Positions 1 to 64,000 of a DNA stretch of 64,000 bases are shown here, piece by piece; position 1 is the stretch's first letter; every line of letters begins with the position of its first letter. Position numbers and translations under genes: made by a program. This DNA is from Isoetes taiwanensis (lineage: Eukaryota > Streptophyta > Lycopodiopsida > Isoetales > Isoetaceae): contig JAJEKV010000181.1 of NCBI GenBank assembly GCA_021234155.1, forward strand, positions 62,001-126,000. The letters run 5' to 3'. The notes under the pieces are model-generated. The model did not search any database, was not told the DNA's origin, and worked only from the letters and a program-made list of their open reading frames with translations.

Positions 1-1070
1 ATGCACTAAGGAAACCCATGCACAATATTACATGCACCCCTACACCATCCTTGCCCCGCGAAGGGGCCAAAAATTTTTTTAGTTAACACAAACCATTAAC
101 ACACAACTGCCATTAACATTATTAACACAAACCATCGCATTTGACACATTTAAATTAAAATCCCCCTTAAACCCCCTTTGGTTTGGGTGCATATTCACAC
201 GGGGGATTACGTAGGGCAACGAGAGCTGTCGGATGGACATATTTGCCCTTTATTCCAAGATCTGGACCGTATATAGCGATCCTCGTTTGTGGGGTATGCA
301 TGTACAAGTTTTTGTATACTGTATATTAAAGTTTGCAAAATACTATAAGGTTTGCATATTTTAAAGTCTAAAAAAGTTATAATTTAAAGTCTAAAAACGT
401 TCTATTTTTGTACGATGCGCTATTGGACCGCATCAAGGAGTTACCCCATGTTGAGCATGAGTGGGTACCTTAGATGGAAAGGTTCTCTGTCGATAATCAT
501 CCAAATGCCATTGCAACCTAAAACAAGCAATGCTCCATGTGATTTTGTCTTCTGTTGGTCCTTCCTTTCCCATGGTCTGAGATCAGTAAGGTTATTTGTC
601 GACACAAACAATGTTAGGGCCTTTCCAGAGGAAATAGTGATAAGAAGAGGGATTGGGTGATAAAAAGGTTGATGGTTATTGTTTCCGTGGTTTTGTTTAG
701 TTTTAGATGTTTATTTTCAAGAGCATGTTCTTCACATTAGAGATCTTGTATATTGTGATGAACTGAAACAATTGCCTTTTTTTTTTAAAGGTTTGGCATT
801 ATATAGTACCCTTACATTTTAGTAAGACAAAGTCTTGGAGAAGAGCCCTTGCCTCCTGGATATCTTCTACTAGTTCTTATCTCTCTTCTACTTATAACGG
901 GCTATAAAATTAGTTGCAGACTTCAGATTTGTTTCTATGCAAATATTATAACGTAGGTTTGTCCGAATTATATCGATTATATTTATCTCTATTTTTTGAA
1001 TAGAGTAGTGGCCAAGGCGGGGCAAATGCATAAATCTTAGGACATCTGTCCTCTCCATATTGCACTATTT
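1..1070. other. Non-coding left edge, nothing recognised
   Basis: AT-rich sequence with short open frames only. No domain, RNA gene or element end could be recognised. The 5' end of LINE A may lie in the last few hundred bases, but no boundary is visible. Confidence 0.4.
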
Positions 1071-1119
1071 TTTTCATAACAATAGTTTGTTGAACCAAAA
1101 TGCTTGATATAGCTTTTGC

Positions 1120-1690
1120 CGCAAATGGTCTAGTTTTTGAAAGTCGAAGTAACGGTATAATACGCATACAAATGAAGGATCTTTATTCCACAAAGCAGCA
1201 GTGAGTAGGATCTCCCTCTAAAATGTGGCAAGCTGTTATTTATACGATCCAAGAGTCTAGTTTTGGAACTATTAACATTTATGCCTCCACCAATCCTAAA
1301 GAGAGGGAAACCTTGTAGACTGAGATCAATTCTTGGATGCATAACAGTCCTAGTTTTGATTGGATTGTTGCTGGTGATTTTAATAACACTCCTTCCTGGA
1401 ATATGAAGCTTGGCAACAAAATTAGCATGTCCAGCTTAGAAAAGGAAAATTAGGAAGCCTTTATCTCTGATTCCTCTTTGTGTATGTGCCCTCTTCCACA
1501 ACTACTTTTACTTGGTCAAATAAACAAAAGGGTGACAAAATAATCTATAATCTATTGTGCTTTGGATAGATTTTATGTTTGCACTCCTGATTCTTCTTTT
1601 TGGGATAATTGCTTTGTTACCAGTGATGAAGGTACTATCATCTCTGATCATCAACCTCAATTTCTGTGTACCCGTCACATAACTCAAATT
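1120..1690 (+). pseudogene. LINE A endonuclease domain relic
   Basis: Translation in shifting plus frames gives apurinic-endonuclease (EEP family) landmarks: NGLVFESRSNGIIRIQ near 1,125, a VAGDFN core near 1,365-1,385, TTTFTWSN near 1,503, RLDRFYV near 1,565 and the terminal SDHQP catalytic motif near 1,640. In L1 this domain nicks target DNA for target-primed reverse transcription. Several frameshifts and stops separate the motifs, so it cannot be functional. Confidence 0.7.
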
Positions 1691-1889
1691 CCAAAAGATG
1701 ATAGCGTGCTTTGCTAAACAATGGGTCATTTGTCAAAGATTTTAGAGATTTCTATCAGAATATTCACATGGATAGCAATGGCGAATCTATGAAGAAGTTT
1801 TACTGCAAAATCAAGCTGATTAAGAGTTAGATTAAGGAATAGTCTAAAAGCAGACATCTGTCGAGACTTAAAGAGAAGGAAAGTTTTCT

Positions 1890-2647
1890 CTCTCAAATGA
1901 GAGAAATTAGGTCTCTTCTTCAAGAAGACCCTTATAATTCTAATCTTCATATTGGTGAGGAAATGATTGAGAATTGCTTGAAGAATATTGAGGAAAGTGA
2001 AGCCAAAAGTTCTGCAATTAAATGCAAAGTTAAGTTTAATAAGGAGATGGGCTTTGGTAGCTCTAAATTCTTTTTCAAGATGGCTAAAATTAGGTTGCTT
2101 AGAAACTCCATCACACAAGTGAGAACTGATGCATGCACTATTCTGGATGATCCTAAGCTCATTAAATCTTTCTTTCAAAAAAAAATATGCCTCTCTTTTT
2201 TCAAAGGTGCCTCCTCAACAAATTCATTCTACCAGAGAAAGGGATTTCCTTAGCCCTTATGAACAATATAATTCCATCTTCAATTGATTGTATGGATGAT
2301 TCTATAATTAATCCCCCCAATGAAGAGGAAGTTCTCAATATTCTGAAATCCTTTGGGAACAGCAAATCTCCTGGCCCTGATGGTCTGCCAAGTGAATTTT
2401 ATATTCACTTTTGGAATATTATGAAATCTGATCTTCTTTCCAAGGTTTAGAGGATATTGGGAGGCTAATCATCTTCATCCTTCTATCTCAGCAGGTTTCA
2501 TTGCTCTCATTCCTAAAGTGGATAATTCCTCTGCTTTCTCTGAATGGAGACAATGGGATCAAGGCTTATCTGCAGAAAAATATCTCTCAGTATCAATCTG
2601 CATGTAAATTGTCCCATAAGCTCCGGCTTCCCGTGGACGTTAAAACC

Positions 2648-2684
<37 letters not shown>

Positions 2685-2900
2685 TCTTCCAAATTGATTC
2701 ATTTTGGACAATTACATTGCAGCTATGGAAGGCCTTCATTGGAATAAAATATCCAATCAAAATTGTGTGCTCCTTAAATTGGATTTTAAGCGTGCTTTTG
2801 ATACAGTGAGGTGGGATTTTCTAGACTTCGCTCTAACCAAAATTGGCTTTCATTCTAAGCTTAAGCTACTCATTCATGGTCTGAATATCAATTCCAACTA
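1890..2900 (+). pseudogene. LINE A reverse transcriptase, N-terminal part
   Basis: Open stretches encode the linker and the first RT motifs of a plant L1: NSKSPGPDGLPSEFYIHFW (about 2,350-2,415), FIALIPKVDN (about 2,495-2,525), ISQYQSA (about 2,582-2,602), NYIAAMEGLHWNK and motif A with KRAFDTVRWDF ending near 2,822. Between IPKVDN and ISQYQSA some expected RT sequence is missing. A LINE-family tip plus (ATT)n interrupts at 2,603-2,693. The frame ends at 2,900, where unrelated DNA starts. Confidence 0.8.
2603..2693 (+). mobile_element. Extremely 5'-truncated LINE (B/C family) 3' tip with (ATT)n tail
   Basis: About 45 bases match the 3' end of LINE B (12,008-12,050), including the terminal CCGTGGACGTTAAAA block. 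They are followed directly by some 14 copies of ATT (2,649-2,693). The piece sits inside the LINE A RT frame, which resumes just after it, so it is a separate insertion. Confidence 0.7.
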
Positions 2901-5900
2901 GTTACAGTGCCCAGCGTTGCCGGGCTTTAGCAATAATCTACAAAGGCTCTTGAAATTTGGAGCCTTAGCAACAATGTTTTGCATTGGGGTTAACAAAGGC
3001 TCTTGGAAAATGGATGTGGACTACATTCAAGTAGTCAATGTGCAATGTTCTTTTAGTAGCTTTTAGTCAAGGTCATTATAATAGTGCAAAAACAATAGAT
3101 GGCAGTATTTGAGGTTCACTTCCTAGGGGCAGGTAATTTATATTCTTACAAAAGCAAAAGTCTATTTCCACCACCATCATTTATGGCCATAGAAAATGGA
3201 AAGTACACATTCTTCAATAAAAAACTACAAATCGTATTGTGCATGCTCACAACATGCTAAGGTCTCTGCACAACATGCTAAGGATAATTCTTAGCATGTA
3301 AGTCTCAACAACTTCTTTCATTCAAAGACTTTACAATCTACCATATCGCATTGTGCAAAAAATGGGGTGCTTCCATGGCAGAAAAGGCCAAAAAGGCTAA
3401 AGCTCAACAGTAAGGCCGAAAAAAGCTCAACAGTAAGGCTGAACAGTGGTTTTGTCAGCCCTTGTAAGGATAAGGTAATAAAAATATGCTGTGATAAATC
3501 TTTGCATAGGACGCTGCCAAATCTGATGATATTTCAATTGTTATGTGAAGTGCAGGTTAGTTAACATAAGGAAACAATAGGGCTAAGCTAATACACCTAA
3601 CTTAAAGAATAAAATGACCGACTGGCCTATGGGTGTGCAAGGTATCAATAATAATTTATTTTGTTCGAGCTTTCTCTGAATGTGCAAGGGATCAATAATA
3701 ATTTTTTTTTTCCTAGCTTGCTCTTGAAGGTGCACCTTTTTGGGGAATTCTTTACCAAAGAATCTATTTCACTTTTTTGGGGAATGGCGTGTAAGGCATG
3801 CATACATAAAGATAAAATAGAATATGGGTATAGTGATTTACCATGAGAAGGTTTTGTATATTAACTTGTAAATTGTACCAAGATGTGACTCGTTATTGCA
3901 ATGGCCTAAGATCAGCGTTGGAATGTTACATAAAGATCTAAGATCTGAGGCCATGTTCAAATTGTTTACTAAGGGGTTTTCTGGCTTTCAAGAGGCAATA
4001 CCCTTTTCTATTATCCAGCAAGAAACTCTCAAAATGTTTAATAAAGATTAAGAGATCCTGCAATTATATAAGCAACAACATCAGAAACAATCATGTATCT
4101 GAAATGAATATCTAAATCGGAGGAACAAATTAGGCCCATCCCCAATGCCTTGCCAAGGGCATGCTTATATTATCTCATGCCAAGATTATATGGCATGAAA
4201 ACACATAATGCATACACATGTGCATAACAACTATTACATTATTCTGCCTATGGGGCCATAACAACTATTACATAACAACTATTACATTATTCTGCCTATG
4301 GGGCCATTATCTATAATGCAGTTGCAACACAGTAGCAATCAAATTCTTCCTCAGTCAACACCATGGTCAATTGCATGCCGTGCATCTGGATAATGTGATG
4401 TAGATGTAACAGAGCCCCAAAGTACAATGAGCTGGAATTGAACTGCAATGTAGAGTCCCAGAAATCCATGAACTGGAAATGCACAATGGAATGGCCTATC
4501 CACTATGAACTGGAAATGCACCAGAAATGAGCTGGAATTGAACTGCAATCTACAGTCCCATGAATCCATGAATTGGAATTGAACTACAACGTAGAATCCC
4601 AGGAATCCGTGAACTGAAAATGCACAATGAAATGGCCTTTCCACCATGAACTGGAAATGCATCAGAAATGAGCTTTCAGAAATTTGAAATCTTCCTTCTT
4701 TCTAAAGGAGGACATGCATATGTATTATTGAACTGGACATAGAGAAGGACACTATGGAGTTTTTGACTTCTCTCTTGTATCTGGTATTAAAAATTAAAAC
4801 TGACAAAGATATAATACTGCAAATCTACATTAACTTGACACATTTGCTACGAATATGGCATCTCATAGGTTGGAGATTTAGGATGTGAACATGTATTACA
4901 ACTCTATTGAGCAGGACTTGCATCCATACCTGTAGCTCTGCCTCAAAGTGCAGACAATAATTATATGTAGGGCATGCCCAGGAATTAAACTGGAAATGGA
5001 GAGGACACTATGAAGTTCTTAATTTTCCGTCTTCCATAGAAATATAAATTTTACAAATGCTTCAAACTATAATATAATGATGATGCATCAATACCTGTAT
5101 ATCTGCCTCAGAAGTGAAATCTGAGACTGCTTTCCTTGTACTGCTTTCCTTGTACTCCTTTCATTCCCACCAATTTGGGTTCTGATAATCAGGAAATAAA
5201 ATACTTGTACTCCTTTCATTCCCACCAATGTGGGTCCTAATAATCAGAAAATAAAATAAGTATGGAGAGGCTCGGTCATTCATGCAACCTTTTTTACTTT
5301 TACTTCCATCACCAAGGTCCACATCTTCTATTGCCAAGGTCCACGTTCATCTATTTTCCTGCAAACCTGTGAAGGGAAGTTATCTTCTGCAAACCTGTCA
5401 AGGGAAGTCATCTTCTAATGTGTTCAAGCAAGCTGGCATACCTGGCTGCCAAATAGCAAGTGGGAATCAAACTGCCAAACATAGTCCGACAAAAATCACC
5501 ATGTGAATCATGTGCTTTAATGCAAGCACAAAATCTTCTAAGAGTACAAAGATAATGGGCTGACAAAGGGATGGTGAACAGATCCATACAGCTTGCATTA
5601 TTTCAAATATGAACTGCAGATGCATGATGGTTGGGTCCTAAAACAAACAGTAGTCCCTGCATTAATTGAAGACTGCTATATGAGAAGTGGATGGAAGCAA
5701 ACAACCAACCCTGAACAAATACAAAAAGGAAGACAAAATATAGAATCGTCTTCAGCATGAAAATGTATAAGATATTAATCATCAAGCTCTGCATTTTTGC
5801 TCAAAATCCGCCAAATCGAGCCTGTAATTAGGATTCAGAAGCTAAAAATCCCCCAAATCGAGCCTGTAATGAGGATTCCGAGGCTAACTTAAATAGAAGA

Positions 5901-6483
5901 ACAAACCACTCATCGGTATACATTTTTGTGCAAATGGAGCTCGACTCTCCATAAACTTCAAAAAGGCATACCTCTGTTCTAGTGCATACCCTAACATCCC
6001 GACGATGCCAAAGGACCCGCCGCTAAAATATATAGGGGTATCTCCATATCGAATATCTGAGAGATATGTGGAAGTGTCGTTGAGGAAGACGTCTGCAAAA
6101 GTATGGCTTCAAGAAAGTCCTGGAAACCTTGCAAACAAATACAGAGTTACGTCCCCTAAACAAAAAATCAAAGGCATTCTATTCAAGCCCGATCATCTAG
6201 AGTGCGTCCCGATGCCATTACTGGGCCAGAATGCCTCAAAAAGAAGGATAAGATCTTGATCCATAACCGCATAATGCTGAGCAACCGTGGCAAGCATGCC
6301 GAGGATAGTCCAGAATAAGAAATCTTGGGGATGGATAGGCTAACCCAGAAATCCCAAAGCTTCAAAATCATTGCGAATTAAGTTTCTGCAATTTTTGGGC
6401 TTCGGCGTCCAAACACCCGAAAATCTTAGTAAATCATGCTAAAAAAAATTCCAAAAACGTTTTTGGCCAAACCTGAAAATCCC
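2900..6483. other. 3.6 kb insert of unknown nature inside LINE A
   Basis: LINE A homology stops at about 2,900 (after LLIHGLNINSN) and resumes near 6,490 (SAVILNGTPSQFF). The DNA between has no recognisable protein. It holds a direct repeat of ACAAAGGCTCTTG (2,938 and 2,992), a degenerate tandem repeat at 4,429-4,680, paired copies of CCCAAATCGAGCCTGTAAT near 5,810-5,870 and an 84-codon plus frame at 6,005-6,259 that I do not recognise. No terminal repeats or target duplications were found. Confidence 0.5.
4429..4680. repeat. Degenerate tandem repeat, about 100-140 bp units
   Basis: The phrase GAGCTGGAATTGAACTGCAA starts at about 4,429 and again at about 4,528. Each is followed by CATGAACTGGAAATGCAC-like and GGCCT(A/T)TCCAC phrases, and a third partial unit follows. 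Smaller GAACTGGAAATGCA words recur inside each unit, so the structure is hierarchical. Function unknown. Confidence 0.65.
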
Positions 6484-6590
6484 AAATTAATAATATTGAT
6501 TGATTCTGCTGTCATCTTAAATGGCACACCTTCTCAATTTTTTCCTTTATCTAGAGCTGTGAGACAAGGTTGTGCCCTCACTCTCTCTCT
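6484..6590 (+). pseudogene. LINE A RT fragment carrying motif B
   Basis: The frame SAVILNGTPSQFF, then SRAVRQGCALT, is the stretch before and in RT motif B of plant L1 elements. It continues LINE A from 2,900 and connects to LAPYLFLIVAEML at about 12,085. Its right edge is the LINE B insertion point. Confidence 0.75.
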
Positions 6591-7259
6591 AGCGCCCTCA
6601 CTGCCCTTGCATAGAGCCCCCTTGATTTGCCCCTTTCTGGCTTTCTCTCTCTAGGGTTTACATTCTCTCTCTAGCCCCAAAACCCCCAAACCCCTAAAAG
6701 GTGCTCTGACCTACGTTTTTGGTCCCCAAATTGGATTCTGAGCGCAATTTTGTATGCCAGAGACCCCACTAACTTTGGAAGTCAGCGCACAGAATAATGT
6801 TGAGCTAGGCTCCAACATTTGCCTGACATTGCCATAGCCCAACCAACTGCCTCTTGGCCTTGCCTAGCCTGGCCACAGCCCTGCCACAACCTGCCTAGCC
6901 CTACCAGACCTGACAAGCCCCTGCCATAGCCTAAACCTTGCTTGACGTGCCATACCCCAAGTCATGGCCCGCGAAGCGACCGGTGTCGGGACTCACCCCT
7001 AGCGGATGAGCTTCCCACGGACCACGGCACCCACCTCGGGCAAACCCGGCCGACCTGTGACCTCCCAGTAGAGCACACTGGGAAAACCAAGAAGGGGCCA
7101 CCAAGGCGGCCCGTCGCGGATGCAATGGGCAAGGGAGAGACATCCTCCATGAAGAAAGAGGCCGGGCCAAGGCCCACCGGCCAGGCGGCTCGGCGGCCCG
7201 AGTTGGCGCACTTTCCGGTCCCCACGAGGGCCCCTCATTAGCCGAGAACCTTGGGCGCC

Positions 7260-7835
7260 ATCAAAGGCTGGGGTTGAGGCCAATAGTGCACGCATTGCGG
7301 GCCTGGAGACGGAGATGGAGTCTGCAACATTCCACGTGTTGCGCAGACAGTTGGTGATAGCAAAATAACAGATCACTGAGTTGGAGATCCAAGCACACCG
7401 GGTGGACGACAGCATCCGCTTGGTGCACTCTGAGAGACAACAAGACCGGCAGGTGCTCGCAGACATGCAGGCTCGCATGGATACCACGGACCGCGAGACG
7501 GGGCGAGGGGACCGGCGTAGCGTGAGACATTTGCGATCACGCCTCAGGCTCGCAAGATCGAGGTTGATGAGGCCAATGCCATGGCACGGCGCGCACAGGC
7601 CACACTCCAGTTGGAAGTTGAGGAGGCTACCGCTGCAAGACAGAGGTTGCAAACCGCCTTGGAAGTTAACCAGGCAGCACGGAAAGCCCGCCGGGAGAAG
7701 GATTTGGGACGGACCGAAATGCAGAGCTCCGTCTGTCATTGCCCGAAAGGCAAGGTCCTCGCACGCCGCATGAACACCGGGCAAGACCGCGACGGAGATG
7801 GCAAGACAGGGACCAAGCCTTGCAAGAGCTGAGCT
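7260..7835 (+). pseudogene. LINE B ORF1-like coiled-coil protein relic
   Basis: Two plus frames give long heptad-like stretches rich in E, Q, R, A and L: IAGLETEMES (about 7,290), QITELEIQAHRVDD (7,372 on), then ANAMARRAQATLQLEVEEA (about 7,575) and RQRLQTALEVNQAARKARR. Such coiled coils are typical of the nucleic-acid-binding ORF1 proteins of LINEs. No CCHC knuckle was seen. An internal stop near 7,367 and a frame change near 7,550 break it. The assignment rests on position and composition. Confidence 0.5.
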
Positions 7836-8579
7836 CGGACTTGAGAGAACGCGCGCAACACATGACACACCAGTACCGCCAAAGCCCAACAACTGCAAGG
7901 CGTCAATCGGGGTCACTGGTCAACTTGCAGCAGCCGGCCCATAACCCCGCCTGCCGCACCATCATCCACAGCGCGCCACCGGGGCGCCAGTGGGCGGTGC
8001 CCTCAGGACCGAAGCTCCCGTGCCCTTGACGAGCCACAACACAGTAATTCGGGGGCTGGAAAGAGTTGGGAGAGAATCTCACGGGAAGATACACACCACG
8101 AATCCTTGGGCGCTGGCGTTTCCTGGTCGGGACACATTCGAGATTCTGCGACTAGCCCGGTGTGGGGTCGGCCCCAGCCCGGCCAGTCGTGGTGTTCCGC
8201 GGTTGTGGATGCACAAAGTTCGAGAGGCCATCTTTGCGGCAGGGGCAAGTTCGAAGGGCACATCTCGTATGTGGCCGGGATCTTACTCGGTCACAGCGGG
8301 GAGGCACGCATAGAGGGAGTTAAGCCAAGGTCGAGAACGCCCGCAAATCTTTGCGGCGGCATCGCTTTCGACCAAATGCTACCCTGCTGCCTCCGCTCCA
8401 TCCTCCGCAATGCCCCTACAACTCGTTACGCTCCCCGCTTCGGCCAAATGCTGCCCCTGGCTGCCTCGGCTTACGCTTGTCCGAAGTCCGCCCCATAATT
8501 CAATGCGCTCCCGCCTGGCGGTCCATCCGTGACACACACTACACAAGCATCTCCGGCCGCTCAATAGGAATTGTGCCTC

Positions 8580-9420
8580 CGGTGGTGATGCGGGCTGTCG
8601 GGGTTTCAGGTGGCGAAGAGGCGATAGCCTCAATTCATGGCTGCGTGGACATGGACCTCATCTTCCTCATGGAACATGGGAACACCAGACCCACCTGGCT
8701 GCCGATCTGCCGGGTACCCGGCATTTTTCGGTGTTCAATGGTTGTACAGGGGAGATGTGGGCACGGTGGGGTTGCTGCTACTACTACCGTGTGGCCTTGG
8801 CACATTTGGTTTCCCTCCAGAAGGCCGGCGGACATAACCGCTACTTGTGGATCCGAGTGCACCACCCTGGCGGAGATCCTCTCTTCCTAGCCGCTTGCTA
8901 CTTTCCCCATGCAAAGAGTCCCTTCTATCCGCACCCACCGGGAGGTGGATAGGATGGACCCGTATGTCGATCTATATGATGACATCTGAGCAGAACCTGT
9001 GATGATGGCGAGTCATGCTCTTGGAGACTTCAATGCTTGTGAGACCCGGGGGTGGAATAGGCCATGCGGTTTGGACCCCCTCGGATGGCGTCTTTGCGAT
9101 TTGCGTCCGCCCGAAGGTAGCTTGCACCGCGGCACTTTCGATAGCCCGTCCGGTCACACCCCCGCGAACAATTGCTCTTGATGTGCGGTATCTTTGACTG
9201 CTCATATGCAATGGCCTACCACAATGGCCCGCTTCCCCGCGGGTACACTTTGGAACAAGACAATCACGGCGGCCGAACTAGTGTGCGTGGATTATGTCAT
9301 AGTGGCTGTCGCATGATGTACACCTTGTCGGCCATTTTCCGTCGACGCGGACGGTCGGGGCGAAGGCCGACTTCAGATCACCTCCCACTCTATGTGAAGG
9401 CGGCACGCCCGGCCCTTCCC
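8580..9420 (+). pseudogene. LINE B endonuclease domain relic
   Basis: In shifting plus frames: NRYLWIRVHHPGGDPLFLAA with CYFP (about 8,839-8,910), ALGDFNACETRG (about 9,013-9,050) and SDHLPLYV (about 9,374-9,397). They are spaced as in the EEP endonuclease of non-LTR elements, with GDFN and SDH as the catalytic core motifs. The frames are joined by several frameshifts, so the domain is dead as assembled. Confidence 0.7.
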
Positions 9421-9969
9421 GACCCCTCGATGGCGGCACCTTGCCGACCTCGGTTGCGCTTGGATTATGGCGGGCGGAGGGTTCTGGTGACATGCTTTCG
9501 CGAAAGCCCTCCCGAGCGATTCTGCGGGCCTACTTATTGGAAGCGATAAACCGACCAGCTGGTTGAGCTCCACCGAGCAGGCGGACATGTGCTTTGGGAG
9601 ACCTCCCCGCGCCGGAGATCAAAGGCCGCAACCTTTCCAGCGTAACGAGATGGTTTGATCTTTGAGTGTAAAGGAGGCATAAGCAGCGCGCACTCAGATC
9701 TGTCGTGGATCGGAACCTGTGAGCTCGAGGCCACCGACCATTTACCGTGCCTTCCTCAAGGGAAAAAAAGGCAAAGTACACGGCAAAACACCAGGAGAAA
9801 TGTTAAGACCTACTAGGCGCCACCCGAGAACTTTACGGCGCAAAGGTACTCTCTGCGAGGCCCGCCGCGACCTGACGAGGGAACATCAGCGGGCGGTGCA
9901 ATGGGAAGCGTATATGCAGCGACTTTATGATCCCGGGAACAGACGGCGAGATGTGCCCCCGCCATAGCC

Positions 9970-11900
9970 ACCGGTGGTGATCATAGAAAGATGTCGAAGA
10001 GGGGCTGCGGCGCTGGCTAATGGGAAGGCGGCGGACTTAGGCGGCTTACCTGGCGGAGTTGCTCAAGTGGGCGGGGCCGACCCATGGTGCGGAATCCTTG
10101 CTTTGCCTTTGTTCAGCGAGTGGCTGCAAAGAGGTTTTCCGGTCATGAACCACAAGCGGGGTTGTTCCGATCTACAAAGGCGGGGGGCCTACTTTGTCCG
10201 ATAATTACCGAACCATCATGAAGTATTTCGGTGTTTGCCAAAGGCTGTCGCGCGGGCATTCTCGAGCAGCGGCGACGGATGGGATAGGGAAGCGGCCGGA
10301 AGTCATGGCACTTACGGGCAAACTTCAGGCCGGGCATTCGACCATTGATCACATCTTCACACTTCGGGGGCCACAGTGGGGCCGGCGGGAACCGTCGGGA
10401 GGACACATGCTCTTCTTTTTTGTGGACTTTGCAAAAGCTTTTCGACCACGATACCGGGGAAAAGTTGTGGGCGAGATTGCACCATCTGGGGGCTCCCTAT
10501 GGATCTGCGAAGCGGTGTCTGGTATCTGAGAGAGCCTGACGAGCATGCAACCGGAAGGGCGGGCAGTCATTTGCCCGGCGGCATTGGAGTTAGGCAAGAT
10601 TGTCCTCTCTCACCCACACTCTTTGGACTTTACATTGACCCGTTAGGCTTCGGCTTCTTTGCCAATGGGGGGCGGTATCACTCTTGCACCCGGTCATCAA
10701 AGCGACGGCTCATCTATCTACGGATAATGTGGACCTCTTGGCCCATACACCGGGAAGGGCATCACGGCACCTAGATGCCACGGACATATTACGCGGGCGA
10801 CGGACATGCATGTCAACTGGCCAAGACTAAGGTGGTCCTCATATCCTCCTCCGTCATCATCGGCACCTCCGGCTCACTTATCGAGGCGGATGGTAGAGGT
10901 CACACCCAACTACAAGTACACGGGGGTGGAATTTCCGTCCTCAATGTATTGGGATGCATCCATTAAGCCTTCCGGTGTGCCGCAGTTGGAAGGCGATATG
11001 CATAATGCAAAACAATAGTCCTGTAAGGGCTGTATGGTAGGGGCCACCGAGTCACATTTGTTCGGAACCTTTGTGAAGCCGGTTCTTACGTATGGGGTCG
11101 AGGTGTGGGGCCCGGTGGTGTCTTTGGCGACTTGAAACGACTTAGAGCGGTCGAAGGCATTTTTGGCGGTCAAGCCCGCGATTCCATATCGGATCTTGTT
11201 GCGGGAGCGCGGATTCATGCCCCTGCGGCATCACGCCCTCGATAGACACATTGTTTATTTCGGAAGGTGGCCCGGCATGGGTGACACTCGGCTCGCGCAA
11301 CTTCTGGCCCGCGTGAGCCCGCAATGACTTCGGGGATTGTTGGAAGGACAAAGAGAGCCCGATGGCTGGCTTCGGCTGGAGCGTAGATGCACATAGGTGC
11401 GTCAGTGCACCACAGGCAGCCGTAGGGATAAATTTCGAGGGGGTACTTGGACTCTTGTTTCTGGGAAAGCTCTGGGACTACCATGCTCTGGAGCAGGTAA
11501 AGATGGCACACTACAAACGACACATAAACCCCACCACGGTTCAAGGCCCATAGCTCTTACTGCGTTCTCGGTTGCCCATGAAGAAGCGGGATCATCCAAA
11601 TCCATTGAGCGGGGGCCCACCATCTTCGGCTTGAGCGGGTTGGTGGGTTGGAGAGCAGCGCCGGGGCCGAGCTTTGTCGGTGTTGCCGGGGGGGTTGTTG
11701 AGGATGAAAGCCATGCCTTCCGAGTACATCCGGCCTATAGTCGGTCGGGTTCGCTACATTCTCTTGGTGCGACACAGTGCGCCCTACCGCGAGCTACTTC
11801 GACGCAGCGTCGATTCGATCCCTTAGCTCCTACCTCCGGGAGGTTTTGGATCTGCGGACTCACCTCTCGCCCGAAGCCTACGAGTCTTGGGAATTCATGT
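9970..11900 (+). pseudogene. LINE B reverse transcriptase and C-terminal region
   Basis: RT landmarks in order: LANGKAADL (about 10,015), DNYRTIM (about 10,200), HSTIDHIFTLRG (about 10,337-10,371), FVDFAKAF (motif A, about 10,418-10,443), GGIGVRQDCPLSPTLFGLYI (motif B, about 10,581-10,640), YKYTGVEFPSSMYWD (about 10,911-10,955), KPVLTYGVEVWGPVVSLAT (about 11,080-11,135) and RGFMPLRHHALDRHIVYFGR. LINE C has the same phrases in the same order. The YADD motif is not cleanly visible. Frames change many times. Confidence 0.75.
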
Positions 11901-12075
11901 GTATATGTATATTTGTCGGCTACCCGGCCGAGGCTTGTTCTTGCGATGGTTTTCCCTCGTAAAGGGGGTTTTTGATCCGGTAGTAGCGAGCTTCTTTTGC
12001 ACCGTGTAATTTGGGTTCCATAGGCCGATTGGCCTCCGCGGACGATAAAAGAACCTTCCTTCCTTCCTTCCTTCC

Positions 12076-14640
12076 CTCCCTTGCTCCTTATCTTTTTTTA
12101 ATTGTGGCTGAAATGCTAATCAGGGATATTCTGCACTTTCAAGCTTTAGGAAGGATCACTGGTCTTAAAATGCCAAATAATAATGATTCTCTCACCATCT
12201 CTCAATATGCTGATGATATTTTTTCTTTCTTGGATGCTAATATCTCTAATATTGAGTTCTTTCTTGAGACTATCAATCAATTCTGTGCTGCCTCTGGAGT
12301 TCATTGAATTTGGCCAAATGCACTATTATTGATGACATCACTCATTCAAACTTTGCTAATATTAAGGTTCTAAACTGCAATCAAGCTTCTATGTTGCTTG
12401 GAATGCCTCTCTCCTTAAATTCTTGCTTAAAAGGTCTTTGACAACCTATTATTGATAGAATTAAGAGAAAGCTAAATAATTATAGAAGCTGCTTATCTTT
12501 TGCAGGAAGAACTCTTATTGCAAATTCTGTCTTGGCTAGCTCTCACCTATATTTTTCATCTGCTCTAGTTGCTTCAAAGGGTATTTATATTGAGCTAGAG
12601 AAAACTATCAGAAACTTCATATGGAAATGATCTCACTTGGTAAATTGGAACTCAGTAGCTAGAGCCAAGTATCTAGGAGGGTTAGGCTATAAAAATCTTC
12701 ATTTACAGGCCTGTGCCTTAGCTGGTAAATATATTTGGAAATCCTTTGTTAATAATCTCAACCCTTCCTCTCAGTTCATCAAATTTTGGCTATCTTTCTC
12801 CTACCCAGATGGCCACCCTTCAACTGCTCATATCATTCCTGACTCTTGTTTTAATGAGCTTCATCCAGGTTTTAACACATCCCTTTTGATGAGAAATATT
12901 ATCATGGCTTGGAATAAGGTCTATTCATGTTTTGACTATGCTCCTCCTGATGATCTAAATATGCAGATGACTATCTTTTGGAATCCAGCTCTTAAGAATC
13001 ATCCTAGTAAGGTTCTAGCTTTGAGACACCCTAGAATCTATAAAAAATGGACTGATAAAGGCCTCACTGTCATAAATGATCTCTACATTAATAATAAGAT
13101 TATGTCCTGGGCCTTCTTGAGAAATATGATACAGGATACCTCTAGTGACAAGAAGATTTACCTTCATATCAAATCTATCCTCCCTCATACTTGGTTGAAT
13201 CAATCTGTTCCTAAAGCAACTAACTGATGTTTGAATGGTAAATGCCATTACAAAGTTAGTAGAATTTACTCCATTATTAACAGATCTGACATCCCACCTA
13301 AAGCTATTACTAAGTGATCTATTTCTGAGAAGGAAGGTAAAGCCCTTTTTCAGGAAGTTTGGAATTCTTTCTACTTCCCTAAAGTGAGTTTCTTCATTTG
13401 GTTAGTGGCTCATAGAAGTATCCCAAATTTCCAAGTTATCTCAAGGAGGCATAATAATATTTCTGCTCTTTGTCACTTAGGATTCTTGCTAGAAGAAAGT
13501 CTTGATCACATTTTCTTTTGTCCTAAACTGGCTCCTTTCTGGTCCTAGTTTAGTAGATGGTGATTGGTAATTTGCTATCTTATATTCAGAATAAGTGCAC
13601 TTTTGCTAATACTATCATGTTCATTGCTCTATGGAATATATGGAAAGCTAGAGAGTAGTGTATGGCAATAAGAGCTTCCCAATTTTTAGGATTAAGATGC
13701 ATTTCCAGCTGGATGTTGAGTCAACTGCCTCAGCTCACAAAAGAAAATGTGCTGGTAAATATGATAGGAAGTGGGACTCTATTGGTGCTTTTAAGGGTTC
13801 CTTTGACTTATTTGTTTCTAATTTGAATGTCATTGATTCTAATTCTGTTTTTCTTGATTCATAAGGAAGGGTGAAGACATGTATTTAAATGATTTGATGG
13901 AGAAGCTTAGTATGGATCAGGAAGGTTTGGACAAAAAAACAGATTGGGCAAGATTGTTCTGCAGAGAGGTTGTCCAAGTCTATTGCATATTTGACTTTGT
14001 CTTCATGTATCATTACTATATGTTAGAGGCATACTTCACAAGATACAGGAAATTGTACTACACTCACAGACTTTTGGCAGATTTGTATGGATCCTTGTTG
14101 CTACTAAGTGATACTGAAAACCTTGATTCCTGCTTGGATGAAGCTGCTGACCTGACAGTTGATCACTATACCTTTGGCTCTGCAGACTCCTTTTACTCTT
14201 TCTTCAATGCTAAACTTGACTCCCTTTTCCCATAAACTAACTACCCTGCTATTTTTTTTTCTGATATTCTCTGGAATTCTTGCCTTGCCACTATTTGCTC
14301 AACTTTAATTCTTCATCTTGTAAGAGTTTTTGGTTGGCTAAATCATTCTCCAGGTGTTGGTCAATTATGGCATTGGAGTTTCTTGGCTGGGGTCGTGGCT
14401 GGAATTTTGAGCTTGGAGTTTTCTTACTCATTTAAGAAAGATCAGTTTTTGTAATACTTCCAAAGCCAATTGATTTGTCTTTTACTTTGCAGTCTAACAA
14501 TCAGCCTTTTCCTCCGAAGGGAAGGCTATAGTTGTAAGGATTTTTGCTTCACTACTTTCTGCTATGCCTAGCAGAACTATGTACTGTTTCTCTTGGTTAA
14601 CGGAAAAATCTACTCTTACTCTTAAAAAAAAAAAAAAAAG
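12076..14640 (+). pseudogene. LINE A RT end, C-terminal domain and poly(A) tail
   Basis: Right after the LINE B tail the LINE A frame resumes with LAPYLFLIVAEMLIRDIL and RT motif C (SQYADDIFSFLD, 12,203-12,240). Typical plant L1 sequence follows: LLGMPLSLN (about 12,392), GRTLIANSVLASSHLYFSSA (about 12,508), TIRNFIWK (about 12,605), ARAKYLGGLGYKNLHLQA (12,660-12,715), PKVSFFIWLVAH (about 13,378) and DHIFFCPKLAPFW of the zinc-binding RVT domain (about 13,504). The element ends in sixteen A residues at 14,624-14,639. In-frame stops occur at 12,305, 12,439 and elsewhere. Confidence 0.8.
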
Positions 14641-15190
14641 GCAGCGATGAATGTTGTTTCTTGGATAGACATGGAGAGGGCAGTAAACAGTTTTGCCTAT
14701 ATGTCTTATCCTTTTTAGTTCCTTATGTGTTATTGAAGAAATTTAAAAGGAGATTGTTGCAGAGGAACATAGAACTGAGGAGCTTTTATATCTGATGTAA
14801 AGATGCAGGGCATTACGATGAACTGGACAAGCAAACAAAGGAAACAAGGTAAAGATATTTTGCTTTTAAGGGATGCAACTTGGTAGCCGGTTCATATTCC
14901 ATCTATGTTTTTTAGAGGTCCTTAATTTATGCTTCCTAGTTGTATATGTCATATACGACACAACTCATGTGGACACATACAAAAAGAAGTTTTCCATGTG
15001 TCTAGGCTGCTTGGAATGTCAAATTTAAACCATTGACATATATGCAGCAGAATTGTAGTGCATATTTGCATCCACAGTTTGAAATGAGTAGGAATCCTTA
15101 GGAAATACGTGACTTCAAAAGCCTTTACATGCAAAGAAAAAATCCAATTTATAGTGTTCATGTATTCTTATCCATATTTTTGGGTTGCCC
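14641..15190. other. Intergenic, nothing recognised
   Basis: AT-rich, no coding homology on either strand and no repeat shared with the rest of the window that I could see. Confidence 0.4.
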
Positions 15191-15191
15191 C

Positions 15192-15315
15192 TAGGGGGGC
15201 AAACCCTCGTTTATGTGGGTATGTGGGCATATCCAGGTATATGCTGGCATATGCCTAGCATATGCTGGTGACTGCTCCAAACTGGCTGCTGCCTATAAAC
15301 TCTCGGTCATCCAGC
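15192..15315 (+). repeat. Dispersed repeat with TATA-like box, copy 1
   Basis: GGGGCAAACCCTCGTTTATG, then GGCATAT/CATATGC words, ACTGCTCCAAAC, GCCTATAAACTCTCGGTCAT. The same order of words occurs at about 18,636-18,752. The CCTATAAACTC segment resembles a TATA box. The repeat may be the edge of an uncharacterised element; the DNA to its right (15,315-15,990) does not match the second copy. Confidence 0.6.
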
Positions 15316-15990
15316 CCCATTCCTTCGCAGGCGTGGCTATGGCGCAGCTCGACCCTTTTCTTTCCTTTCTCTGCCCGCGATGGCATCTGTTAGGTATGGC
15401 GAAAGGCAGACCTTTGCATAAAACTCCGACCTTGCAAAAGCCCGACTCTTTCTTTTCTTTTCTTTTCTTTTCTTTTCTTCTATATCGTGTAGAACCGAGG
15501 CCCGTTAGGGTAGCGGATCCAGAAAGGCGATGGATAACCGAATGAGGCGCTACGGACCCGAACCTTTAGGATCAACCGATTTAGGGTATGGCGGGGAACA
15601 AGATGGATCGGATGATTTCGTGTTCTTCACTATGGCGGATGGTTAGGGCGATTCTTGGATATGGCGAAACAAGATGGATCAGGCTATGGCGAGAAAGGAG
15701 AACTTGGCAAAGGGACGGTGGTTTTAGCGACAAACGGATATGGCGGAGAAGGGGGAACTAGGCAAGAAATGGCTTGAGGTTTCGATTGAATCATAGGCGG
15801 GGGCTTAGCAATTCTTTTCTTTTCTTTATTCTTCTTCTTCTTTTTCTCTGCTGTGTCTTGGCGGGCGGTTAGGGGTATCGGAAGGCGAGGCAAAACTGTT
15901 GGATATGGTCGAACTATGGATATGGATATGAAAATGGACCCGAGCGGCTATGGATATGGCGGAGACTCAAGCAATAAAGAGTCGAAAGAC
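15315..15990. repeat. GC-richer block with scattered TATGGCG-type motifs and a TTTTC run
   Basis: Contains (TTTTC)n at 15,447-15,480, a T/C-rich run at 15,815-15,850 and at least ten words of the type GGATATGGCG / GGCTATGGCG between 15,335 and 15,965, irregularly spaced and mixed with AAGATGGATCGG-like words. No open protein domain. It looks like a degenerated short-motif repeat field. Confidence 0.5.
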
Positions 15991-17203
15991 TTTCTTCGCT
16001 TTTGAGGATTCAAAGCACGATATTAGGCATGGGTTAGCTTCATTCGAATCTGATCCACCACAAGTAGAACAAGTTTTGAGAGCAAGGGCATATTAGATAT
16101 CATCAGACAATTTCAGGGCTAATAAAAATAGCACAAGGTTCATAGCATCTAATAGATTTTCTTTTTAAGAAGCTGTATGCTGAACATAAAAATATGGCAA
16201 GATATAATGCTGGAAATATTTTAGCAGATGCAAGGGCACTTAGCTTTAGTACCATTTCTTTATCCCTTCTTTATGGAGCAGGGAGGAAGCAAGTTAAGAT
16301 TCACGTGATTCTAATACTTCCATTCTCATTTCTTGGCCAGGCAAAAGAAGTATAGATGCAAACAATTCCATACCTCTGCAATAGGCTCTAGATTTGCAGA
16401 TTCCTCCTCTAAAATATGACTGCCTTGATTTGCTTTAACAACCTTCTGATATGCACCATTGATACACCAACATTCTTTGAACATATTATTCTCCACTTGC
16501 AATTGAAATGATATTTCGTAGATACACACTTATCATAGATACACATTGCACAATCACCATCTTGATCTGAATATATAAGCTTATGCCAGAAAAGTGTTGC
16601 TTTCTCGCAATGCCCCCCAAAACATGTTAGCTTGATCGATGCAACCAAGGCAAACTCAAGACCAAGAGCTAACGACAAGAACCAAAGAAAATCTCAAGGT
16701 ATATGAGACAGGCTAACACAAAAAAAAAGTAAAATGTTTTGAGTTGAAATGCCCTAATATTTTGATGAGCTGGTTATCTTCCGATGAAACTTACTACATG
16801 GAACTGCAATTTGTCAAGACTTTCAAAGAGTTTTACCCTTGCAAGTAAATTATGTTAAGTCATTGTACATGCTATACATGATGTGTGGTTTGGATAAATT
16901 ATATGAAACAAGATCTATCCTAAAATGTTCAGAAGAAATTATTTAGGCTCAATTCAACATCGATGTAAAACAAGATATCTCAATATGTTTGGGGAAATTA
17001 TGTACGCTCAACTTGACATCAATATGAAAATAATACCTATTTAAAAATGCCTGTCATATGCCAGCTGTCTTGGAAGTGTTTGGGTAATTTTGAGGAAACT
17101 CGACTCTTGAGGTCAATGAGTTTGGGTTATGCTTCATGTTTGTTTCAGGGCTTCATGTTTTGAGCCCTCAGTAGTCATTATCTAAGCTTGTCTAGTATCA
17201 TCA
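15990..17203. other. Intergenic, no assignable feature
   Basis: Contains an 89-codon minus frame (16,409-16,678) with several cysteines (CFGGHCEK, CAMCIYDKC) that I do not recognise; no flanking exon supports it. Related phrases ACAAGATCTATCC / ACAAGATATCTCA near 16,900-17,000 mark a small local duplication of about 60 bp. Confidence 0.35.
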
Positions 17204-17351
17204 TTACTGCAAAGGTTTTTCCCTTGAAAACCTTTCGAGGCAGGGGTTTTTTAATCCTAGTAGTAATGATTGTACTAGCCCATTGTATGGGTCCCATGAC
17301 CTATTGGTCTTCGTGGACGTTAAAAAAACTATTCTATTCTATTCTATTCCT
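17204..17351 (+). mobile_element. LINE B/C family 3' tip with hairpin module and (ATTCT)n tail
   Basis: The sequence carries the family's 3' UTR hairpin (ATCATTACT at 17,198-17,206, AGTAATGAT at 17,261-17,269; core with CGAAAACC... GGGGTTTTTTAATCC in between), then GCCCATTGTATGGGTCCCAT, CCTATTGGTCTTCGTGGACGTTAAA and a run of ATTCT pentamers. No RT sequence precedes it, so this is an extreme 5' truncation. Confidence 0.75.
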
Positions 17352-18630
17352 TGAAAACCAGTTGTGTTTCACATTTGCTTTCACTTATGTGGTAGCCCTC
17401 CCTTTTAATTCATGAGCAAGAGCTTCAGGCTAGAGTCGTTTTTGCCCCTTGGTGAAGATATAAATACACACTGGCATGTATAGCTATAGAGATACGAAAA
17501 TTTAGGGTCTAAAATGGTCAACCTAAAATCTAAAATCACATCAATGCTAAGAAAAATAGTTAGGGTTTTCTATTTTGTAAGGTAGAATTCAAAGCAACCT
17601 AAAATTAGGGAGCCATGTTGTGAAGTTGTGGTGCACATCTTACATAGTTGAGGCAAGTGCCAGTATTATTGTAAGGCATGCTCGCTTAAATTTGATTGTT
17701 TATTCACTTGGATAATTATGTTTTAATTTTCAATTTGTGACTATTCCTTGCCTTTATTTACTTATGTAATCTTCATAAAAGGCAAGATGACAATATCATT
17801 CTTTGTTGTCATTGCTCCAGATCCCTAGCTAAGCTCCTAGCTGTCTCATGGGCCTAGGTGGTCTCCTAAAAAAGTTAGTGCAACTTTTCTTCCTTGCTTG
17901 ATTTCTTTAACCGTTCCATAGTCTTTTACGACCAAAGATAAGATAAGATAAGATAAGATAAGATAAGAACAATAACTCATAGCTTGGGGCTTTACATGAT
18001 AAAGTTCATTCATAAAAGGAGACGAAATACTTGTAGAGGCATTCCACAATGCATAAGGCTCACTCGAATATCACAATAATAATATAGTAAGGGTCACTGC
18101 TGGTCTCAATTCTTGGCCCAGATGATCAATTGAAATGCGCAACAAAATATATTCGACAACTGGTATGAGAAGCTATAACCCAGGTCCTGCAAATAGCTAC
18201 TTAAAATAAATCTAAAAAAACAGATCAAAACTCACCGTAGTCTTCAATATTATTAACAACGAATCATGGTAGAGTGTCTTATACCATCCCCCTCCCTGCG
18301 TGGCTGATCTAAACTCACAGGTTCTTTATTTCACAGGTTGCTAAACTCTTTAGCTACATTTTGGAAGATAAAGGTAGTTCGTTGGCTACAGAGGATTTCG
18401 TTTTTAAATGTTCGGGGTTATGGTTTTGAATTGATTGTCAAAATATGACTCTGAACTATGATTTAAGCCACTTCACCCTCCGGCCATGGAGGGCAACCCT
18501 CCGTGCGCAGCACCTTGTTATTAATAGGATGCAGTACATAAAAAGGCACCTATATTATATCAACAAATGAAGACCTCGTTAGCAAATTTTGGAACATTGT
18601 TTAAGGACAAACATAGATATGCACATGAAG
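17352..18630. other. Intergenic, nothing beyond the microsatellite
   Basis: AT-rich DNA with no coding match. Only the AGATA array at 17,936-17,968 stands out. Confidence 0.4.
17936..17968. repeat. (AGATA)n pentamer microsatellite
   Basis: About six and a half tandem copies of AGATA. The same pentamer, in the same orientation, is the tail at 43,696-43,723, but no LINE tip is visible beside this run. Confidence 0.8.
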
Positions 18631-18635
18631 TATTA

Positions 18636-18752
18636 AGGGGCAAACCCTCGTTCATGTGGATTTCTGGCATATTCCAGATTATATGTTGGTATATGCCCGA
18701 AATATGCCAAAAACTGCTCCAAACCCAGTATTGCCTGTAAACTATCGGTCAC
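18636..18752 (+). repeat. Dispersed repeat, copy 2
   Basis: GGGGCAAACCCTCGTTCATG, GGCATATTCC, ATATGCC words, ACTGCTCCAAAC and GCCTGTAAACTATCGGTCA align in order with 15,192-15,310. The TATA-like word of copy 1 (CCTATAAAC) is CCTGTAAAC here. Copia-derived sequence starts shortly to the right. Confidence 0.6.
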
Positions 18753-18799
18753 CCATGTTGATGGGAAGCTGCTACGATCTAACTAGCTAATCGATCCCG

Positions 18800-19560
18800 G
18801 AAATGGATGCTGTGATTTTCTGGACTAGTAGCTCCTTGGTGATGAGGTGTCTAAGTAATCTTCCCCTTCTCTTTGAGCAAAACCTTTTGCCACCAGCCTG
18901 GCTTTGTGCCTTTGAACAATCCCATCTGCATTATACTTTAGCTTATAGACCCATTTGCATCCAATGACATTTCTATCCTTTGGTCTTGGTACCAATTCCC
19001 ATGTATTGTTGACTAGTATGGATTTGTACTCCTAAAAGGATTTTATCTCCATCATACTTCGTGAATTTTGAGAAAAGGGATTCATCACCTGTTACATGAG
19101 TTGAGCAGCCACTATCCAAACAAGCAACACACCTATCCGACTTGTACCTTACATGATCAACTTCATCTACGAACATTGCAAAATCTTGCGCACCCGTGGA
19201 GGTTTGCTCCCTTGAGCTTGACGGCGACCCTTCTTCAAGGTAATGCGACTCCTTTTTAAGTTTCATCTTCAATATACTCTTCTTTAGAGGGCAATCATTC
19301 ACTACATGGCCAACTTCATCACAACAATAGCATTTGATATTTTTGTTGGAGTATGAACTCCAACGTTCGCCTCTCCCTCTACCTCTATTTGTACGGCCTC
19401 TTTCATGGTCTTTTCCTCGTTGAGCCTCTCCTAGTTGAGCCACTCCTCCATTTTTGGCAGTACCTTCTTCTTGGTGTTGGAAATTTCTCCAATTTCCTCG
19501 ACTATCATGGCACTAGTGATTTTGCATACACAAATGCAGAAAAACAGCTATACAGGGTAC
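18800..19560 (-). mobile_element. Ty1/copia fragment: gag zinc knuckle and protease fused to RT
   Basis: The minus-strand frame 19,443-18,973 has a CCHC knuckle (CYCCDEVGHVVNDC, about 19,290-19,332) after an R/G-rich stretch, then the copia protease motif CLDSGCSTHVTG (about 19,090-19,125). Within a few codons, in another frame, it switches to the start of copia [22 protein letters not shown] and [16 protein letters not shown] (about 19,012-18,850). Integrase, which lies between protease and RT in Ty1/copia, is absent. The element is internally deleted and ends near 18,800. Confidence 0.85.
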
Positions 19561-20429
19561 TTTTTTTACAGACTGATAAACTGCATCCATTATTACAAAT
19601 ATTTGGATAAATTCTTAGCTTGAAAAAAGTAGATTGGAAGCTACTAGAGTAATCCGAAACTTGGTTTCTGGGCATAGCATATGGTCCCCTGATAATTGAA
19701 TTGAATTGAATTGACTGCAAAGCATATTATGCAGATAAGATAGTTTGGGCAATGAAAAAATAGCTTATACTCAGTTTTCTCCTGCCTAAAATGACACTAC
19801 CAAGTTCCATTGTGCCTAATGGCAGTGCTTGAAAGCACATGGTAGCAGCTGAATCTACAGATCAACAAAGCCAAGCCATCTTTGTTTGCAAGTTTGATGT
19901 CGTCCTATGCTTGGGAAAGCGACAGGAAATGGTAGCAGATTTTGAACTCAAGGCAGACCGACCTGATACATTTCAAGTCTCTATTTAGAGCCACAGTGTT
20001 CCAGATTCAAACTTAAAGTTTTATTATATTGCTTTAATATAGATTCATGTCTAGGAAGCTTGGAAAATTCAATCATGGAGCTGTACAAATGGCAACATAC
20101 GATTTATAGGCGCGAAACATTTCAAGAATGTAGGAGCATAACTAATCAGGTTTTATTCTGATAATTTAACTGTTTCTTGAAACTAACTCTCTAAATTTTG
20201 GAGCAAACACCTGCATGTTGCCTTTAATATAAAGATTGAGCGAATCAGGTTATGAACATGCTGTGTAAATCTAATATGATTGCTTATATTTCATTGTGCA
20301 TATATGCTTTGATAATTACGGGCAGATGTCTACAAATAATTAGTTGAGCCCCATTGAATACATACTGCCTTTGCATTTTGAAGAAAGTGGCAATATGGCC
20401 GAAAAGGTTTACATGTGTTACTTTTGCAT
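19560..20429. other. Intergenic, nothing recognised
   Basis: AT-rich DNA with short frames only. TTGAATTGAATTGAATTGA at 19,699-19,715 is a short simple run. Confidence 0.4.
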
Positions 20430-20431
20430 CT

Positions 20432-20596
20432 ATAGTGAACCTTGTGCAAAAGCCCGCCCACAAAGCCGACGTTGATGAGATCCAATCTCCATTGAAAGAA
20501 ACCACGAAGCAAGTAGTCCCCAGTGATTCTGAGACCGACACTGACAACGACTTAACCTTGGAGCAGTATACGAAATCGAAGGGAGCAGCACAATAA
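20432..20596 (+). CDS. Possible last exon of an unknown gene, acidic C-terminus
   Basis: After a possible acceptor (CTATAG at 20,429-20,434) a plus frame runs to a TAA at 20,594-20,596. It is rich in K, D, E, T and S: KPAHKADVDEIQSPLKET, then SDSETDTDNDLTLEQY. Codon use and the acidic low-complexity tail suggest a real C-terminal exon; the downstream AT-rich DNA could be a 3' UTR. No upstream exon or domain was found, so this may be chance. Confidence 0.3.
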   Translation: MVNLVQKPAHKADVDEIQSPLKETTKQVVPSDSETDTDNDLTLEQYTKSKGAAQ

Positions 20597-20920
20597 AAAG
20601 CTAATACAGAGTGCCGACATTTTTATTTTATTTTTTGTTGCCTGGCTTTTGTACCTACCTTGTCTGCTCCATTTATATTGGCAGCATTTTGTGTAAAGAT
20701 TAAACTATAAACTTTCTGGCATTATATCATGTGGACCACTAATGCCTTATAAATGCGGTAATGTAATTTTGAGCAATGCATATTAATACAGAGAATTTTA
20801 TCTCATTTGGTTTTCATGAAGTTGTCATTTGAATTTGTAAATGGTGACAAGTTTCAAGAATGTTACTTGAACAGATTGACAACTTTCACAACAAATGAAT
20901 TACATATGCTGTTAAATTGC

Positions 20921-21470
20921 TGACACGAAGGGTTTTAGAACCATATTATGAAGTTACAAATTAAAACACTGGTGAACACATGAACATTGTTGAAAGAGAA
21001 GTTAAATGAATAGTGTTTTGACACAATTGAATTATTTCAATACACAATTTATATATGGATAAAAGCAGATGCTAAGTTCTAAAGTCATTTCAAGCTATAG
21101 GTAAAACCTATAAATTGCAATACGTTAAATTCCTGTCAAATTGCATATGCTGTTAAATTGCACAATTTTTTTTGATAAGATATGGTAATAAATGATGTTA
21201 TCTGCACTTAAATGCATATATGCTAACACGAAAGGTTTTAGAACCATATTATTAAGTTATAAGCCATTGAAATTGAAACAGTGGCATGAAATTGAGACAT
21301 TGGCTTATCTTTACATTGTTAACACATGAACAGTGTTTAAGTTGAAGCCAAATGAATAGTATTTTGACACCATTGAATTATTTCAATACACAATTAAACT
21401 CATTGCAATAGTTATGGATAAAAGCAGATGCTAAGTTCTAAAGTCATTTCAAGCTATAGGTAAAACCAGT
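20921..21470. repeat. Imperfect tandem duplication, about 300 bp offset
   Basis: The block GCTGACACGAAGGGTTTTAG ... GGATAAAAGCAGATGC ... CAAGCTATAGGTAAAACC (20,921-21,110) recurs at 21,222-21,467 with the same word order. The second copy carries extra bases (CCATTGAAATTGAAACAGTG and an AAACTCATTGCAATAG insertion). The last 50 bases are almost identical, the middle is diverged. Confidence 0.75.
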
Positions 21471-22559
21471 TGCATATTTTTTAATGATCATCTCAATAAA
21501 ATCATAACAAGAGCAAAGCTTCCTATTTGGATTCATATGCCATTCATGAAATACAATTTAATACTCCAAATTGAGACATCCCAGCAGCTGTTAACAATCA
21601 TGATTAAACATTCAAATCTAATACATTTTGTTATAGTAACTTAGTTTGCAAAAATATCTTGTGCATTTGAAACAACATCCTTTCTCTATGTACTTGAACC
21701 CTGTAATTCAAGAGGAAAAATGAGGGTTTTATCTAATGAATCTATATGAGGGTTTTAGAGAGTACCATATCTTCTGTGTTGCCTCAGAATTTGGATGTGC
21801 CACTTCAAGAATGATCAGATAGGATAGGCCATCGTCATTTGACAGGCGTGTGACAGAGACAATTAATCACGGCCATATAGGCGGTGAAGTTTGGTGCAAA
21901 ATAATACTAAAGCTTGTACTCTAGATAAATTAGAGTAAGGTATTGACATCGTTGTGGGGGTTTCAACACAAGCAATCACTATGTGCTACATAGTATGTAT
22001 CGTGATCTGGGGAAGTGATCCATAAAAGGAACACGAACTCTGAAAAGTGTGACAAGTTAAGACTTGGACACTGAAGAAAAATAACGTGAGCTATGGTCTT
22101 TATGAATTTTACTTATCCCCAGTATATAAAGTCAAGTAAAATATAAGATAAAGCACATGAATGTAATATAGATTAAGTCATGGCAGGGCTGAGAGAAATT
22201 TACTACCAGGACATGTGCTAGGAAAAAAATATTTAAAGCTCTGGGGTAGGAATGTTGATAACTTGACATTATTACCGCCACTTAAAAAAATATCAAAGGT
22301 GACAGTGGATTAGAATTCAACTTAGAAGTTTCTATCTTACTCAGAGAAGTTCCCTCCCATCGCTCAGCGTAAAAGTTCGTGGATATGGTTGTGGGAACCA
22401 TTCCGCTATGACAGTAAGAAGCCTCAAGTTATTCCTACCTCACCATGGTTGCACAAGTCCACCACAGCGTTGGTTTAAGGAAGGGTGATTATTAACGATA
22501 GAAAACAGAGTATTATTGATTAAGTAGAACAAAAAATAAAGAAGGTTTACCATTTATCA
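21471..22559. other. Intergenic, nothing recognised
   Basis: No coding match and no clear repeat on either strand. Confidence 0.4.
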
Positions 22560-22561
22560 TG

Positions 22562-22745
22562 TTGGTAAAGGGTTTGGCTTGGTGGTAGGGGGTCAAGGGT
22601 TCAAGTCCCTATAATATACTTTTGTTCTATATTAGATGTGTATAAAATATATGTGAATGTATTCATATTCAAAGAAGCTTAGCGTGGTGGTAAGTGCCTA
22701 AGGCTAGAGTTGGAAGGTTGTGAGCTCAAATCTAGGTTGAAAGGG
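22562..22745 (+). repeat. Two tRNA-promoter-like units, possible SINE relic
   Basis: GGCTTGGTGGTAGGG (about 22,570) followed by GGGTTCAAGTCCC (about 22,596) resembles pol III A and B boxes. A second pair, TAGCGTGGTGGTAAG (22,680) and GTGAGCTCAAATC (about 22,720), follows about 110 bp later. No cloverleaf can be folded with confidence and the box spacing is short, so this is at best a decayed tRNA-derived SINE pair. Confidence 0.3.
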
Positions 22746-23176
22746 CAAAAATATGGCAAAAAATTTTATATGCGAAAAAATACGGGGGCATGATGGGGAG
22801 TTTTGGAGTTTCTTTTTGAATTCTAAGATGCTATTTTGCCGATCACGCCCCTTTTGCTTCTATGCCCATTTGATGCCTTTTTGGCGCAGCTACCTATGGC
22901 CTTTAGTCAATTGCTTGTCCCCGACGCGTTGGTTCAAGAATCACCTCCATCCGAGTTACCTTGGAAACAAGAGACCTCGTTCTCCCGACTTAACATAACT
23001 CTACTCTAATATTTCACGATCTACTTGCTAACTAACGCAATCCTCACATACCTAGGCCAAAATTCATACTATCTACGGAATTGGGGTAACTTTCTTAAGT
23101 TAAAAGTCCCATACTAACGATCGATCTAATGAGTTAGAATATGGCCAGTGCTATGATTTGATCTACCAGAATCATG
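22745..23176 (-). mobile_element. Probable internal leader of the LTR element, truncated
   Basis: DNA just inside the primer-binding site of the minus-strand LTR element. No gag frame is recognised. The inner limit is uncertain; all coding parts of the retroelement and its second LTR are absent from the window. Confidence 0.4.
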
Positions 23177-23188
23177 GCTCTGATACCA
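23177..23188 (-). other. Primer-binding site, tRNA-iMet type
   Basis: On the minus strand this reads TGGTATCAGAGC, the standard plant retrotransposon primer-binding site complementary to the 3' end of initiator tRNA-Met. It lies one base from the LTR end. Confidence 0.85.
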
Positions 23189-23189
23189 C

Positions 23190-24743
23190 TGTGACGCTCC
23201 CAGAATCTATATGATGCTCCCATCATACAAATACGGGGAATTGCCCTCCCATAGTGACTGCATCACCATGGAAGGGCCCTCCGTCTAACTCGGACCACTT
23301 GGGATGGCCAAGTGTCCGGGTGAGGGACACGGAGGTGTCATTCGTCCCACTCTATGGGAGTCCTATACAGTGGAAGCATACATACATGTTAGCACCTAGC
23401 AATCGTGTATAGAATAATATACCACCACGAAGGATGGTCCATCCATCGTCATATAAACAGCAACACAAGTACAAGATACCATAATAATATATTGTAAATA
23501 AGGGCCCTACCCTGGGCTCAGGGTCCATGGGGTCGACTGACAGTCAGGGCCTCAAGATAACAGCAGATAGAGGTATAACATGGCGTTGGCTATAGAACAA
23601 TGGCCAGGGTAGTCCATTCCATCCGGCCCTCCTGTGCACACTTTGCAGATAGGCTGAAACATTCTATGGCGTGATTATAGCCTTCCAGAGATGCAATCTC
23701 ATGGAATCACCTTATGAGACTACTCTGGATTATATCTTCCTGGTCTGATATGGCAGGTTAGGGAGGCGTCCCCTTCCGGGGCACAATGGATCCCTGGTAT
23801 GCTAGAGAATGCATGCCTCCTTAGCGACGCCCGCATCTGTACTCGACTTAAACCCTCCAAAATCCATGGGCTGCCTTGGCGCACCCATCGTGCCCAAGAT
23901 GCCCATATAGGCACGTTTCCTGCGACCCAGGAGGTGTCAGACCCATACTCGGCCCCAACACGAGGACCGACTATAAGCCTAGCATACTGTAGGAGTCCTC
24001 TAGCCATGCTAGGCAAGACCCCACCCCCGTTTCACCATCGTACCCGTTATTTGCTCTGAATCACGATATAGCATCTACAGCCAGGTGGGCTCTTGTGCAC
24101 ATGCCACATACATTGGGATTTAAGGGACTCTAGCTAGGAGCATCTCTACTTCTACATAGCCTTTAGGTCTCTACCCCCCTTAATCCCCACAAAACACAGG
24201 AGGAACAAAAAGAGAACTGTCATTATATATCCATCCATCCATATAGCTTCGAATAGAACATAAAATAGAGATTAACCATACATCTATTCATACAAGGGTT
24301 AATCCTAGCTATCTTCTAAGCATACAAGGATTAATTCTATGACTATCTAGGAATCCAAGCTATCTACGTATTAACTAGAATCATAGCTAGATCTACTATC
24401 TCTCTGGTTCTCCACCCTTCTGGCTGGGGCAGGGGTGAACAACAGCTCCTCCTCCACCAATCCCTCCCCCAATTCGAATTGGGGCAAATTGGGGTCCAAT
24501 TTGGGTGTCCCAAATTGGCAAGCCCGCCTTGCCCAATTGATTTGGGCCAGGTGGCAACCCTAGGTTGGTTAATATTAACTAATTTAATATTTAAACCCCT
24601 TTTGTTATTAGGTTAAGCCGAATTAGGGTTTAGGGTTAGGTTTCCACCTTAATAAATAATGATTAACATAGTTACCCTTAGCTTACATAATGACGTGTAA
24701 TGTATTTATACTCAAACGGCATATAAATAAGTGGAACGTCACA
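23190..24743 (-). mobile_element. 5' LTR of a plant LTR retrotransposon (1,554 bp)
   Basis: The minus-strand ends are TGTGACGTTCC (at 24,743) and GGAGCGTCACA (at 23,190), i.e. TG...CA with a 7 bp terminal inverted repeat TGTGACG/CGTCACA. The inner end abuts the primer-binding site, which fixes it as a 5' LTR. TATAAATA-like sequence near 24,700 (minus) could be its promoter. No partner LTR and no polyprotein remain. The superfamily cannot be decided from this. Confidence 0.8.
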
Positions 24744-24904
24744 CTTCTGATACATAGGCAATTTTTGTATAGCCATGTTCCTCTTTATGTTGTTATTTCT
24801 ATTTGTTCTTGTGTTTTGTGATGGCATGTAGCCTGATTTGATTGTCTGGCCTAAGGGCCAAGTCATAGTTCCATCTGGGTTTTGCCCAAGCTTTGTAATA
24901 TTTC

Positions 24905-25001
24905 TATTATATTTGAGGTTTTGGGTTGTTCTAGCCCATTGTATGGGTCCCATGGCCTATTGGTCTCCGTGGACGTTAAAGAATTTATTTATTTTTATTC
25001 T
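24905..25001 (+). mobile_element. LINE B/C family 3' tip with T-rich (TTTA-like) tail
   Basis: GCCCATTGTATGGGTCCCAT, then GGCCTATTGGTCTCCGTGGACGTTAAA matches the tips at 17,290 and 50,655. It is followed by GAATTTATTTATTTTTATTC rather than ATTCT pentamers. No hairpin module is found upstream, so the truncation point is very close to the 3' end. Confidence 0.7.
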
Positions 25002-25073
25002 ATAAAACAATTTAAGTCATAACAACTAACATAATTAATCTTTGAGACTTATAATTCGTCTAAACTTCTAAAT

Positions 25074-25733
25074 TCTAGAATGGGGCTCGCATGAAAACGA
25101 CAAAAACCTCCCGATAGATAGGCTTCTCATTCATCTCAGCAGATTTTCTACAATGGTGGATAATGGATAGCCGCACACATGCAAACTACCCACGAAGAAA
25201 AATAATGGGAATGTCCAATTATACAACTTGGATACAATGCTAAAAGATGTTTGGTCTGTGTACCTGCCGAAAGCTTATCACTGGGATTAAAAAACACCGC
25301 ACTTTCTGGTTTTCGAGGAAAACCCCTAGTGATAAGCCTTTGGCAAGGGGCTTGGACAAACGTAAGGATGGGAATTCACTCCCAAAACACCCACGAATGG
25401 AGAAGTCGAAGCTCTAGCCACTTGCCAACCTGTACCTGCACATCACCAACACTAGAACAAATGTGACAAAACAAAAACATCTTCAAATAGAGGGGCTGGT
25501 CACGCGTGCCAGGCGACAAATACATTAAACAATTGTGGGGGGATGGGGGTGGGGTTCAAAGAATAGAGAATAAGGTACTGCTGAGAGAGAAGAGGAAGCG
25601 TCGATGAGACGTTGATGAAGAACCTCGCCTAATATAGCGATCTCCCAACCAGAGAAGGCATGCCATGCATGCATGCGAGCATGCATGCTCGCCCCCTCTA
25701 GAATCTCGATCCGAGGGCTCGGATCGATGGAAT
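25074..25733 (+). mobile_element. Helentron-like non-autonomous element H1
   Basis: The 5' end is TCTAGAATGGGGCTCGCATG. Near the 3' end a subterminal inverted repeat lies at 25,683-25,704 (GCATGCTCGCCCC, then CTCTAGAAT), followed by a perfect 10 bp hairpin (25,706-25,715 with 25,718-25,727) and the terminus GATGGAAT. The base before the 5' end and the base after the 3' end are both T, fitting T^T insertion. Internally it carries a 17 bp inverted repeat (25,265-25,281 and 25,329-25,345) around the hairpin core shared with LINEs. No coding capacity for Rep/helicase. Subterminal repeats plus a 3' hairpin are known features of Helentron/HINE elements. Confidence 0.65.
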
Positions 25734-25737
25734 TATA

Positions 25738-26160
25738 TTTATGCAAGTATGGTCTTCAAGAAGGTTACAATCAGGACAACCCTGATTGCAGCCTTCTTTT
25801 CATGATTGTTGGGCACTTTTTCTAATTCTTCAGCATTGGTCTCTGCTCTTCCAATAAAAACTACATAATATTCTAGACCAACATGCTTGGAATACCCAAC
25901 TTTTTGATGCTTAGCATTGTTCGATACTCATGTTCAAACAACCGTACCTTACATATTGCTGTTAAGCCTTAGCAATGCTGGAGATCGTCACTAGTATAAT
26001 ATTTATAACTAAGACAACGTACGGGTTAATTTCTTTTTTTTTGGACGAACAAAAAATTATTAATCGAGAGTAGACATTACAAGATGTACATATCTCATTT
26101 ACCTTTATAAGAACAAGAAGATGCTCATGAAATATGAGCATGAAGCATTATTTACTGACT
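25738..26160 (-). repeat. Direct duplication unit 1, including an L1 3' end
   Basis: TATGCAAGTATGGTCTTCAAGAAG to about 26,160 is repeated at 26,424-26,910. The right part (26,030-26,110), read on the minus strand, is an L1-like 3' end finishing in GTTCGTCC and an A-run. Shared blocks include AACTACATAATATTCTAG and TTTTTGATGCTTAGCATT. Confidence 0.65.
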
Positions 26161-26423
26161 AATGATGAGAATTAGTTTGAAGATATTAAATCCAAATAAA
26201 TGTGATGTGATAACAATAGACATTTGAGCTAAGTATAATAGGTCCATTTAGGATATCAAATCCTTTTAAGTTATGTGTAAGTTGAAATCTAATTTGCTAG
26301 CTTCAATTAACGTAATAATATTGGCAAGATTTTCCCGCGTTTCTATGGAACAATTGGAGTCGTAAAAAGTAATCGCCAACATAACTAATCCGGAAAACTT
26401 GCCTGGCCTTCTAAATTATGCTA

Positions 26424-26910
26424 TGCAATTATGGTCTTCAAGAAGATTGTGATCAGAGCAACCCTACTGAACCTTGGTTTCATTATTATTACACACTTTT
26501 TTTTGGGCATTGGTCACTTCTTTTTCAATAAAAACTACATAATATTCTAGACCAACACTCTTGGAATACCCAGCTTTTTGATGCTTAGCATTATTGGACA
26601 TAATCATGTTCAAACAATTGTACCTACCATATTATTGTTAAGCCTTAGCAATGTTGGGCACCATCCCTAGTATAACATTTATAACCAAGACAATATATGT
26701 GTTTTTTAGAATAGAATAGAATAGAATAGAATAGAATAGAATAGAATAGAATAGAATAGAATAGAATAGAATAGAATAGAATAGAATAGAATAGACAAAA
26801 AAAAAAATTACTAATCAAAAGTAGATATTACAAGATGTACATATCTCATTTACCTTTGTAAGCACAAGAAACTGCTTCTGAAACATGAGCCTGAAGCATT
26901 ATGTACTTAT
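26424..26910 (-). repeat. Direct duplication unit 2, with AGAAT array in place of the A-run
   Basis: Same order of words as 25,738-26,160 with many substitutions. The main difference is an 89 bp AGAAT array at 26,708-26,796 where unit 1 has a plain T-run (26,032-26,042). Confidence 0.65.
26708..26796. repeat. (AGAAT)n pentamer array, about 18 copies
   Basis: Uninterrupted tandem AGAAT. The same pentamer is the tail of LINE C (52,416-52,438) and, reversed, of the tips at 17,330 and 50,705. No family tip is visible beside it. Confidence 0.9.
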
Positions 26911-26997
26911 TCCAGCATATGAGACTAATGATAAGAATTAATTTGAAGATCTTGTATCCAAATGCAGTCACTCACTTCTTCCTCAACGGAGGAAGAC

Positions 26998-27195
26998 TTA
27001 TAAGCCATCAATATCTTGGGCTATAGCAATAACGCCACGAGCAGATGATAAATGCCTCGGAAAATGTGGAGCATACAATGCTCCCACATTGGCCCCAGTA
27101 GCAACTAGACCTAGATGAATTGCCTTTTGCTTGGCTGGGGCTGATTCACCTTGGTAGGATGCCAAGAGAATAGATTGGCTATCCAGTGTATTGCT
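26998..27195 (-). other. Unassigned open frame downstream of 4CL
   Basis: The minus strand is open for about 64 codons to a TAA at 26,998-27,000, with balanced composition: SQSILLASYQGESAPAKQ, HLGLVATGANVGALYAPH, then ARGVIAIAQDIDGL. It starts just behind the 4CL stop in a different frame. It reads like a real protein C-terminus, but I do not recognise it and see no start or exon border. Confidence 0.3.
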
Positions 27196-27249
27196 AGATA
27201 AGCCTTGTAGTCAGAACCATGCTGATTGAATTTCTTCAATATATGTAGC

Positions 27250-29984
27250 TCAATGAGGAATTTCTTCAAGGATTTCTTTCAAATTCTTCCACAAAATTTT
27301 TCCAGTAGGTGATCTTGGAATATTGTCTATAAAGTATATAGCTCGTATCCTCTTATAATATATTACCTGCAAGCATATAAATGCATGGTATTAAAACAAG
27401 TTATAAATATTAAAAGAAAAAAACCAAAAGAGCAATAAGTGCATACAGTATTAGAGCTTAACCTGATTATTCACAAATTCAATAATGCTAGTCTCAGATA
27501 TAGTAGAATTGTTTGCCTTTACCACGAAAGCTACAGGTATATCTCCAGCTACCATATCTTGACGTCTATTCAACCAAATAATATATCAATATAAAACAAA
27601 TAGAAGTTGTAAAAACAAAATTGATATATACCCTACAACGGCAGCATCCGATATTAATGGGTGTGAGATCAGAATGGCCTCAAGCTCTGAAGGTGACACC
27701 TAATGAAATAGTTGAATTTTTAATATGCCCAAAGAAGAGATATTCTCACAAAACGTACATGGGAAAGTTCACACCTGATACCCTTTATACTTCAACACTT
27801 GTTTTAATCTGTCAGTCAAGAACATCTCTTCATTTTGGTTTATAAATCCTATATCACCAGTATGTAACCATCCCTCCTTGTCTACAGTAAGTGTTGTGGC
27901 CTCTGGATTGTCCAAGTACCCTAAGAAATAAAAGAAGAAGAATTAATTTCTAAGTCATGCCATATTTGGGCACATCTGAAAAATGGTCATAGACAACAAT
28001 TAGCAATAGATAACTCAAAATGTGTATGACAATTTTTTTGCATACATATGCACATCAACACAATTGACTTAGATATTTTGTAAGATATTGGAAACAAAGA
28101 AAATAAAAGAGAAATAAGATCTATTTCCTATTGTAATGTAGATGAAATGTGGATGAAGGATTCAAACTTGTGTATATGCAAATGAATAGAAGAGAATAGA
28201 GTAGTTCTGGAATAGAAGAGAATAGAGTAGTTCTGCGTGAGGCGAGTATGCATCTATGCATGCATCTATTGCATGCATTTTGGAGCCGTTAGATCATTTT
28301 AGAAAGAGCTACTTATTCAGGGTTTCTACATCAACTTCTCATCAACAGTTTCTACATATGGTGTAGCAATATCATAGTTATAGTATATTTGGTAAAGTAG
28401 CAAAAAAAAAAAAAAAAACTTGCTATAACAAGCACATTAGTAATTATTAAAAAATCTGGCTGTATAAAATAGAATATGAGCACTTCCTATTGAATGGTAC
28501 TAAACTATAAGGGTAATATTTGACAAATAGATATAGGACACAAGAGATGACATCATAAATTCTGGATTTCATGGTGTGGCTCATAACTTAGGTAAAAATC
28601 ATAATTTGTTCTGAAGAACTTTATAGATTGCGAAAAAAAAAAGGTCGTAAGGTTACCTTTCATTACTTGAGGTCCTCTGATCCACACCTCCCCGAGCTCA
28701 TTGTATGAAACTGATTTGTTGGTTTGTGGATCTACAATCTTTACTTCGCTATTACGAACCACTGTTCCACAAGATCCCCATTTACCCCTAATTGAGTATT
28801 TGGAAAATGCAAGAGACATAGATATAACTGGACCTGCTTCAGTCATGCCATATGCCTGTTTACTATCAGGTTAGTACAAAATTATTGTAACATAAATCAC
28901 TTACTCGGTATAATTTTACCTGAGCAAAAATGACATGCGGAAACCTTATTTGAATGGCATTCTCGATATCACGTCCTAGAGGAGCCGCACCACACATCAC
29001 CATTTTGAGGCTAGAAAGGTCGTAGTCCATGACTAAAGGGTTACTAGACATTTCTAATAGAACCGGTGGTACTAACATTGTCATGGTAACCTTGTACTTT
29101 TCAATGTGTGATAAGAGATTAACAAAATTATACTTCTTCATAATAACAACCGCTGCCCCAGCCCTCAATGCAGTGAGTAGAAGTGTGACAAGACAATAAA
29201 CATGATTCATGGGCAGCATGCACAAAATAACGTCTTTGGTAGAGATGTTGAGGTTTGGATTATCGCCCTCCACAACTTGAGAAATGCTTGAAGTTATATT
29301 TTTATGGGTCAACATGACACCTTTTGGCAAGCCACATGTCCCAGAGGAGTATAATACGGCAGCTGTGTCATCAACTTGTATGTTTATATGGGGCCAATTT
29401 TCCCCATTTGTATCCATTAAGACAGAAAAATCTTGGCAACCAGCTTGAGGATTATCAATTGTCAAAATGGGAATGTTTGATCTAGCAACTAGCTTGTGGC
29501 CATTAAGAGACTCAGTAATAATCATTTTAGCCTTGCTTGCTTTTGCTTGTTTGAATGCCTCAACATCATGAGCTGCCGGATGTGCAGTGGTGAAAGTTGC
29601 CCCTATCATTGCTATCCCAAGGACGAGCAAAGCAAGTTCAATGCAATTTGGAAGCATGATCATCACCACATCATGTTTTCCTATGCCAAATTTAGCTAGC
29701 CCTCTGGCAATTCTTATTGCATAGCTCCGAACTTCGGCATATGACACTTTCTTCCCTGAGGCTCCATCAATGAGACAATCTTTGTGTGGGTAAGCTACAG
29801 ACTTTTGCAAACAGAATTCAGCTAGGGGGAGAGTATTAAGTAAATCTATGTCGACTAGTTTGGATTTAAAGATGTACTCCCTATCCTCAAATGGATGATC
29901 TTTCATGTCTACAATGGGAGAAAGGCTATGGTTAGAAAGCTCGACCTTGGGAAGTTGAAGAGATGGCTTGATACTTGTGTCCAT
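27250..29984 (-). CDS. 4CL: 4-coumarate:CoA ligase (4CL), six exons, apparently intact
   Basis: Encodes an ATP-dependent acyl-CoA synthetase that adenylates 4-coumarate-type acids and transfers them to CoA, the branch point to lignin and flavonoids. Exons (minus): 29,984-28,920; 28,855-28,657; 27,920-27,775; 27,699-27,632; 27,565-27,463; 27,366-27,250. All introns are GT-AG and phases fit, giving 565 residues, normal for 4CL. Visible: N-terminal [23 protein letters not shown]-binding box [17 protein letters not shown] (about 213-228; the family usually has SSGTTGLPKGV); CGAAPLG (331-337); YGMTEAGPV (about 357); GEVWIRG in the box II position (family GEICIRG); [24 protein letters not shown]; and PTGKILWK with the catalytic lysine. 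A TATA box lies about 110 bp upstream. Substrate preference is not known; a 4CL-like ligase with another substrate is possible. Confidence 0.92.
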
Positions 29985-30090
29985 GCTTGATGTTGAAGAA
30001 ATGGCTTGATGTTGAAGAGATGGCGCGATGTTGGCGTGATGGCTTGATGGCTTGATGTTGAATTGATGCCTTGATGCTTGATGCTGATAA

Positions 30091-30098
30091 TATTTATA
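30091..30098 (-). promoter_or_regulatory. TATA box of 4CL
   Basis: TATAAATA on the minus strand, 107 bp before the 4CL ATG. The leader that follows is made of GCATCAAG/CCATCAAG repeats. The same arrangement is kept in the duplicate at 34,489-34,496. Confidence 0.65.
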
Positions 30099-30619
30099 GA
30101 TAATATCTATAGGGAACCAAATATGATAGGATGGGAGGAGGAAGAAGATTTCAAAGAAGAATTGGAGTTCAGCTTTGGATAGTCCAAGGTAACTTCTTTA
30201 GGTTTCTTATGTTTTCCTCGTTTAAAAGAAGGCGAGTGGCATTCAAGTTAGGACGTGAATTTGTGTTGTAAATCACAATTGCCAGTTTTCAGGTAGTTGA
30301 CAAATTTTGTTTAGACGCGGTAATGGGTGGGACCGTGGGAACAATCAATAGGAAGACTGGACCGATCTGCATGACCGGATATTAAGACTGAAGATTTTTT
30401 ACTAGAATAAGTGAAGCCTGTTTCCAATGAAAATTCGATATGAAAAACCTGCATGTCGAAAGGTTTTTGGGTCAGGATTTCGGCAATGTACAGTATTAAC
30501 CGGCAAATGGAGGTCCCATTTGGAGGCTTCTGGTTGACATACAGCAGGTAGATCACCAGACGCCAAACTGGCCTCCATTGGCTTAATAACCACGTTTTTT
30601 AATAGATATTTCTTTTCCA

Positions 30620-30820
30620 TCTATGGAGACACTGTTACAAATTTGCATCAGTATATTTTATATAGCCCACGTTTCTCATCATGGAGAGCAGTTTGCACCC
30701 CTTCAGATAAGAGTTTCCATTAAAGGAAAGCTATTCCATTTATGGAACATTTGTTACAAATTTGCATCAGTATATGTGATATAGCCCACGTTTCTCATCA
30801 TGGAGAGCAGTTTGTACCTA
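30620..30820. repeat. Tandem duplication upstream of 4CL, about 119 bp period
   Basis: GTTACAAATTTGCATCAG, then ATATAGCCCACGTTTCTCAT and GGAGAGCAGTTTG, occur at 30,634 and again at 30,753. The same tandem pair is present in the duplicate (about 35,020-35,215), so it predates the segmental duplication. Confidence 0.8.
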
Positions 30821-31094
30821 GATAAGAGGTTTATACAATTTAGATCCATTCCATTTGATATGATCAACCTGCAGTATAAAATCTGTGGTCTTATCAACAG
30901 TTCGCCTTGCAGAAAATTCTTTTCGCAAGGAGGTTTCTGCTATAATATTCAAGAGTCCAAATTGGTTCTTTTCTTTTACTCTGATGATAAGTTGATGAGA
31001 CAGTTAAAAGAGTTGAAGTTCAATTTGATGAATGATTCTTTTAATTTCTATATCATGATATTCAGCCACAGCAGTACTATTGGCAGTATTATAG

Positions 31095-31237
31095 TACGTT
31101 ACGGCTCTGTGATTCTTTGAATGTGCTACAGTGAGACCAGGCCCAAATCCAAGGAGGAAACGTACTTGCGCCCTTCGCCTGTGGTCTTCATGTTCATCTT
31201 CTTAGACCTGGTTATCATCTGATCTAGCACGAAAATC
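31095..31237 (-). pseudogene. Chalcone-synthase-like relic 1, C-terminal end only
   Basis: The minus strand encodes the C-terminal end of a type III polyketide synthase: VIFVLDQM-like sequence, TTGEG in one frame and RFLLGFGPGLTVAHS in another. GFGPG is the conserved loop of the family. The rest was removed where copia sequence begins at about 31,238. The same segment continues as relic 2 in the duplicate. Confidence 0.75.
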
Positions 31238-31239
31238 AC

Positions 31240-32394
31240 AGAAGCAACCGCCACTATGAATTCCAGAATTAGCTCCACAGACTTAGGAGCAACCCTAGGC
31301 TTGATGCTCGATCAAACAGCAACAACTAAGGATACATGTCATTGCTTGTAGGTTCCAATACTCCCCCTCAAGAATGACAAGTGCCAAATGACTCAAAGAC
31401 TCTACTGAATTCTACAACACAAGCTGAAATCAGAGAACATAAGGAAACTGGTGTAACTTCAACAACAACAAAAAACCCCTTCAGCCAAGTGAGGCAGAGC
31501 TCCTCAGCCAAATAGGAGCTATCGAATAGTACTTGATAATGGTCTAAGTACCAGCCTGCTCTACTAGTACCATGCCCATTTCATGAACACATTCTACAAA
31601 CCTTTTGCCAAAGGCTTGGTTATGCATCTGCCATGAAGTGTGTACTCAGATGTTTGATAATAACCTTGCCTTCCTCCACCTTCTCTCGTGTGAAGTGGTA
31701 TTGGGTTTCAATATGCTTTGCTTTAGTGAAATTACCAGGATTTTTCACTAAACATACTGCAGCCCTGTTGTCATTCATGATGGTGGTCGGTTCAACTTGT
31801 TCTGCTCCAATGCTTTTTTAGAAGCCTTCGTGAACTAAATGGCCTCCTTAGTGGCAGCACAAATAGCCATGTATTCGGCCACATGTACCTTACAGCAGTA
31901 GCCTTTTGTTTCCTGCTGACCAGCTAACAAATTCCCTTGCAGCATGAAACAATAACCTGTTCTAGACTTCCTGAAGCTGTGATCTCCAGCATAATCAGCA
32001 TCAACAAAGCCTGCTAGTGAGAGGGGATGCTCCACCTGTTTATGATATGCAATACCCAGACGGGAAGTGTGCTGTAAGTACCGTGAAGATGCGCTTTTGA
32101 CTGCTTGCCAGTGAGCAAGTCCCGGATTTTCAAGAAACTGGCTAACTGAAATGACACTTTCAGCTATGTCTGACGGCTACAGACCATAAAATGCATTAAG
32201 GAACCAACCACGCTTGTATGGAATATCTTTCATAGCCCTCATGTCATCTGGAGGTCTGAGGACACATTTCAAAAGCTTAAGTCACTGGCTGCAGCAGGGG
32301 TACTAATCTCTTTAGAGTGAAGCATATTGCACCTTGCAAGAAGTGACTCAATGCCTTTAAGCTGTGTAATGTAACACTATGGCTGATGGGATCT
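31240..32394 (-). mobile_element. Ty1/copia fragment: RT end and RNase H
   Basis: The minus strand reads the copia connection and RNase H region: FLENPGL-like sequence, HPLSLAGFVDADYAGDH, RKSRTGYCFMLQGN (32,035-31,925), AEYMAICAATKEAI (31,880-31,835), then KAKHIETQYHF-like sequence in another frame (about 31,700). It is 5'-truncated and frameshifted. It lies exactly between the two duplication copies and truncates a gene on each side. Confidence 0.8.
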
Positions 32395-33007
32395 TTTTGC
32401 ATACATATGCACATCAACACAATTGACTTAGATATTTTTGTAAAATATTGGAAACAAAGAAAATAAAAGAGAAATAAGATCTATTTCCTATTGTAATGTA
32501 GATGAAATGTGGATGAAGGATTCAAACTTGTGTATATGCAAATGAATAGAAGAGAATAGAGTAGTTCTGGAATAGAAGAGAATAGAGTAGTTCTGCGTGA
32601 GGCGAGTATGCATCTATGCATGCATCTATTGCATGCATTTTGGAGCCTTTAGATCATTTTAGAAAGAGCTACTTATTGGGGGTTTCTACATCAACTTCTC
32701 ATCAAGGTTTCTACATATGGTGTAGCAATATCATAGTTATAGTATATTTGGTAAAGTAAAAAAAAAAAAAAAAAGCTTGCTATAACAAGCACATTAGTAA
32801 TTATTAAAAAATCTGGCTGTATAAAATAGAATATGAGCACTTCCTATTGAATGGTACTAAACTATAAGGGTAATATTTGACAAATAGATATAGGACACAA
32901 GAGATGACATCATAAATTCGGATTTCATGGTGGGCTCATACTTGGTAAAAATCATAATTTGTCCTTAGAACTTTATAGATTCTGCAAAAAAAAAAATTAA
33001 AGGGTTA

Positions 33008-34367
33008 CCTTTCATTACTTGAGGTCCTCGATCCACACCTCCCCGGGCTCATTGTATGAAAACTCGATTTGTTGGTTTGTGGATCTACAATCTTTACTTC
33101 GGTTATTACTGTTCCACATAGTTCCACAAGATCCCCATTTACCCCTAATTGAGTATTTGGAAAATGCAAGAGACATAGATATAATCGGACTGCCGACCAT
33201 GCCATATGCCTGATTTACTCATCCAAAGGCATAGTACAAAATTATTGTAACATAAATCACTTTACTCGGTATAATTTTACGAGCAAAAATGACATCTTAT
33301 GAAACCTTATTTGAATGGCATTCTCAATATCGCTCCTAGAGGAGCCGCACCACACATCACCATTTTGAGGCTAGAAAGGTCGTAGTCCATGACTCCTAAA
33401 GGGTTACTAGACATTTCTAATAGAACATACAAGTGGTACTAACATTGTCATGGTAACCTTGTACTTTTCAATGTGTGATAAGAGATTAACAAAATTATAC
33501 TTCTTCATAATAACAACCGCATGATTCCCCTCAATGCAAGTGAGTAGAAGTGTGACAAGACAATAAACATGATTCATGGGCAGCATGCACAAAATAAAAC
33601 CTTTGGTAGAGATGTTGAGGTTTGGATTATCGCCCTCCACAACTCCAGAAATGCTTGAAGTTATATTTTTATGGGTCAACATGACACCTTTTGGCAAGCC
33701 ACATGTCCCATGAGGATGCCATATCTACTTAAATGTGTCATCAACTTGTATGTTTATATGGGGCCAATTTTCCCCATTTGTATCCATTAAGGCAGAAAAA
33801 ATCTTGGCAACCATATTTTGAGGATTATCAATTGTCAAAATGGGAATGTTTGATCTAGCAACTAGCTTGTTTGGCCATTAAGAGACTCAACAATAATCAT
33901 TTTAGCCTTGCTTGCTTTTCCCCAAAGGTTTGAATGCCTCAACATCATGAGTCTTGGGATGTGCGGTGGTGAAAGTTGCCCCTATCATTGCTATCCCAAG
34001 GACGAGCAAAGCAAGTTCAATGCAATTTGGAAACATGATCATCACCACATCATGTTTTCCTATGCCAAATTTAGCTAGCCCTCTCTGGCATTCTTATTGC
34101 ATAGTCAGAACTGGTGGACACAATATGACACTTTCTTCCACGAGGCTCCATCAATGAGACAATCTTTGTGTGGGTAAGCTTGTGCTTTTGCAAACGAGAA
34201 TTCAGCTAGGGGAGAGTATTAAGTAAATCATCCATGTTTGAGTTTGGATTTAAAGATGTACTCCTATCCTCAAATGGATGATCTTTCATGTCTACAATGG
34301 GAGAAAGGCTATGGTTAGAAAGCTCGACCTTGGGAAGTTGAAGAGATGGCTTGATACTTGTGTCCAT
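33008..34367 (-). pseudogene. 4CL pseudogene, exons 1 and 2 only
   Basis: The minus strand parallels 28,657-29,984. The ATG is at 34,367. Exon 1 carries many short indels and replaced tracts, for example near 34,150-34,250, 33,710-33,735, 33,520-33,535 and 33,425-33,435. Recognisable pieces: [17 protein letters not shown] (about 33,697), [19 protein letters not shown] and, in exon 2, [20 protein letters not shown] (about 33,185-33,125). Exons 3-6 are missing. As assembled it cannot encode 4CL, though some lesions may be consensus errors because the flanks are nearly identical to copy 1. Confidence 0.85.
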
Positions 34368-34488
34368 GCTTGATGTTGAAGAAATGGCTTGATGTTGAAG
34401 AGATGGCTTATGTTGTCATGTGATGGCTTGATGGCTTGATGTTGAATTGATGCCTTGATGCTTGATGCTTCATGCTTGATGCTGATAA

Positions 34489-34496
34489 TATTTATA
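34489..34496 (-). promoter_or_regulatory. TATA box of the 4CL pseudogene
   Basis: TATAAATA on the minus strand, in the same setting as 30,091-30,098; a few leader repeats differ (one extra GCATGAAGCATCAAG-type unit). Confidence 0.55.
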
Positions 34497-35514
34497 GATA
34501 ATATCTATAGGGAACCAAATAAGATAGGATGGGAGGAGGAAGAAGATTTCAAAGAAGAATTGGAGTTCAGCTTTGGATAGTCCAAGGTAACTTCTTTAGG
34601 TTTCTTATGTTTTCCTCGTTTAAAAGAAGGCGAGTGGCATTCAAGTTAGGACGTGAATTTGTGTTGTAAATCACAATTGCCAGTTTTCAGGTAGTTGACA
34701 AATTTTGTTTAGACGCGGTAATGGGTGGGAACAATCAATAGGAAGACTGGACCGATCTGCATGACCGGATATTAAGACTGAAGATTTTTTACTAGAATAA
34801 GTGAAGCCTGTTTCCAATGAAAATTCGATATGAAAAGCCTGCATGTCGAAAGGTTTTTGGGTCAGGATTTCGGCAATGTACAGTATTAACCGGCAAATGG
34901 AGGTCCCATTTGGAGGCTTCTGGTTGACATACAGCAGGTAGATCATGCCAGACGCCAAACTGGCCTCCATTGGCTTAATAACCACGTTTTTTAATAGATA
35001 TTTCTTTTCCATCTATGGAGACACTGTTACAAATTTGCATCAGTATATTTAATATATCTCCACGTTTCTCGTCGTGGAGAGCAGTTTGTACCTTCAGATA
35101 AAAAGTTTCCATTGAAGGAAAGTTATTCCATATATGGAACATTGTTACAAATTTGCATCAGTATATGTGATATAGCCCACGTTTCTCATCATGGAGAGCA
35201 GTTTGTACCTAGATAAGAGGTTTATACAATTTAGATCCATTCCATTTGATATGATCAACCTGCAGTATAAAATCTGTGGTCTTATCAACAGTTCGCCTTG
35301 CAGAAAATTCTTTTCGCAAGGAGGTTTCTGCTATAATATTCAAGAGTCCAAATTGGTTCTTTTCTTTTACTCTGATGATAAGTTGATGAGACAGTTAAAA
35401 GAGTTGAAGTTCAATTTGATGAATGATTCTTTTAATTTCTATATCATGATATTCAGCCACAGCAGTACTATTGGCAGTATTATAGTACGTTACGGCTCTG
35501 TGATTCTTTGAATG

Positions 35515-35990
35515 TGCTACAGTGAGACCAGGCCCAAATCCAAGGAGGAAACGTACTTGCGCCCTTCGCCTGTGGTCTTCATGTTCATCTTCTTAGACCT
35601 GGTTATCATCTGATCTAGCACGAAAATCACAGAAGCACATACCATCACCACCCATGATCTTTCTAACTTAATTTCCTGGAGCTTCTCCTTCTTCAAGTTG
35701 AGAGCAAAACATATCATTAAGATCGACAACTTCTGTTCCTTTGGTCAAAACCTTTTATATATACTTGAAGATGACAGAGGGCTTCAGGAAGGGGCTCCAA
35801 CTGCATAGAACAAGAACTCTTAAGCCTCTGTTGTTTTCAGCCAACATCTTTTGCAACCTTCATAACTGCACTCCCTTCCGAAGCACCCCTGTTGGTAAAG
35901 CACAACTCATTTCACATCAGAATTGAGATCAAGAATTTTTGCAAGCTTGTAATCTGCACCTGCGGGTATGTCGAAATCAATTATGGTGGT
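35515..35990 (-). pseudogene. Chalcone-synthase-like relic 2, internally deleted
   Basis: On the minus strand, type III polyketide synthase pieces appear in order but in several frames: [15 protein letters not shown] and LYQQGCF (about 35,970-35,880; the cysteine corresponds to the catalytic Cys region of CHS), AENNRGLRVLVLCS (about 35,850-35,810), then a deletion, then KEEKL (about 35,690), VIFVLDQM (about 35,620), TTGEG and GFGPGLTV (about 35,540). The middle third is absent. Frameshifts and an in-frame stop make it non-functional. Confidence 0.8.
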
Positions 35991-36469
35991 TTATATTCTT
36001 AGTTATTGAAATTCGTTTTGTTAAGATGGTACTTGAAAGGATGTTTCAAGACAAATGGTTGTCTCCAAGATAAATGCATGCCCTCACTCTTATGAAGTCT
36101 GATGATCTTCAATTGCAGCTGAAGCTTGCTAGTTTGATGGGACTTTTACAGCAAAAGTTCAATCTGATAATAACAAATGACTTTGTTATTTTCTATATCA
36201 AGGACATCCAGCTCAGGCAGCTAATAGGTTTCTGAATAAGGAATCATCACCAATGCAAAAGGAGAAGTAATAATTGCTTATATCATAGGTAATAAGTTAC
36301 AATCCTGTGATTCCTCAATGTCAATTTGAACGAATGTGCTCATGTCTTTAGTTTCAACAAATCAAAAGATCAATTCTAGCTTAACTCCTTGCAAGCCATG
36401 TGGAATTAGTGGAGTTTGTAACTTCTCTTTTTTATGCCTAACTAAATACAATGATGGAAGCCTAACAAA
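35991..36469. other. Spacer homologous to the 3' flank of CHS relics
   Basis: Words such as CAGCTGAAGCTTGCT ... AAGTTCAATCTGATAATAAC ... TTTCTATATCA and CCTGTGATTC correspond to 31,000-31,130 and 35,390-35,520, the sequence just downstream of relics 1 and 2. The spacer is therefore the 3' flank of relic 3, indicating tandem CHS-like genes. Confidence 0.6.
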
Positions 36470-37285
36470 GGGCGAACTCCTTAACAGAACTGTGTCCACA
36501 GTGAGACCAGATCTAAAGCGAAGGAGAAAACCATACTCACACCCTTTCTCCTGTAGTCTTGATGTTCATCTTTTAGATCCTGTTTCTCATTTGATTTAAC
36601 ACAAAGATCACACCTTAGTAGCCTGGAGCTTGTCCTTGTTCAGCCATCTTGTCAAGGATGAGGGGACCACCAGGATGAACTACCCAAAACATGTCATTAA
36701 GATCAGGGGATCCAACAGCTTCTCTTCCTTTAGTAGGGCCTTCTCAATGTTGTTGCAGAAGACATAGGACACATCTCTCTGTAGTCTAAACACAAGGCCG
36801 GCTTCGCGAAGAGTACCCTCAATTGCACCAACACTGTCAGGAAGAACAGATTCTCCTGCCAGCCAAGCTCAGAAACAGGTTTTTCATGCTGTTGAGGATC
36901 TGCATCACAAATAACTGCTGTAGAACCATCTCCAAAGAGGGCAGACCTGGCCATCAGAATGAGCTTCAGAAGGAGCTTCAAGTGTAGATGCAGTAATTTC
37001 ATTGTAGTTATTCGCAGCCACATCTTTTGCAACCCTCATAACAGTGCCTCCTGCAAAGCAGCCCTGTTGGTAAAGCCTATCAGGATTGAGCCCAAGAAGT
37101 TTTGCAAGCTTGTAATCTGCGCCATACATTTTAGATCTTGGCTGGCCCTATTCTGCTATGGCTTTCTCTGCAGCCAGTGCACCAAGTTTGGGGATTTTAT
37201 TAATGAGCATGTCTAATCTTACATTCAAACATGGTGCTGGATATGTGGTGATATTGGGATTTGATTGAAGTGGCATCTGTTAATA
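36470..37285 (-). pseudogene. Chalcone-synthase-like relic 3, longest copy
   Basis: On the minus strand CHS-family pieces follow in order: NPNITTYPAPCLNVRLDML (about 37,260), KIPKLGALAAEKAIAE then a stop where CHS has Trp, GQPRSK (about 37,140), a deletion of the stretch ending in the family's TTSG motif, [14 protein letters not shown] (about 37,120), [20 protein letters not shown] (catalytic Cys region, about 37,070), [16 protein letters not shown] (about 36,930), LPDSVGAIEGTLREAGL (about 36,840), FCNNIEKAL (about 36,755), IHPGGP-like sequence (about 36,670), and a decayed C-terminus (36,600-36,470) where GFGPG has become RFRSG. Stops and frameshifts throughout. Confidence 0.88.
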
Positions 37286-37344
37286 TAATTTTGTGAAAAA
37301 CATATTTAAATAAGCTGAAGACATTTATAATTATCAAAGTTCAA

Positions 37345-37965
37345 AATTTTGACAGAATAGAACCTTCGGCTTTATAATTTGCCACAGGGATGACATGGGG
37401 CAGATCAAAGCAAATAACTTGAATATGAGGATAAGTGTGCGTTATTTTTAAGGCCTGGCACACCAACGTTTCCACCCACATCAATAAGCACTTTGACATT
37501 CATAAAACCATCGTAATGTTGCAGAACAGGTTCCATGTTAAACGTCCTAATATCCGCCATAGACATTTTGAAAGCTTGGTTCCAGGCAGAATCCTGCTTT
37601 GTAAGTTCCCAAACTCTGGGCGCTAAGCTCCTGGCAAGAACCATGTTACCAATATTAGACCAAGCATTCATGAAGAAAACCCAGGCTTTTTCATCACGAA
37701 AAAAAAATGCAGCGCCAAATTTCGCAGCATTTTTTCTGAGAAGGCATTTGATAGAAGTTCCATTATGCTGCTTCTGCTTCACTACCTGTTACTTTTTGGC
37801 TAACTATTTTGTGGTTGACAAGGTACCTCAAGAGTCTGAAGGAGCAGGTTTTGTTTGGCGATTTGGTAGGAAGAGCCTGAGAAATTTGATGCCCAAGGGG
37901 CTGCCATGTGCTAGAATGTCTGAAATGTTAGCCAACTGCTAAGAAAGCATTCCATGCTTCTGATC
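37345..37965 (-). pseudogene. Caffeate/flavonoid O-methyltransferase-like pseudogene
   Basis: On the minus strand a plant type II O-methyltransferase can be traced: QISQALPTKSPNK (about 37,890; family SEIAAQLPTKNP), RLLRYLVNHKIV (about 37,840), an AWVFFMNAWSNIGNMVL region, NQAFKMSMADIRTFNMEPVL (about 37,580), QHYDGFMNVKVLIDVGGNVG (SAM-binding glycine motif, 37,510-37,460), then after a frameshift TYPHIQVICFDLPHVIPVA (about 37,420-37,370) and a TGA near 37,345. The C-terminal half with the catalytic histidine is missing. It lies immediately upstream of CHS relic 3 on the same strand. Confidence 0.85.
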
Positions 37966-38199
37966 CTGCTCAGCCGTTCTCTACTCTGCTCTTCGTCATG
38001 CGTGGTCCGGGGCTGGTTGATACCGGATCCGGAAATCGCAGCGACAAATAAGCAGTCTATTGTACAAACACCCACCAACTAAATTGTAAGCTGTCTATGT
38101 TATACTTGTCTTTTGGGTCCACTAAAATTGATCCACATGATTCCATGCTGCGTAAACGCATGTGAATAATAACACAATCAGGATTTCAAGAACAAACGT

Positions 38200-38430
38200 T
38201 TATCCTGTGGTGATTGCTCAAACTTAGAGACTTTAACACTTTTTGCACCAGTCCATAGCTCTCTTTTTCTTAGCATAGAGTGATTTGCTTAGAGATTTTA
38301 GCACTTTTTGCACTAGTCCATAACTATGTTTTCTTAGCATAGAGTGACTTAAACCCAAGTTTCTATATAACTGTAGCATAAATGACCTAAACCCAAGTCA
38401 TTATATGCTGTAGAATGTTACACGAGTAGA
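38200..38430. repeat. Short tandem repeat with a dispersed relative at 39,440-39,550
   Basis: AGCACTTTTTGCACTAGTCCATA, TTTTCTTAGCATAGAGTGA and AAACCCAAGT words recur at about 70-80 bp spacing at 38,228, 38,300 and 38,370. Related words (TGTGGTGATTGTCCAAAC, GTACTAGTCCAGAACT, TTTTCTAGCACAAAG) appear at 39,450-39,535. Confidence 0.6.
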
Positions 38431-39110
38431 AATCTCATGTTCAGTGTTTAGGCACCTTCAAATGTGGAAGATGTGCCAAGAAATTTTGAGGCTATGAACA
38501 ATTAGCCGTCCTTGTCTCGGGGAAATGTCGATTTAAATTTTGCCCTCTCATTTTTCGTCTTTAGGTGGGCCATGAAATTTCGTCTATGTACTGCTTTGAT
38601 GGATAGCAGGGTTTGGTGTATAGCAAGTTATGTCTATTCCGCATTAATGCTTGGGAAAGACCTATAGAAAAATATGCACCTTGCTTGCTTGACCCATTAC
38701 TATATGGTAATAGACAACATGTGGTAATGCACGAAAAAGACTTACTAAAAAATATGCACCTTGCTTGCTTGAACCATTGAGATAGATAAATAGATAATAT
38801 TTTTTACGGCATACCACATAGCAATATCCCATAATATGACGCCCCACATGACAACATCCCATAATATGACGGCCCCCTAAATGTCCTAAAGGAGACTTGA
38901 ACACAAGACCTTTTAATAATTCCTAAAAGACTAGCCACCAACCCACACGGAGGTGAACACAAACATTGATGCATGCATAGATATACTATCTCGCATCAAT
39001 ATTTTATAATACTACATGTATAGATAACATCAGTACGACATGTATAGATGATGTCAGTATGACGCTAAGCATTTAGAAAAATTAAATGATGTAAAGTATT
39101 AGGCGAAAAG
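38431..39110. other. Intergenic with a small duplication
   Basis: AAAAATATGCACCTTGCTTGCTTGA occurs at 38,669 and 38,749, each followed by ACCATT. CATAATATGACG(C/G)CCC also recurs near 38,830 and 38,860. Nothing coding. Confidence 0.45.
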
Positions 39111-39118
39111 GTCCAAGT

Positions 39119-39260
39119 CTAAATACGAGTTTGCCTAAGGTTCTAATGTATATCGAGCATATATAAGGCTTCGCTTAAGGTTTTAGAATATGAAATACGA
39201 GAGCTCGAACCTCTACCAAAATAACTCAAAGTCCTAATAAGACTACTTCAACCAATTTAA
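39119..39260. repeat. Dispersed repeat R3, copy 1 (second copy 42,183-42,303)
   Basis: AAATACGAGTTTGCC, AAGGTTCTAATG, GAAATACGAGAGCTCGAAC, CTACCAAAATAACTCAA and TCCTAATAAGACTACTT appear in the same order at 42,183-42,303; copy 2 lacks the CATATATAAGGCTTCGCTTA part. Confidence 0.8.
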
Positions 39261-41905
39261 CACTAGAGTTGTCCACTGGACCATCTGCGGTTCATGGACT
39301 AAACTTGGTCCATCATACCTCTGCCACTTAAACCCATATATCTAGAGATGAACTTCTCCATTTTGCAATCTACCACCACCTTTTGAATCTTCACTTGATT
39401 CTTTATGATCTGCAAGAATTTCATGATCAATGGATTCACCCATATCTTGTGGTGATTGTCCAAACCTCATACAATTTAGCAGTTTTCGTACTAGTCCAGA
39501 ACTGCACTCTTCATGTTTTCTAGCACAAAGGGGTCCAAACCTTACTAAAATCAAAAGCAAATGATTTTTAATGATAAAACATATTAATTTGCATGTTCCC
39601 AAGTTTTTTCATTATTATATGACAGTAGATGAAGTCCCCATACCCAATTTTGCTCAAAAGGGTTGTTTGAGGGTATGAATTATTTCTCTCTTACTATTAC
39701 AAGTTTTGGCCTAATTCTTGTGGCCATAAGTTGTTGACTCCAAGAGCTATAATCCGATGTTTTTTTGAAACATTCATAAGTTATAATGATTTCAATGTTG
39801 ACTAAAGAATCTCTTATATAAAATTCAGGACAAAAATAAATCTAAAATGATTTAATAAAACTCGTACATCATCTTTAGAAGGGTAACTAAAGATGCACGC
39901 TATGCACTACACTTACATCTACGTAGATTATAATTTTATCAACCTATATCTAGTAGCTAATCATGCAATCTCTACATTTGGTTGTGTTTGTGACTACACG
40001 GTATTGGAGTTTAAGTATGCTAATTGTACATATAAGTTCATCTTTTAGGAAATGCTATATTTTTAATGAATGCAAGCCTTCATTGGCAACATAGATCTCA
40101 AATTTCATGTCAAAATGACATAGTAGTTGCAAGATTTAAATATAAATATCCATGGACCATTAATGGTCAATACTTAGACTTGTCAAAATTTGAATTATTT
40201 AATCAAGATAACACTCTTTTTCAACTCACATATGATAATACATGTGCATAGAGGTTCTTGATGTCATATGTTGCAAAAAACACAAAGCAATCTACTTCTC
40301 TCTTGCTATCATAAACTTACTACTGTGTTTGTTGCCAGAAGTATTATAGGTTAAGTATGATAATAATACATGTAGATCATCTTTCATGATATGAGCTATT
40401 TTTTTTTTTATGGATGCAAGCTGATCTCTAATTTCATGTTAAAATAATTTGCTATATGCAAGAGTTGAATATAAATGATCATTGACTATTTATGGTCCAT
40501 AAATACACAAATTGCTATCTAATATCATCTCTCTAAATATTATAAATAACCATATTTATTATTCATTTGTCATCTATACAATGATAATGATGAATTCTTA
40601 TCTTCTATAGCATAAGGGATGAGTTGCAATCCTCATAGATTCAATTTGCTTATGCCTCAAGATTACACCTAATGAGGCAATTTCACAACCAACTAATATT
40701 ATCAATCAGAGTACTATCATGTGTCTTATGTTCTGAAATTGAGATTAATATGGATTAAGATGGTGACACTCTTGGTTTTATAATGGGCCTAAGCCATTTG
40801 GACCAGTAACGGTCGCGGACATAGCAGATTATCTTTACTTTTTTTATAACAATACCATTTAATAGTATTCCTTTCTTATTGTATTGCAACTTGTTATGTT
40901 TTAAGAATATAACTTTTGAAGGTCACAACTCAAAGCATATGCTTCAAAATTCATGAAAGACGTAATTTAGCAAATAATTTGAAGTTGATGCTAAAATGCT
41001 TAATCCAAACAACAAAATATGTGTATGACATATTTTTAATGAATAGAGTAACTCATGAACTACTCATTTCCAAAAAAGCACATTGCAACCGATTAACATG
41101 AGGAAGTTCTTGAATTTTAAACAAACTGTGGACCAATAATGGTCTCAGGATAGAAATCTTTCTTGATTTATTTTAGAACAAGTGCTACGCTCATTTTGTG
41201 TGCTTTTTTTTTGCATGTCTCATATTGTTATAAGCTTTCATATTATAATTTTTTGAAGAACGAACTTGAATCATTCTTCTTTTTCTTCTTCAATATAGAC
41301 ATAAATTATTAGTCGATTGTATTAAAAATTGTATAAGACCAATAAACATTTTTCTAGGACCAAAACATAGAAATCAAGACCAATAAACATTTTTCTAGGA
41401 TGAAACAACTTGTTTACTACTTATATTCCAAAGTCCAAGCCAAAATTCATTTATTGGAAAAAGTTAGAGATTTGATTCGAGAACAACCTTCTGGGAACCA
41501 TTATTGGTCCACAGAAGACAGAAAACAGTTTTGACCCTGTCATATTCGAAGAACTCTATCTTCCTTCTCATACCTCGAAATGAGATGCAGTTTTTTGTAT
41601 TGTATTCTTTAACTTGCATAGAAAAATAAGAAAATACTGAAAAAATTCAAAAAAATCGTTTCATTAAGACAGTTTTACCTTATGTAAATATAAAGCAGTT
41701 TTGGCATGACCCCCTTGGATTCACATAAGCATAACTTTCAAGAATGGAGGTAGAAAGATTTTTAAGTATTTTTTATATGGAATATGACTGCCATATATGA
41801 AGTTCTAGGAAGGATTTTGTTGAATTTTGAGCCATTGATTTTATATGAATTTTAAAGTGAACAGTGCAAATGCACCATTTTTGGTCCATTGCCTGACAAC
41901 TCTAG
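39261..41905. repeat. Degenerate satellite, about 310-380 bp period with a GGACCA-TGGTCC box
   Basis: A partly palindromic box of the type GGACCATTAATGGTC recurs near 39,275, 40,153, 40,490, 40,799, 41,132, 41,500 and 41,880. Between boxes, units align best for 39,990-40,200 and 40,320-40,510: GTTTAAGTATG, ATGCTATATTTTTAATGAATGCAAGC, AATTTCATGT and ATATAAAT words occur in the same order. Units are strongly diverged and AT-rich, and short frames are chance. It lies between two R3 copies. Confidence 0.6.
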
Positions 41906-42450
41906 TGCCAGTGAGCTAACGTGACTATTTTTTTATCTTAAATCTATGTTTTTTTAATAATAACCCATTGAATTGTTTTAGGGATATGGTCTATGGTTTC
42001 GGAAATTATATCCATATGGAACCCCCTGTTATTTTGCTACATATTCTAAATGAGGTGCACCCTGGACTACCACAGTCGTCGGATCTGCCAATCCTATGAC
42101 CCAGACCGTATGTTGGAGCCTCTGGGCACCTCTCGTTTTGCTTATGCCCATTTATGATTGGGGGCGCCTATGATTTTGAGATGTCAAATACGAGTTTGCC
42201 CAAGGTTCTAATGGTATATCGAGGGTTTTGGAAGATGAAATACGAGAGCTCGAACATCTACCAAAATAACTCAATGTCCTAATAAGACTACTTTAACCAA
42301 TTTAACCAGTGAGCTAACGTGACTATTACTGTATCTTAAATCTATGTTTTTTTTTATAATAACCCATTGAATTGTTTTAGGGATATGGTCTATGGTTTCG
42401 GGAATTATATCCATATCAAATCCCCTTGGAACCCCCTGTTATTTTGCTAC
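41905..42450. repeat. Duplicated 140 bp block flanking R3 copy 2
   Basis: CCAGTGAGCTAACGTGACTATT ... AACCCATTGAATTGTTTTAG ... GAACCCCCTGTTATTTTGCT occurs at 41,907-42,044 and again at 42,305-42,450, nearly identical. R3 copy 2 (42,183-42,303) lies between them. Confidence 0.8.
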
Positions 42451-43690
42451 ATATACATGGTTGTTGTATGTAATACATATTTAAATAAATTATTAAGGGT
42501 TCATGAGCTCAGCATTGCTCACAAAGCAAATGTTCCGTTAAAAACATACAAGAAATTTATGGTGGCGGTAGCATTTCTCTTTTTTGATTCCCCGAGACAT
42601 TATTGAACACATTCTTTATGTGAATGGAAGCTCGTAATTGATGAATGTACTGTCTTCAATACAAATGAATATCTAAAATATGAATTCCCATCAAGTCATT
42701 ATGTGACGAGCCTGCCGAGTTCACCCTCCTGGAAACTGGGGATCTTGAAAAAACTTGCGCTAATTCTAGGTTGATAGTATCGGTAAAGAATTGAATCTTC
42801 CTATACAATTGAAATTTCAATCATTCTTATATTTCTGATGTCCATTTATAAACAACATAACCTGAAAGGACAGATTATCCACAATACAATATAACAAAAT
42901 GTAGCAATTCTGCCTGAACCTTCTAGCTCAACCATGACCCACAACTGCACTGCATCCATTTGCCTGATTACTGCCTTCATCCACTGCACATACACTCACT
43001 GGGGTTAGCCCTCGTGACTAAGTGGGAATCCATGCATGCATGGAAACACTCTGGAATCTTGGATCCTATGTGAAATAAGTGCTAACAATGGCAATATGAC
43101 CAATAAAATTTAACACATGAGCATCAAATGCAAAGAACATATCAAAGAGATCAAACCATCATGACGTATAACTCTGGGACAATGGGAAGCTCAGCCAGCT
43201 ACATCATGTCCCTGTTAGCAGAATAATGCCCAACTAGCTTACATTCCAAGCCCTGTAGCAGGAGTGGTGGGATGAACTCGTATGCGTATACCCTTCCCCA
43301 GCCCACGTCTGGCACTAGAGGACCTCCTACCATGGGTTCCAAGAGTTGATGTGCATCCACAACAGGAAGTTATACCTGTGAGGAAGCCATGCCCGGTGTC
43401 ACATCACAAAAACATAACAAGAAACACATATGGCCAAAGTAAATTTTAAGGACCCTAATATTTTCGTATTCAAATAAAGGTTGGCTAAACCTATAAAAAA
43501 CCAAGAGTCCGTACCTTTTTTTTTGGCGAAATGTGACGCATCAAGCCCTTTAGTTATCTTCCCACTTAGATTAAATTATAACGTTTGTATAATTTGAAAA
43601 TTTCTTATGTTGGCAATTTTTTTCTTTGTTAGTGGTAGCTAAACTGCAACTATTAAACTAAGCAAGTGATCATGCGTGTTTTAGTTGATA
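42451..43690. other. Intergenic, no recognised gene
   Basis: No domain on either strand. A minus stretch around 43,370-43,200 stays open for about 55 codons after a possible acceptor (CAG at 43,377), but I do not recognise it. Confidence 0.4.
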
Positions 43691-43695
43691 TATTT

Positions 43696-43850
43696 AAAGA
43701 TAAGATAAGATAAGATAAGATAAATTTTTACGTCCACGGGAACCCAACGGGTTATGGGACGGCACATGCAAGGGCAACAGCCCATCTAAAACCTGGGGAC
43801 TAGGCCCCATCACCAAACACAATAACCAAATATTAAAAGGCTACCAATAA
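43696..43850 (-). mobile_element. LINE B/C family 3' tip with (TTATC)n tail
   Basis: The minus strand reads GTCCCATAACCCGTTGGGTT then CCCGTGGACGTAAAAA, the family's terminal block, followed by about five TTATC pentamers (43,723-43,696). AATAAGATAAGATAA at about 43,850 on the other side may be a target-derived duplicate of the pentamer run. Confidence 0.7.
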
Positions 43851-43876
43851 TAAGATAAGATAATGCTAAAGATAAA

Positions 43877-45580
43877 GATAAAGATTTTTTTTTTTGTTGA
43901 AGGACGTCAGACTTTATTCAATCAAAGAGTCAAATACAAGTATAAATGCAGAGACAGGAATAAAATCTCAGCGGATAAGCGGAGACCCACCGAGTGAAGC
44001 AACCTGCCTAAGCATAAGAGTGCACATCCAAAAACTCCTCAAAAATCAATCGCCTCTTGTGAGGGGCAAGTGAAGAACAATGATACGACTTTACAATGTA
44101 ACCTTGAGCTTCTTGGAGAACACGATTATCTGCCACATCCAGACCTTTGAAGATTACCAATCTTCGTCTTTTCCAAATAGTCCAAAGCAACCATCCCGGC
44201 CGCTAGATGAAAAGCCCGCCTTGTAACTCTGTCCGTGTACTTGGGTAAATTGCCAAAAGCGGTTGTTGACTTGTTAGTGAAACCCGAGAAAGGGAAAACA
44301 ACCAGTCCCATACATTCTAAGGTGTTCACACATGAAAAAAAGCAATGCTCAATGGTCTCGATCCCACGCTTGCATAATCGGACACCGATTTGATATTCTA
44401 GGGTTAAACTTATGGACAAGCACATTAACCCATGAGACACCTATGAAGAATCTCGCCACCAAAGAACGCCACTTTAGGATGAAGTAGCTTGTCCCATGCC
44501 CAAGACCACACCTTCTCGCTATTGAAGAGGAGGAAGTTGAAGAGACCACTTATTAGACGGAGGAAGAATATCGATTATCAAGCAACAAGCGATACATAGA
44601 GTTCACAAGTTTGCACTCCTTAATTTCTTCATGACAAACCCATACCAAAATATCGCCTTGGTGTGGCGAGAATAGGCTGTAGAAAATCAGCAACTTTTTT
44701 GCCAAAGAACTCTATCCCATCGCCCCAATAGAAACTTTAATCAAAAAGCCTCCCATGTCGAGAATCGGCCCGAGTCATACCATGCTTGCAATAGTTAAGA
44801 TTCCAGCACTTTTCCAACGTCTTTGAGTCAATGGGTGCATCAGAAAGCAAAGTGGTTGATTGTCTACCGAGGGATCCACCAACAAGGTGCGCAAAAAATC
44901 GTACACAAGCGGTTGGACTGATGTGAAATAAAGTTTTGACTTGTGTGCCAAGAATCTAACAATCCCTTTAAGAATGGAGAAGCATTATGATAAGGCCGCA
45001 ACTCATAAAATAAACTCCATGGAAGAACAGGTTTGAGTGTGACTTTACCAAAAGGGATCTGATGGGTAAGAGCACATGCAATAAGCCGTAACCCGTGAGA
45101 ATCATCCTTACCTACGAAAGCCGCCAAATGAATTTTGAGATCATAACCTTACTCTGCAAATGGAAATCGGTCATGCCCAAACCTCCAAAGAGACTTAGGT
45201 TTTATACACTTAGACCATGCAACCTTCACCACTACCCCTGCTTCATTTCCACCCCAAATAAAGTTTCTAACAACACCCACAATCTCCTGAAACTTTGAGT
45301 GGGAAGCAAGAATGGCAGAAGCCATATAGACATGTGTGTTGCTTAAGACATGCTTAGCAACTGTTACCCTTCCAGGCATAGATAGCTTAGCCGTATCCCA
45401 CCAAAAAAGGTGCCTCCGCAACCCCTCGATTATAACATCCCAAGCATCAGAAGTTGAAACATGAATACCCACTGGGATACCAAGAAGCTTGGTTGCCTTC
45501 CCATGAGGCAACACCTTCCAGGGGTAAGCAAGAACACATGGTGGGACTTCATCATCTAGAGTCCACAAAGCAGAACAATA
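43877..45580 (-). mobile_element. LINE D: 5'-truncated L1-type LINE with target duplication
   Basis: On the minus strand: LLGIPVGIHVSTSDAWD (about 45,480), RVTVAKHVLSNTHVY (about 45,370), VVRNFIWGG (about 45,270), KVAFFGGEILHRC (zinc-binding RVT entry, about 44,485), ETIEHCFFSC-type zinc motif (about 44,350) and LWTIWKRRRLVIFKG (about 44,185-44,143), the usual C-terminal order of plant L1. A T-run at 43,887-43,896 is the reversed poly(A). Runs of TAAAGATAAAGAT at 43,865-43,886 and 45,583-45,617 flank it and look like a target-site duplication in an AAAGAT repeat. Frameshifts are frequent. Confidence 0.85.
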
Positions 45581-45619
45581 AAGATAAAAGATAAAGATAA
45601 AGATAAAGATAAAGAGAAA

Positions 45620-47704
45620 AGACAATGCGCTTGTGCCTATAGGCACCGACAACAGTAAAAAGAAATGATGGTGCATATCTAACCATTGGGTTGGGTCTGA
45701 CAATATGTCTTTTATTGGTTGTGTGTGAAAAACATATGCCAAAGTCAAATCCTAAATAGTGTCTTTGTTGGTGACCTCAAGTTGTAACATTACAGACAAT
45801 ACTCTAGATGCAATCCATTTTCATATACTCGGACTAACTAACATTGTATGCTATGTGAATGGAAATGCCAAACATAATAAAAAAGGTGGAGTTCTTTTTA
45901 ATGTCAACATTGCAATATTGCAATGGTCGTGTTTTTTCAATATTATATATCAAAGGTCGAATGCAATGGTCGTGTCTTTTCATTATATAGCAGAGGTCAA
46001 AATTCATTGTAGCAATGGGAACGTCGATAAGTCCTCGAACTTCAATTCTAATATGCAAATCGTATAAAGAACCTCGTAGGATTTCCCACTGGGAATTGAT
46101 TCGGCTGGGCAAGAGCTACATATGGCTTCAATGCCGCATCAAAACTTGGCTTCTTCCAGAGCATTTCTATTCGGCAACATCAGGATATGTTTCTCTGAAT
46201 CTCTTGTTTAAATTCGGTTTTTTCGGCGCCCCAAAAACTTTTTAGATTTTTTCTTTAACTTGATTTATTAAGATTTCAAGGGTTTTGGCGGCCGGAAAAC
46301 AATTCCGATTTGCCAAAAATTGGGAAAATTTTCTTAGAGTTTCAATTTAGCCCCTTCCTGATTTCGCCCCTTCCAATCCGGCATGCGTATGCCACGAGTT
46401 TTTATGTCTGTTGAGATTGCAGGGGGATCCTATCCAGCAGTCTTGCTGTTCTTACAGACGCTGCACATTTACTTTCTCATGTTGCAAAACAAAAACTTCT
46501 GCTTTGGTTCATGCATGTCCGAACGGCATCTGTTCGGGGGAAATCGTCAAGCTCCTTTTTTCGTACCGAGGTTGTTGTGCATTGGAGGTTGCATGCATAG
46601 CTAGATTAATATGTGCCACGATTCTAGCCTGAGGCTAGAGAGAGTTTATCCTTTCTCTTGCAGGCCACGATTTATGCAAGTCATCATCGCTGAGGTTCTT
46701 TCCATAGCATCCCATTTACTAGCATGAAATTTGTATTGGTATTTGCCCTATTGATCCTTACTGGTTTCAAATATGTACTTCGTTGTTTGTGTTACCAGAA
46801 ATTTGTTTGTTTGTTCCTCATGCCAGAGCATATTTATGAATTCCATTGTTTAAGGTGCTCAGGATAACAAAGATACCTGTAAGAACGTACCAGGGACTGG
46901 GCCCTTTTTGGATGCCAACAAGCAGAGCAGATTGGAAGTGCATAGGTTCAATTGGAAGTGAGCAGATTTTTCCTTTTCTATGATTCCGATTTAGCTAATA
47001 AAGGGTTACAAGATAGAATACAGAGATGTTTTCTGTGATTTCGTTGTTTGTTGACTGTATGAAAGCTGTGACATATCAGACTTTGAAGGCAAATTATATT
47101 AGGGTTATGAATTATAGCTCTGTTATCTGAAACTCAGGTCTTTTCACATGCAATATTATCAGATATGTGGAGTAGCAAGCAGCACACTATGGAAGATTTG
47201 TGAAAGCGACACAGGTATTGATACACAAGCTTCTTAACTATTTAAAATTGCTTCTTCCTCTTGCAGTGCTTAGAGGTATCAGAAAATTGTTTATGTTGCC
47301 CAAAGTCTTCAGTATCCTCTACATTCTATTGTACTTTATGCCCTCTAAATATTACATGCATTTTTTATAGGCCGCTCAACAGGACAATACAGAAGAATGG
47401 GAAGATATTTATAACAACAAACAATGTCCTTCTATATAAAGGTAATTACATGTGCATATCTGAATGATCAAAGGGCTGATGTGCCATGTAGCCATATGCG
47501 TGCCTTTATTTGATTTTCTCTGAAGTATAAAGCAGTGAGAGATATACAAAATTTAGTAGTTACCCAAACAAACATTTTTTTGCATGCAGCTTTATAACGA
47601 TCTGGGCCTGTGAATTTGCTTATAGATTTGGGCAATTGTGTATTTTTGCATCTATAGCACATGTTTTTCTTCTTAATAAGATGACGGTTTTATTTTAAAT
47701 GCAG
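45620..47704. other. Upstream region of the Nudix gene, no exon identified
   Basis: Probably holds the promoter, leader and first coding exon of the Nudix gene, since the exon at 47,705 starts inside a conserved domain. I could not find a frame encoding the usual RxxRY...LVxG lead-in. A region at 46,200-46,420 is locally richer in CG and T-runs and may be a 5' UTR. GGCATGCGTATGCC at 46,380 is a 14 bp palindrome. Confidence 0.4.
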
Positions 47705-49633
47705 GTGTATCCCCTACAGATATCGAGAAGGAAAGACATGCAATGACAACCCATTGCATGCACTAGAAGTGCTTATGATCACATCCAAGAGTGGGAATGG
47801 TCTTTTATTTCCTAAGGTATTACAGTCAATAGTAATATCATATATGATGGGACAAATGCCTATAAGGTGAACCTGGTTTGTGAATATTGAAACGTTTTAT
47901 TCTAGAATGGGGCTCGCATGAAACCAACAAACCTCCCGATAGATAGGCTTCTCATTCATCTCAGCAGATTTTCTACAATGGTGGACAGTGGGTAGCCGCA
48001 CACATGCGAACTACCCACGAAAAATAAAGGGAAAATCCAATTATATCATTTGGACCCCAAAAAATACAATGCTAAGAGATGTGTGGCTGGTGTACCTGCC
48101 GAAAGCTTATCACCGGGATTAAAAAACCCCGCCCTTTCGGGTTTTCGAGGAAAAACCCTAGTGATAAGCCTTCGGCAAGGGGCTTGGACAAACGTAAGGC
48201 ATAGAAATCACTCCCAAAAACCCACGCATGGAGAAGTCAAAACATGCCGTTAAGCCAACCCAGACGCACATCACCAACACAACAAAACGAGACAACACAA
48301 ACCTCCCGAGTGGAGGGGCTGATCCGCGCCGTGCCACGCGACAAAAAACAAAAACCTCTTCAAATAGAGGGGCTGGTCACGCGTGCCAGGCGACAAATAC
48401 AATAAACAAAGAAGGGGGGGAGGGTGGGTTCAAAGAGAATAAGGTACTGCTGAGAGAAGAGGAAGCGCCGATGAGACGTTGATGCAGAACCGCGCCTAAA
48501 ATAGCGAAACCTCAACCAGAAAGGGCATGCGCTGCATGCATGCAGGCAAGACATGCATGCTCGTCCCATTCTAGAATGTCGATCCGATGTCTCGGATCGA
48601 TGGGATTCTAGAATGGGGCTCGCATGAAATCAACAAACCGCCCGAATACCAGAGAACTTCCTTATCAAACTAGAATCGAGGACGAAGGTCACAGGATGAA
48701 GGCTAAAGAAGGGCCAAGGCCGAGAAAGGACATGCCACAGCATGAAAGAAACGCCAAATGGGCCAAACCAAGCAGGAAGAAGCCCCTCCCCTGCCTGGAA
48801 ACAATTCAAAGAGAATAAGGTACTGCTGAGAGAAGAGGAAGCGCCGATGAGACGTTGATGCAGAACCGCGCCTAAAATAGCGAAACCCCAACCAGAAAGG
48901 GCATGCGCCGCATGCATGCAGGCAAGACATGCATGCTCGCCCCATTCTAGAATGTCAATCCGATGTCTCGGATCGATGGGATTCTAAAAGTTGCAAGCCA
49001 ATAGCTATTTAAGCTTTGATAAAAGCTTTTCAATTTGAGTTTTGCACTGGTAATGAAAAATCTGATTGAAGGATTTGTAGGGTTGTTTGATGCATGAATT
49101 CTTAATTCCTCGTGCTACATATAGACAGTTAAGCAGAATGTTTCTGACAAAATTGATTTAGTTGCAACTTCCAGTTGGGATTTTGACACTGTTAAGATCC
49201 AATTTTGGTTAGCATATTATTTGAAATAAGTAAGGCCCAAGTAAGGACTTCTGATGCTCTTGTAGGGCCGCTGGGAGACAGATGAAACAGTTGAAGAAGC
49301 AGCTTGCCGCGAGGCCCTTGAAGAAGCAGGCGTTCGTGGTTTTCTCAAGGTTTGTCCTCTTAAAGTATATCTTTAAACATGATAACAGGGCTCCACGTTG
49401 AAAGATTTAGATGTCACAGTGCATTATTGCATGATGTGAGGCTTGCATGTATGTGGTTTAACTTAGCAGCATAACCATGCAGGAGAATTTGGGATCGTGG
49501 GACTTTAAGAACAAACGACAACAAAGTGATCTCAGTCCTGAAGGTCTGTGTCGAGCTCATATGTTTGCCCTTGCGGTGACAGAGCAACTTGATTCTTGGC
49601 CTGAACAAAGCACCCGTAAACGGCAATGGATTG
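47705..49633 (+). CDS. Nudix hydrolase (plant NUDT12/13-like), three exons seen, ends incomplete
   Basis: Nudix enzymes cleave nucleoside-diphosphate-linked compounds; this plant subgroup resembles diphosphoinositol polyphosphate / diadenosine polyphosphate hydrolases. Exons 47,705-47,816, 49,266-49,349 and 49,483-about 49,633 join in phase with GT-AG introns. Exon 1 gives GCIPYRYREGK (G from the split codon) and ALEVLMITSKSGNGLLFPK. Exon 2 is the complete Nudix box GX5EX7REUXEEXGU: GRWETD, E, TVEEAAC, REALEEAGV. Exon 3 gives LGSWDFKNKR, AHMFALAVTEQLDSWPEQ and RKRQW, all in the family's order. Metal-binding glutamates are present. The start exon and the last short exon were not found. The first intron (1,449 bp) contains two Helentron-like elements. 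No lesion is seen in the coding parts, so it may be active. Confidence 0.88.
47901..48606 (+). mobile_element. Helentron-like element H2, in a Nudix intron
   Basis: Starts TCTAGAATGGGGCTCGCATG after a T. The subterminal inverted repeat GCATGCTCGTCCCATTCTAG (48,556-48,575) precedes a 9 bp hairpin (48,579-48,587 with 48,592-48,600, loop TGTC) and the end GATGGGAT. Next base is T. Internal inverted repeat 48,097-48,113 / 48,161-48,177 (one mismatch in 17) encloses the core shared with LINE 3' UTRs. High similarity to H1 over the whole length. Confidence 0.7.
48607..48982 (+). mobile_element. Helentron-like element H3, head-to-tail with H2
   Basis: Begins TCTAGAATGGGGCTCGCATG exactly where H2 ends. 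About 45 bp at the 5' end and about 175 bp at the 3' end match H2; the middle (48,650-48,805) is unrelated. Subterminal repeat at 48,931-48,953, hairpin with one mismatch (about 48,955-48,976), end GATGGGAT followed by T. Shared ends with different interiors and end-to-end tandem insertion are typical of rolling-circle elements. Confidence 0.7.
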
Positions 49634-50651
49634 GTTTATATTTGAACATTATTTTAGTTCCATTCACTTAACTTGATAAGCTACAATATCTTATTTTTCT
49701 TACATCTTTATATTTTCAGTTCTTTTTCTCCTGAACTTGGACATGCTTGGAGTTTAAGCTATTGAGCAATGTCAAATTCACTGGAATTATAAAAATGCAA
49801 TCCATATGTTTAGATCCGTAGAATGTGGATTCATGAAGCACTTAACAAATCATTGTTATAAACTAACGAAATTAGGGAGCCACTGTAGCACTATTCATGT
49901 ATTGCACTCTCGGAACTACCATGATGAGATTAGGGAGCAAGTGTGGCATTATTATTCCATTTTATCGTCATATCATTTATTCAAACCAAACTTGCAACTC
50001 AATTATAAACAACAGAAACCATAAATGTTACTTGGTTACATTCCATATTACTTGGTGGGTGATAAATGAATGTGTCTAGGAATTAATATGTTGCTATGGT
50101 TCAAGTAGCTTTCATATGGTTCAAATAGCCAAAATCCTCTAACTATAGCTAACATCATCTATTGCATAATTATATGAACAAAATCATATCTTAATTGATA
50201 TTCAGAAAAACCAACTGAACAAACATTTGCATTGCCATATACTAGTGTAGCACGTTGTAGTTCATGGATAAACGAGAAATATCTTTTTTCCCATTATGTT
50301 AGGTTATATATTTTGAAGCAACTACATTATGAAAGCCAACACATGCATGCATTGATTATTAAGAGCAGATAGAGTTATCTTGAAGGGCTAAATTATGGTA
50401 GCCTAATGTGGAGCATCTTTGTGCATTGCTCCTTCCATTCCTTTCTTGGTTCCTTCTCAAATATAGCCGTTTCTCTCTTTATTCCTTCTCAAATAAACCA
50501 GTTGAACTAAATAAAAGACCACTTATAATGGTATCTTTTCATCATCCAATCATATACATTAGGAGCTCAAAAAGATATTAAATTTATGTTCTTAACAATA
50601 CACCTTCCAACGTAATATATTCTATAAGATGTAATATATTCTATAAGATGT
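49634..50651. other. Downstream of the Nudix exons, nothing recognised
   Basis: AT-rich. The last Nudix exon should lie here or beyond but was not found. Short direct repeats: ATGTAATATATTCTATAAG occurs twice at 50,610-50,650. Confidence 0.35.
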
Positions 50652-50751
50652 GTATTTATTGTATGGGTCCCATGACCTATTGGTCTCTGTGGACATTAAA
50701 AAAACTATTCTATTCTATTCTATTCTATTCTATTCTATTCTATTCTATTCG
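50652..50751 (+). mobile_element. LINE B/C family 3' tip with (ATTCT)n tail
   Basis: ATTGTATGGGTCCCATGACC, then TATTGGTCTCTGTGGACATTAAAAAA is the family's terminal block. About nine ATTCT pentamers follow at 50,705-50,750. Truncated right at the tip. Confidence 0.75.
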
Positions 50752-51217
50752 CTTACCAAACTAGTGCCCACATTTAATTTGCAATATGCATTTCCATTGT
50801 AAAACTATTAATGAATATGAAATATGGACTACACGTGCCAACAAGCGACTTTCAGTTTCCTATCCATAACTTATTGCATGCTCCAACATGGCCCATGTTG
50901 CAAAAGTCTGGTAATGTTACCAAGGTCGGGGTTTCTACCGAATTTGAACTTAACAAGGTGGGGATTCTACCTTTGGCCTAGATTTTATATGTTCAATGTC
51001 CAACAGAAAAATCAGTTCTATCCCAAACATCATATACAAATGAAAGGAATCAAGTTTAATTCTCGCAATAGAACCGTACCCGTTACATTTAATAATAAGG
51101 TTGTTATTCGACTGTATTAATCCATTTTCTAACTATGGTCTACAACTGACCATTTGTTAAGCACATAAAATTAGCTGATGGTTATGATCCCTAGACGTTT
51201 TGCTCAAGTTCTGCTTA

Positions 51218-51600
51218 GGGTTGTTTCATTCTATTATATTTACTCAGCTCAGCTCTAGTCTTTCAATATTGCATCATGAGAACCACAACATAATTATATT
51301 TTCTGCTAAGCAACCAAATACGAGGAAACGTTTATCTGCTTATCCATGTGTAACATACTCAAATACCTGTTACAGTAACACATACCTTATCAGTTATAGG
51401 GTTGTTCCATTCTATTATATTTATTCAGCTCAGCTCCAGTCTTTCAATATTGCATCATGACTACCACAACATATATATATTTTCTCTGATAACATTTTCA
51501 AAAGATATGCTAAGCAACCAAATACAAGGAGAAGTTTGTCTGGTTATTCATTTGTAACATGCTCAAGAACCTGTTACAGTAACACATACCTGATTAGTTT
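51218..51600. repeat. Tandem duplication, about 180-200 bp
   Basis: GTTGTTTCATTCTATTATAT, CAGCTCAGCTC, AGTCTTTCAATATTGCATCATGA, GCTAAGCAACCAAATAC and CCTGTTACAGTAACACATACC occur in order at 51,220-51,388 and again at 51,402-51,590. The second copy has an extra TGATAACATTTTCAAAAGAT. Confidence 0.8.
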
Positions 51601-51714
51601 CAAATAACTTACAGATGTGCATGGTGTGCAGCAAATACAAATACATATCAGACCATTTTCTTGAAAGAGAAAGCAAGAAACTGTAAAAGCAAAAAGGTTG
51701 AGATACCTTCAGCT

Positions 51715-52412
51715 TAGTTTACATCACCAAGTGCATATAAATTGTATAAAGTGTCCTCATCCTGTGCACTATTATTCACGTGCTCATTCAATGATGTCTT
51801 AGATCTGTCACCTTCAATATATATTTTTGAAACACCGCAATGTTTGCAATCAGCCTTCCATATCTCATAAGACTTTTCACAAGGAAAATTATCCAAATCA
51901 AAATCTACATCCAAAGTGCCATCCAATCTATTTCGTGGCTTATTTTTTATAAAGGTCATTGTACACGTGTTTCATCCTCCACACTTCCAAATATCATACA
52001 TAAGCATAATTCAACTAACTTAAAATATTTTGAAAGAGAAACCCGTAACACGCTATTGGAACCTATCTTTTGCCAAAGGCAACTTGGGGCTTGAAATTCT
52101 AACGAATCCTCAAGTTCTTGGAACTGTTTGTACATTGTTTCACCAAAAAATTTTGATTGCACGTGCAATTCTTTCCAATCTAAGGTACCATCAAGTGTCT
52201 CACCGTCAATATCTTGGGCATACAAAACTGCTCTTGAATAATTGCTGATTCCTTCACAAAATTTCTAGATATTATAGAACTGCGATGCACATTATTCTAA
52301 AATTGAGGAAACACAATACCAGTAGCTTCTAGGACATCCTCATGTGGAAATCTGGAATGCAATTCATTGGCCAAATTTCTCGCAACCTATATACACAGTC
52401 AATAAACATTAG
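51715..52412 (-). pseudogene. hAT transposase relic, C-terminal part
   Basis: The minus strand encodes sequence leading into the hAT dimerisation domain: WKELHVQSKFFGETMYKQF (about 52,170-52,120), FKLVELCLCMIFGSVEDET (about 52,015-51,965) and, after a frame change at about 51,960, FIKNKPRNRLDGTLDVDFDL (about 51,950-51,890). The last two correspond to the S(V/A)E..FS..N.IK...RNRL signature of hAT C-termini. The N-terminal part lies at 54,990-55,840, on the other side of LINE C. Confidence 0.75.
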
Positions 52413-52415
52413 CAT

Positions 52416-54989
52416 AGAATAGAATAGAATAGAATAGATTGTTTAGCATCCACGGAGACCGATTGGCCTATGGGACCCAAACAAAAAAGAGAGCAGCAAG
52501 CGTATTACTGACAGGATTAAAAAACCCCCACCCCGAAGGGTTTTCGAGGGAAAAACCTTAGCAGTAATAAGTATGCTGGCACACTGTACAATTGTATAGG
52601 ACATTTCAATACCGTCCCAGAAGACACAACTGAGTCCGTGCATCCATAACCTCCTGGAGGTATGACCCCAACAAACCCACTGACGCCGTAGTCAATAACT
52701 GATGCAACAGCTGGCCAGGCACTAGTAATCGAACATATCACTCTCGGATATGGGCAAACGCTGGGCAGATCTGGAGGGCATGACATTCATCCTCAATGGT
52801 GCCCTGGTGGCAACACTGGCAAAGCCTTTGCTCTCGTGCTTCCCGAGCCCAACGTCCTGTTTCAATGCGGAGGCGATGTGCACCAGTGCGAATGGAAGCT
52901 ATAAGTCTGCGCTTCTTCATGGGCAGCTGGGTGTACAAGTACTGGTGTGGGCCTCTCGTGAGCCTAGGATTGACTTGCTGCTGATAGTGTGCTAGCTTAA
53001 CGTGCGTCAGAGCATCTGCATCCCAGAGCTTGCGAAGGAAAGTAGCATCTAGGTATAGCTTAAGTGCCTTGTGATCTTTCTTTGTCCTTACATGTACGCA
53101 TCTGTTTGCCTGTACAACCCAGCGTGAGAACCACTGAGCTTGCTTGTCCTTCCAGCAGGATTTCAGGCGTTGGGGACCCATCGCCATGGCCAAAGCAAGG
53201 TTGGACAAACGGGTATCAGCCATAGGGACCACCTTCTGGAAGTAAATGATATGGCGTTCCAATGCAGCCCGTTGAAGGGGTAGAAAGCCTGTCTCCTGGA
53301 GTAGGATCTGGTATGGAACTGTGGACTTCACCCCAAGGGCTTGTGCCAAGAAGGCCTTCTGCATCTGCTCGAGGTCATTCCAGGTGTTGAGGGATATCAC
53401 CGGGCCCCACACTTCTGCCCCATACAAAAGGACCGGCTCGACCAAGGCCCGAAACAAGTGTGACTGGTGGCCCCAGGCATACAACTCTGCCTTGTGGCTG
53501 TTGTTCTGCATGGCATATAGTGTTTTCCAACCCGCCGTGACCCGCAACCTGATGGCAGCATCCCAATGGGTGGTAGTTGAGAACTCGATCCCCAAGTACT
53601 TGTAGGTCGGAGCCACCTCTACATCTTGTCCCTGGTAAGTGAATGAGGGAAGCCTTGGCTGAGGGGACGATGAAACTAGCAGCATCCTAGTTTTGGCCAA
53701 GTTAACTCGCATGTCAGTGAAGCGGCAAAAAGTGTCAAGAGCATCCAGGTGACGTTACATGTCCTCTGAAGTATAGGCCAGGAGGTTGACATCGTCAGCA
53801 TATATGAGTTGCCAGATTGTGTGATGCATGAGATGGGCGCCCGCACCTCCATGCTCAGAGAGCCAATCCTCCAGTTGGTCAATGTATAGGCCAAAGAGTG
53901 TGGGGGAGAAGGGGCAACCCTGACGCACTCCAATACTACTGATTACCGGCTGTCCTGACGATGTGATACGGCCTGAGCATGCCTCGTATAGCCTATATAC
54001 TGCATTCTGCAAGTCAAGGGGGGGTCCCCAGCTGCCGCAGTCTGTCCCATAGCATGTCGCAGGGCACTGTGTCAAAAGCTTTTGCAAAATCCACGAAACA
54101 ACAGTACAGGTTTTGCCGGCGATTCCTACTATCTTCAATCAATGTGCGCAGAGTGAAGATATGATCAATGGTGGAATGCCTGAGCCGGAAACCTGCCTGT
54201 GTAAGAGCTCGCACATCTGCCTCCTCTGCCCATATTGTCAGCCGCTGCTCAAGGATGCCAACCAATAGTTTTGCAAAGAGAGAGCTGACCATAATAGTAT
54301 GGTAGTTGGCCGGGCATTGAGGGTCCCCTGCCTTGTATATGGGCACAACTCTACTAGTGGTCCACTGGAGGGAAGCCTTCTTGCAATGCTTTATTGAAAC
54401 AATGCCGTGAGGACAGGCACCAGTGGAGGCCCAGCCCATTTCAGAAGTTCCACCTGCATGCCATCTAAATCTGATGCCTTCCCATTAGCTAGACGTTGTA
54501 GGCCCATGATGACATCCCCCTCTGTGATGACCAGAGCCATGCCTATCTGTGGAGGGACTGGTATCTGGCCCCCGGGCAGGTCGTAAAGCTGTTGCAAGTA
54601 CTGTACCCATGGCTCCGAGGTGATGTTCCCTGTGGGCTGTGCAGTCTTGCTCAAGATCCTTCTCCAGAATGTCTTGGGGTGCCGATCCAGGAGACCAAAC
54701 ATCTGTTGCTGATGCTCTGCGAGGTATCTGGCTTTCTTGTTCTTGAGAAAGGAGCGGTATTGACTGATGGCCTGTGGGCAGGAGGTGGGATCAGTGACTT
54801 GCCGGAGTGTGCGTTTGAGCTCCTGACACTTATCATCGAACCATCTGTTGCGGGGAAAGGTGGTAGCGCCCGAGGTTCGCCGTGAGCGGCCTCTCCCAAA
54901 GCATCTCTTAGTAGCTGTCAGACGCAGGTGAGTCAGCTGAGCAGATTGCTCTTGAAGTGTGGGGAGACTAGATTTTTTAAACAACATTG
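52416..54989 (-). mobile_element. LINE C: 5'-truncated LINE, same family as LINE B, (ATTCT)n tail
   Basis: Minus-strand frames 54,993-54,391, 54,439-54,014, 54,138-53,755 and 53,712-52,738 join into one RT protein: RFLANGK-like LQRLANGKASDLDGMQVELL, HSTIDHIFTLRTL, FVDFAKAFDTVPCDMLWDRL (motif A), IGVRQGCPFSPTLFGLYIDQ (motif B), YADDVNLLAY (motif C), YKYLGIEFSTTTHWD, EPVLLYGAEVWGPV and a C-terminal zinc motif CQCCHQ...ECHALQIC (about 52,800). Only about three frameshifts separate it from an open frame, so it is younger or better assembled than LINE B. The 3' UTR (52,737-52,440) holds the hairpin module (52,505-52,570); the tail is ATTCT pentamers. The endonuclease is lost by 5' truncation. It interrupts a hAT relic. 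Confidence 0.9.
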
Positions 54990-55845
54990 ACACTAATTAA
55001 TTAAAACTTAATTGTTCTATATGAAGCTTAACTTTATCCCTAAATACTTTTACATCAGCATTTTTGAAATCACACTTTTGATAATGACCACCTCTGCCAC
55101 AATTTTGCCTTACATGCATCCAGATAAACTTACCTTTCACATGGATGCAAAGGATGCCACTGGATCGTACCGAAAAAAGCTTGATGGTATTCCAATTGCT
55201 GCCATTTTATTCCATAAGTAAAAATGGTCTTTTGTGGACTGAAAACAAGTTTGCCCTATTCTTATATTATCAGACACTGCTCAAGATCCGTCTGCATCAT
55301 TTTTCTAGCCAATGTATACTCCGGTATAAAGATATTCTTGTCCTGTAAAATCTTTATCAAATAATTCAACTTCGATAAGAGGGCCTGCATGGCAAACAAA
55401 GTGAGAATAGTTTCAAGTCTGTCATCATTGTTAAAAGCTCATTTGCTTTTTCTGAAGTGCTACGATCTTCATCAAAACTCAGTTCATCTATTAAACCAAC
55501 TAATGAGACAAACTCCCACAAAGGCATTTGGCAGATCCATTTAAAGAAATCCAGCATGTACTAACATCCTTCAAAAGCTTTTTACCATCTGTGAACCCTT
55601 CGGCAAAAGACCGAAATGCTGCACACCTTTGAGAACTCTTAGAAAACAACTTATAAGATGTACGAACAAGCATTTCTACCTTAGCAACGTAAGGAGAATT
55701 TAAAACTGTTTTATAAGCCAGATTTGTCCGATGACTCATGCAATGTATGATACTCATGTAAGACGCAAGTTTACTTTGCAGCCTTGCACCCAGTCCAGTT
55801 CTATTGCCTTGCATTACGGCAGCGCCATCAGCACCAAGACATATC
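54990..55845 (-). pseudogene. hAT transposase relic, catalytic part (ZNF862-like)
   Basis: The minus strand reads LGADGAAVMQGNRTGLGARL (about 55,835-55,775; GADGA holds a catalytic Asp), IIHCMSHRTNLAYKTVL (about 55,750-55,700), LVRTSYKLFSKSSQRC (about 55,665) and LLKDVSTCWISLNGSAKCL (about 55,580-55,525; the family has T-R-W, here T-C-W). Further decayed sequence runs to the LINE C border at 54,990. This is the domain order of ZNF862/DUF4371-type hAT transposases. It continues at 52,412. Confidence 0.8.
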
Positions 55846-55849
55846 TATG

Positions 55850-56995
55850 ACCAATGCTCACTGTACAATATTTTCTGAAGTTGCAGATTACATAACTGCT
55901 ATCTTAAACAACATTATTGATCTCTGGCCAGAGGTTTTCCATTGGAATTCAGCCGAGTTAAAACTTTGACATGGTAATAAGATTAACCCATGTTGGTTGA
56001 TACATTCTTCCTATGACTTTGTTTTAAACCTTCCAAAAAGGATATACAATGTCTTCTCCATTGCCATCACCAAATGTTTTGAAAACATTCCTCTCGACGG
56101 GGAGGAAGGAATGATTGACATTATGAAGGATAAAGCTGGCCTAGTTTGGCAGTTCATGGCTGCGAAGAAACCATTATCTCAACTATTTATTAGATGGACT
56201 GGGACATCCTTTGTCACCAAGTGGATGAAGACTAATGAAGACCCTCAAAATAAGTGGTCTGTTGTATATAGAATGGATTTCTTAAGAGTCCATAGCTGGT
56301 TACTTACTCACTGTTACCTTCAGATGGGCAGTGATATTTGGAGACAAAGAAAAGGCATTCCAATGGGTTTTTCTAGCAGTCCTGCTTGGTGTAACCTATA
56401 TTTAGCTTGGTATGAACTCAGATTTATTATGAAACTGGCATATCTAAATAGAGTGGTAGACATTTCGAGATTCCAATTTGCTTACAGATATATTGACGAC
56501 TTGTGCGTAATAAATGGGTGTGACTTGATGGAATTCTTCTCCATTCACTCGGACTGCACAGTATACAATATGTCCCACATAGGGATAAAGAATGAAACAG
56601 AATACAAGCCTGGCTCTAATGTGGGCCATAGAATAAACTTCCTCAACATTACTATTCAAGTGTTAGACCCAAACAGTGGTTTATTTCAATATAACAGATA
56701 TGATAAGAGGAGTAAGCTGGATTTTATGGTACTCAAATTTATCAAGGCAAGTGGATGCATGGTCAAGCATGCAAGGTAGTAATATCCCAAGTTTTTCCAT
56801 ACATTTATGCTCATTCAAACTTGGATAAAGCAGTTGTGGATATGTATCACCTTATCATGGCATTCTGCAATAATGGTTTTCTCAAAAGAGATGTAACTAG
56901 AACCGTCCTCAATACTTTGAAAAATAACAACTTCCCAAGCTTACCTTTTGACATTGGGGACTTCACAAGATCTCTCGCAAAATTGCTATAAGTCT
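55850..56995 (+). pseudogene. Penelope-like reverse transcriptase relic
   Basis: The plus frame 55,997-56,779 and, after one frameshift near 56,765, the frame to 56,991 encode an RT: ITKCFENIPLDG (motif A region, about 56,065-56,100), WRQRKGIPMGFSSSPAWCN (motif B, about 56,338-56,395), FAYRYIDDLCVIN (motif C, 56,477-56,515), GHRINFLNITIQ (about 56,624) and a C-terminal TLKNNNFPSLPFD. KGIPMG with RYIDD is characteristic of Penelope-like elements rather than LINEs or LTR elements. The motif A aspartate expected before ITKCF is alanine. No GIY-YIG endonuclease domain follows. It may be an endonuclease-lacking, Coprina/Athena-type PLE; the exact group is not certain. Confidence 0.7.
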
Positions 56996-57600
56996 TTTTC
57001 TGAGTTACTGTTTTTTGGAGTGGTCTCTTACGGGACGGGTAGGGCCCCTGTGTTACAATAGGGCCCTGCTCCCCCTGTTGTAACTTTCTAGAATATTATC
57101 TATGAATATCAGGTGCCCCCTTAACTGCGGTTGGTCGAAGGTTTTTTTGTGTATAGCTATGGGTTACATTCACCAGTGGCAAATCTAGGCTCTGGATCCT
57201 AATCCCGTCTTTAAGGTTCTCAACCCTAGTCATTGGTCATCTGGATCCATACACCACCAGTGTTACCTCAAGTGTATCATGTAACTGGTCTGTGTTTCTT
57301 TTTCCTTGTTATATTGGCCAATTTTTTCAAGTATTCCACTGTTGGGGTCTTCTCTAAAATTCCCTGTTATGTAATCTTCTTATTTCTCATTGGGTTCCCC
57401 ATGGTTCAATGGTTCTCCAAACCTCAGAATTTTTTTATTCCAAGTGTTCCATAGTTGGGCTCTTCTCCAAATCTCCATGGTGCTCATTTCCCTTTTTTTT
57501 CTCCGTTGGTTCCCCATGGTTCAATAGTTCTATTTATTCATGGACTTTAAGGGGTTAAAATATATTTTTCTCAATTTCTATATTCTTTTCTCTGTTTTAC
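56996..57600. other. Downstream of the RT relic; hairpin, otherwise nothing
   Basis: AGGGCCC (about 57,048) and GGGCCCT (about 57,062) form an inverted repeat around CTGTGTTACAATA, and CCCTGTTGTAAC repeats part of the loop. It may belong to the RT element's 3' UTR. The rest, T-rich with paired GGTTCCCCATGGTTCAAT words at 57,391 and 57,508, is unassigned. Confidence 0.4.
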
Positions 57601-59440
57601 ACGATTAGGGCTAGGTTTTCCTTCCCACCACGACTGCAGGAAGTTCATGATCACTCTCAAGGTGGCAGCCGACGTCCCCATTTCTGTTTCGATAGTGTTG
57701 GCCGATGTACAGTTGGCTCCGGATAGTACAAGACAGTTTATGTAAAATGGTTCCTTGAATCATTCCCCTCCTCCTGCCATAGCCAGTTCGACTCTCTGTA
57801 TAGTTCATTTTGTATCAAATTCAGATCTGTGAAGTGCATGGGCAGGCAGAAAGGGGGCTTCAACAAGGCCACTCTGATCAGAATGGAGGAGGAGAAATTG
57901 AAAGCAGAAAAGAGAAGAAAGATCTTTGTGCTAGGGAACCGCCCCCTTTTCGGGGTTTCCGGCTGGAAACCGGCAGCGGCGCCGCCGCTCGCGTCCCAGC
58001 CGTAATTCCCTGCTTCCTGGAAATTCTGTGCATCCCCCCCCTTTTTTTTTCTCTCTCCTCTGTTTCGCGATGGCGGAGGTCCGGAGGTCTACTCCGGCGA
58101 TCTTCGCGTAGGTCTTGGCGTTGGGCGCCAGATTTGGTTCTGAGGTGATTAATGATGCTCCTCCAACTTCTGAATGAGTTTTGAGCGCGATTCTACTTAG
58201 TTTAGAACTGATTTTTTTTCTTTGTTCTTTATTTCTTCAAGATTCGGCGTGTAGCTGAAGGTGCGCGACAGAAATAAGGTAAAGATTTATCTTATTTTAA
58301 CTTCTGCTTCAAATTTTTATACCTTCTAATGTTTTTTCTTTGTTTCTAGGTTCTGAGGCTTTCTGAGTTCCGAGTTCCAAGTTCTGAGGCTGGTGGACGA
58401 AGATTAAAGCAAGATCAAAGCAACATTTCCGAGTTCTTGCCAAGATTTTCGAGTTCTTGCAACGCTATTGGACGAGTTTTAGGTTCTGTTGGACGAGTTT
58501 TAGGTTCTGGACGAACATTTCAACATTTGAAGGTAAATGTTATAAGGAGTAATTTTTTTTTTCTATTCTTAAATGATATTATCTAACAATCTTTTTGTTG
58601 TTTTGTGACACAACAAGAACGTCTGTAGTGGCGGCGCTGTAAGCGGCACCGCCAGGAAACCCTTGCCTAAAAAATACCCAAAAAGAACTTTCACTGGAAA
58701 TTCGAGGAATTTCTAGGAAGCAGGGGTTTACGATTACCATAAACCAGCAAAAATCCCTGGATCAGCTAAGAGCCCTATTTTGGTTGAAGGGAAGGTAGCT
58801 CTGCTCTTGCTGCAGCAGAAATACCCTGTATTGTGTCATGCACTCCACAACTCCCTGATAATCTTCCTACTAAAGGTCTTGCTCCACCAAACGCCCCAGT
58901 TGTTCCAGTTGTAGCAGATGGGCACCAGGACGCCACTACATCTCAGGTTTCCATTAATTTGCATGAATTCTAATGCTCAAATTTTGTCTATCTCCCCAAA
59001 TCTGTAACCTCTTTGTGGCTGTTGTTGCTCTTATCATTATTTTCGTTCTTACAATTTAATGTCTGATCCTGTAAGTTAAGTTCCTAATAATTCCAGACCC
59101 TTTGATTTCTCTGTAGATTTAATTCCTATGCCTTGTTGGATTGCTGCTATCATTTTATCCACTCTTTCCATATCTTCTTAATGGTGTGTGCAGGTTTGGT
59201 AATGTAGCCAAGTCTTGTATTAAACCATCATTCAATTAAATTGGGTTTATGTCTTAATTTTGGGACAAATTTCATATTGCATGTTTTTAGTAGCATATTC
59301 AAATTCACACATTTCACCTCAAAATTATGAAAACGTAATATCATGTTATTTACAAAATAGTCAATATTTCACAATATAGCACCATATCATAAAAACGTGA
59401 TAACAAAAATTTACATAGTTATTCAGCTTTCTTCAAGCAC
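57601..59440 (+). other. Possible spliced transcription unit, low coding content
   Basis: A plus frame from ATG 57,838 begins MGRQKGGFNKATLIRMEEE and is lysine/glutamate-rich for about 35 codons. Exon-like blocks with good splice borders follow: ...AATAAG|GTAAAG (58,278), TTTCTAG|GTTCTGAGG (58,350) to GAAG|GTAAAT (58,532), and an open block 58,795-58,948 (ALAAAEIPCIVSCTPQLPD, LAPPNAPVVPVVADGHQ) ending CAG|GTTTCC. The 58,340-58,520 block has GGACGAGTTTTAGGTTCTG repeats. No known domain; the blocks may not belong together. Confidence 0.3.
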
Positions 59441-59449
59441 CCCCAATGA

Positions 59450-62300
59450 TATCATAGCCTTCTTCCTGACATCCTGAGGTATTGTAATTCTCGCATTTCT
59501 AGCTGGAATAGTGTTTGGAGTCCATGAGTACAAAACACTTTCATAGTCTAGCCAAAGATCGGGATCACTTTCAGTTCTCCTCCATCTCTTTGTCCAACAA
59601 TCGAGTACCTTTCTTTATCCGAATCGTTGGTCAACCGATGCACCTTGGACACCACCATTCCACCCGCACATGGTTGAAGTTAATATTACCTTCTTCTTTG
59701 CAAATATCGGAGATAGTGAACCCCAACCACCTTTGGATATGTATCTAAATCGATGGCTTTACTACCACAAATTGGTGGCATTCCAAGTCGATTGGAAGGT
59801 TCATAAGCATCCATGCCTAGAAACTTTGGCCTATTGTTCTTAGGACCAACATAGTGTTTGTCGAAGGAGGAGGAGCATATTGCTTGCGAATGCTACTTAC
59901 AAGTCATCAAAATCCTCAACACCGCTAAGGTCTTCCACCTAGTCTTAGGCAACCACCCTTCTTTCAATTCATCCGAGGATGTGTCTATCTCCCCAACAAA
60001 GTTAATCACCTTCTTCCAAAGAAGCCACCAAGGCACGGTTGGTGTCATCCGGATTGGTTTGCCAATGCTTTATATAGTCTTGGATTCCTTCCTTAGTCAA
60101 TCCCAATTGCTTCACTTCTTCATGGGTTTTAAAGCTTTTGGTTGACCTAGAGGTATCATAGGCTTGCCATTCTCATCTCTACGCCATATTTCCTCCCTCC
60201 TCTCCACTCATCCTCTGAAGGTCTCATCTTCCATTGGAAGATTGGAATCCCATCTCTCACCCAAAAAGTGAACTACTTGAGAGGCCCGGAATGACCTTCA
60301 AGATCCAATGTATAACCATCCACAAAGCTCTTCCAATGGGGCACTTCTTCTATGAGAGAAGCTATAGGGTTTGGAGTAGTGCATTCATGCAAGATTTCCA
60401 TTAGCCTAGGAAAGTTGTCACCTTGTTTGTTGCTTCAAGAACAACTATATTTGCCAAATAATGCATCCACATCCTCATGGGTATGCCCGGGCATAAGAAA
60501 CCCTAAATTAACTCTTTCAAATATCCCCACAAATTGTTAAGTAGGATAGGAAAGAAAACATCCACTGTTCTTATTTTGGCCAAGACAATTATCAAGTTGC
60601 AAGAGAAACCTTTTGGGTAGATCTTGAGGTTTAGCACGTGAAGTTGAAGCTCCAACATGTTCATTAGACCCATGCTTCCTAAACCTTGCCTTGCTGAACT
60701 TTTCAATATTGTTAGGGTTTCCATCTAACAATGCTCTATGTAGTGCCCGGCTAGTCAGTAAGGTCCCGGAGGTGACCATTGTATCCATTTTCATAGTTTC
60801 TCAAACACCTCATGATACTCCCAATATGAAAATCTGGACCATCACTCCACAACTCCAAACTAAAATGGCCATAGTAGGTTTGATTACGCCCATGCAAGAT
60901 TGCCCTACCATTGAGATCTGTAAAAGGGTATGATCTTCCACATGACTTTGGTATGTACTTGAATTGTGGAAGACAAGTCTTTTGCTGGTCCATCTTGTCA
61001 TGTATAATACATAAATAGTTATTGGGTTCCAATGCGGATAAAGTCCTCCACATCCAATAACATGATCTACATGATAGTTGGTCACCATATGGTCCTTCAT
61101 ATGCTCCCTTATCCTAGCCCTTTGACTAGGTTGCACAGTCTTATCAAGAGTCTCCTTCAACTTAGCACATAAATTGCACTTTGCAAAGTTGTTTGAAGTT
61201 GCTATGGTGACATGATTGAAATGCTTCTTCCATAACCTACTAAAGCTAGGTTGGGATATTGGAAGAATTCCCAATTCTCGAAGTAGGGAATTCACTTCTT
61301 CCAAAATACTCTTTTGAGTACAATGTGATGGCAACCTTTTCTCAACAACCGCTCTTCCCTTTTCATCCCTTCGCTTTTTTTGTGTGGCATAGACTCGTGC
61401 ATTGAAATCAATATATTTTTCAAATATCTCCCCGGCAGCCGGGGTCCTAGCTGTTGGTCTCAACAAACCATTATTTCCATGTAAAGCAATCCTGTTCCCC
61501 CTCTGCTGTTTTTTTTTGCCAATTATGCCATGAAGAAGTTGGAATTGCATGGATACTCTGCCATGCTTTTGCACATATCCATTTGCCTAGCAAAGGGTAT
61601 CTTTTTTCTGTTTGGGTTTCTTTCATCTTGAAGTGCATGCTCAAGATTGTGTACATGTAGGTCCTCCTCTCATCAATAGTGTACTCTTGAAAAGTGGCTC
61701 TTGCTTCCACCAATTGTTCTATTGTGAAGAATTGCATACAATCACTCCAACAACAATCGAGCCCCTAACCTTCACCATTGTCTCACGTTTGGTGTCACTA
61801 ATCAACTTGGCTCTTTTGCTAGGATAATGTCCGCAACCGATACTTCTCCCCTTTTGCCTAGGTTTAGAGTTCCAACCGCCAATGGATCAATATCAAGACA
61901 ATCATTGTCCCCAACAACCTCGGGCTCGAAAAATATAATCCTCCACAAATTGAACACTACTTATAGGCCATGCCATGATGCAAGGAACCTCCAATTGCTT
62001 GACACAACCAAAACATTCCTTGTCACCCAAACCTTTACCTTTCCAGGTTGTCTTCCAACATCGAAATTGCAATACCAATATTGTCTTCCCCTAGCCTTTC
62101 ATCATTAACAAACTTGACCGGGATCTGCTAGCACAATGACTCCTTGGCCTACTATTTCCTTTGTTGCACTTGTGCATGATTCTCACCTTCTTGTTCCTCC
62201 ATTGCACCCTACTATAGAGGACTAATTGTTTTTCTTCAACATTCTTGCTAGGAGTTGGTTTTTCATTGATATTGCTCTTTTCAATATGTTGCACACCATC
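59450..62300 (-). pseudogene. DUF7869-type transposase-like relic
   Basis: Minus-strand frames in order: QFFTIEQLVEARATFQEYTI (about 61,735), YPLLGKWICAKAWQSIHAIP (about 61,600), HCTQKSILEEVNSLLRELGI (about 61,325), FSRLWKKHFNHV, CNLCAKLKETLDKT (CxxC, about 61,165), MDQQKTCLPQFKYIPK (about 60,995), RFLLQLDNCLGQNKNSG (about 60,610-60,565) and LGFLMPGHTHEDVDALFG (about 60,505-60,450). QLDNC...NKN and GHTHEDVD are hallmarks of DUF7869-type, probably transposase-derived proteins. Decayed homology continues to about 59,450. Many frameshifts and stops. No terminal repeats were identified. Confidence 0.7.
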
Positions 62301-62548
62301 TTGAGTTGGAGAGGCACCATTGACCTAGGCAAATTGCACCCTTTTTAGTCAATGAGTAAGAAAACATTATTACACCATAAGATAAAAAAAATACGCACAT
62401 TTATGGAATATGTAGAGGTAAATCAAATTTTTTAAAAGCAAGAAATTCCTTGGAAATAGGTTTAATATAATAATAACAATGGCTTAAAAACGAAATCATT
62501 TAAAACAAGAATTTTCATGGCAACAACAAGGAAATGACATTTATATAA
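62301..62548. other. AT-rich intergenic
   Basis: Nothing recognised. Confidence 0.4.
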
Positions 62549-62586
62549 ATATATCCAAATTTTAATTATCGAAAATTTGGATATAT
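62549..62586. repeat. Perfect 15 bp inverted repeat
   Basis: Left arm 62,549-62,563 (ATATATCCAAATTTT), loop AATTATCG, right arm 62,572-62,586. It would form a cruciform or hairpin; it lies about 150 bp upstream of a TATA box. Confidence 0.85.
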
Positions 62587-62605
62587 GATTACTTAAAAGA
62601 CATAT

Positions 62606-62760
62606 AACTAATAGACGTGAGAATTTATTATCCATAATAATATACCCTAGATAATATAGTCATGGGGAATTTCAGATGCGCTTGCGTGTTATTTGAGGCA
62701 ATAAATTATTCAAGCTAAGAGCTAATTAACCCTATATAAATCCGGTTCACGCCTCAAGAC
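62606..62760 (+). promoter_or_regulatory. Promoter repeat P1 with TATA box
   Basis: GTGAGAATTTATT (about 62,618), ATTATTCAAGCTAA (about 62,705) and a TATATAAA box (62,733-62,740) followed by CACGCCTC are repeated at 63,750-63,910. The box is 59 bp before an ATG. Confidence 0.65.
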
Positions 62761-62791
62761 CATTCTGTCCCCAATTTTTTTTTTTTTCGCC

Positions 62792-63204
62792 ATGAAGCGT
62801 TCAGCCTCGGCCACCAAGCATGAAGAACCCGAGGTCTCGCCAAAGAGACGCCGGGTTGAAGAACCCCCTCTTAGCCCCGCCATCGATTTCCTTGCCCAAT
62901 TCTCCTCCTCGATTCGATTCGAGGATGATTCTGGATTTCGAGATGGAAGAGGAGGGAGTTGAGCTCCTCTCACTCTGATTCCTCTGATTCTGAAGAGGAG
63001 GAAGAGGGGGAAGAGGAGGAGTTGGAGGAAGAGGAGGAGATGTCCTCCCAAGAGCACATGACCGCCTCCGCTCGTGGTTGGCTTGACCAAAAAACAGAAT
63101 GAAATCTCTCAAGAAGAGGAGGAGGAGGAAGAGGAGGAGGAGGGGGGGAAGAGGATGAGGAGGAAGGTCGAGAATTCGACCAGTTTTTAGAATGGTCGAG
63201 ATGA
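62792..63204 (+). pseudogene. Small acidic nuclear-type protein, frame broken in GAG tracts
   Basis: From ATG 62,792 the frame reads MKRSASATKHEEPEVSPKRR and a basic PKRRR nuclear-localisation-like motif, then stops at 62,960-62,962. In another frame follow SSHSDSSDSEEEEEGEEEEL and MTASARGWLDQKTE; then a further frame with E-runs; finally EFDQFLEWSR and a TGA at 63,202-63,204. The pieces read as one protein with an N-terminal NLS, acidic middle and short C-terminus, disrupted by at least three shifts, all in or beside GGA/GAG-rich or G-run tracts. Those tracts are slippage- and error-prone, so an intact gene is possible. Function unknown. It has a well-placed TATA box. Confidence 0.5.
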
Positions 63205-63740
63205 GCCAGGTTTGCATGTCTGTTTTTTTTTTTTTTTTCACCTTTCTTTCTTTTCTAACACCTTTCTTTCTTCTTTGTTCCAGACGTGGAAGATCAATGA
63301 TGCATCCCCGGTGCATCTTGTAAAGCCTTCGGGCATTTTGTAAAGCCTTCTGGCATTTTGTAAAGCCATTCTTGGCATCCGTACATATCAATTTTGAATG
63401 AAATCAAATAGTTTTCTTCACAAACTTTTTCTTCAAACAGTTTTTCTTCAAACAGGTTTTCAGACATAAAAATATTTTGAATGAAATCAAACTGCTTTTC
63501 TCAAGCATTTTGTCTCCAAAGTGTTTTCTCCAAAATTTTGTCTCTCGCATTTGTCTCAACAAAGTCTCTGAACACTATAAATCAATCACGGAAGATAGGA
63601 AATTTTCCTATACCTGACCTAAAACAATTCCCCAACTCAACAAATCATTTTTTAGCCTTGATAATTTTGCCTTTAAAATTATTTTTAATTTAGCCTATAT
63701 AAAATTTCAAAATTCTTTTTTTTTCGAATGCAATGAATGG
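63205..63740. repeat. Downstream region with a 24 bp tandem repeat
   Basis: CATTTTGTAAAGCCTTC(T/G)GG-type units repeat three times at about 63,316-63,377. TTTTTCTTCAAACAG occurs twice at 63,424-63,455. Otherwise AT-rich, probably the 3' part of the broken gene. Confidence 0.6.
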
Positions 63741-63935
63741 AATAAAATGCCGTGAGAATTTATTGCATGAAATGCAATATTCTCCATATATACCATATAC
63801 ATGTCATGTCTCAAGGAAGAAGACCAGACGCCAAAGGCGTGTTAATTCAAGCAATCAATTATTCACGCTAACTTATTTCTAATTGTGCCTATATAAATCC
63901 ATTTTACGCCTCTCAAAGTTCCTACATTTTCTTCC
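63740..63935 (+). promoter_or_regulatory. Promoter repeat P2 with TATA box, next gene starts beyond the window
   Basis: Second copy of P1: GTGAGAATTTATTG (about 63,751), CAATTATTCACGCTAA (about 63,856), TATATAAA (63,890-63,897) and ACGCCTC (63,906). The leader TTCTTCCTTCCTTC follows. Downstream coding sequence, if any, runs off the right edge. Confidence 0.6.
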
Positions 63936-64000
63936 TTCCTTCATACGATTTGCGGTTTGCGCTTGGCGTGTTTGGATCCGCCGTCCCGAAATCTTGGTGA

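Follow-up and report, generated by a model that had tools for sequence, protein, structure and literature searches.

An ENE-like hairpin with covarying stems is shared by LINEs and a Helentron-like element in the genome of Isoetes taiwanensis

What kind of function would keep the same hairpin in the 3' ends of LINEs and in a Helentron-like DNA transposon? The question is raised by a 64-kb stretch of Isoetes taiwanensis DNA (here "the window"; contig JAJEKV010000181.1, positions 62,001 to 126,000), in which a first-pass annotation placed a conserved core at five sites, two in Helentron-like copies (H1 and H2) and three in LINEs (LINE B, LINE C and a LINE tip near 17.2 kb). It described outer arms that differ between families yet still pair, and proposed selection for an RNA or single-stranded DNA structure. 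Our analyses confirm the observation and partly support its first interpretation.

Read in the LINE sense, the hairpin consists of stem P1, a bulged A, NGG, UUUUU, (C)CCUCG, AAAA, CCC, a UUCG or GAAA loop, GGG, CGGGG(G), UUUUUU, AAU, CCN and the returning arm P1'. It is thus a stem-loop whose internal loop (U5/U6) is flanked on each side by closing G-C pairs. Because an ENE (element for nuclear expression) is built in this way, we read the hairpin as quite probably an ENE, that is, an RNA stability element that would clasp poly(A) in a triple helix. A covariance model built from 56 rows and run on the window matched all five sites (E ≤4.6e-6; Table 1), and the best match beyond them had E = 0.89. 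A descriptor free of the core sequence (strands of U5 or longer, G-C closing pairs and two stems, with tolerances fixed when the copies were already known) gave three matches in the window, at 17.2, 48.1 and 52.5 kb, whereas the reversed window gave no match; the decayed copies at 25.3 and 11.9 kb did not satisfy it.

Table 1. Hairpins, Helentron-like units and LINE parts in the window (positions of the 64-kb stretch).
Feature	Position	Strand	Basis and remarks
ENE-like hairpin, LINE B, diverged or decayed (U4/U5 loop, simple upper hairpin)	11932..11992	+	Covariance model, E=4.6e-6 (outside training set)
ENE-like hairpin, LINE tip, family F	17198..17272	+	Covariance model, E=1.5e-21 (in training set); descriptor; compensated P3 CCUUG/CAGGG and P4 CCU/AGG
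LINE tip: tail hairpin, A7 tract, (TTCTA)n repeats	17290..17349	+	
LINE tail without ENE	24944..24975	+	5'-truncated copy
Helentron-like unit H1	25072..25733	+	Right end approximate; subTIR at 25,073; 3' hairpin 25,706-25,727
ENE-like hairpin of H1, upper stem decayed	25269..25341	-	Covariance model, E=1.1e-15 (in training set)
Helentron-like (HINE-type) non-autonomous unit H2a	47899..48605	+	Ends matched to PMC4067079 criteria; palindromic subTIR at 47,900; second subTIR 48,567-48,578; 3' hairpin 48,579-48,600
ENE-like hairpin of Helentron-like unit H2	48101..48173	-	Covariance model, E=2.8e-20 (in training set); descriptor; stem extends to 48,095-48,179
Parts of the H2 hairpin: U5 loop strand, P3, AAAA bulge, P4 capped by a GAAA tetraloop, U6 loop strand, P1 arms			
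Helentron-like unit H2b, second of the tandem	48606..48981	+	Ends and 3' hairpin 48,955-48,976
LINE tail without ENE	50664..50695	+	5'-truncated copy
Conserved LINE C tail hairpin (TGGGTCCCATAGGCC...GTGGATG), then (TTCTA)n tail	52447..52479	-	
ENE-like hairpin, LINE C 3' UTR, sense strand	52499..52573	-	Covariance model, E=1.6e-22 (in training set); descriptor
Broken LINE C reading frames, upstream of ENE	52738..54996	-	Same strand as ENE

The H hairpins, which lie on the minus strand and antisense to the polarity of their elements, have the same RNA sense as the LINE hairpins, which lie on the LINE sense strand. Pairing of the outer arms is kept, as had been claimed, while their divergence was overstated: by eye the LINE arms are variants of a single type (ATTACT/AGTAAT), which leaves only the H arms as truly different. 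Based on folding energies, the ENE strand is more stable than its complement in H2, LINE B, LINE C and the family F copy; in the decayed H1 copy the complement folds slightly better (-38.7 vs -37.1 for the ENE strand). The minimum-energy fold of the family F copy pairs the U strand with the AAAA bulge and does not leave the loop open, so that a competing fold exists.

Within the 1.66-Gb I. taiwanensis genome, GGATTAAAAAACCCC with at most one mismatch occurs at 17,392 places, compared with 415 for the reversed pattern that served as control, and the exact two-part core GGTTTTTCC-N14..26-GGGTTTTTTAATCC at 7,497 compared with 0. A single-A form of the ENE (U5-AUCC) is rare (13 places; control, 0), and nearly all of these appear by eye to be one lineage. 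Strict-core copies were taken from the first 100 of the listed places (contigs C1-C35), a non-random sample of 30 loci plus 40 further copies. An anchored parser, which left the 5' loop strand free (U3-U6) and allowed any bulged base between P1 and P2, fit 63 of these 70; with 12 of 20 LINE tail sites and four window copies, 79 parsed copies were obtained. Of the 79, 75 have exactly U5 as the 5' loop strand and 77 have A as the bulged base. The 3' loop strand is U6 in 76, a count that is partly built in, since 63 parsed copies came from a pattern that fixes U6. Among the 12 parsed copies from LINE tails picked blind to the ENE, this strand is U6 in nine and U5 in three, hence U5-U6 in all 12. 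G-C pairs beside the U loop are always or nearly always present in H and LINE rows, although pattern and parser partly fix the P2 closing pairs and the 3' G's of P3. An exact GGTTTTTCC occurs in 13 of the 20 blind-picked tails, a sample that leans to family C because it was drawn from 100 listed zero-mismatch places; family assignment followed a short rule that defaulted to C. The upper-stem parser read 18 of 32 distinct upper sequences and missed the family F type, which is covered by the LINE alignment described below.

Covariation was measured on three alignments. The joint alignment (A2) has 56 rows, 54 of them distinct. It takes in all 55 distinct parsed sequences except L114, whose 5' arm is replaced, and adds two window copies that duplicate other sequences. 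A3 holds 16 H rows; L108, which has an insertion in the upper stem, was excluded, as were most identical copies. A4 holds 31 LINE rows, leaving out two copies of a non-coding retroposon, T (L019, L024), L114, identical copies, and copies in which parts are broken, replaced or shortened (L001, L020, L072, L079, L086, L090, L111, L115). P3 was counted only in A3 and A4, as it is misregistered between H and LINE rows in A2. For the 54 distinct A2 rows, 87.4% of P1/P2 cells are paired (shuffled mean, 73.4%), 135 cells carry changes on both sides (shuffled, 47.3), and none of 500 shuffles reaches the observed covariation score. Sliding the 3' arm by 1-3 columns reduces paired cells to at most 50.6%. 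The same three measures hold within H alone and within LINEs alone. Two of the five covariation measures are unexceptional against shuffles both in the full set (78 and 350 of 500) and within H (97/500 and 433/500); within LINEs their values are 7/500 and 127/500. In the upper stem, family F has U-A for C-G in P3 and again in P4 (7 of 30 LINE rows each), and the apical loop shows a UUCG/GAAA difference between LINEs and H. The hairpin therefore covaries strongly, both between and within families; this supports an RNA structure under selection, and the secondary structure of the proposed ENE is backed by covariation.

The alternative of single-stranded DNA fares differently. Helentrons move via single-stranded DNA, as is established for Helitrons in general, and the hairpin could in principle act in that form, for example in the rolling-circle transfer of H or with a replication factor. 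Certain U.G pairs are conserved, namely P3 pair 32-51 (15 of 15 distinct rows) and P1 pair 20-66 (12 of 15) in H, and P3 pair 28-48 (26 of 30 rows) in LINEs. Since these pairs (the third P3 pair and the P1 pair beside the bulged A) become A.C mismatches on the opposite strand, a role as DNA is unlikely; LINEs moreover keep the same element, and the tandem unit H2b, with both ends present, gave no covariance-model match to the hairpin. Taken together, we consider a function in single-stranded DNA extremely improbable.

Could the hairpin be some other structured RNA, such as a protein-binding site, an export element or a ribozyme, in which a U-rich internal loop arose by chance? Three conserved features, the AAAA bulge that separates P3 from P4, the bulged A under P2 and the AAU following U6, are not demanded by the ENE descriptions that we compared. 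However, the features that an ENE requires rank among the most constant ones, and no relevant Rfam match was found, making this reading a rather unlikely one. At gathering score, Rfam 15, which may or may not include an ENE family, has no match in the window; for five loci it returned only six unrelated matches (E 3.3-9.1). A self-cleaving ribozyme was considered because of the conserved core with covarying arms and was set aside, again with no relevant Rfam match; we recognised in the hairpin no catalytic core known to us. An H-type pseudoknot (GGUUUU with AAAACC, CCUCG with CGGGG) was dropped because P4 (CCC/GGG or CCU/AGG, with a UUCG or GAAA loop) itself has compensated changes.

As an ENE, the hairpin would use its U5 (5' side) and U6 (3' side) strands to wrap about five adenosines into a U.A-U triple helix, clamped by G-C pairs below (NGG/CCN) and above (CC/GG) the loop. 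The adenosines would most likely come from a poly(A) tail added post-transcriptionally. Deadenylases and 3' exonucleases would then have no access to this tail, and the element RNA would live longer, with a possible benefit to transposition. The host half of an earlier suggestion, that both element classes use a common host or replication factor, comes close to this ENE reading, in which poly(A) and the decay machinery would play that part. Tycowski, Shu and Steitz (2016, Cell Rep 15:1266) reportedly found ENEs in many plant and fungal transposable elements, and are said to have placed a limit at about five base triples, with which U5 here agrees. ENEs in plant transposons are known already; what seems unusual here is their distribution across element classes.

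ENEs are described as U-rich internal loops that sequester a poly(A) tail or A-rich tract and so block decay (excerpts of PMC4246217, PMC11411715 and PMC10855403). In these accounts the ENE of KSHV PAN RNA sequesters the poly(A) tail, as proposed here, whereas the MALAT1 triple helix (nine U.A-U triples and one C+.G-C triple) sequesters an encoded A-rich tract at the 3' end; both are noncoding RNAs, viral and mammalian, unlike the transposon carriers in I. taiwanensis. The Arabidopsis retrotransposon Evade (Copia93), like the LINEs studied here, has a 3' UTR stem-loop with U-rich internal loops and adjacent G-C pairs. According to the excerpted text of PMC12501189, the loop and these pairs are essential for the triplex, which was demonstrated in vitro with A20, and deletion of the ENE lowers both RNA stability and new insertions. 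As described there, Evade is an LTR element with four U-rich tracts, whereas the hairpin studied here has a single U5/U6 loop and exists in thousands of copies, borne by LINEs, by a LINE-tailed retroposon and by a DNA transposon of Helentron-like type.

The LINEs were recognised by a reverse transcriptase (RT) frame upstream on the same strand and a 3' repeat tail, (TTCTA)n or (CTTCC)n. Judged from the element ends, the ENE is near the 3' end in sense orientation, within the 3' UTR, and is followed ~50 nt later by a short A-tract and the tail of 5-nt repeats. Only one of the three LINE C frames in the window, 54,014-54,484, matches Pfam (RVT_1, 31.5 bits). At locus L015, a frame of 473 aa, which by eye encodes the same protein as window frame 52,738-53,754, ends ~35 nt before the ENE on the same strand; going by this one open-frame copy, LINE mRNAs would bear the ENE in the 3' UTR at about that distance past the stop codon. 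A search allowing up to 2 and 4 edits found both U strands upstream of 18 of the 20 LINE tails, the 3' half only in one, and neither in one, which is truncated. With one copy taken from each of four LINE families, mean pairwise identity is 0.93 in the ENE core, compared with 0.38 in an upstream block of 375 columns, 0.31 immediately ahead of the ENE and 0.59 immediately behind it; the best-matched pair (C-G) has 0.98 vs 0.58 and 0.42, the low values coming partly from truncated or broken copies.

Strong conservation in the LINE 3' UTR would also suit the proposal that the hairpin is the recognition signal of the LINE RT, captured as such by H, and the retroposon T has both the hairpin and, by eye, a LINE-like tail. 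This claim is not supported, and we regard it as very unlikely. Between the ENE and the repeat tail lies a second conserved hairpin (by eye GUCC..GRCC..GGUC..GGAC; mean identity 0.82 among the four LINE families compared), which is nearer the repeats, has a counterpart adjoining the T repeats ~0.45 kb from the ENE, and is thus a better candidate for RT recognition. H, with its Helentron-type ends, is unlike a retroposon, yet keeps the ENE under covariation, and triplex formation, rather than RT binding, accounts for a U5/U6 loop with G-C clamps.

LINE tails end in (TTCTA)n or (CTTCC)n and not in poly(A), so that polyadenylation of LINE RNA is assumed in the reading we prefer. The ENE might instead clasp the encoded A-tract before the (TTCTA)n tail, as at the MALAT1 3' end, in which case LINE RNA could be stabilised without polyadenylation. 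Such a tract, ~50 nt 3' of P1, is present as A4-A8 in 70 of 78 matches to a loose tail pattern, with some rows on each side of the A-run cut being off-target. However, the listed family G copies have only A4, the run is broken in the window LINE C, T has AUAAAU in its place, and no A5 tract is shared by the aligned H copies downstream of the ENE; T and H nevertheless keep the ENE. The tract may presumably be simply a plant polyadenylation signal (AUAAAA-like). An encoded partner thus seems unlikely, and we favor post-transcriptional poly(A).

The H units carry palindromic subTIRs (ATTCTAGAAT), one at the 5' terminus and another close to the 3' terminus, together with a 3' hairpin. They share these features with the non-autonomous HINE/DINE-1 Helentrons described in the excerpted text of PMC4067079; the H2a distances to the 3' end (~27 and 5 nt) are slightly shorter than the mite ranges given there (38-60 and 8-35). 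H is unlike the elements so described in carrying an ENE antisense to its polarity, ~0.2 kb inside the 5' terminus. This orientation implies a minus-strand transcript that would end near the 5' terminus and bear the homologous ENE; we infer this transcript from the orientation, having found in H neither a gene nor a transcript to own the ENE.

Capture of the hairpin by one element class from the other, in either direction, is plausible given the near-identity of the upper stem; what was captured would be an ENE and not the RT signal first envisaged. Exchange of a homologous ENE between retrotransposons and a rolling-circle DNA transposon is the most likely reading. It is possible, and we suggest it tentatively, that one ENE lineage passed among LINEs, a LINE-parasitic non-coding retroposon and a rolling-circle DNA transposon, reaching the order of ten thousand copies and serving a minus-strand transcript in the Helentron-like element. 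If a non-autonomous rolling-circle element retains such an RNA-protection device, its RNA would matter to the element, and an ENE kept there under covariation raises the question of why a DNA element would need stable RNA. If this is right, one lycophyte genome holds a large natural ENE collection, whose thousands of variants could reveal the sequence rules that govern poly(A)-clasping triple helices, and an RNA-protection module can move between retrotransposons and a DNA transposon.

A DDE_1 transposase upstream of T in L127 was rejected as part of that element, lying outside the segment shared with a second T copy. For an autonomous partner of H, a PF14214 profile search scored 150 of 1,813 candidates; neither the core nor an H terminus occurs in 30 loci around Rep or in six stretches downstream. 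Six Helitron loci of the same genome have no ENE of their own in the 6 kb downstream of Rep, about half of which is N in one of them (L064, last ~3 kb). The lone model match among the PF14214 Helitrons (L066, 27.6 bits) belongs to a LINE C-type copy, decayed but with a LINE tail and repeats, and not to the Helitron itself.

A homologous RNA element of the ENE type (element for nuclear expression, a stem-loop whose U-rich internal loop clasps poly(A) or an A-rich tract as a triple helix) is common to LINEs, a non-coding retroposon (T) and a Helentron-like DNA transposon (H) of Isoetes taiwanensis, and is maintained under covariation in both main classes, the LINEs and H. All five hairpins reported by the first-pass annotation are present in the window where it placed them. 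Read in the LINE sense, the intact hairpins share a common plan: outer stem P1, a bulged A, NGG, U5, P3, AAAA, P4, a UUCG or GAAA loop, the 3' partners of P4 and P3, U6, AAU, CCN and P1'. P3 is CCUCG, with one additional C in LINEs, and P4 is CCC or CCU. LINE B has neither the P4 stem nor the AAAA bulge; taken with its GC-rich context and (CTTCC)n tail, it resembles a divergent copy from LINE family D.

Hairpins and other features in the window
Feature	Position	Strand	Remark
LINE B hairpin	11,932-11,992	+	
LINE tip hairpin (family F)	17,198-17,272	+	
H1 hairpin	25,269-25,341	-	upper stem decayed
Tandem duplication	28,076-35,441		about 4.4 kb; blocks 96-100% identical
H2 hairpin	48,101-48,173	-	
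H2b	48,606-48,981		tandem Helentron-like unit directly joined to the first; both ends present
LINE C hairpin	52,499-52,573	-	LINE C's own sense
LINE protein frame	52,738-53,754		
Open frame	55,970-56,779	+	weak RVT_1 match

A descriptor that names no core sequence (loop strands of at least U5, G-C closure on both sides, two stems), with tolerances set after the copies were known, matched the window in three places (17.2, 48.1 and 52.5 kb) and its reversal in none. A covariance model built from 56 rows recovered 5/5 window copies, including LINE B, which is outside its training set (E=4.6e-6). Across the 1,658,258,908-base assembly (1,110 contigs), the half-core GGATTAAAAAACCCC with ≤1 mismatch occurs at 17,392 places (415 for the reversed pattern), the exact two-part core at 7,497 and the LINE tail with ≤3 mismatches at 11,252 (reversed, 0 for both). 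A strict-core sample of 70 places, all on contigs C1-C35, yielded 63 parsed copies, of which 21 are H-type, 2 belong to T and 40 to LINE families (F, 17; G, 9; C, 8; D, 6).

The hairpin is a genuine conserved structure, in keeping with the complementary outer arms noted in the first-pass annotation. Covariation exceeds the shuffled background in the full set, in H alone and in LINEs alone, the score being reached by 0/500 shuffles each time. In the full set of 54 distinct rows, standard pairs fill 87.4% of the P1/P2 cells (73.4% after shuffling), 135 cells carry a double change (47.3 after shuffling) and covariation scores 0.456 (0.216 after shuffling). When the partner is slid by 1-3 columns, ≤50.6% remains paired and the score is ≤0.173. 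Two of the five measures are unexceptional in this set (double-change pairs, 78/500 shuffles; further pair types, 350/500). Because related copies inflate the remaining full-set measures, the slid control and the separate analyses of H and LINEs matter. H alone (15 distinct rows) is 95.9% paired, with double changes in 4 pairs and 11 cells and with wobble intermediates in two loci (L110, L118); LINEs alone (30 distinct rows) are 91.5% paired, with double changes in 8 pairs and 40 cells across P1, P2, P3 and P4, family F showing a C-G to U-A change in both P4 and P3. Cells, percentage and score were reached by 0/500 shuffles in either class, the other two measures by 97/500 and 433/500 in H and by 7/500 and 127/500 in LINEs. 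The P4 loop is mostly GAAA in H and UUCG in LINEs. LINEs, T and H all keep the AAAA bulge that separates P3 from P4, though it is absent from the ENE descriptions consulted; in family F this bulge can base-pair with the U5 loop strand to form a competing fold.

U.G pairs within P3 and at the upper end of P1 are conserved in both H and LINEs; the complement would have A.C mismatches at these places. Fold energies favor the ENE strand over its complement in H2 (-49.7 vs -39.7), F (-33.4 vs -24.6), C (-26.7 vs -23.2) and B (-26.4 vs -8.8); the decayed H1 is opposite (-37.1 vs -38.7). The hairpin thus most probably functions as RNA, in the orientation that carries the U-rich strands; of the earlier proposal of an RNA or single-stranded DNA structure, the RNA half is supported and the DNA half unlikely.

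In LINEs the ENE lies in the 3' UTR, on the sense strand: a 473-aa frame at one locus (L015), by eye the same protein as the LINE frame in the window, stops on that strand about 35 nt short of P1. On the 3' side, a linker separates the ENE from a second conserved hairpin, read by eye as GUCC..GRCC..GGUC..GGAC; this is followed by a short A-tract and by (TTCTA)n or (CTTCC)n repeats. When four LINE families are compared, each represented by a single copy, the ENE core averages 0.93 pairwise identity and this tail hairpin 0.82. The segment between the two averages 0.59, that just before the ENE 0.31 and the upstream block 0.38, the last depressed by broken and truncated copies. The first-pass annotation had suggested the ENE hairpin as a possible recognition signal of the LINE reverse transcriptase; the separate tail hairpin is the better candidate. 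The A-tract, A4-A8 in 70/78 loose tail matches, could be the ENE's partner or a polyadenylation signal. Since neither T nor H has an A5 tract at the matching place, the poly(A) tail is the more general predicted partner.

Both U strands, with edits allowed, are present in 18 of 20 LINE tails chosen regardless of the ENE; one further tail has just the 3' half and one has neither. The parser left U5 length and the bulged A free, while U6 and some closing G's were partly built into the search pattern; exact GGTTTTTCC occurs in 13/20 of these tails, and among the 12 that were parsed the 3' loop strand is U6 nine times and U5 three times. The hairpin fits the ENE kind in its sequence, structure and position, and is predicted to form a triplex and to stabilize RNA. 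In 2016 Tycowski and colleagues reportedly described ENEs in many transposons of plants and fungi. Among the literature matches listed, with few subscription papers covered, no title or opening abstract is about ENEs in LINEs or Helentrons. According to PMC12501189, the Arabidopsis Copia element Evade carries its ENE in the 3' UTR; its triplex requires the U-loop and adjacent G-C pairs, and its deletion reduces RNA stability, extrachromosomal DNA and insertions.

T is a 2.2-kb segment with an ENE common to two loci (L019, L024); its L024 copy contains no frame that reaches 100 aa. T ends in a sequence resembling the LINE tail hairpin (by eye) and (TATTC)n, and is probably a non-coding, LINE-parasitic retroposon. 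Its upper stem is intermediate, because the 5-bp P3 is as in H and the UUCG-type loop as in LINEs. The first-pass annotation had suggested possible capture of a LINE signal by the Helentron-like element; at 45 nt, the core is too short to reveal the direction of exchange. Near its 3' end, the L019 copy is interrupted by a 0.32-kb insertion that has inverted ends. In the stretches upstream of the two loci (L127 and L128), HTH_psq and DDE_1 transposase frames, presumably pogo-like, lie beside T at L127 3,951-6,531 (+), apparently outside it.

H1 and both tandem H2 units carry two copies of a palindromic subTIR, ATTCTAGAAT: the first stands at a terminus, the second about 27 nt short of the opposite one (partly decayed at the right end of H1) and followed near that terminus by a hairpin, TCGATCCGA..TCGGATCGA. 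This arrangement fixes the 5'-to-3' polarity of H in the window as the plus strand, and the ends match the plan of non-autonomous Helentrons in PMC4067079, at distances slightly shorter than in the mite elements. The ENE lies about 0.2 kb from the 5' terminus against this polarity, and should therefore belong to an inferred minus-strand transcript; Helentron Rep genes in the same source are mostly plus, with one minus. The covariance-model search of the window found no ENE in H2b. An alignment of nine H copies shows no coding-like sequence by eye, and the sole clearly coding frame in three H loci (L003, L005 and L011, of seven with 1.5 kb upstream) is Copia-type, beside H in L005. Six Helitron loci with PF14214, one of them half masked, contain no ENE of their own in the stretch downstream.

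Elsewhere in the window, the tandem duplication includes an AMP-binding enzyme gene (PF00501), which we take to be of the 4-coumarate-CoA ligase type. The open frame with the RVT_1 match (19.8 bits, below the cut-off) has an RYIDD-like motif and is unlike the LINE type found elsewhere; it may be Penelope-like or belong to another divergent kind of reverse transcriptase.
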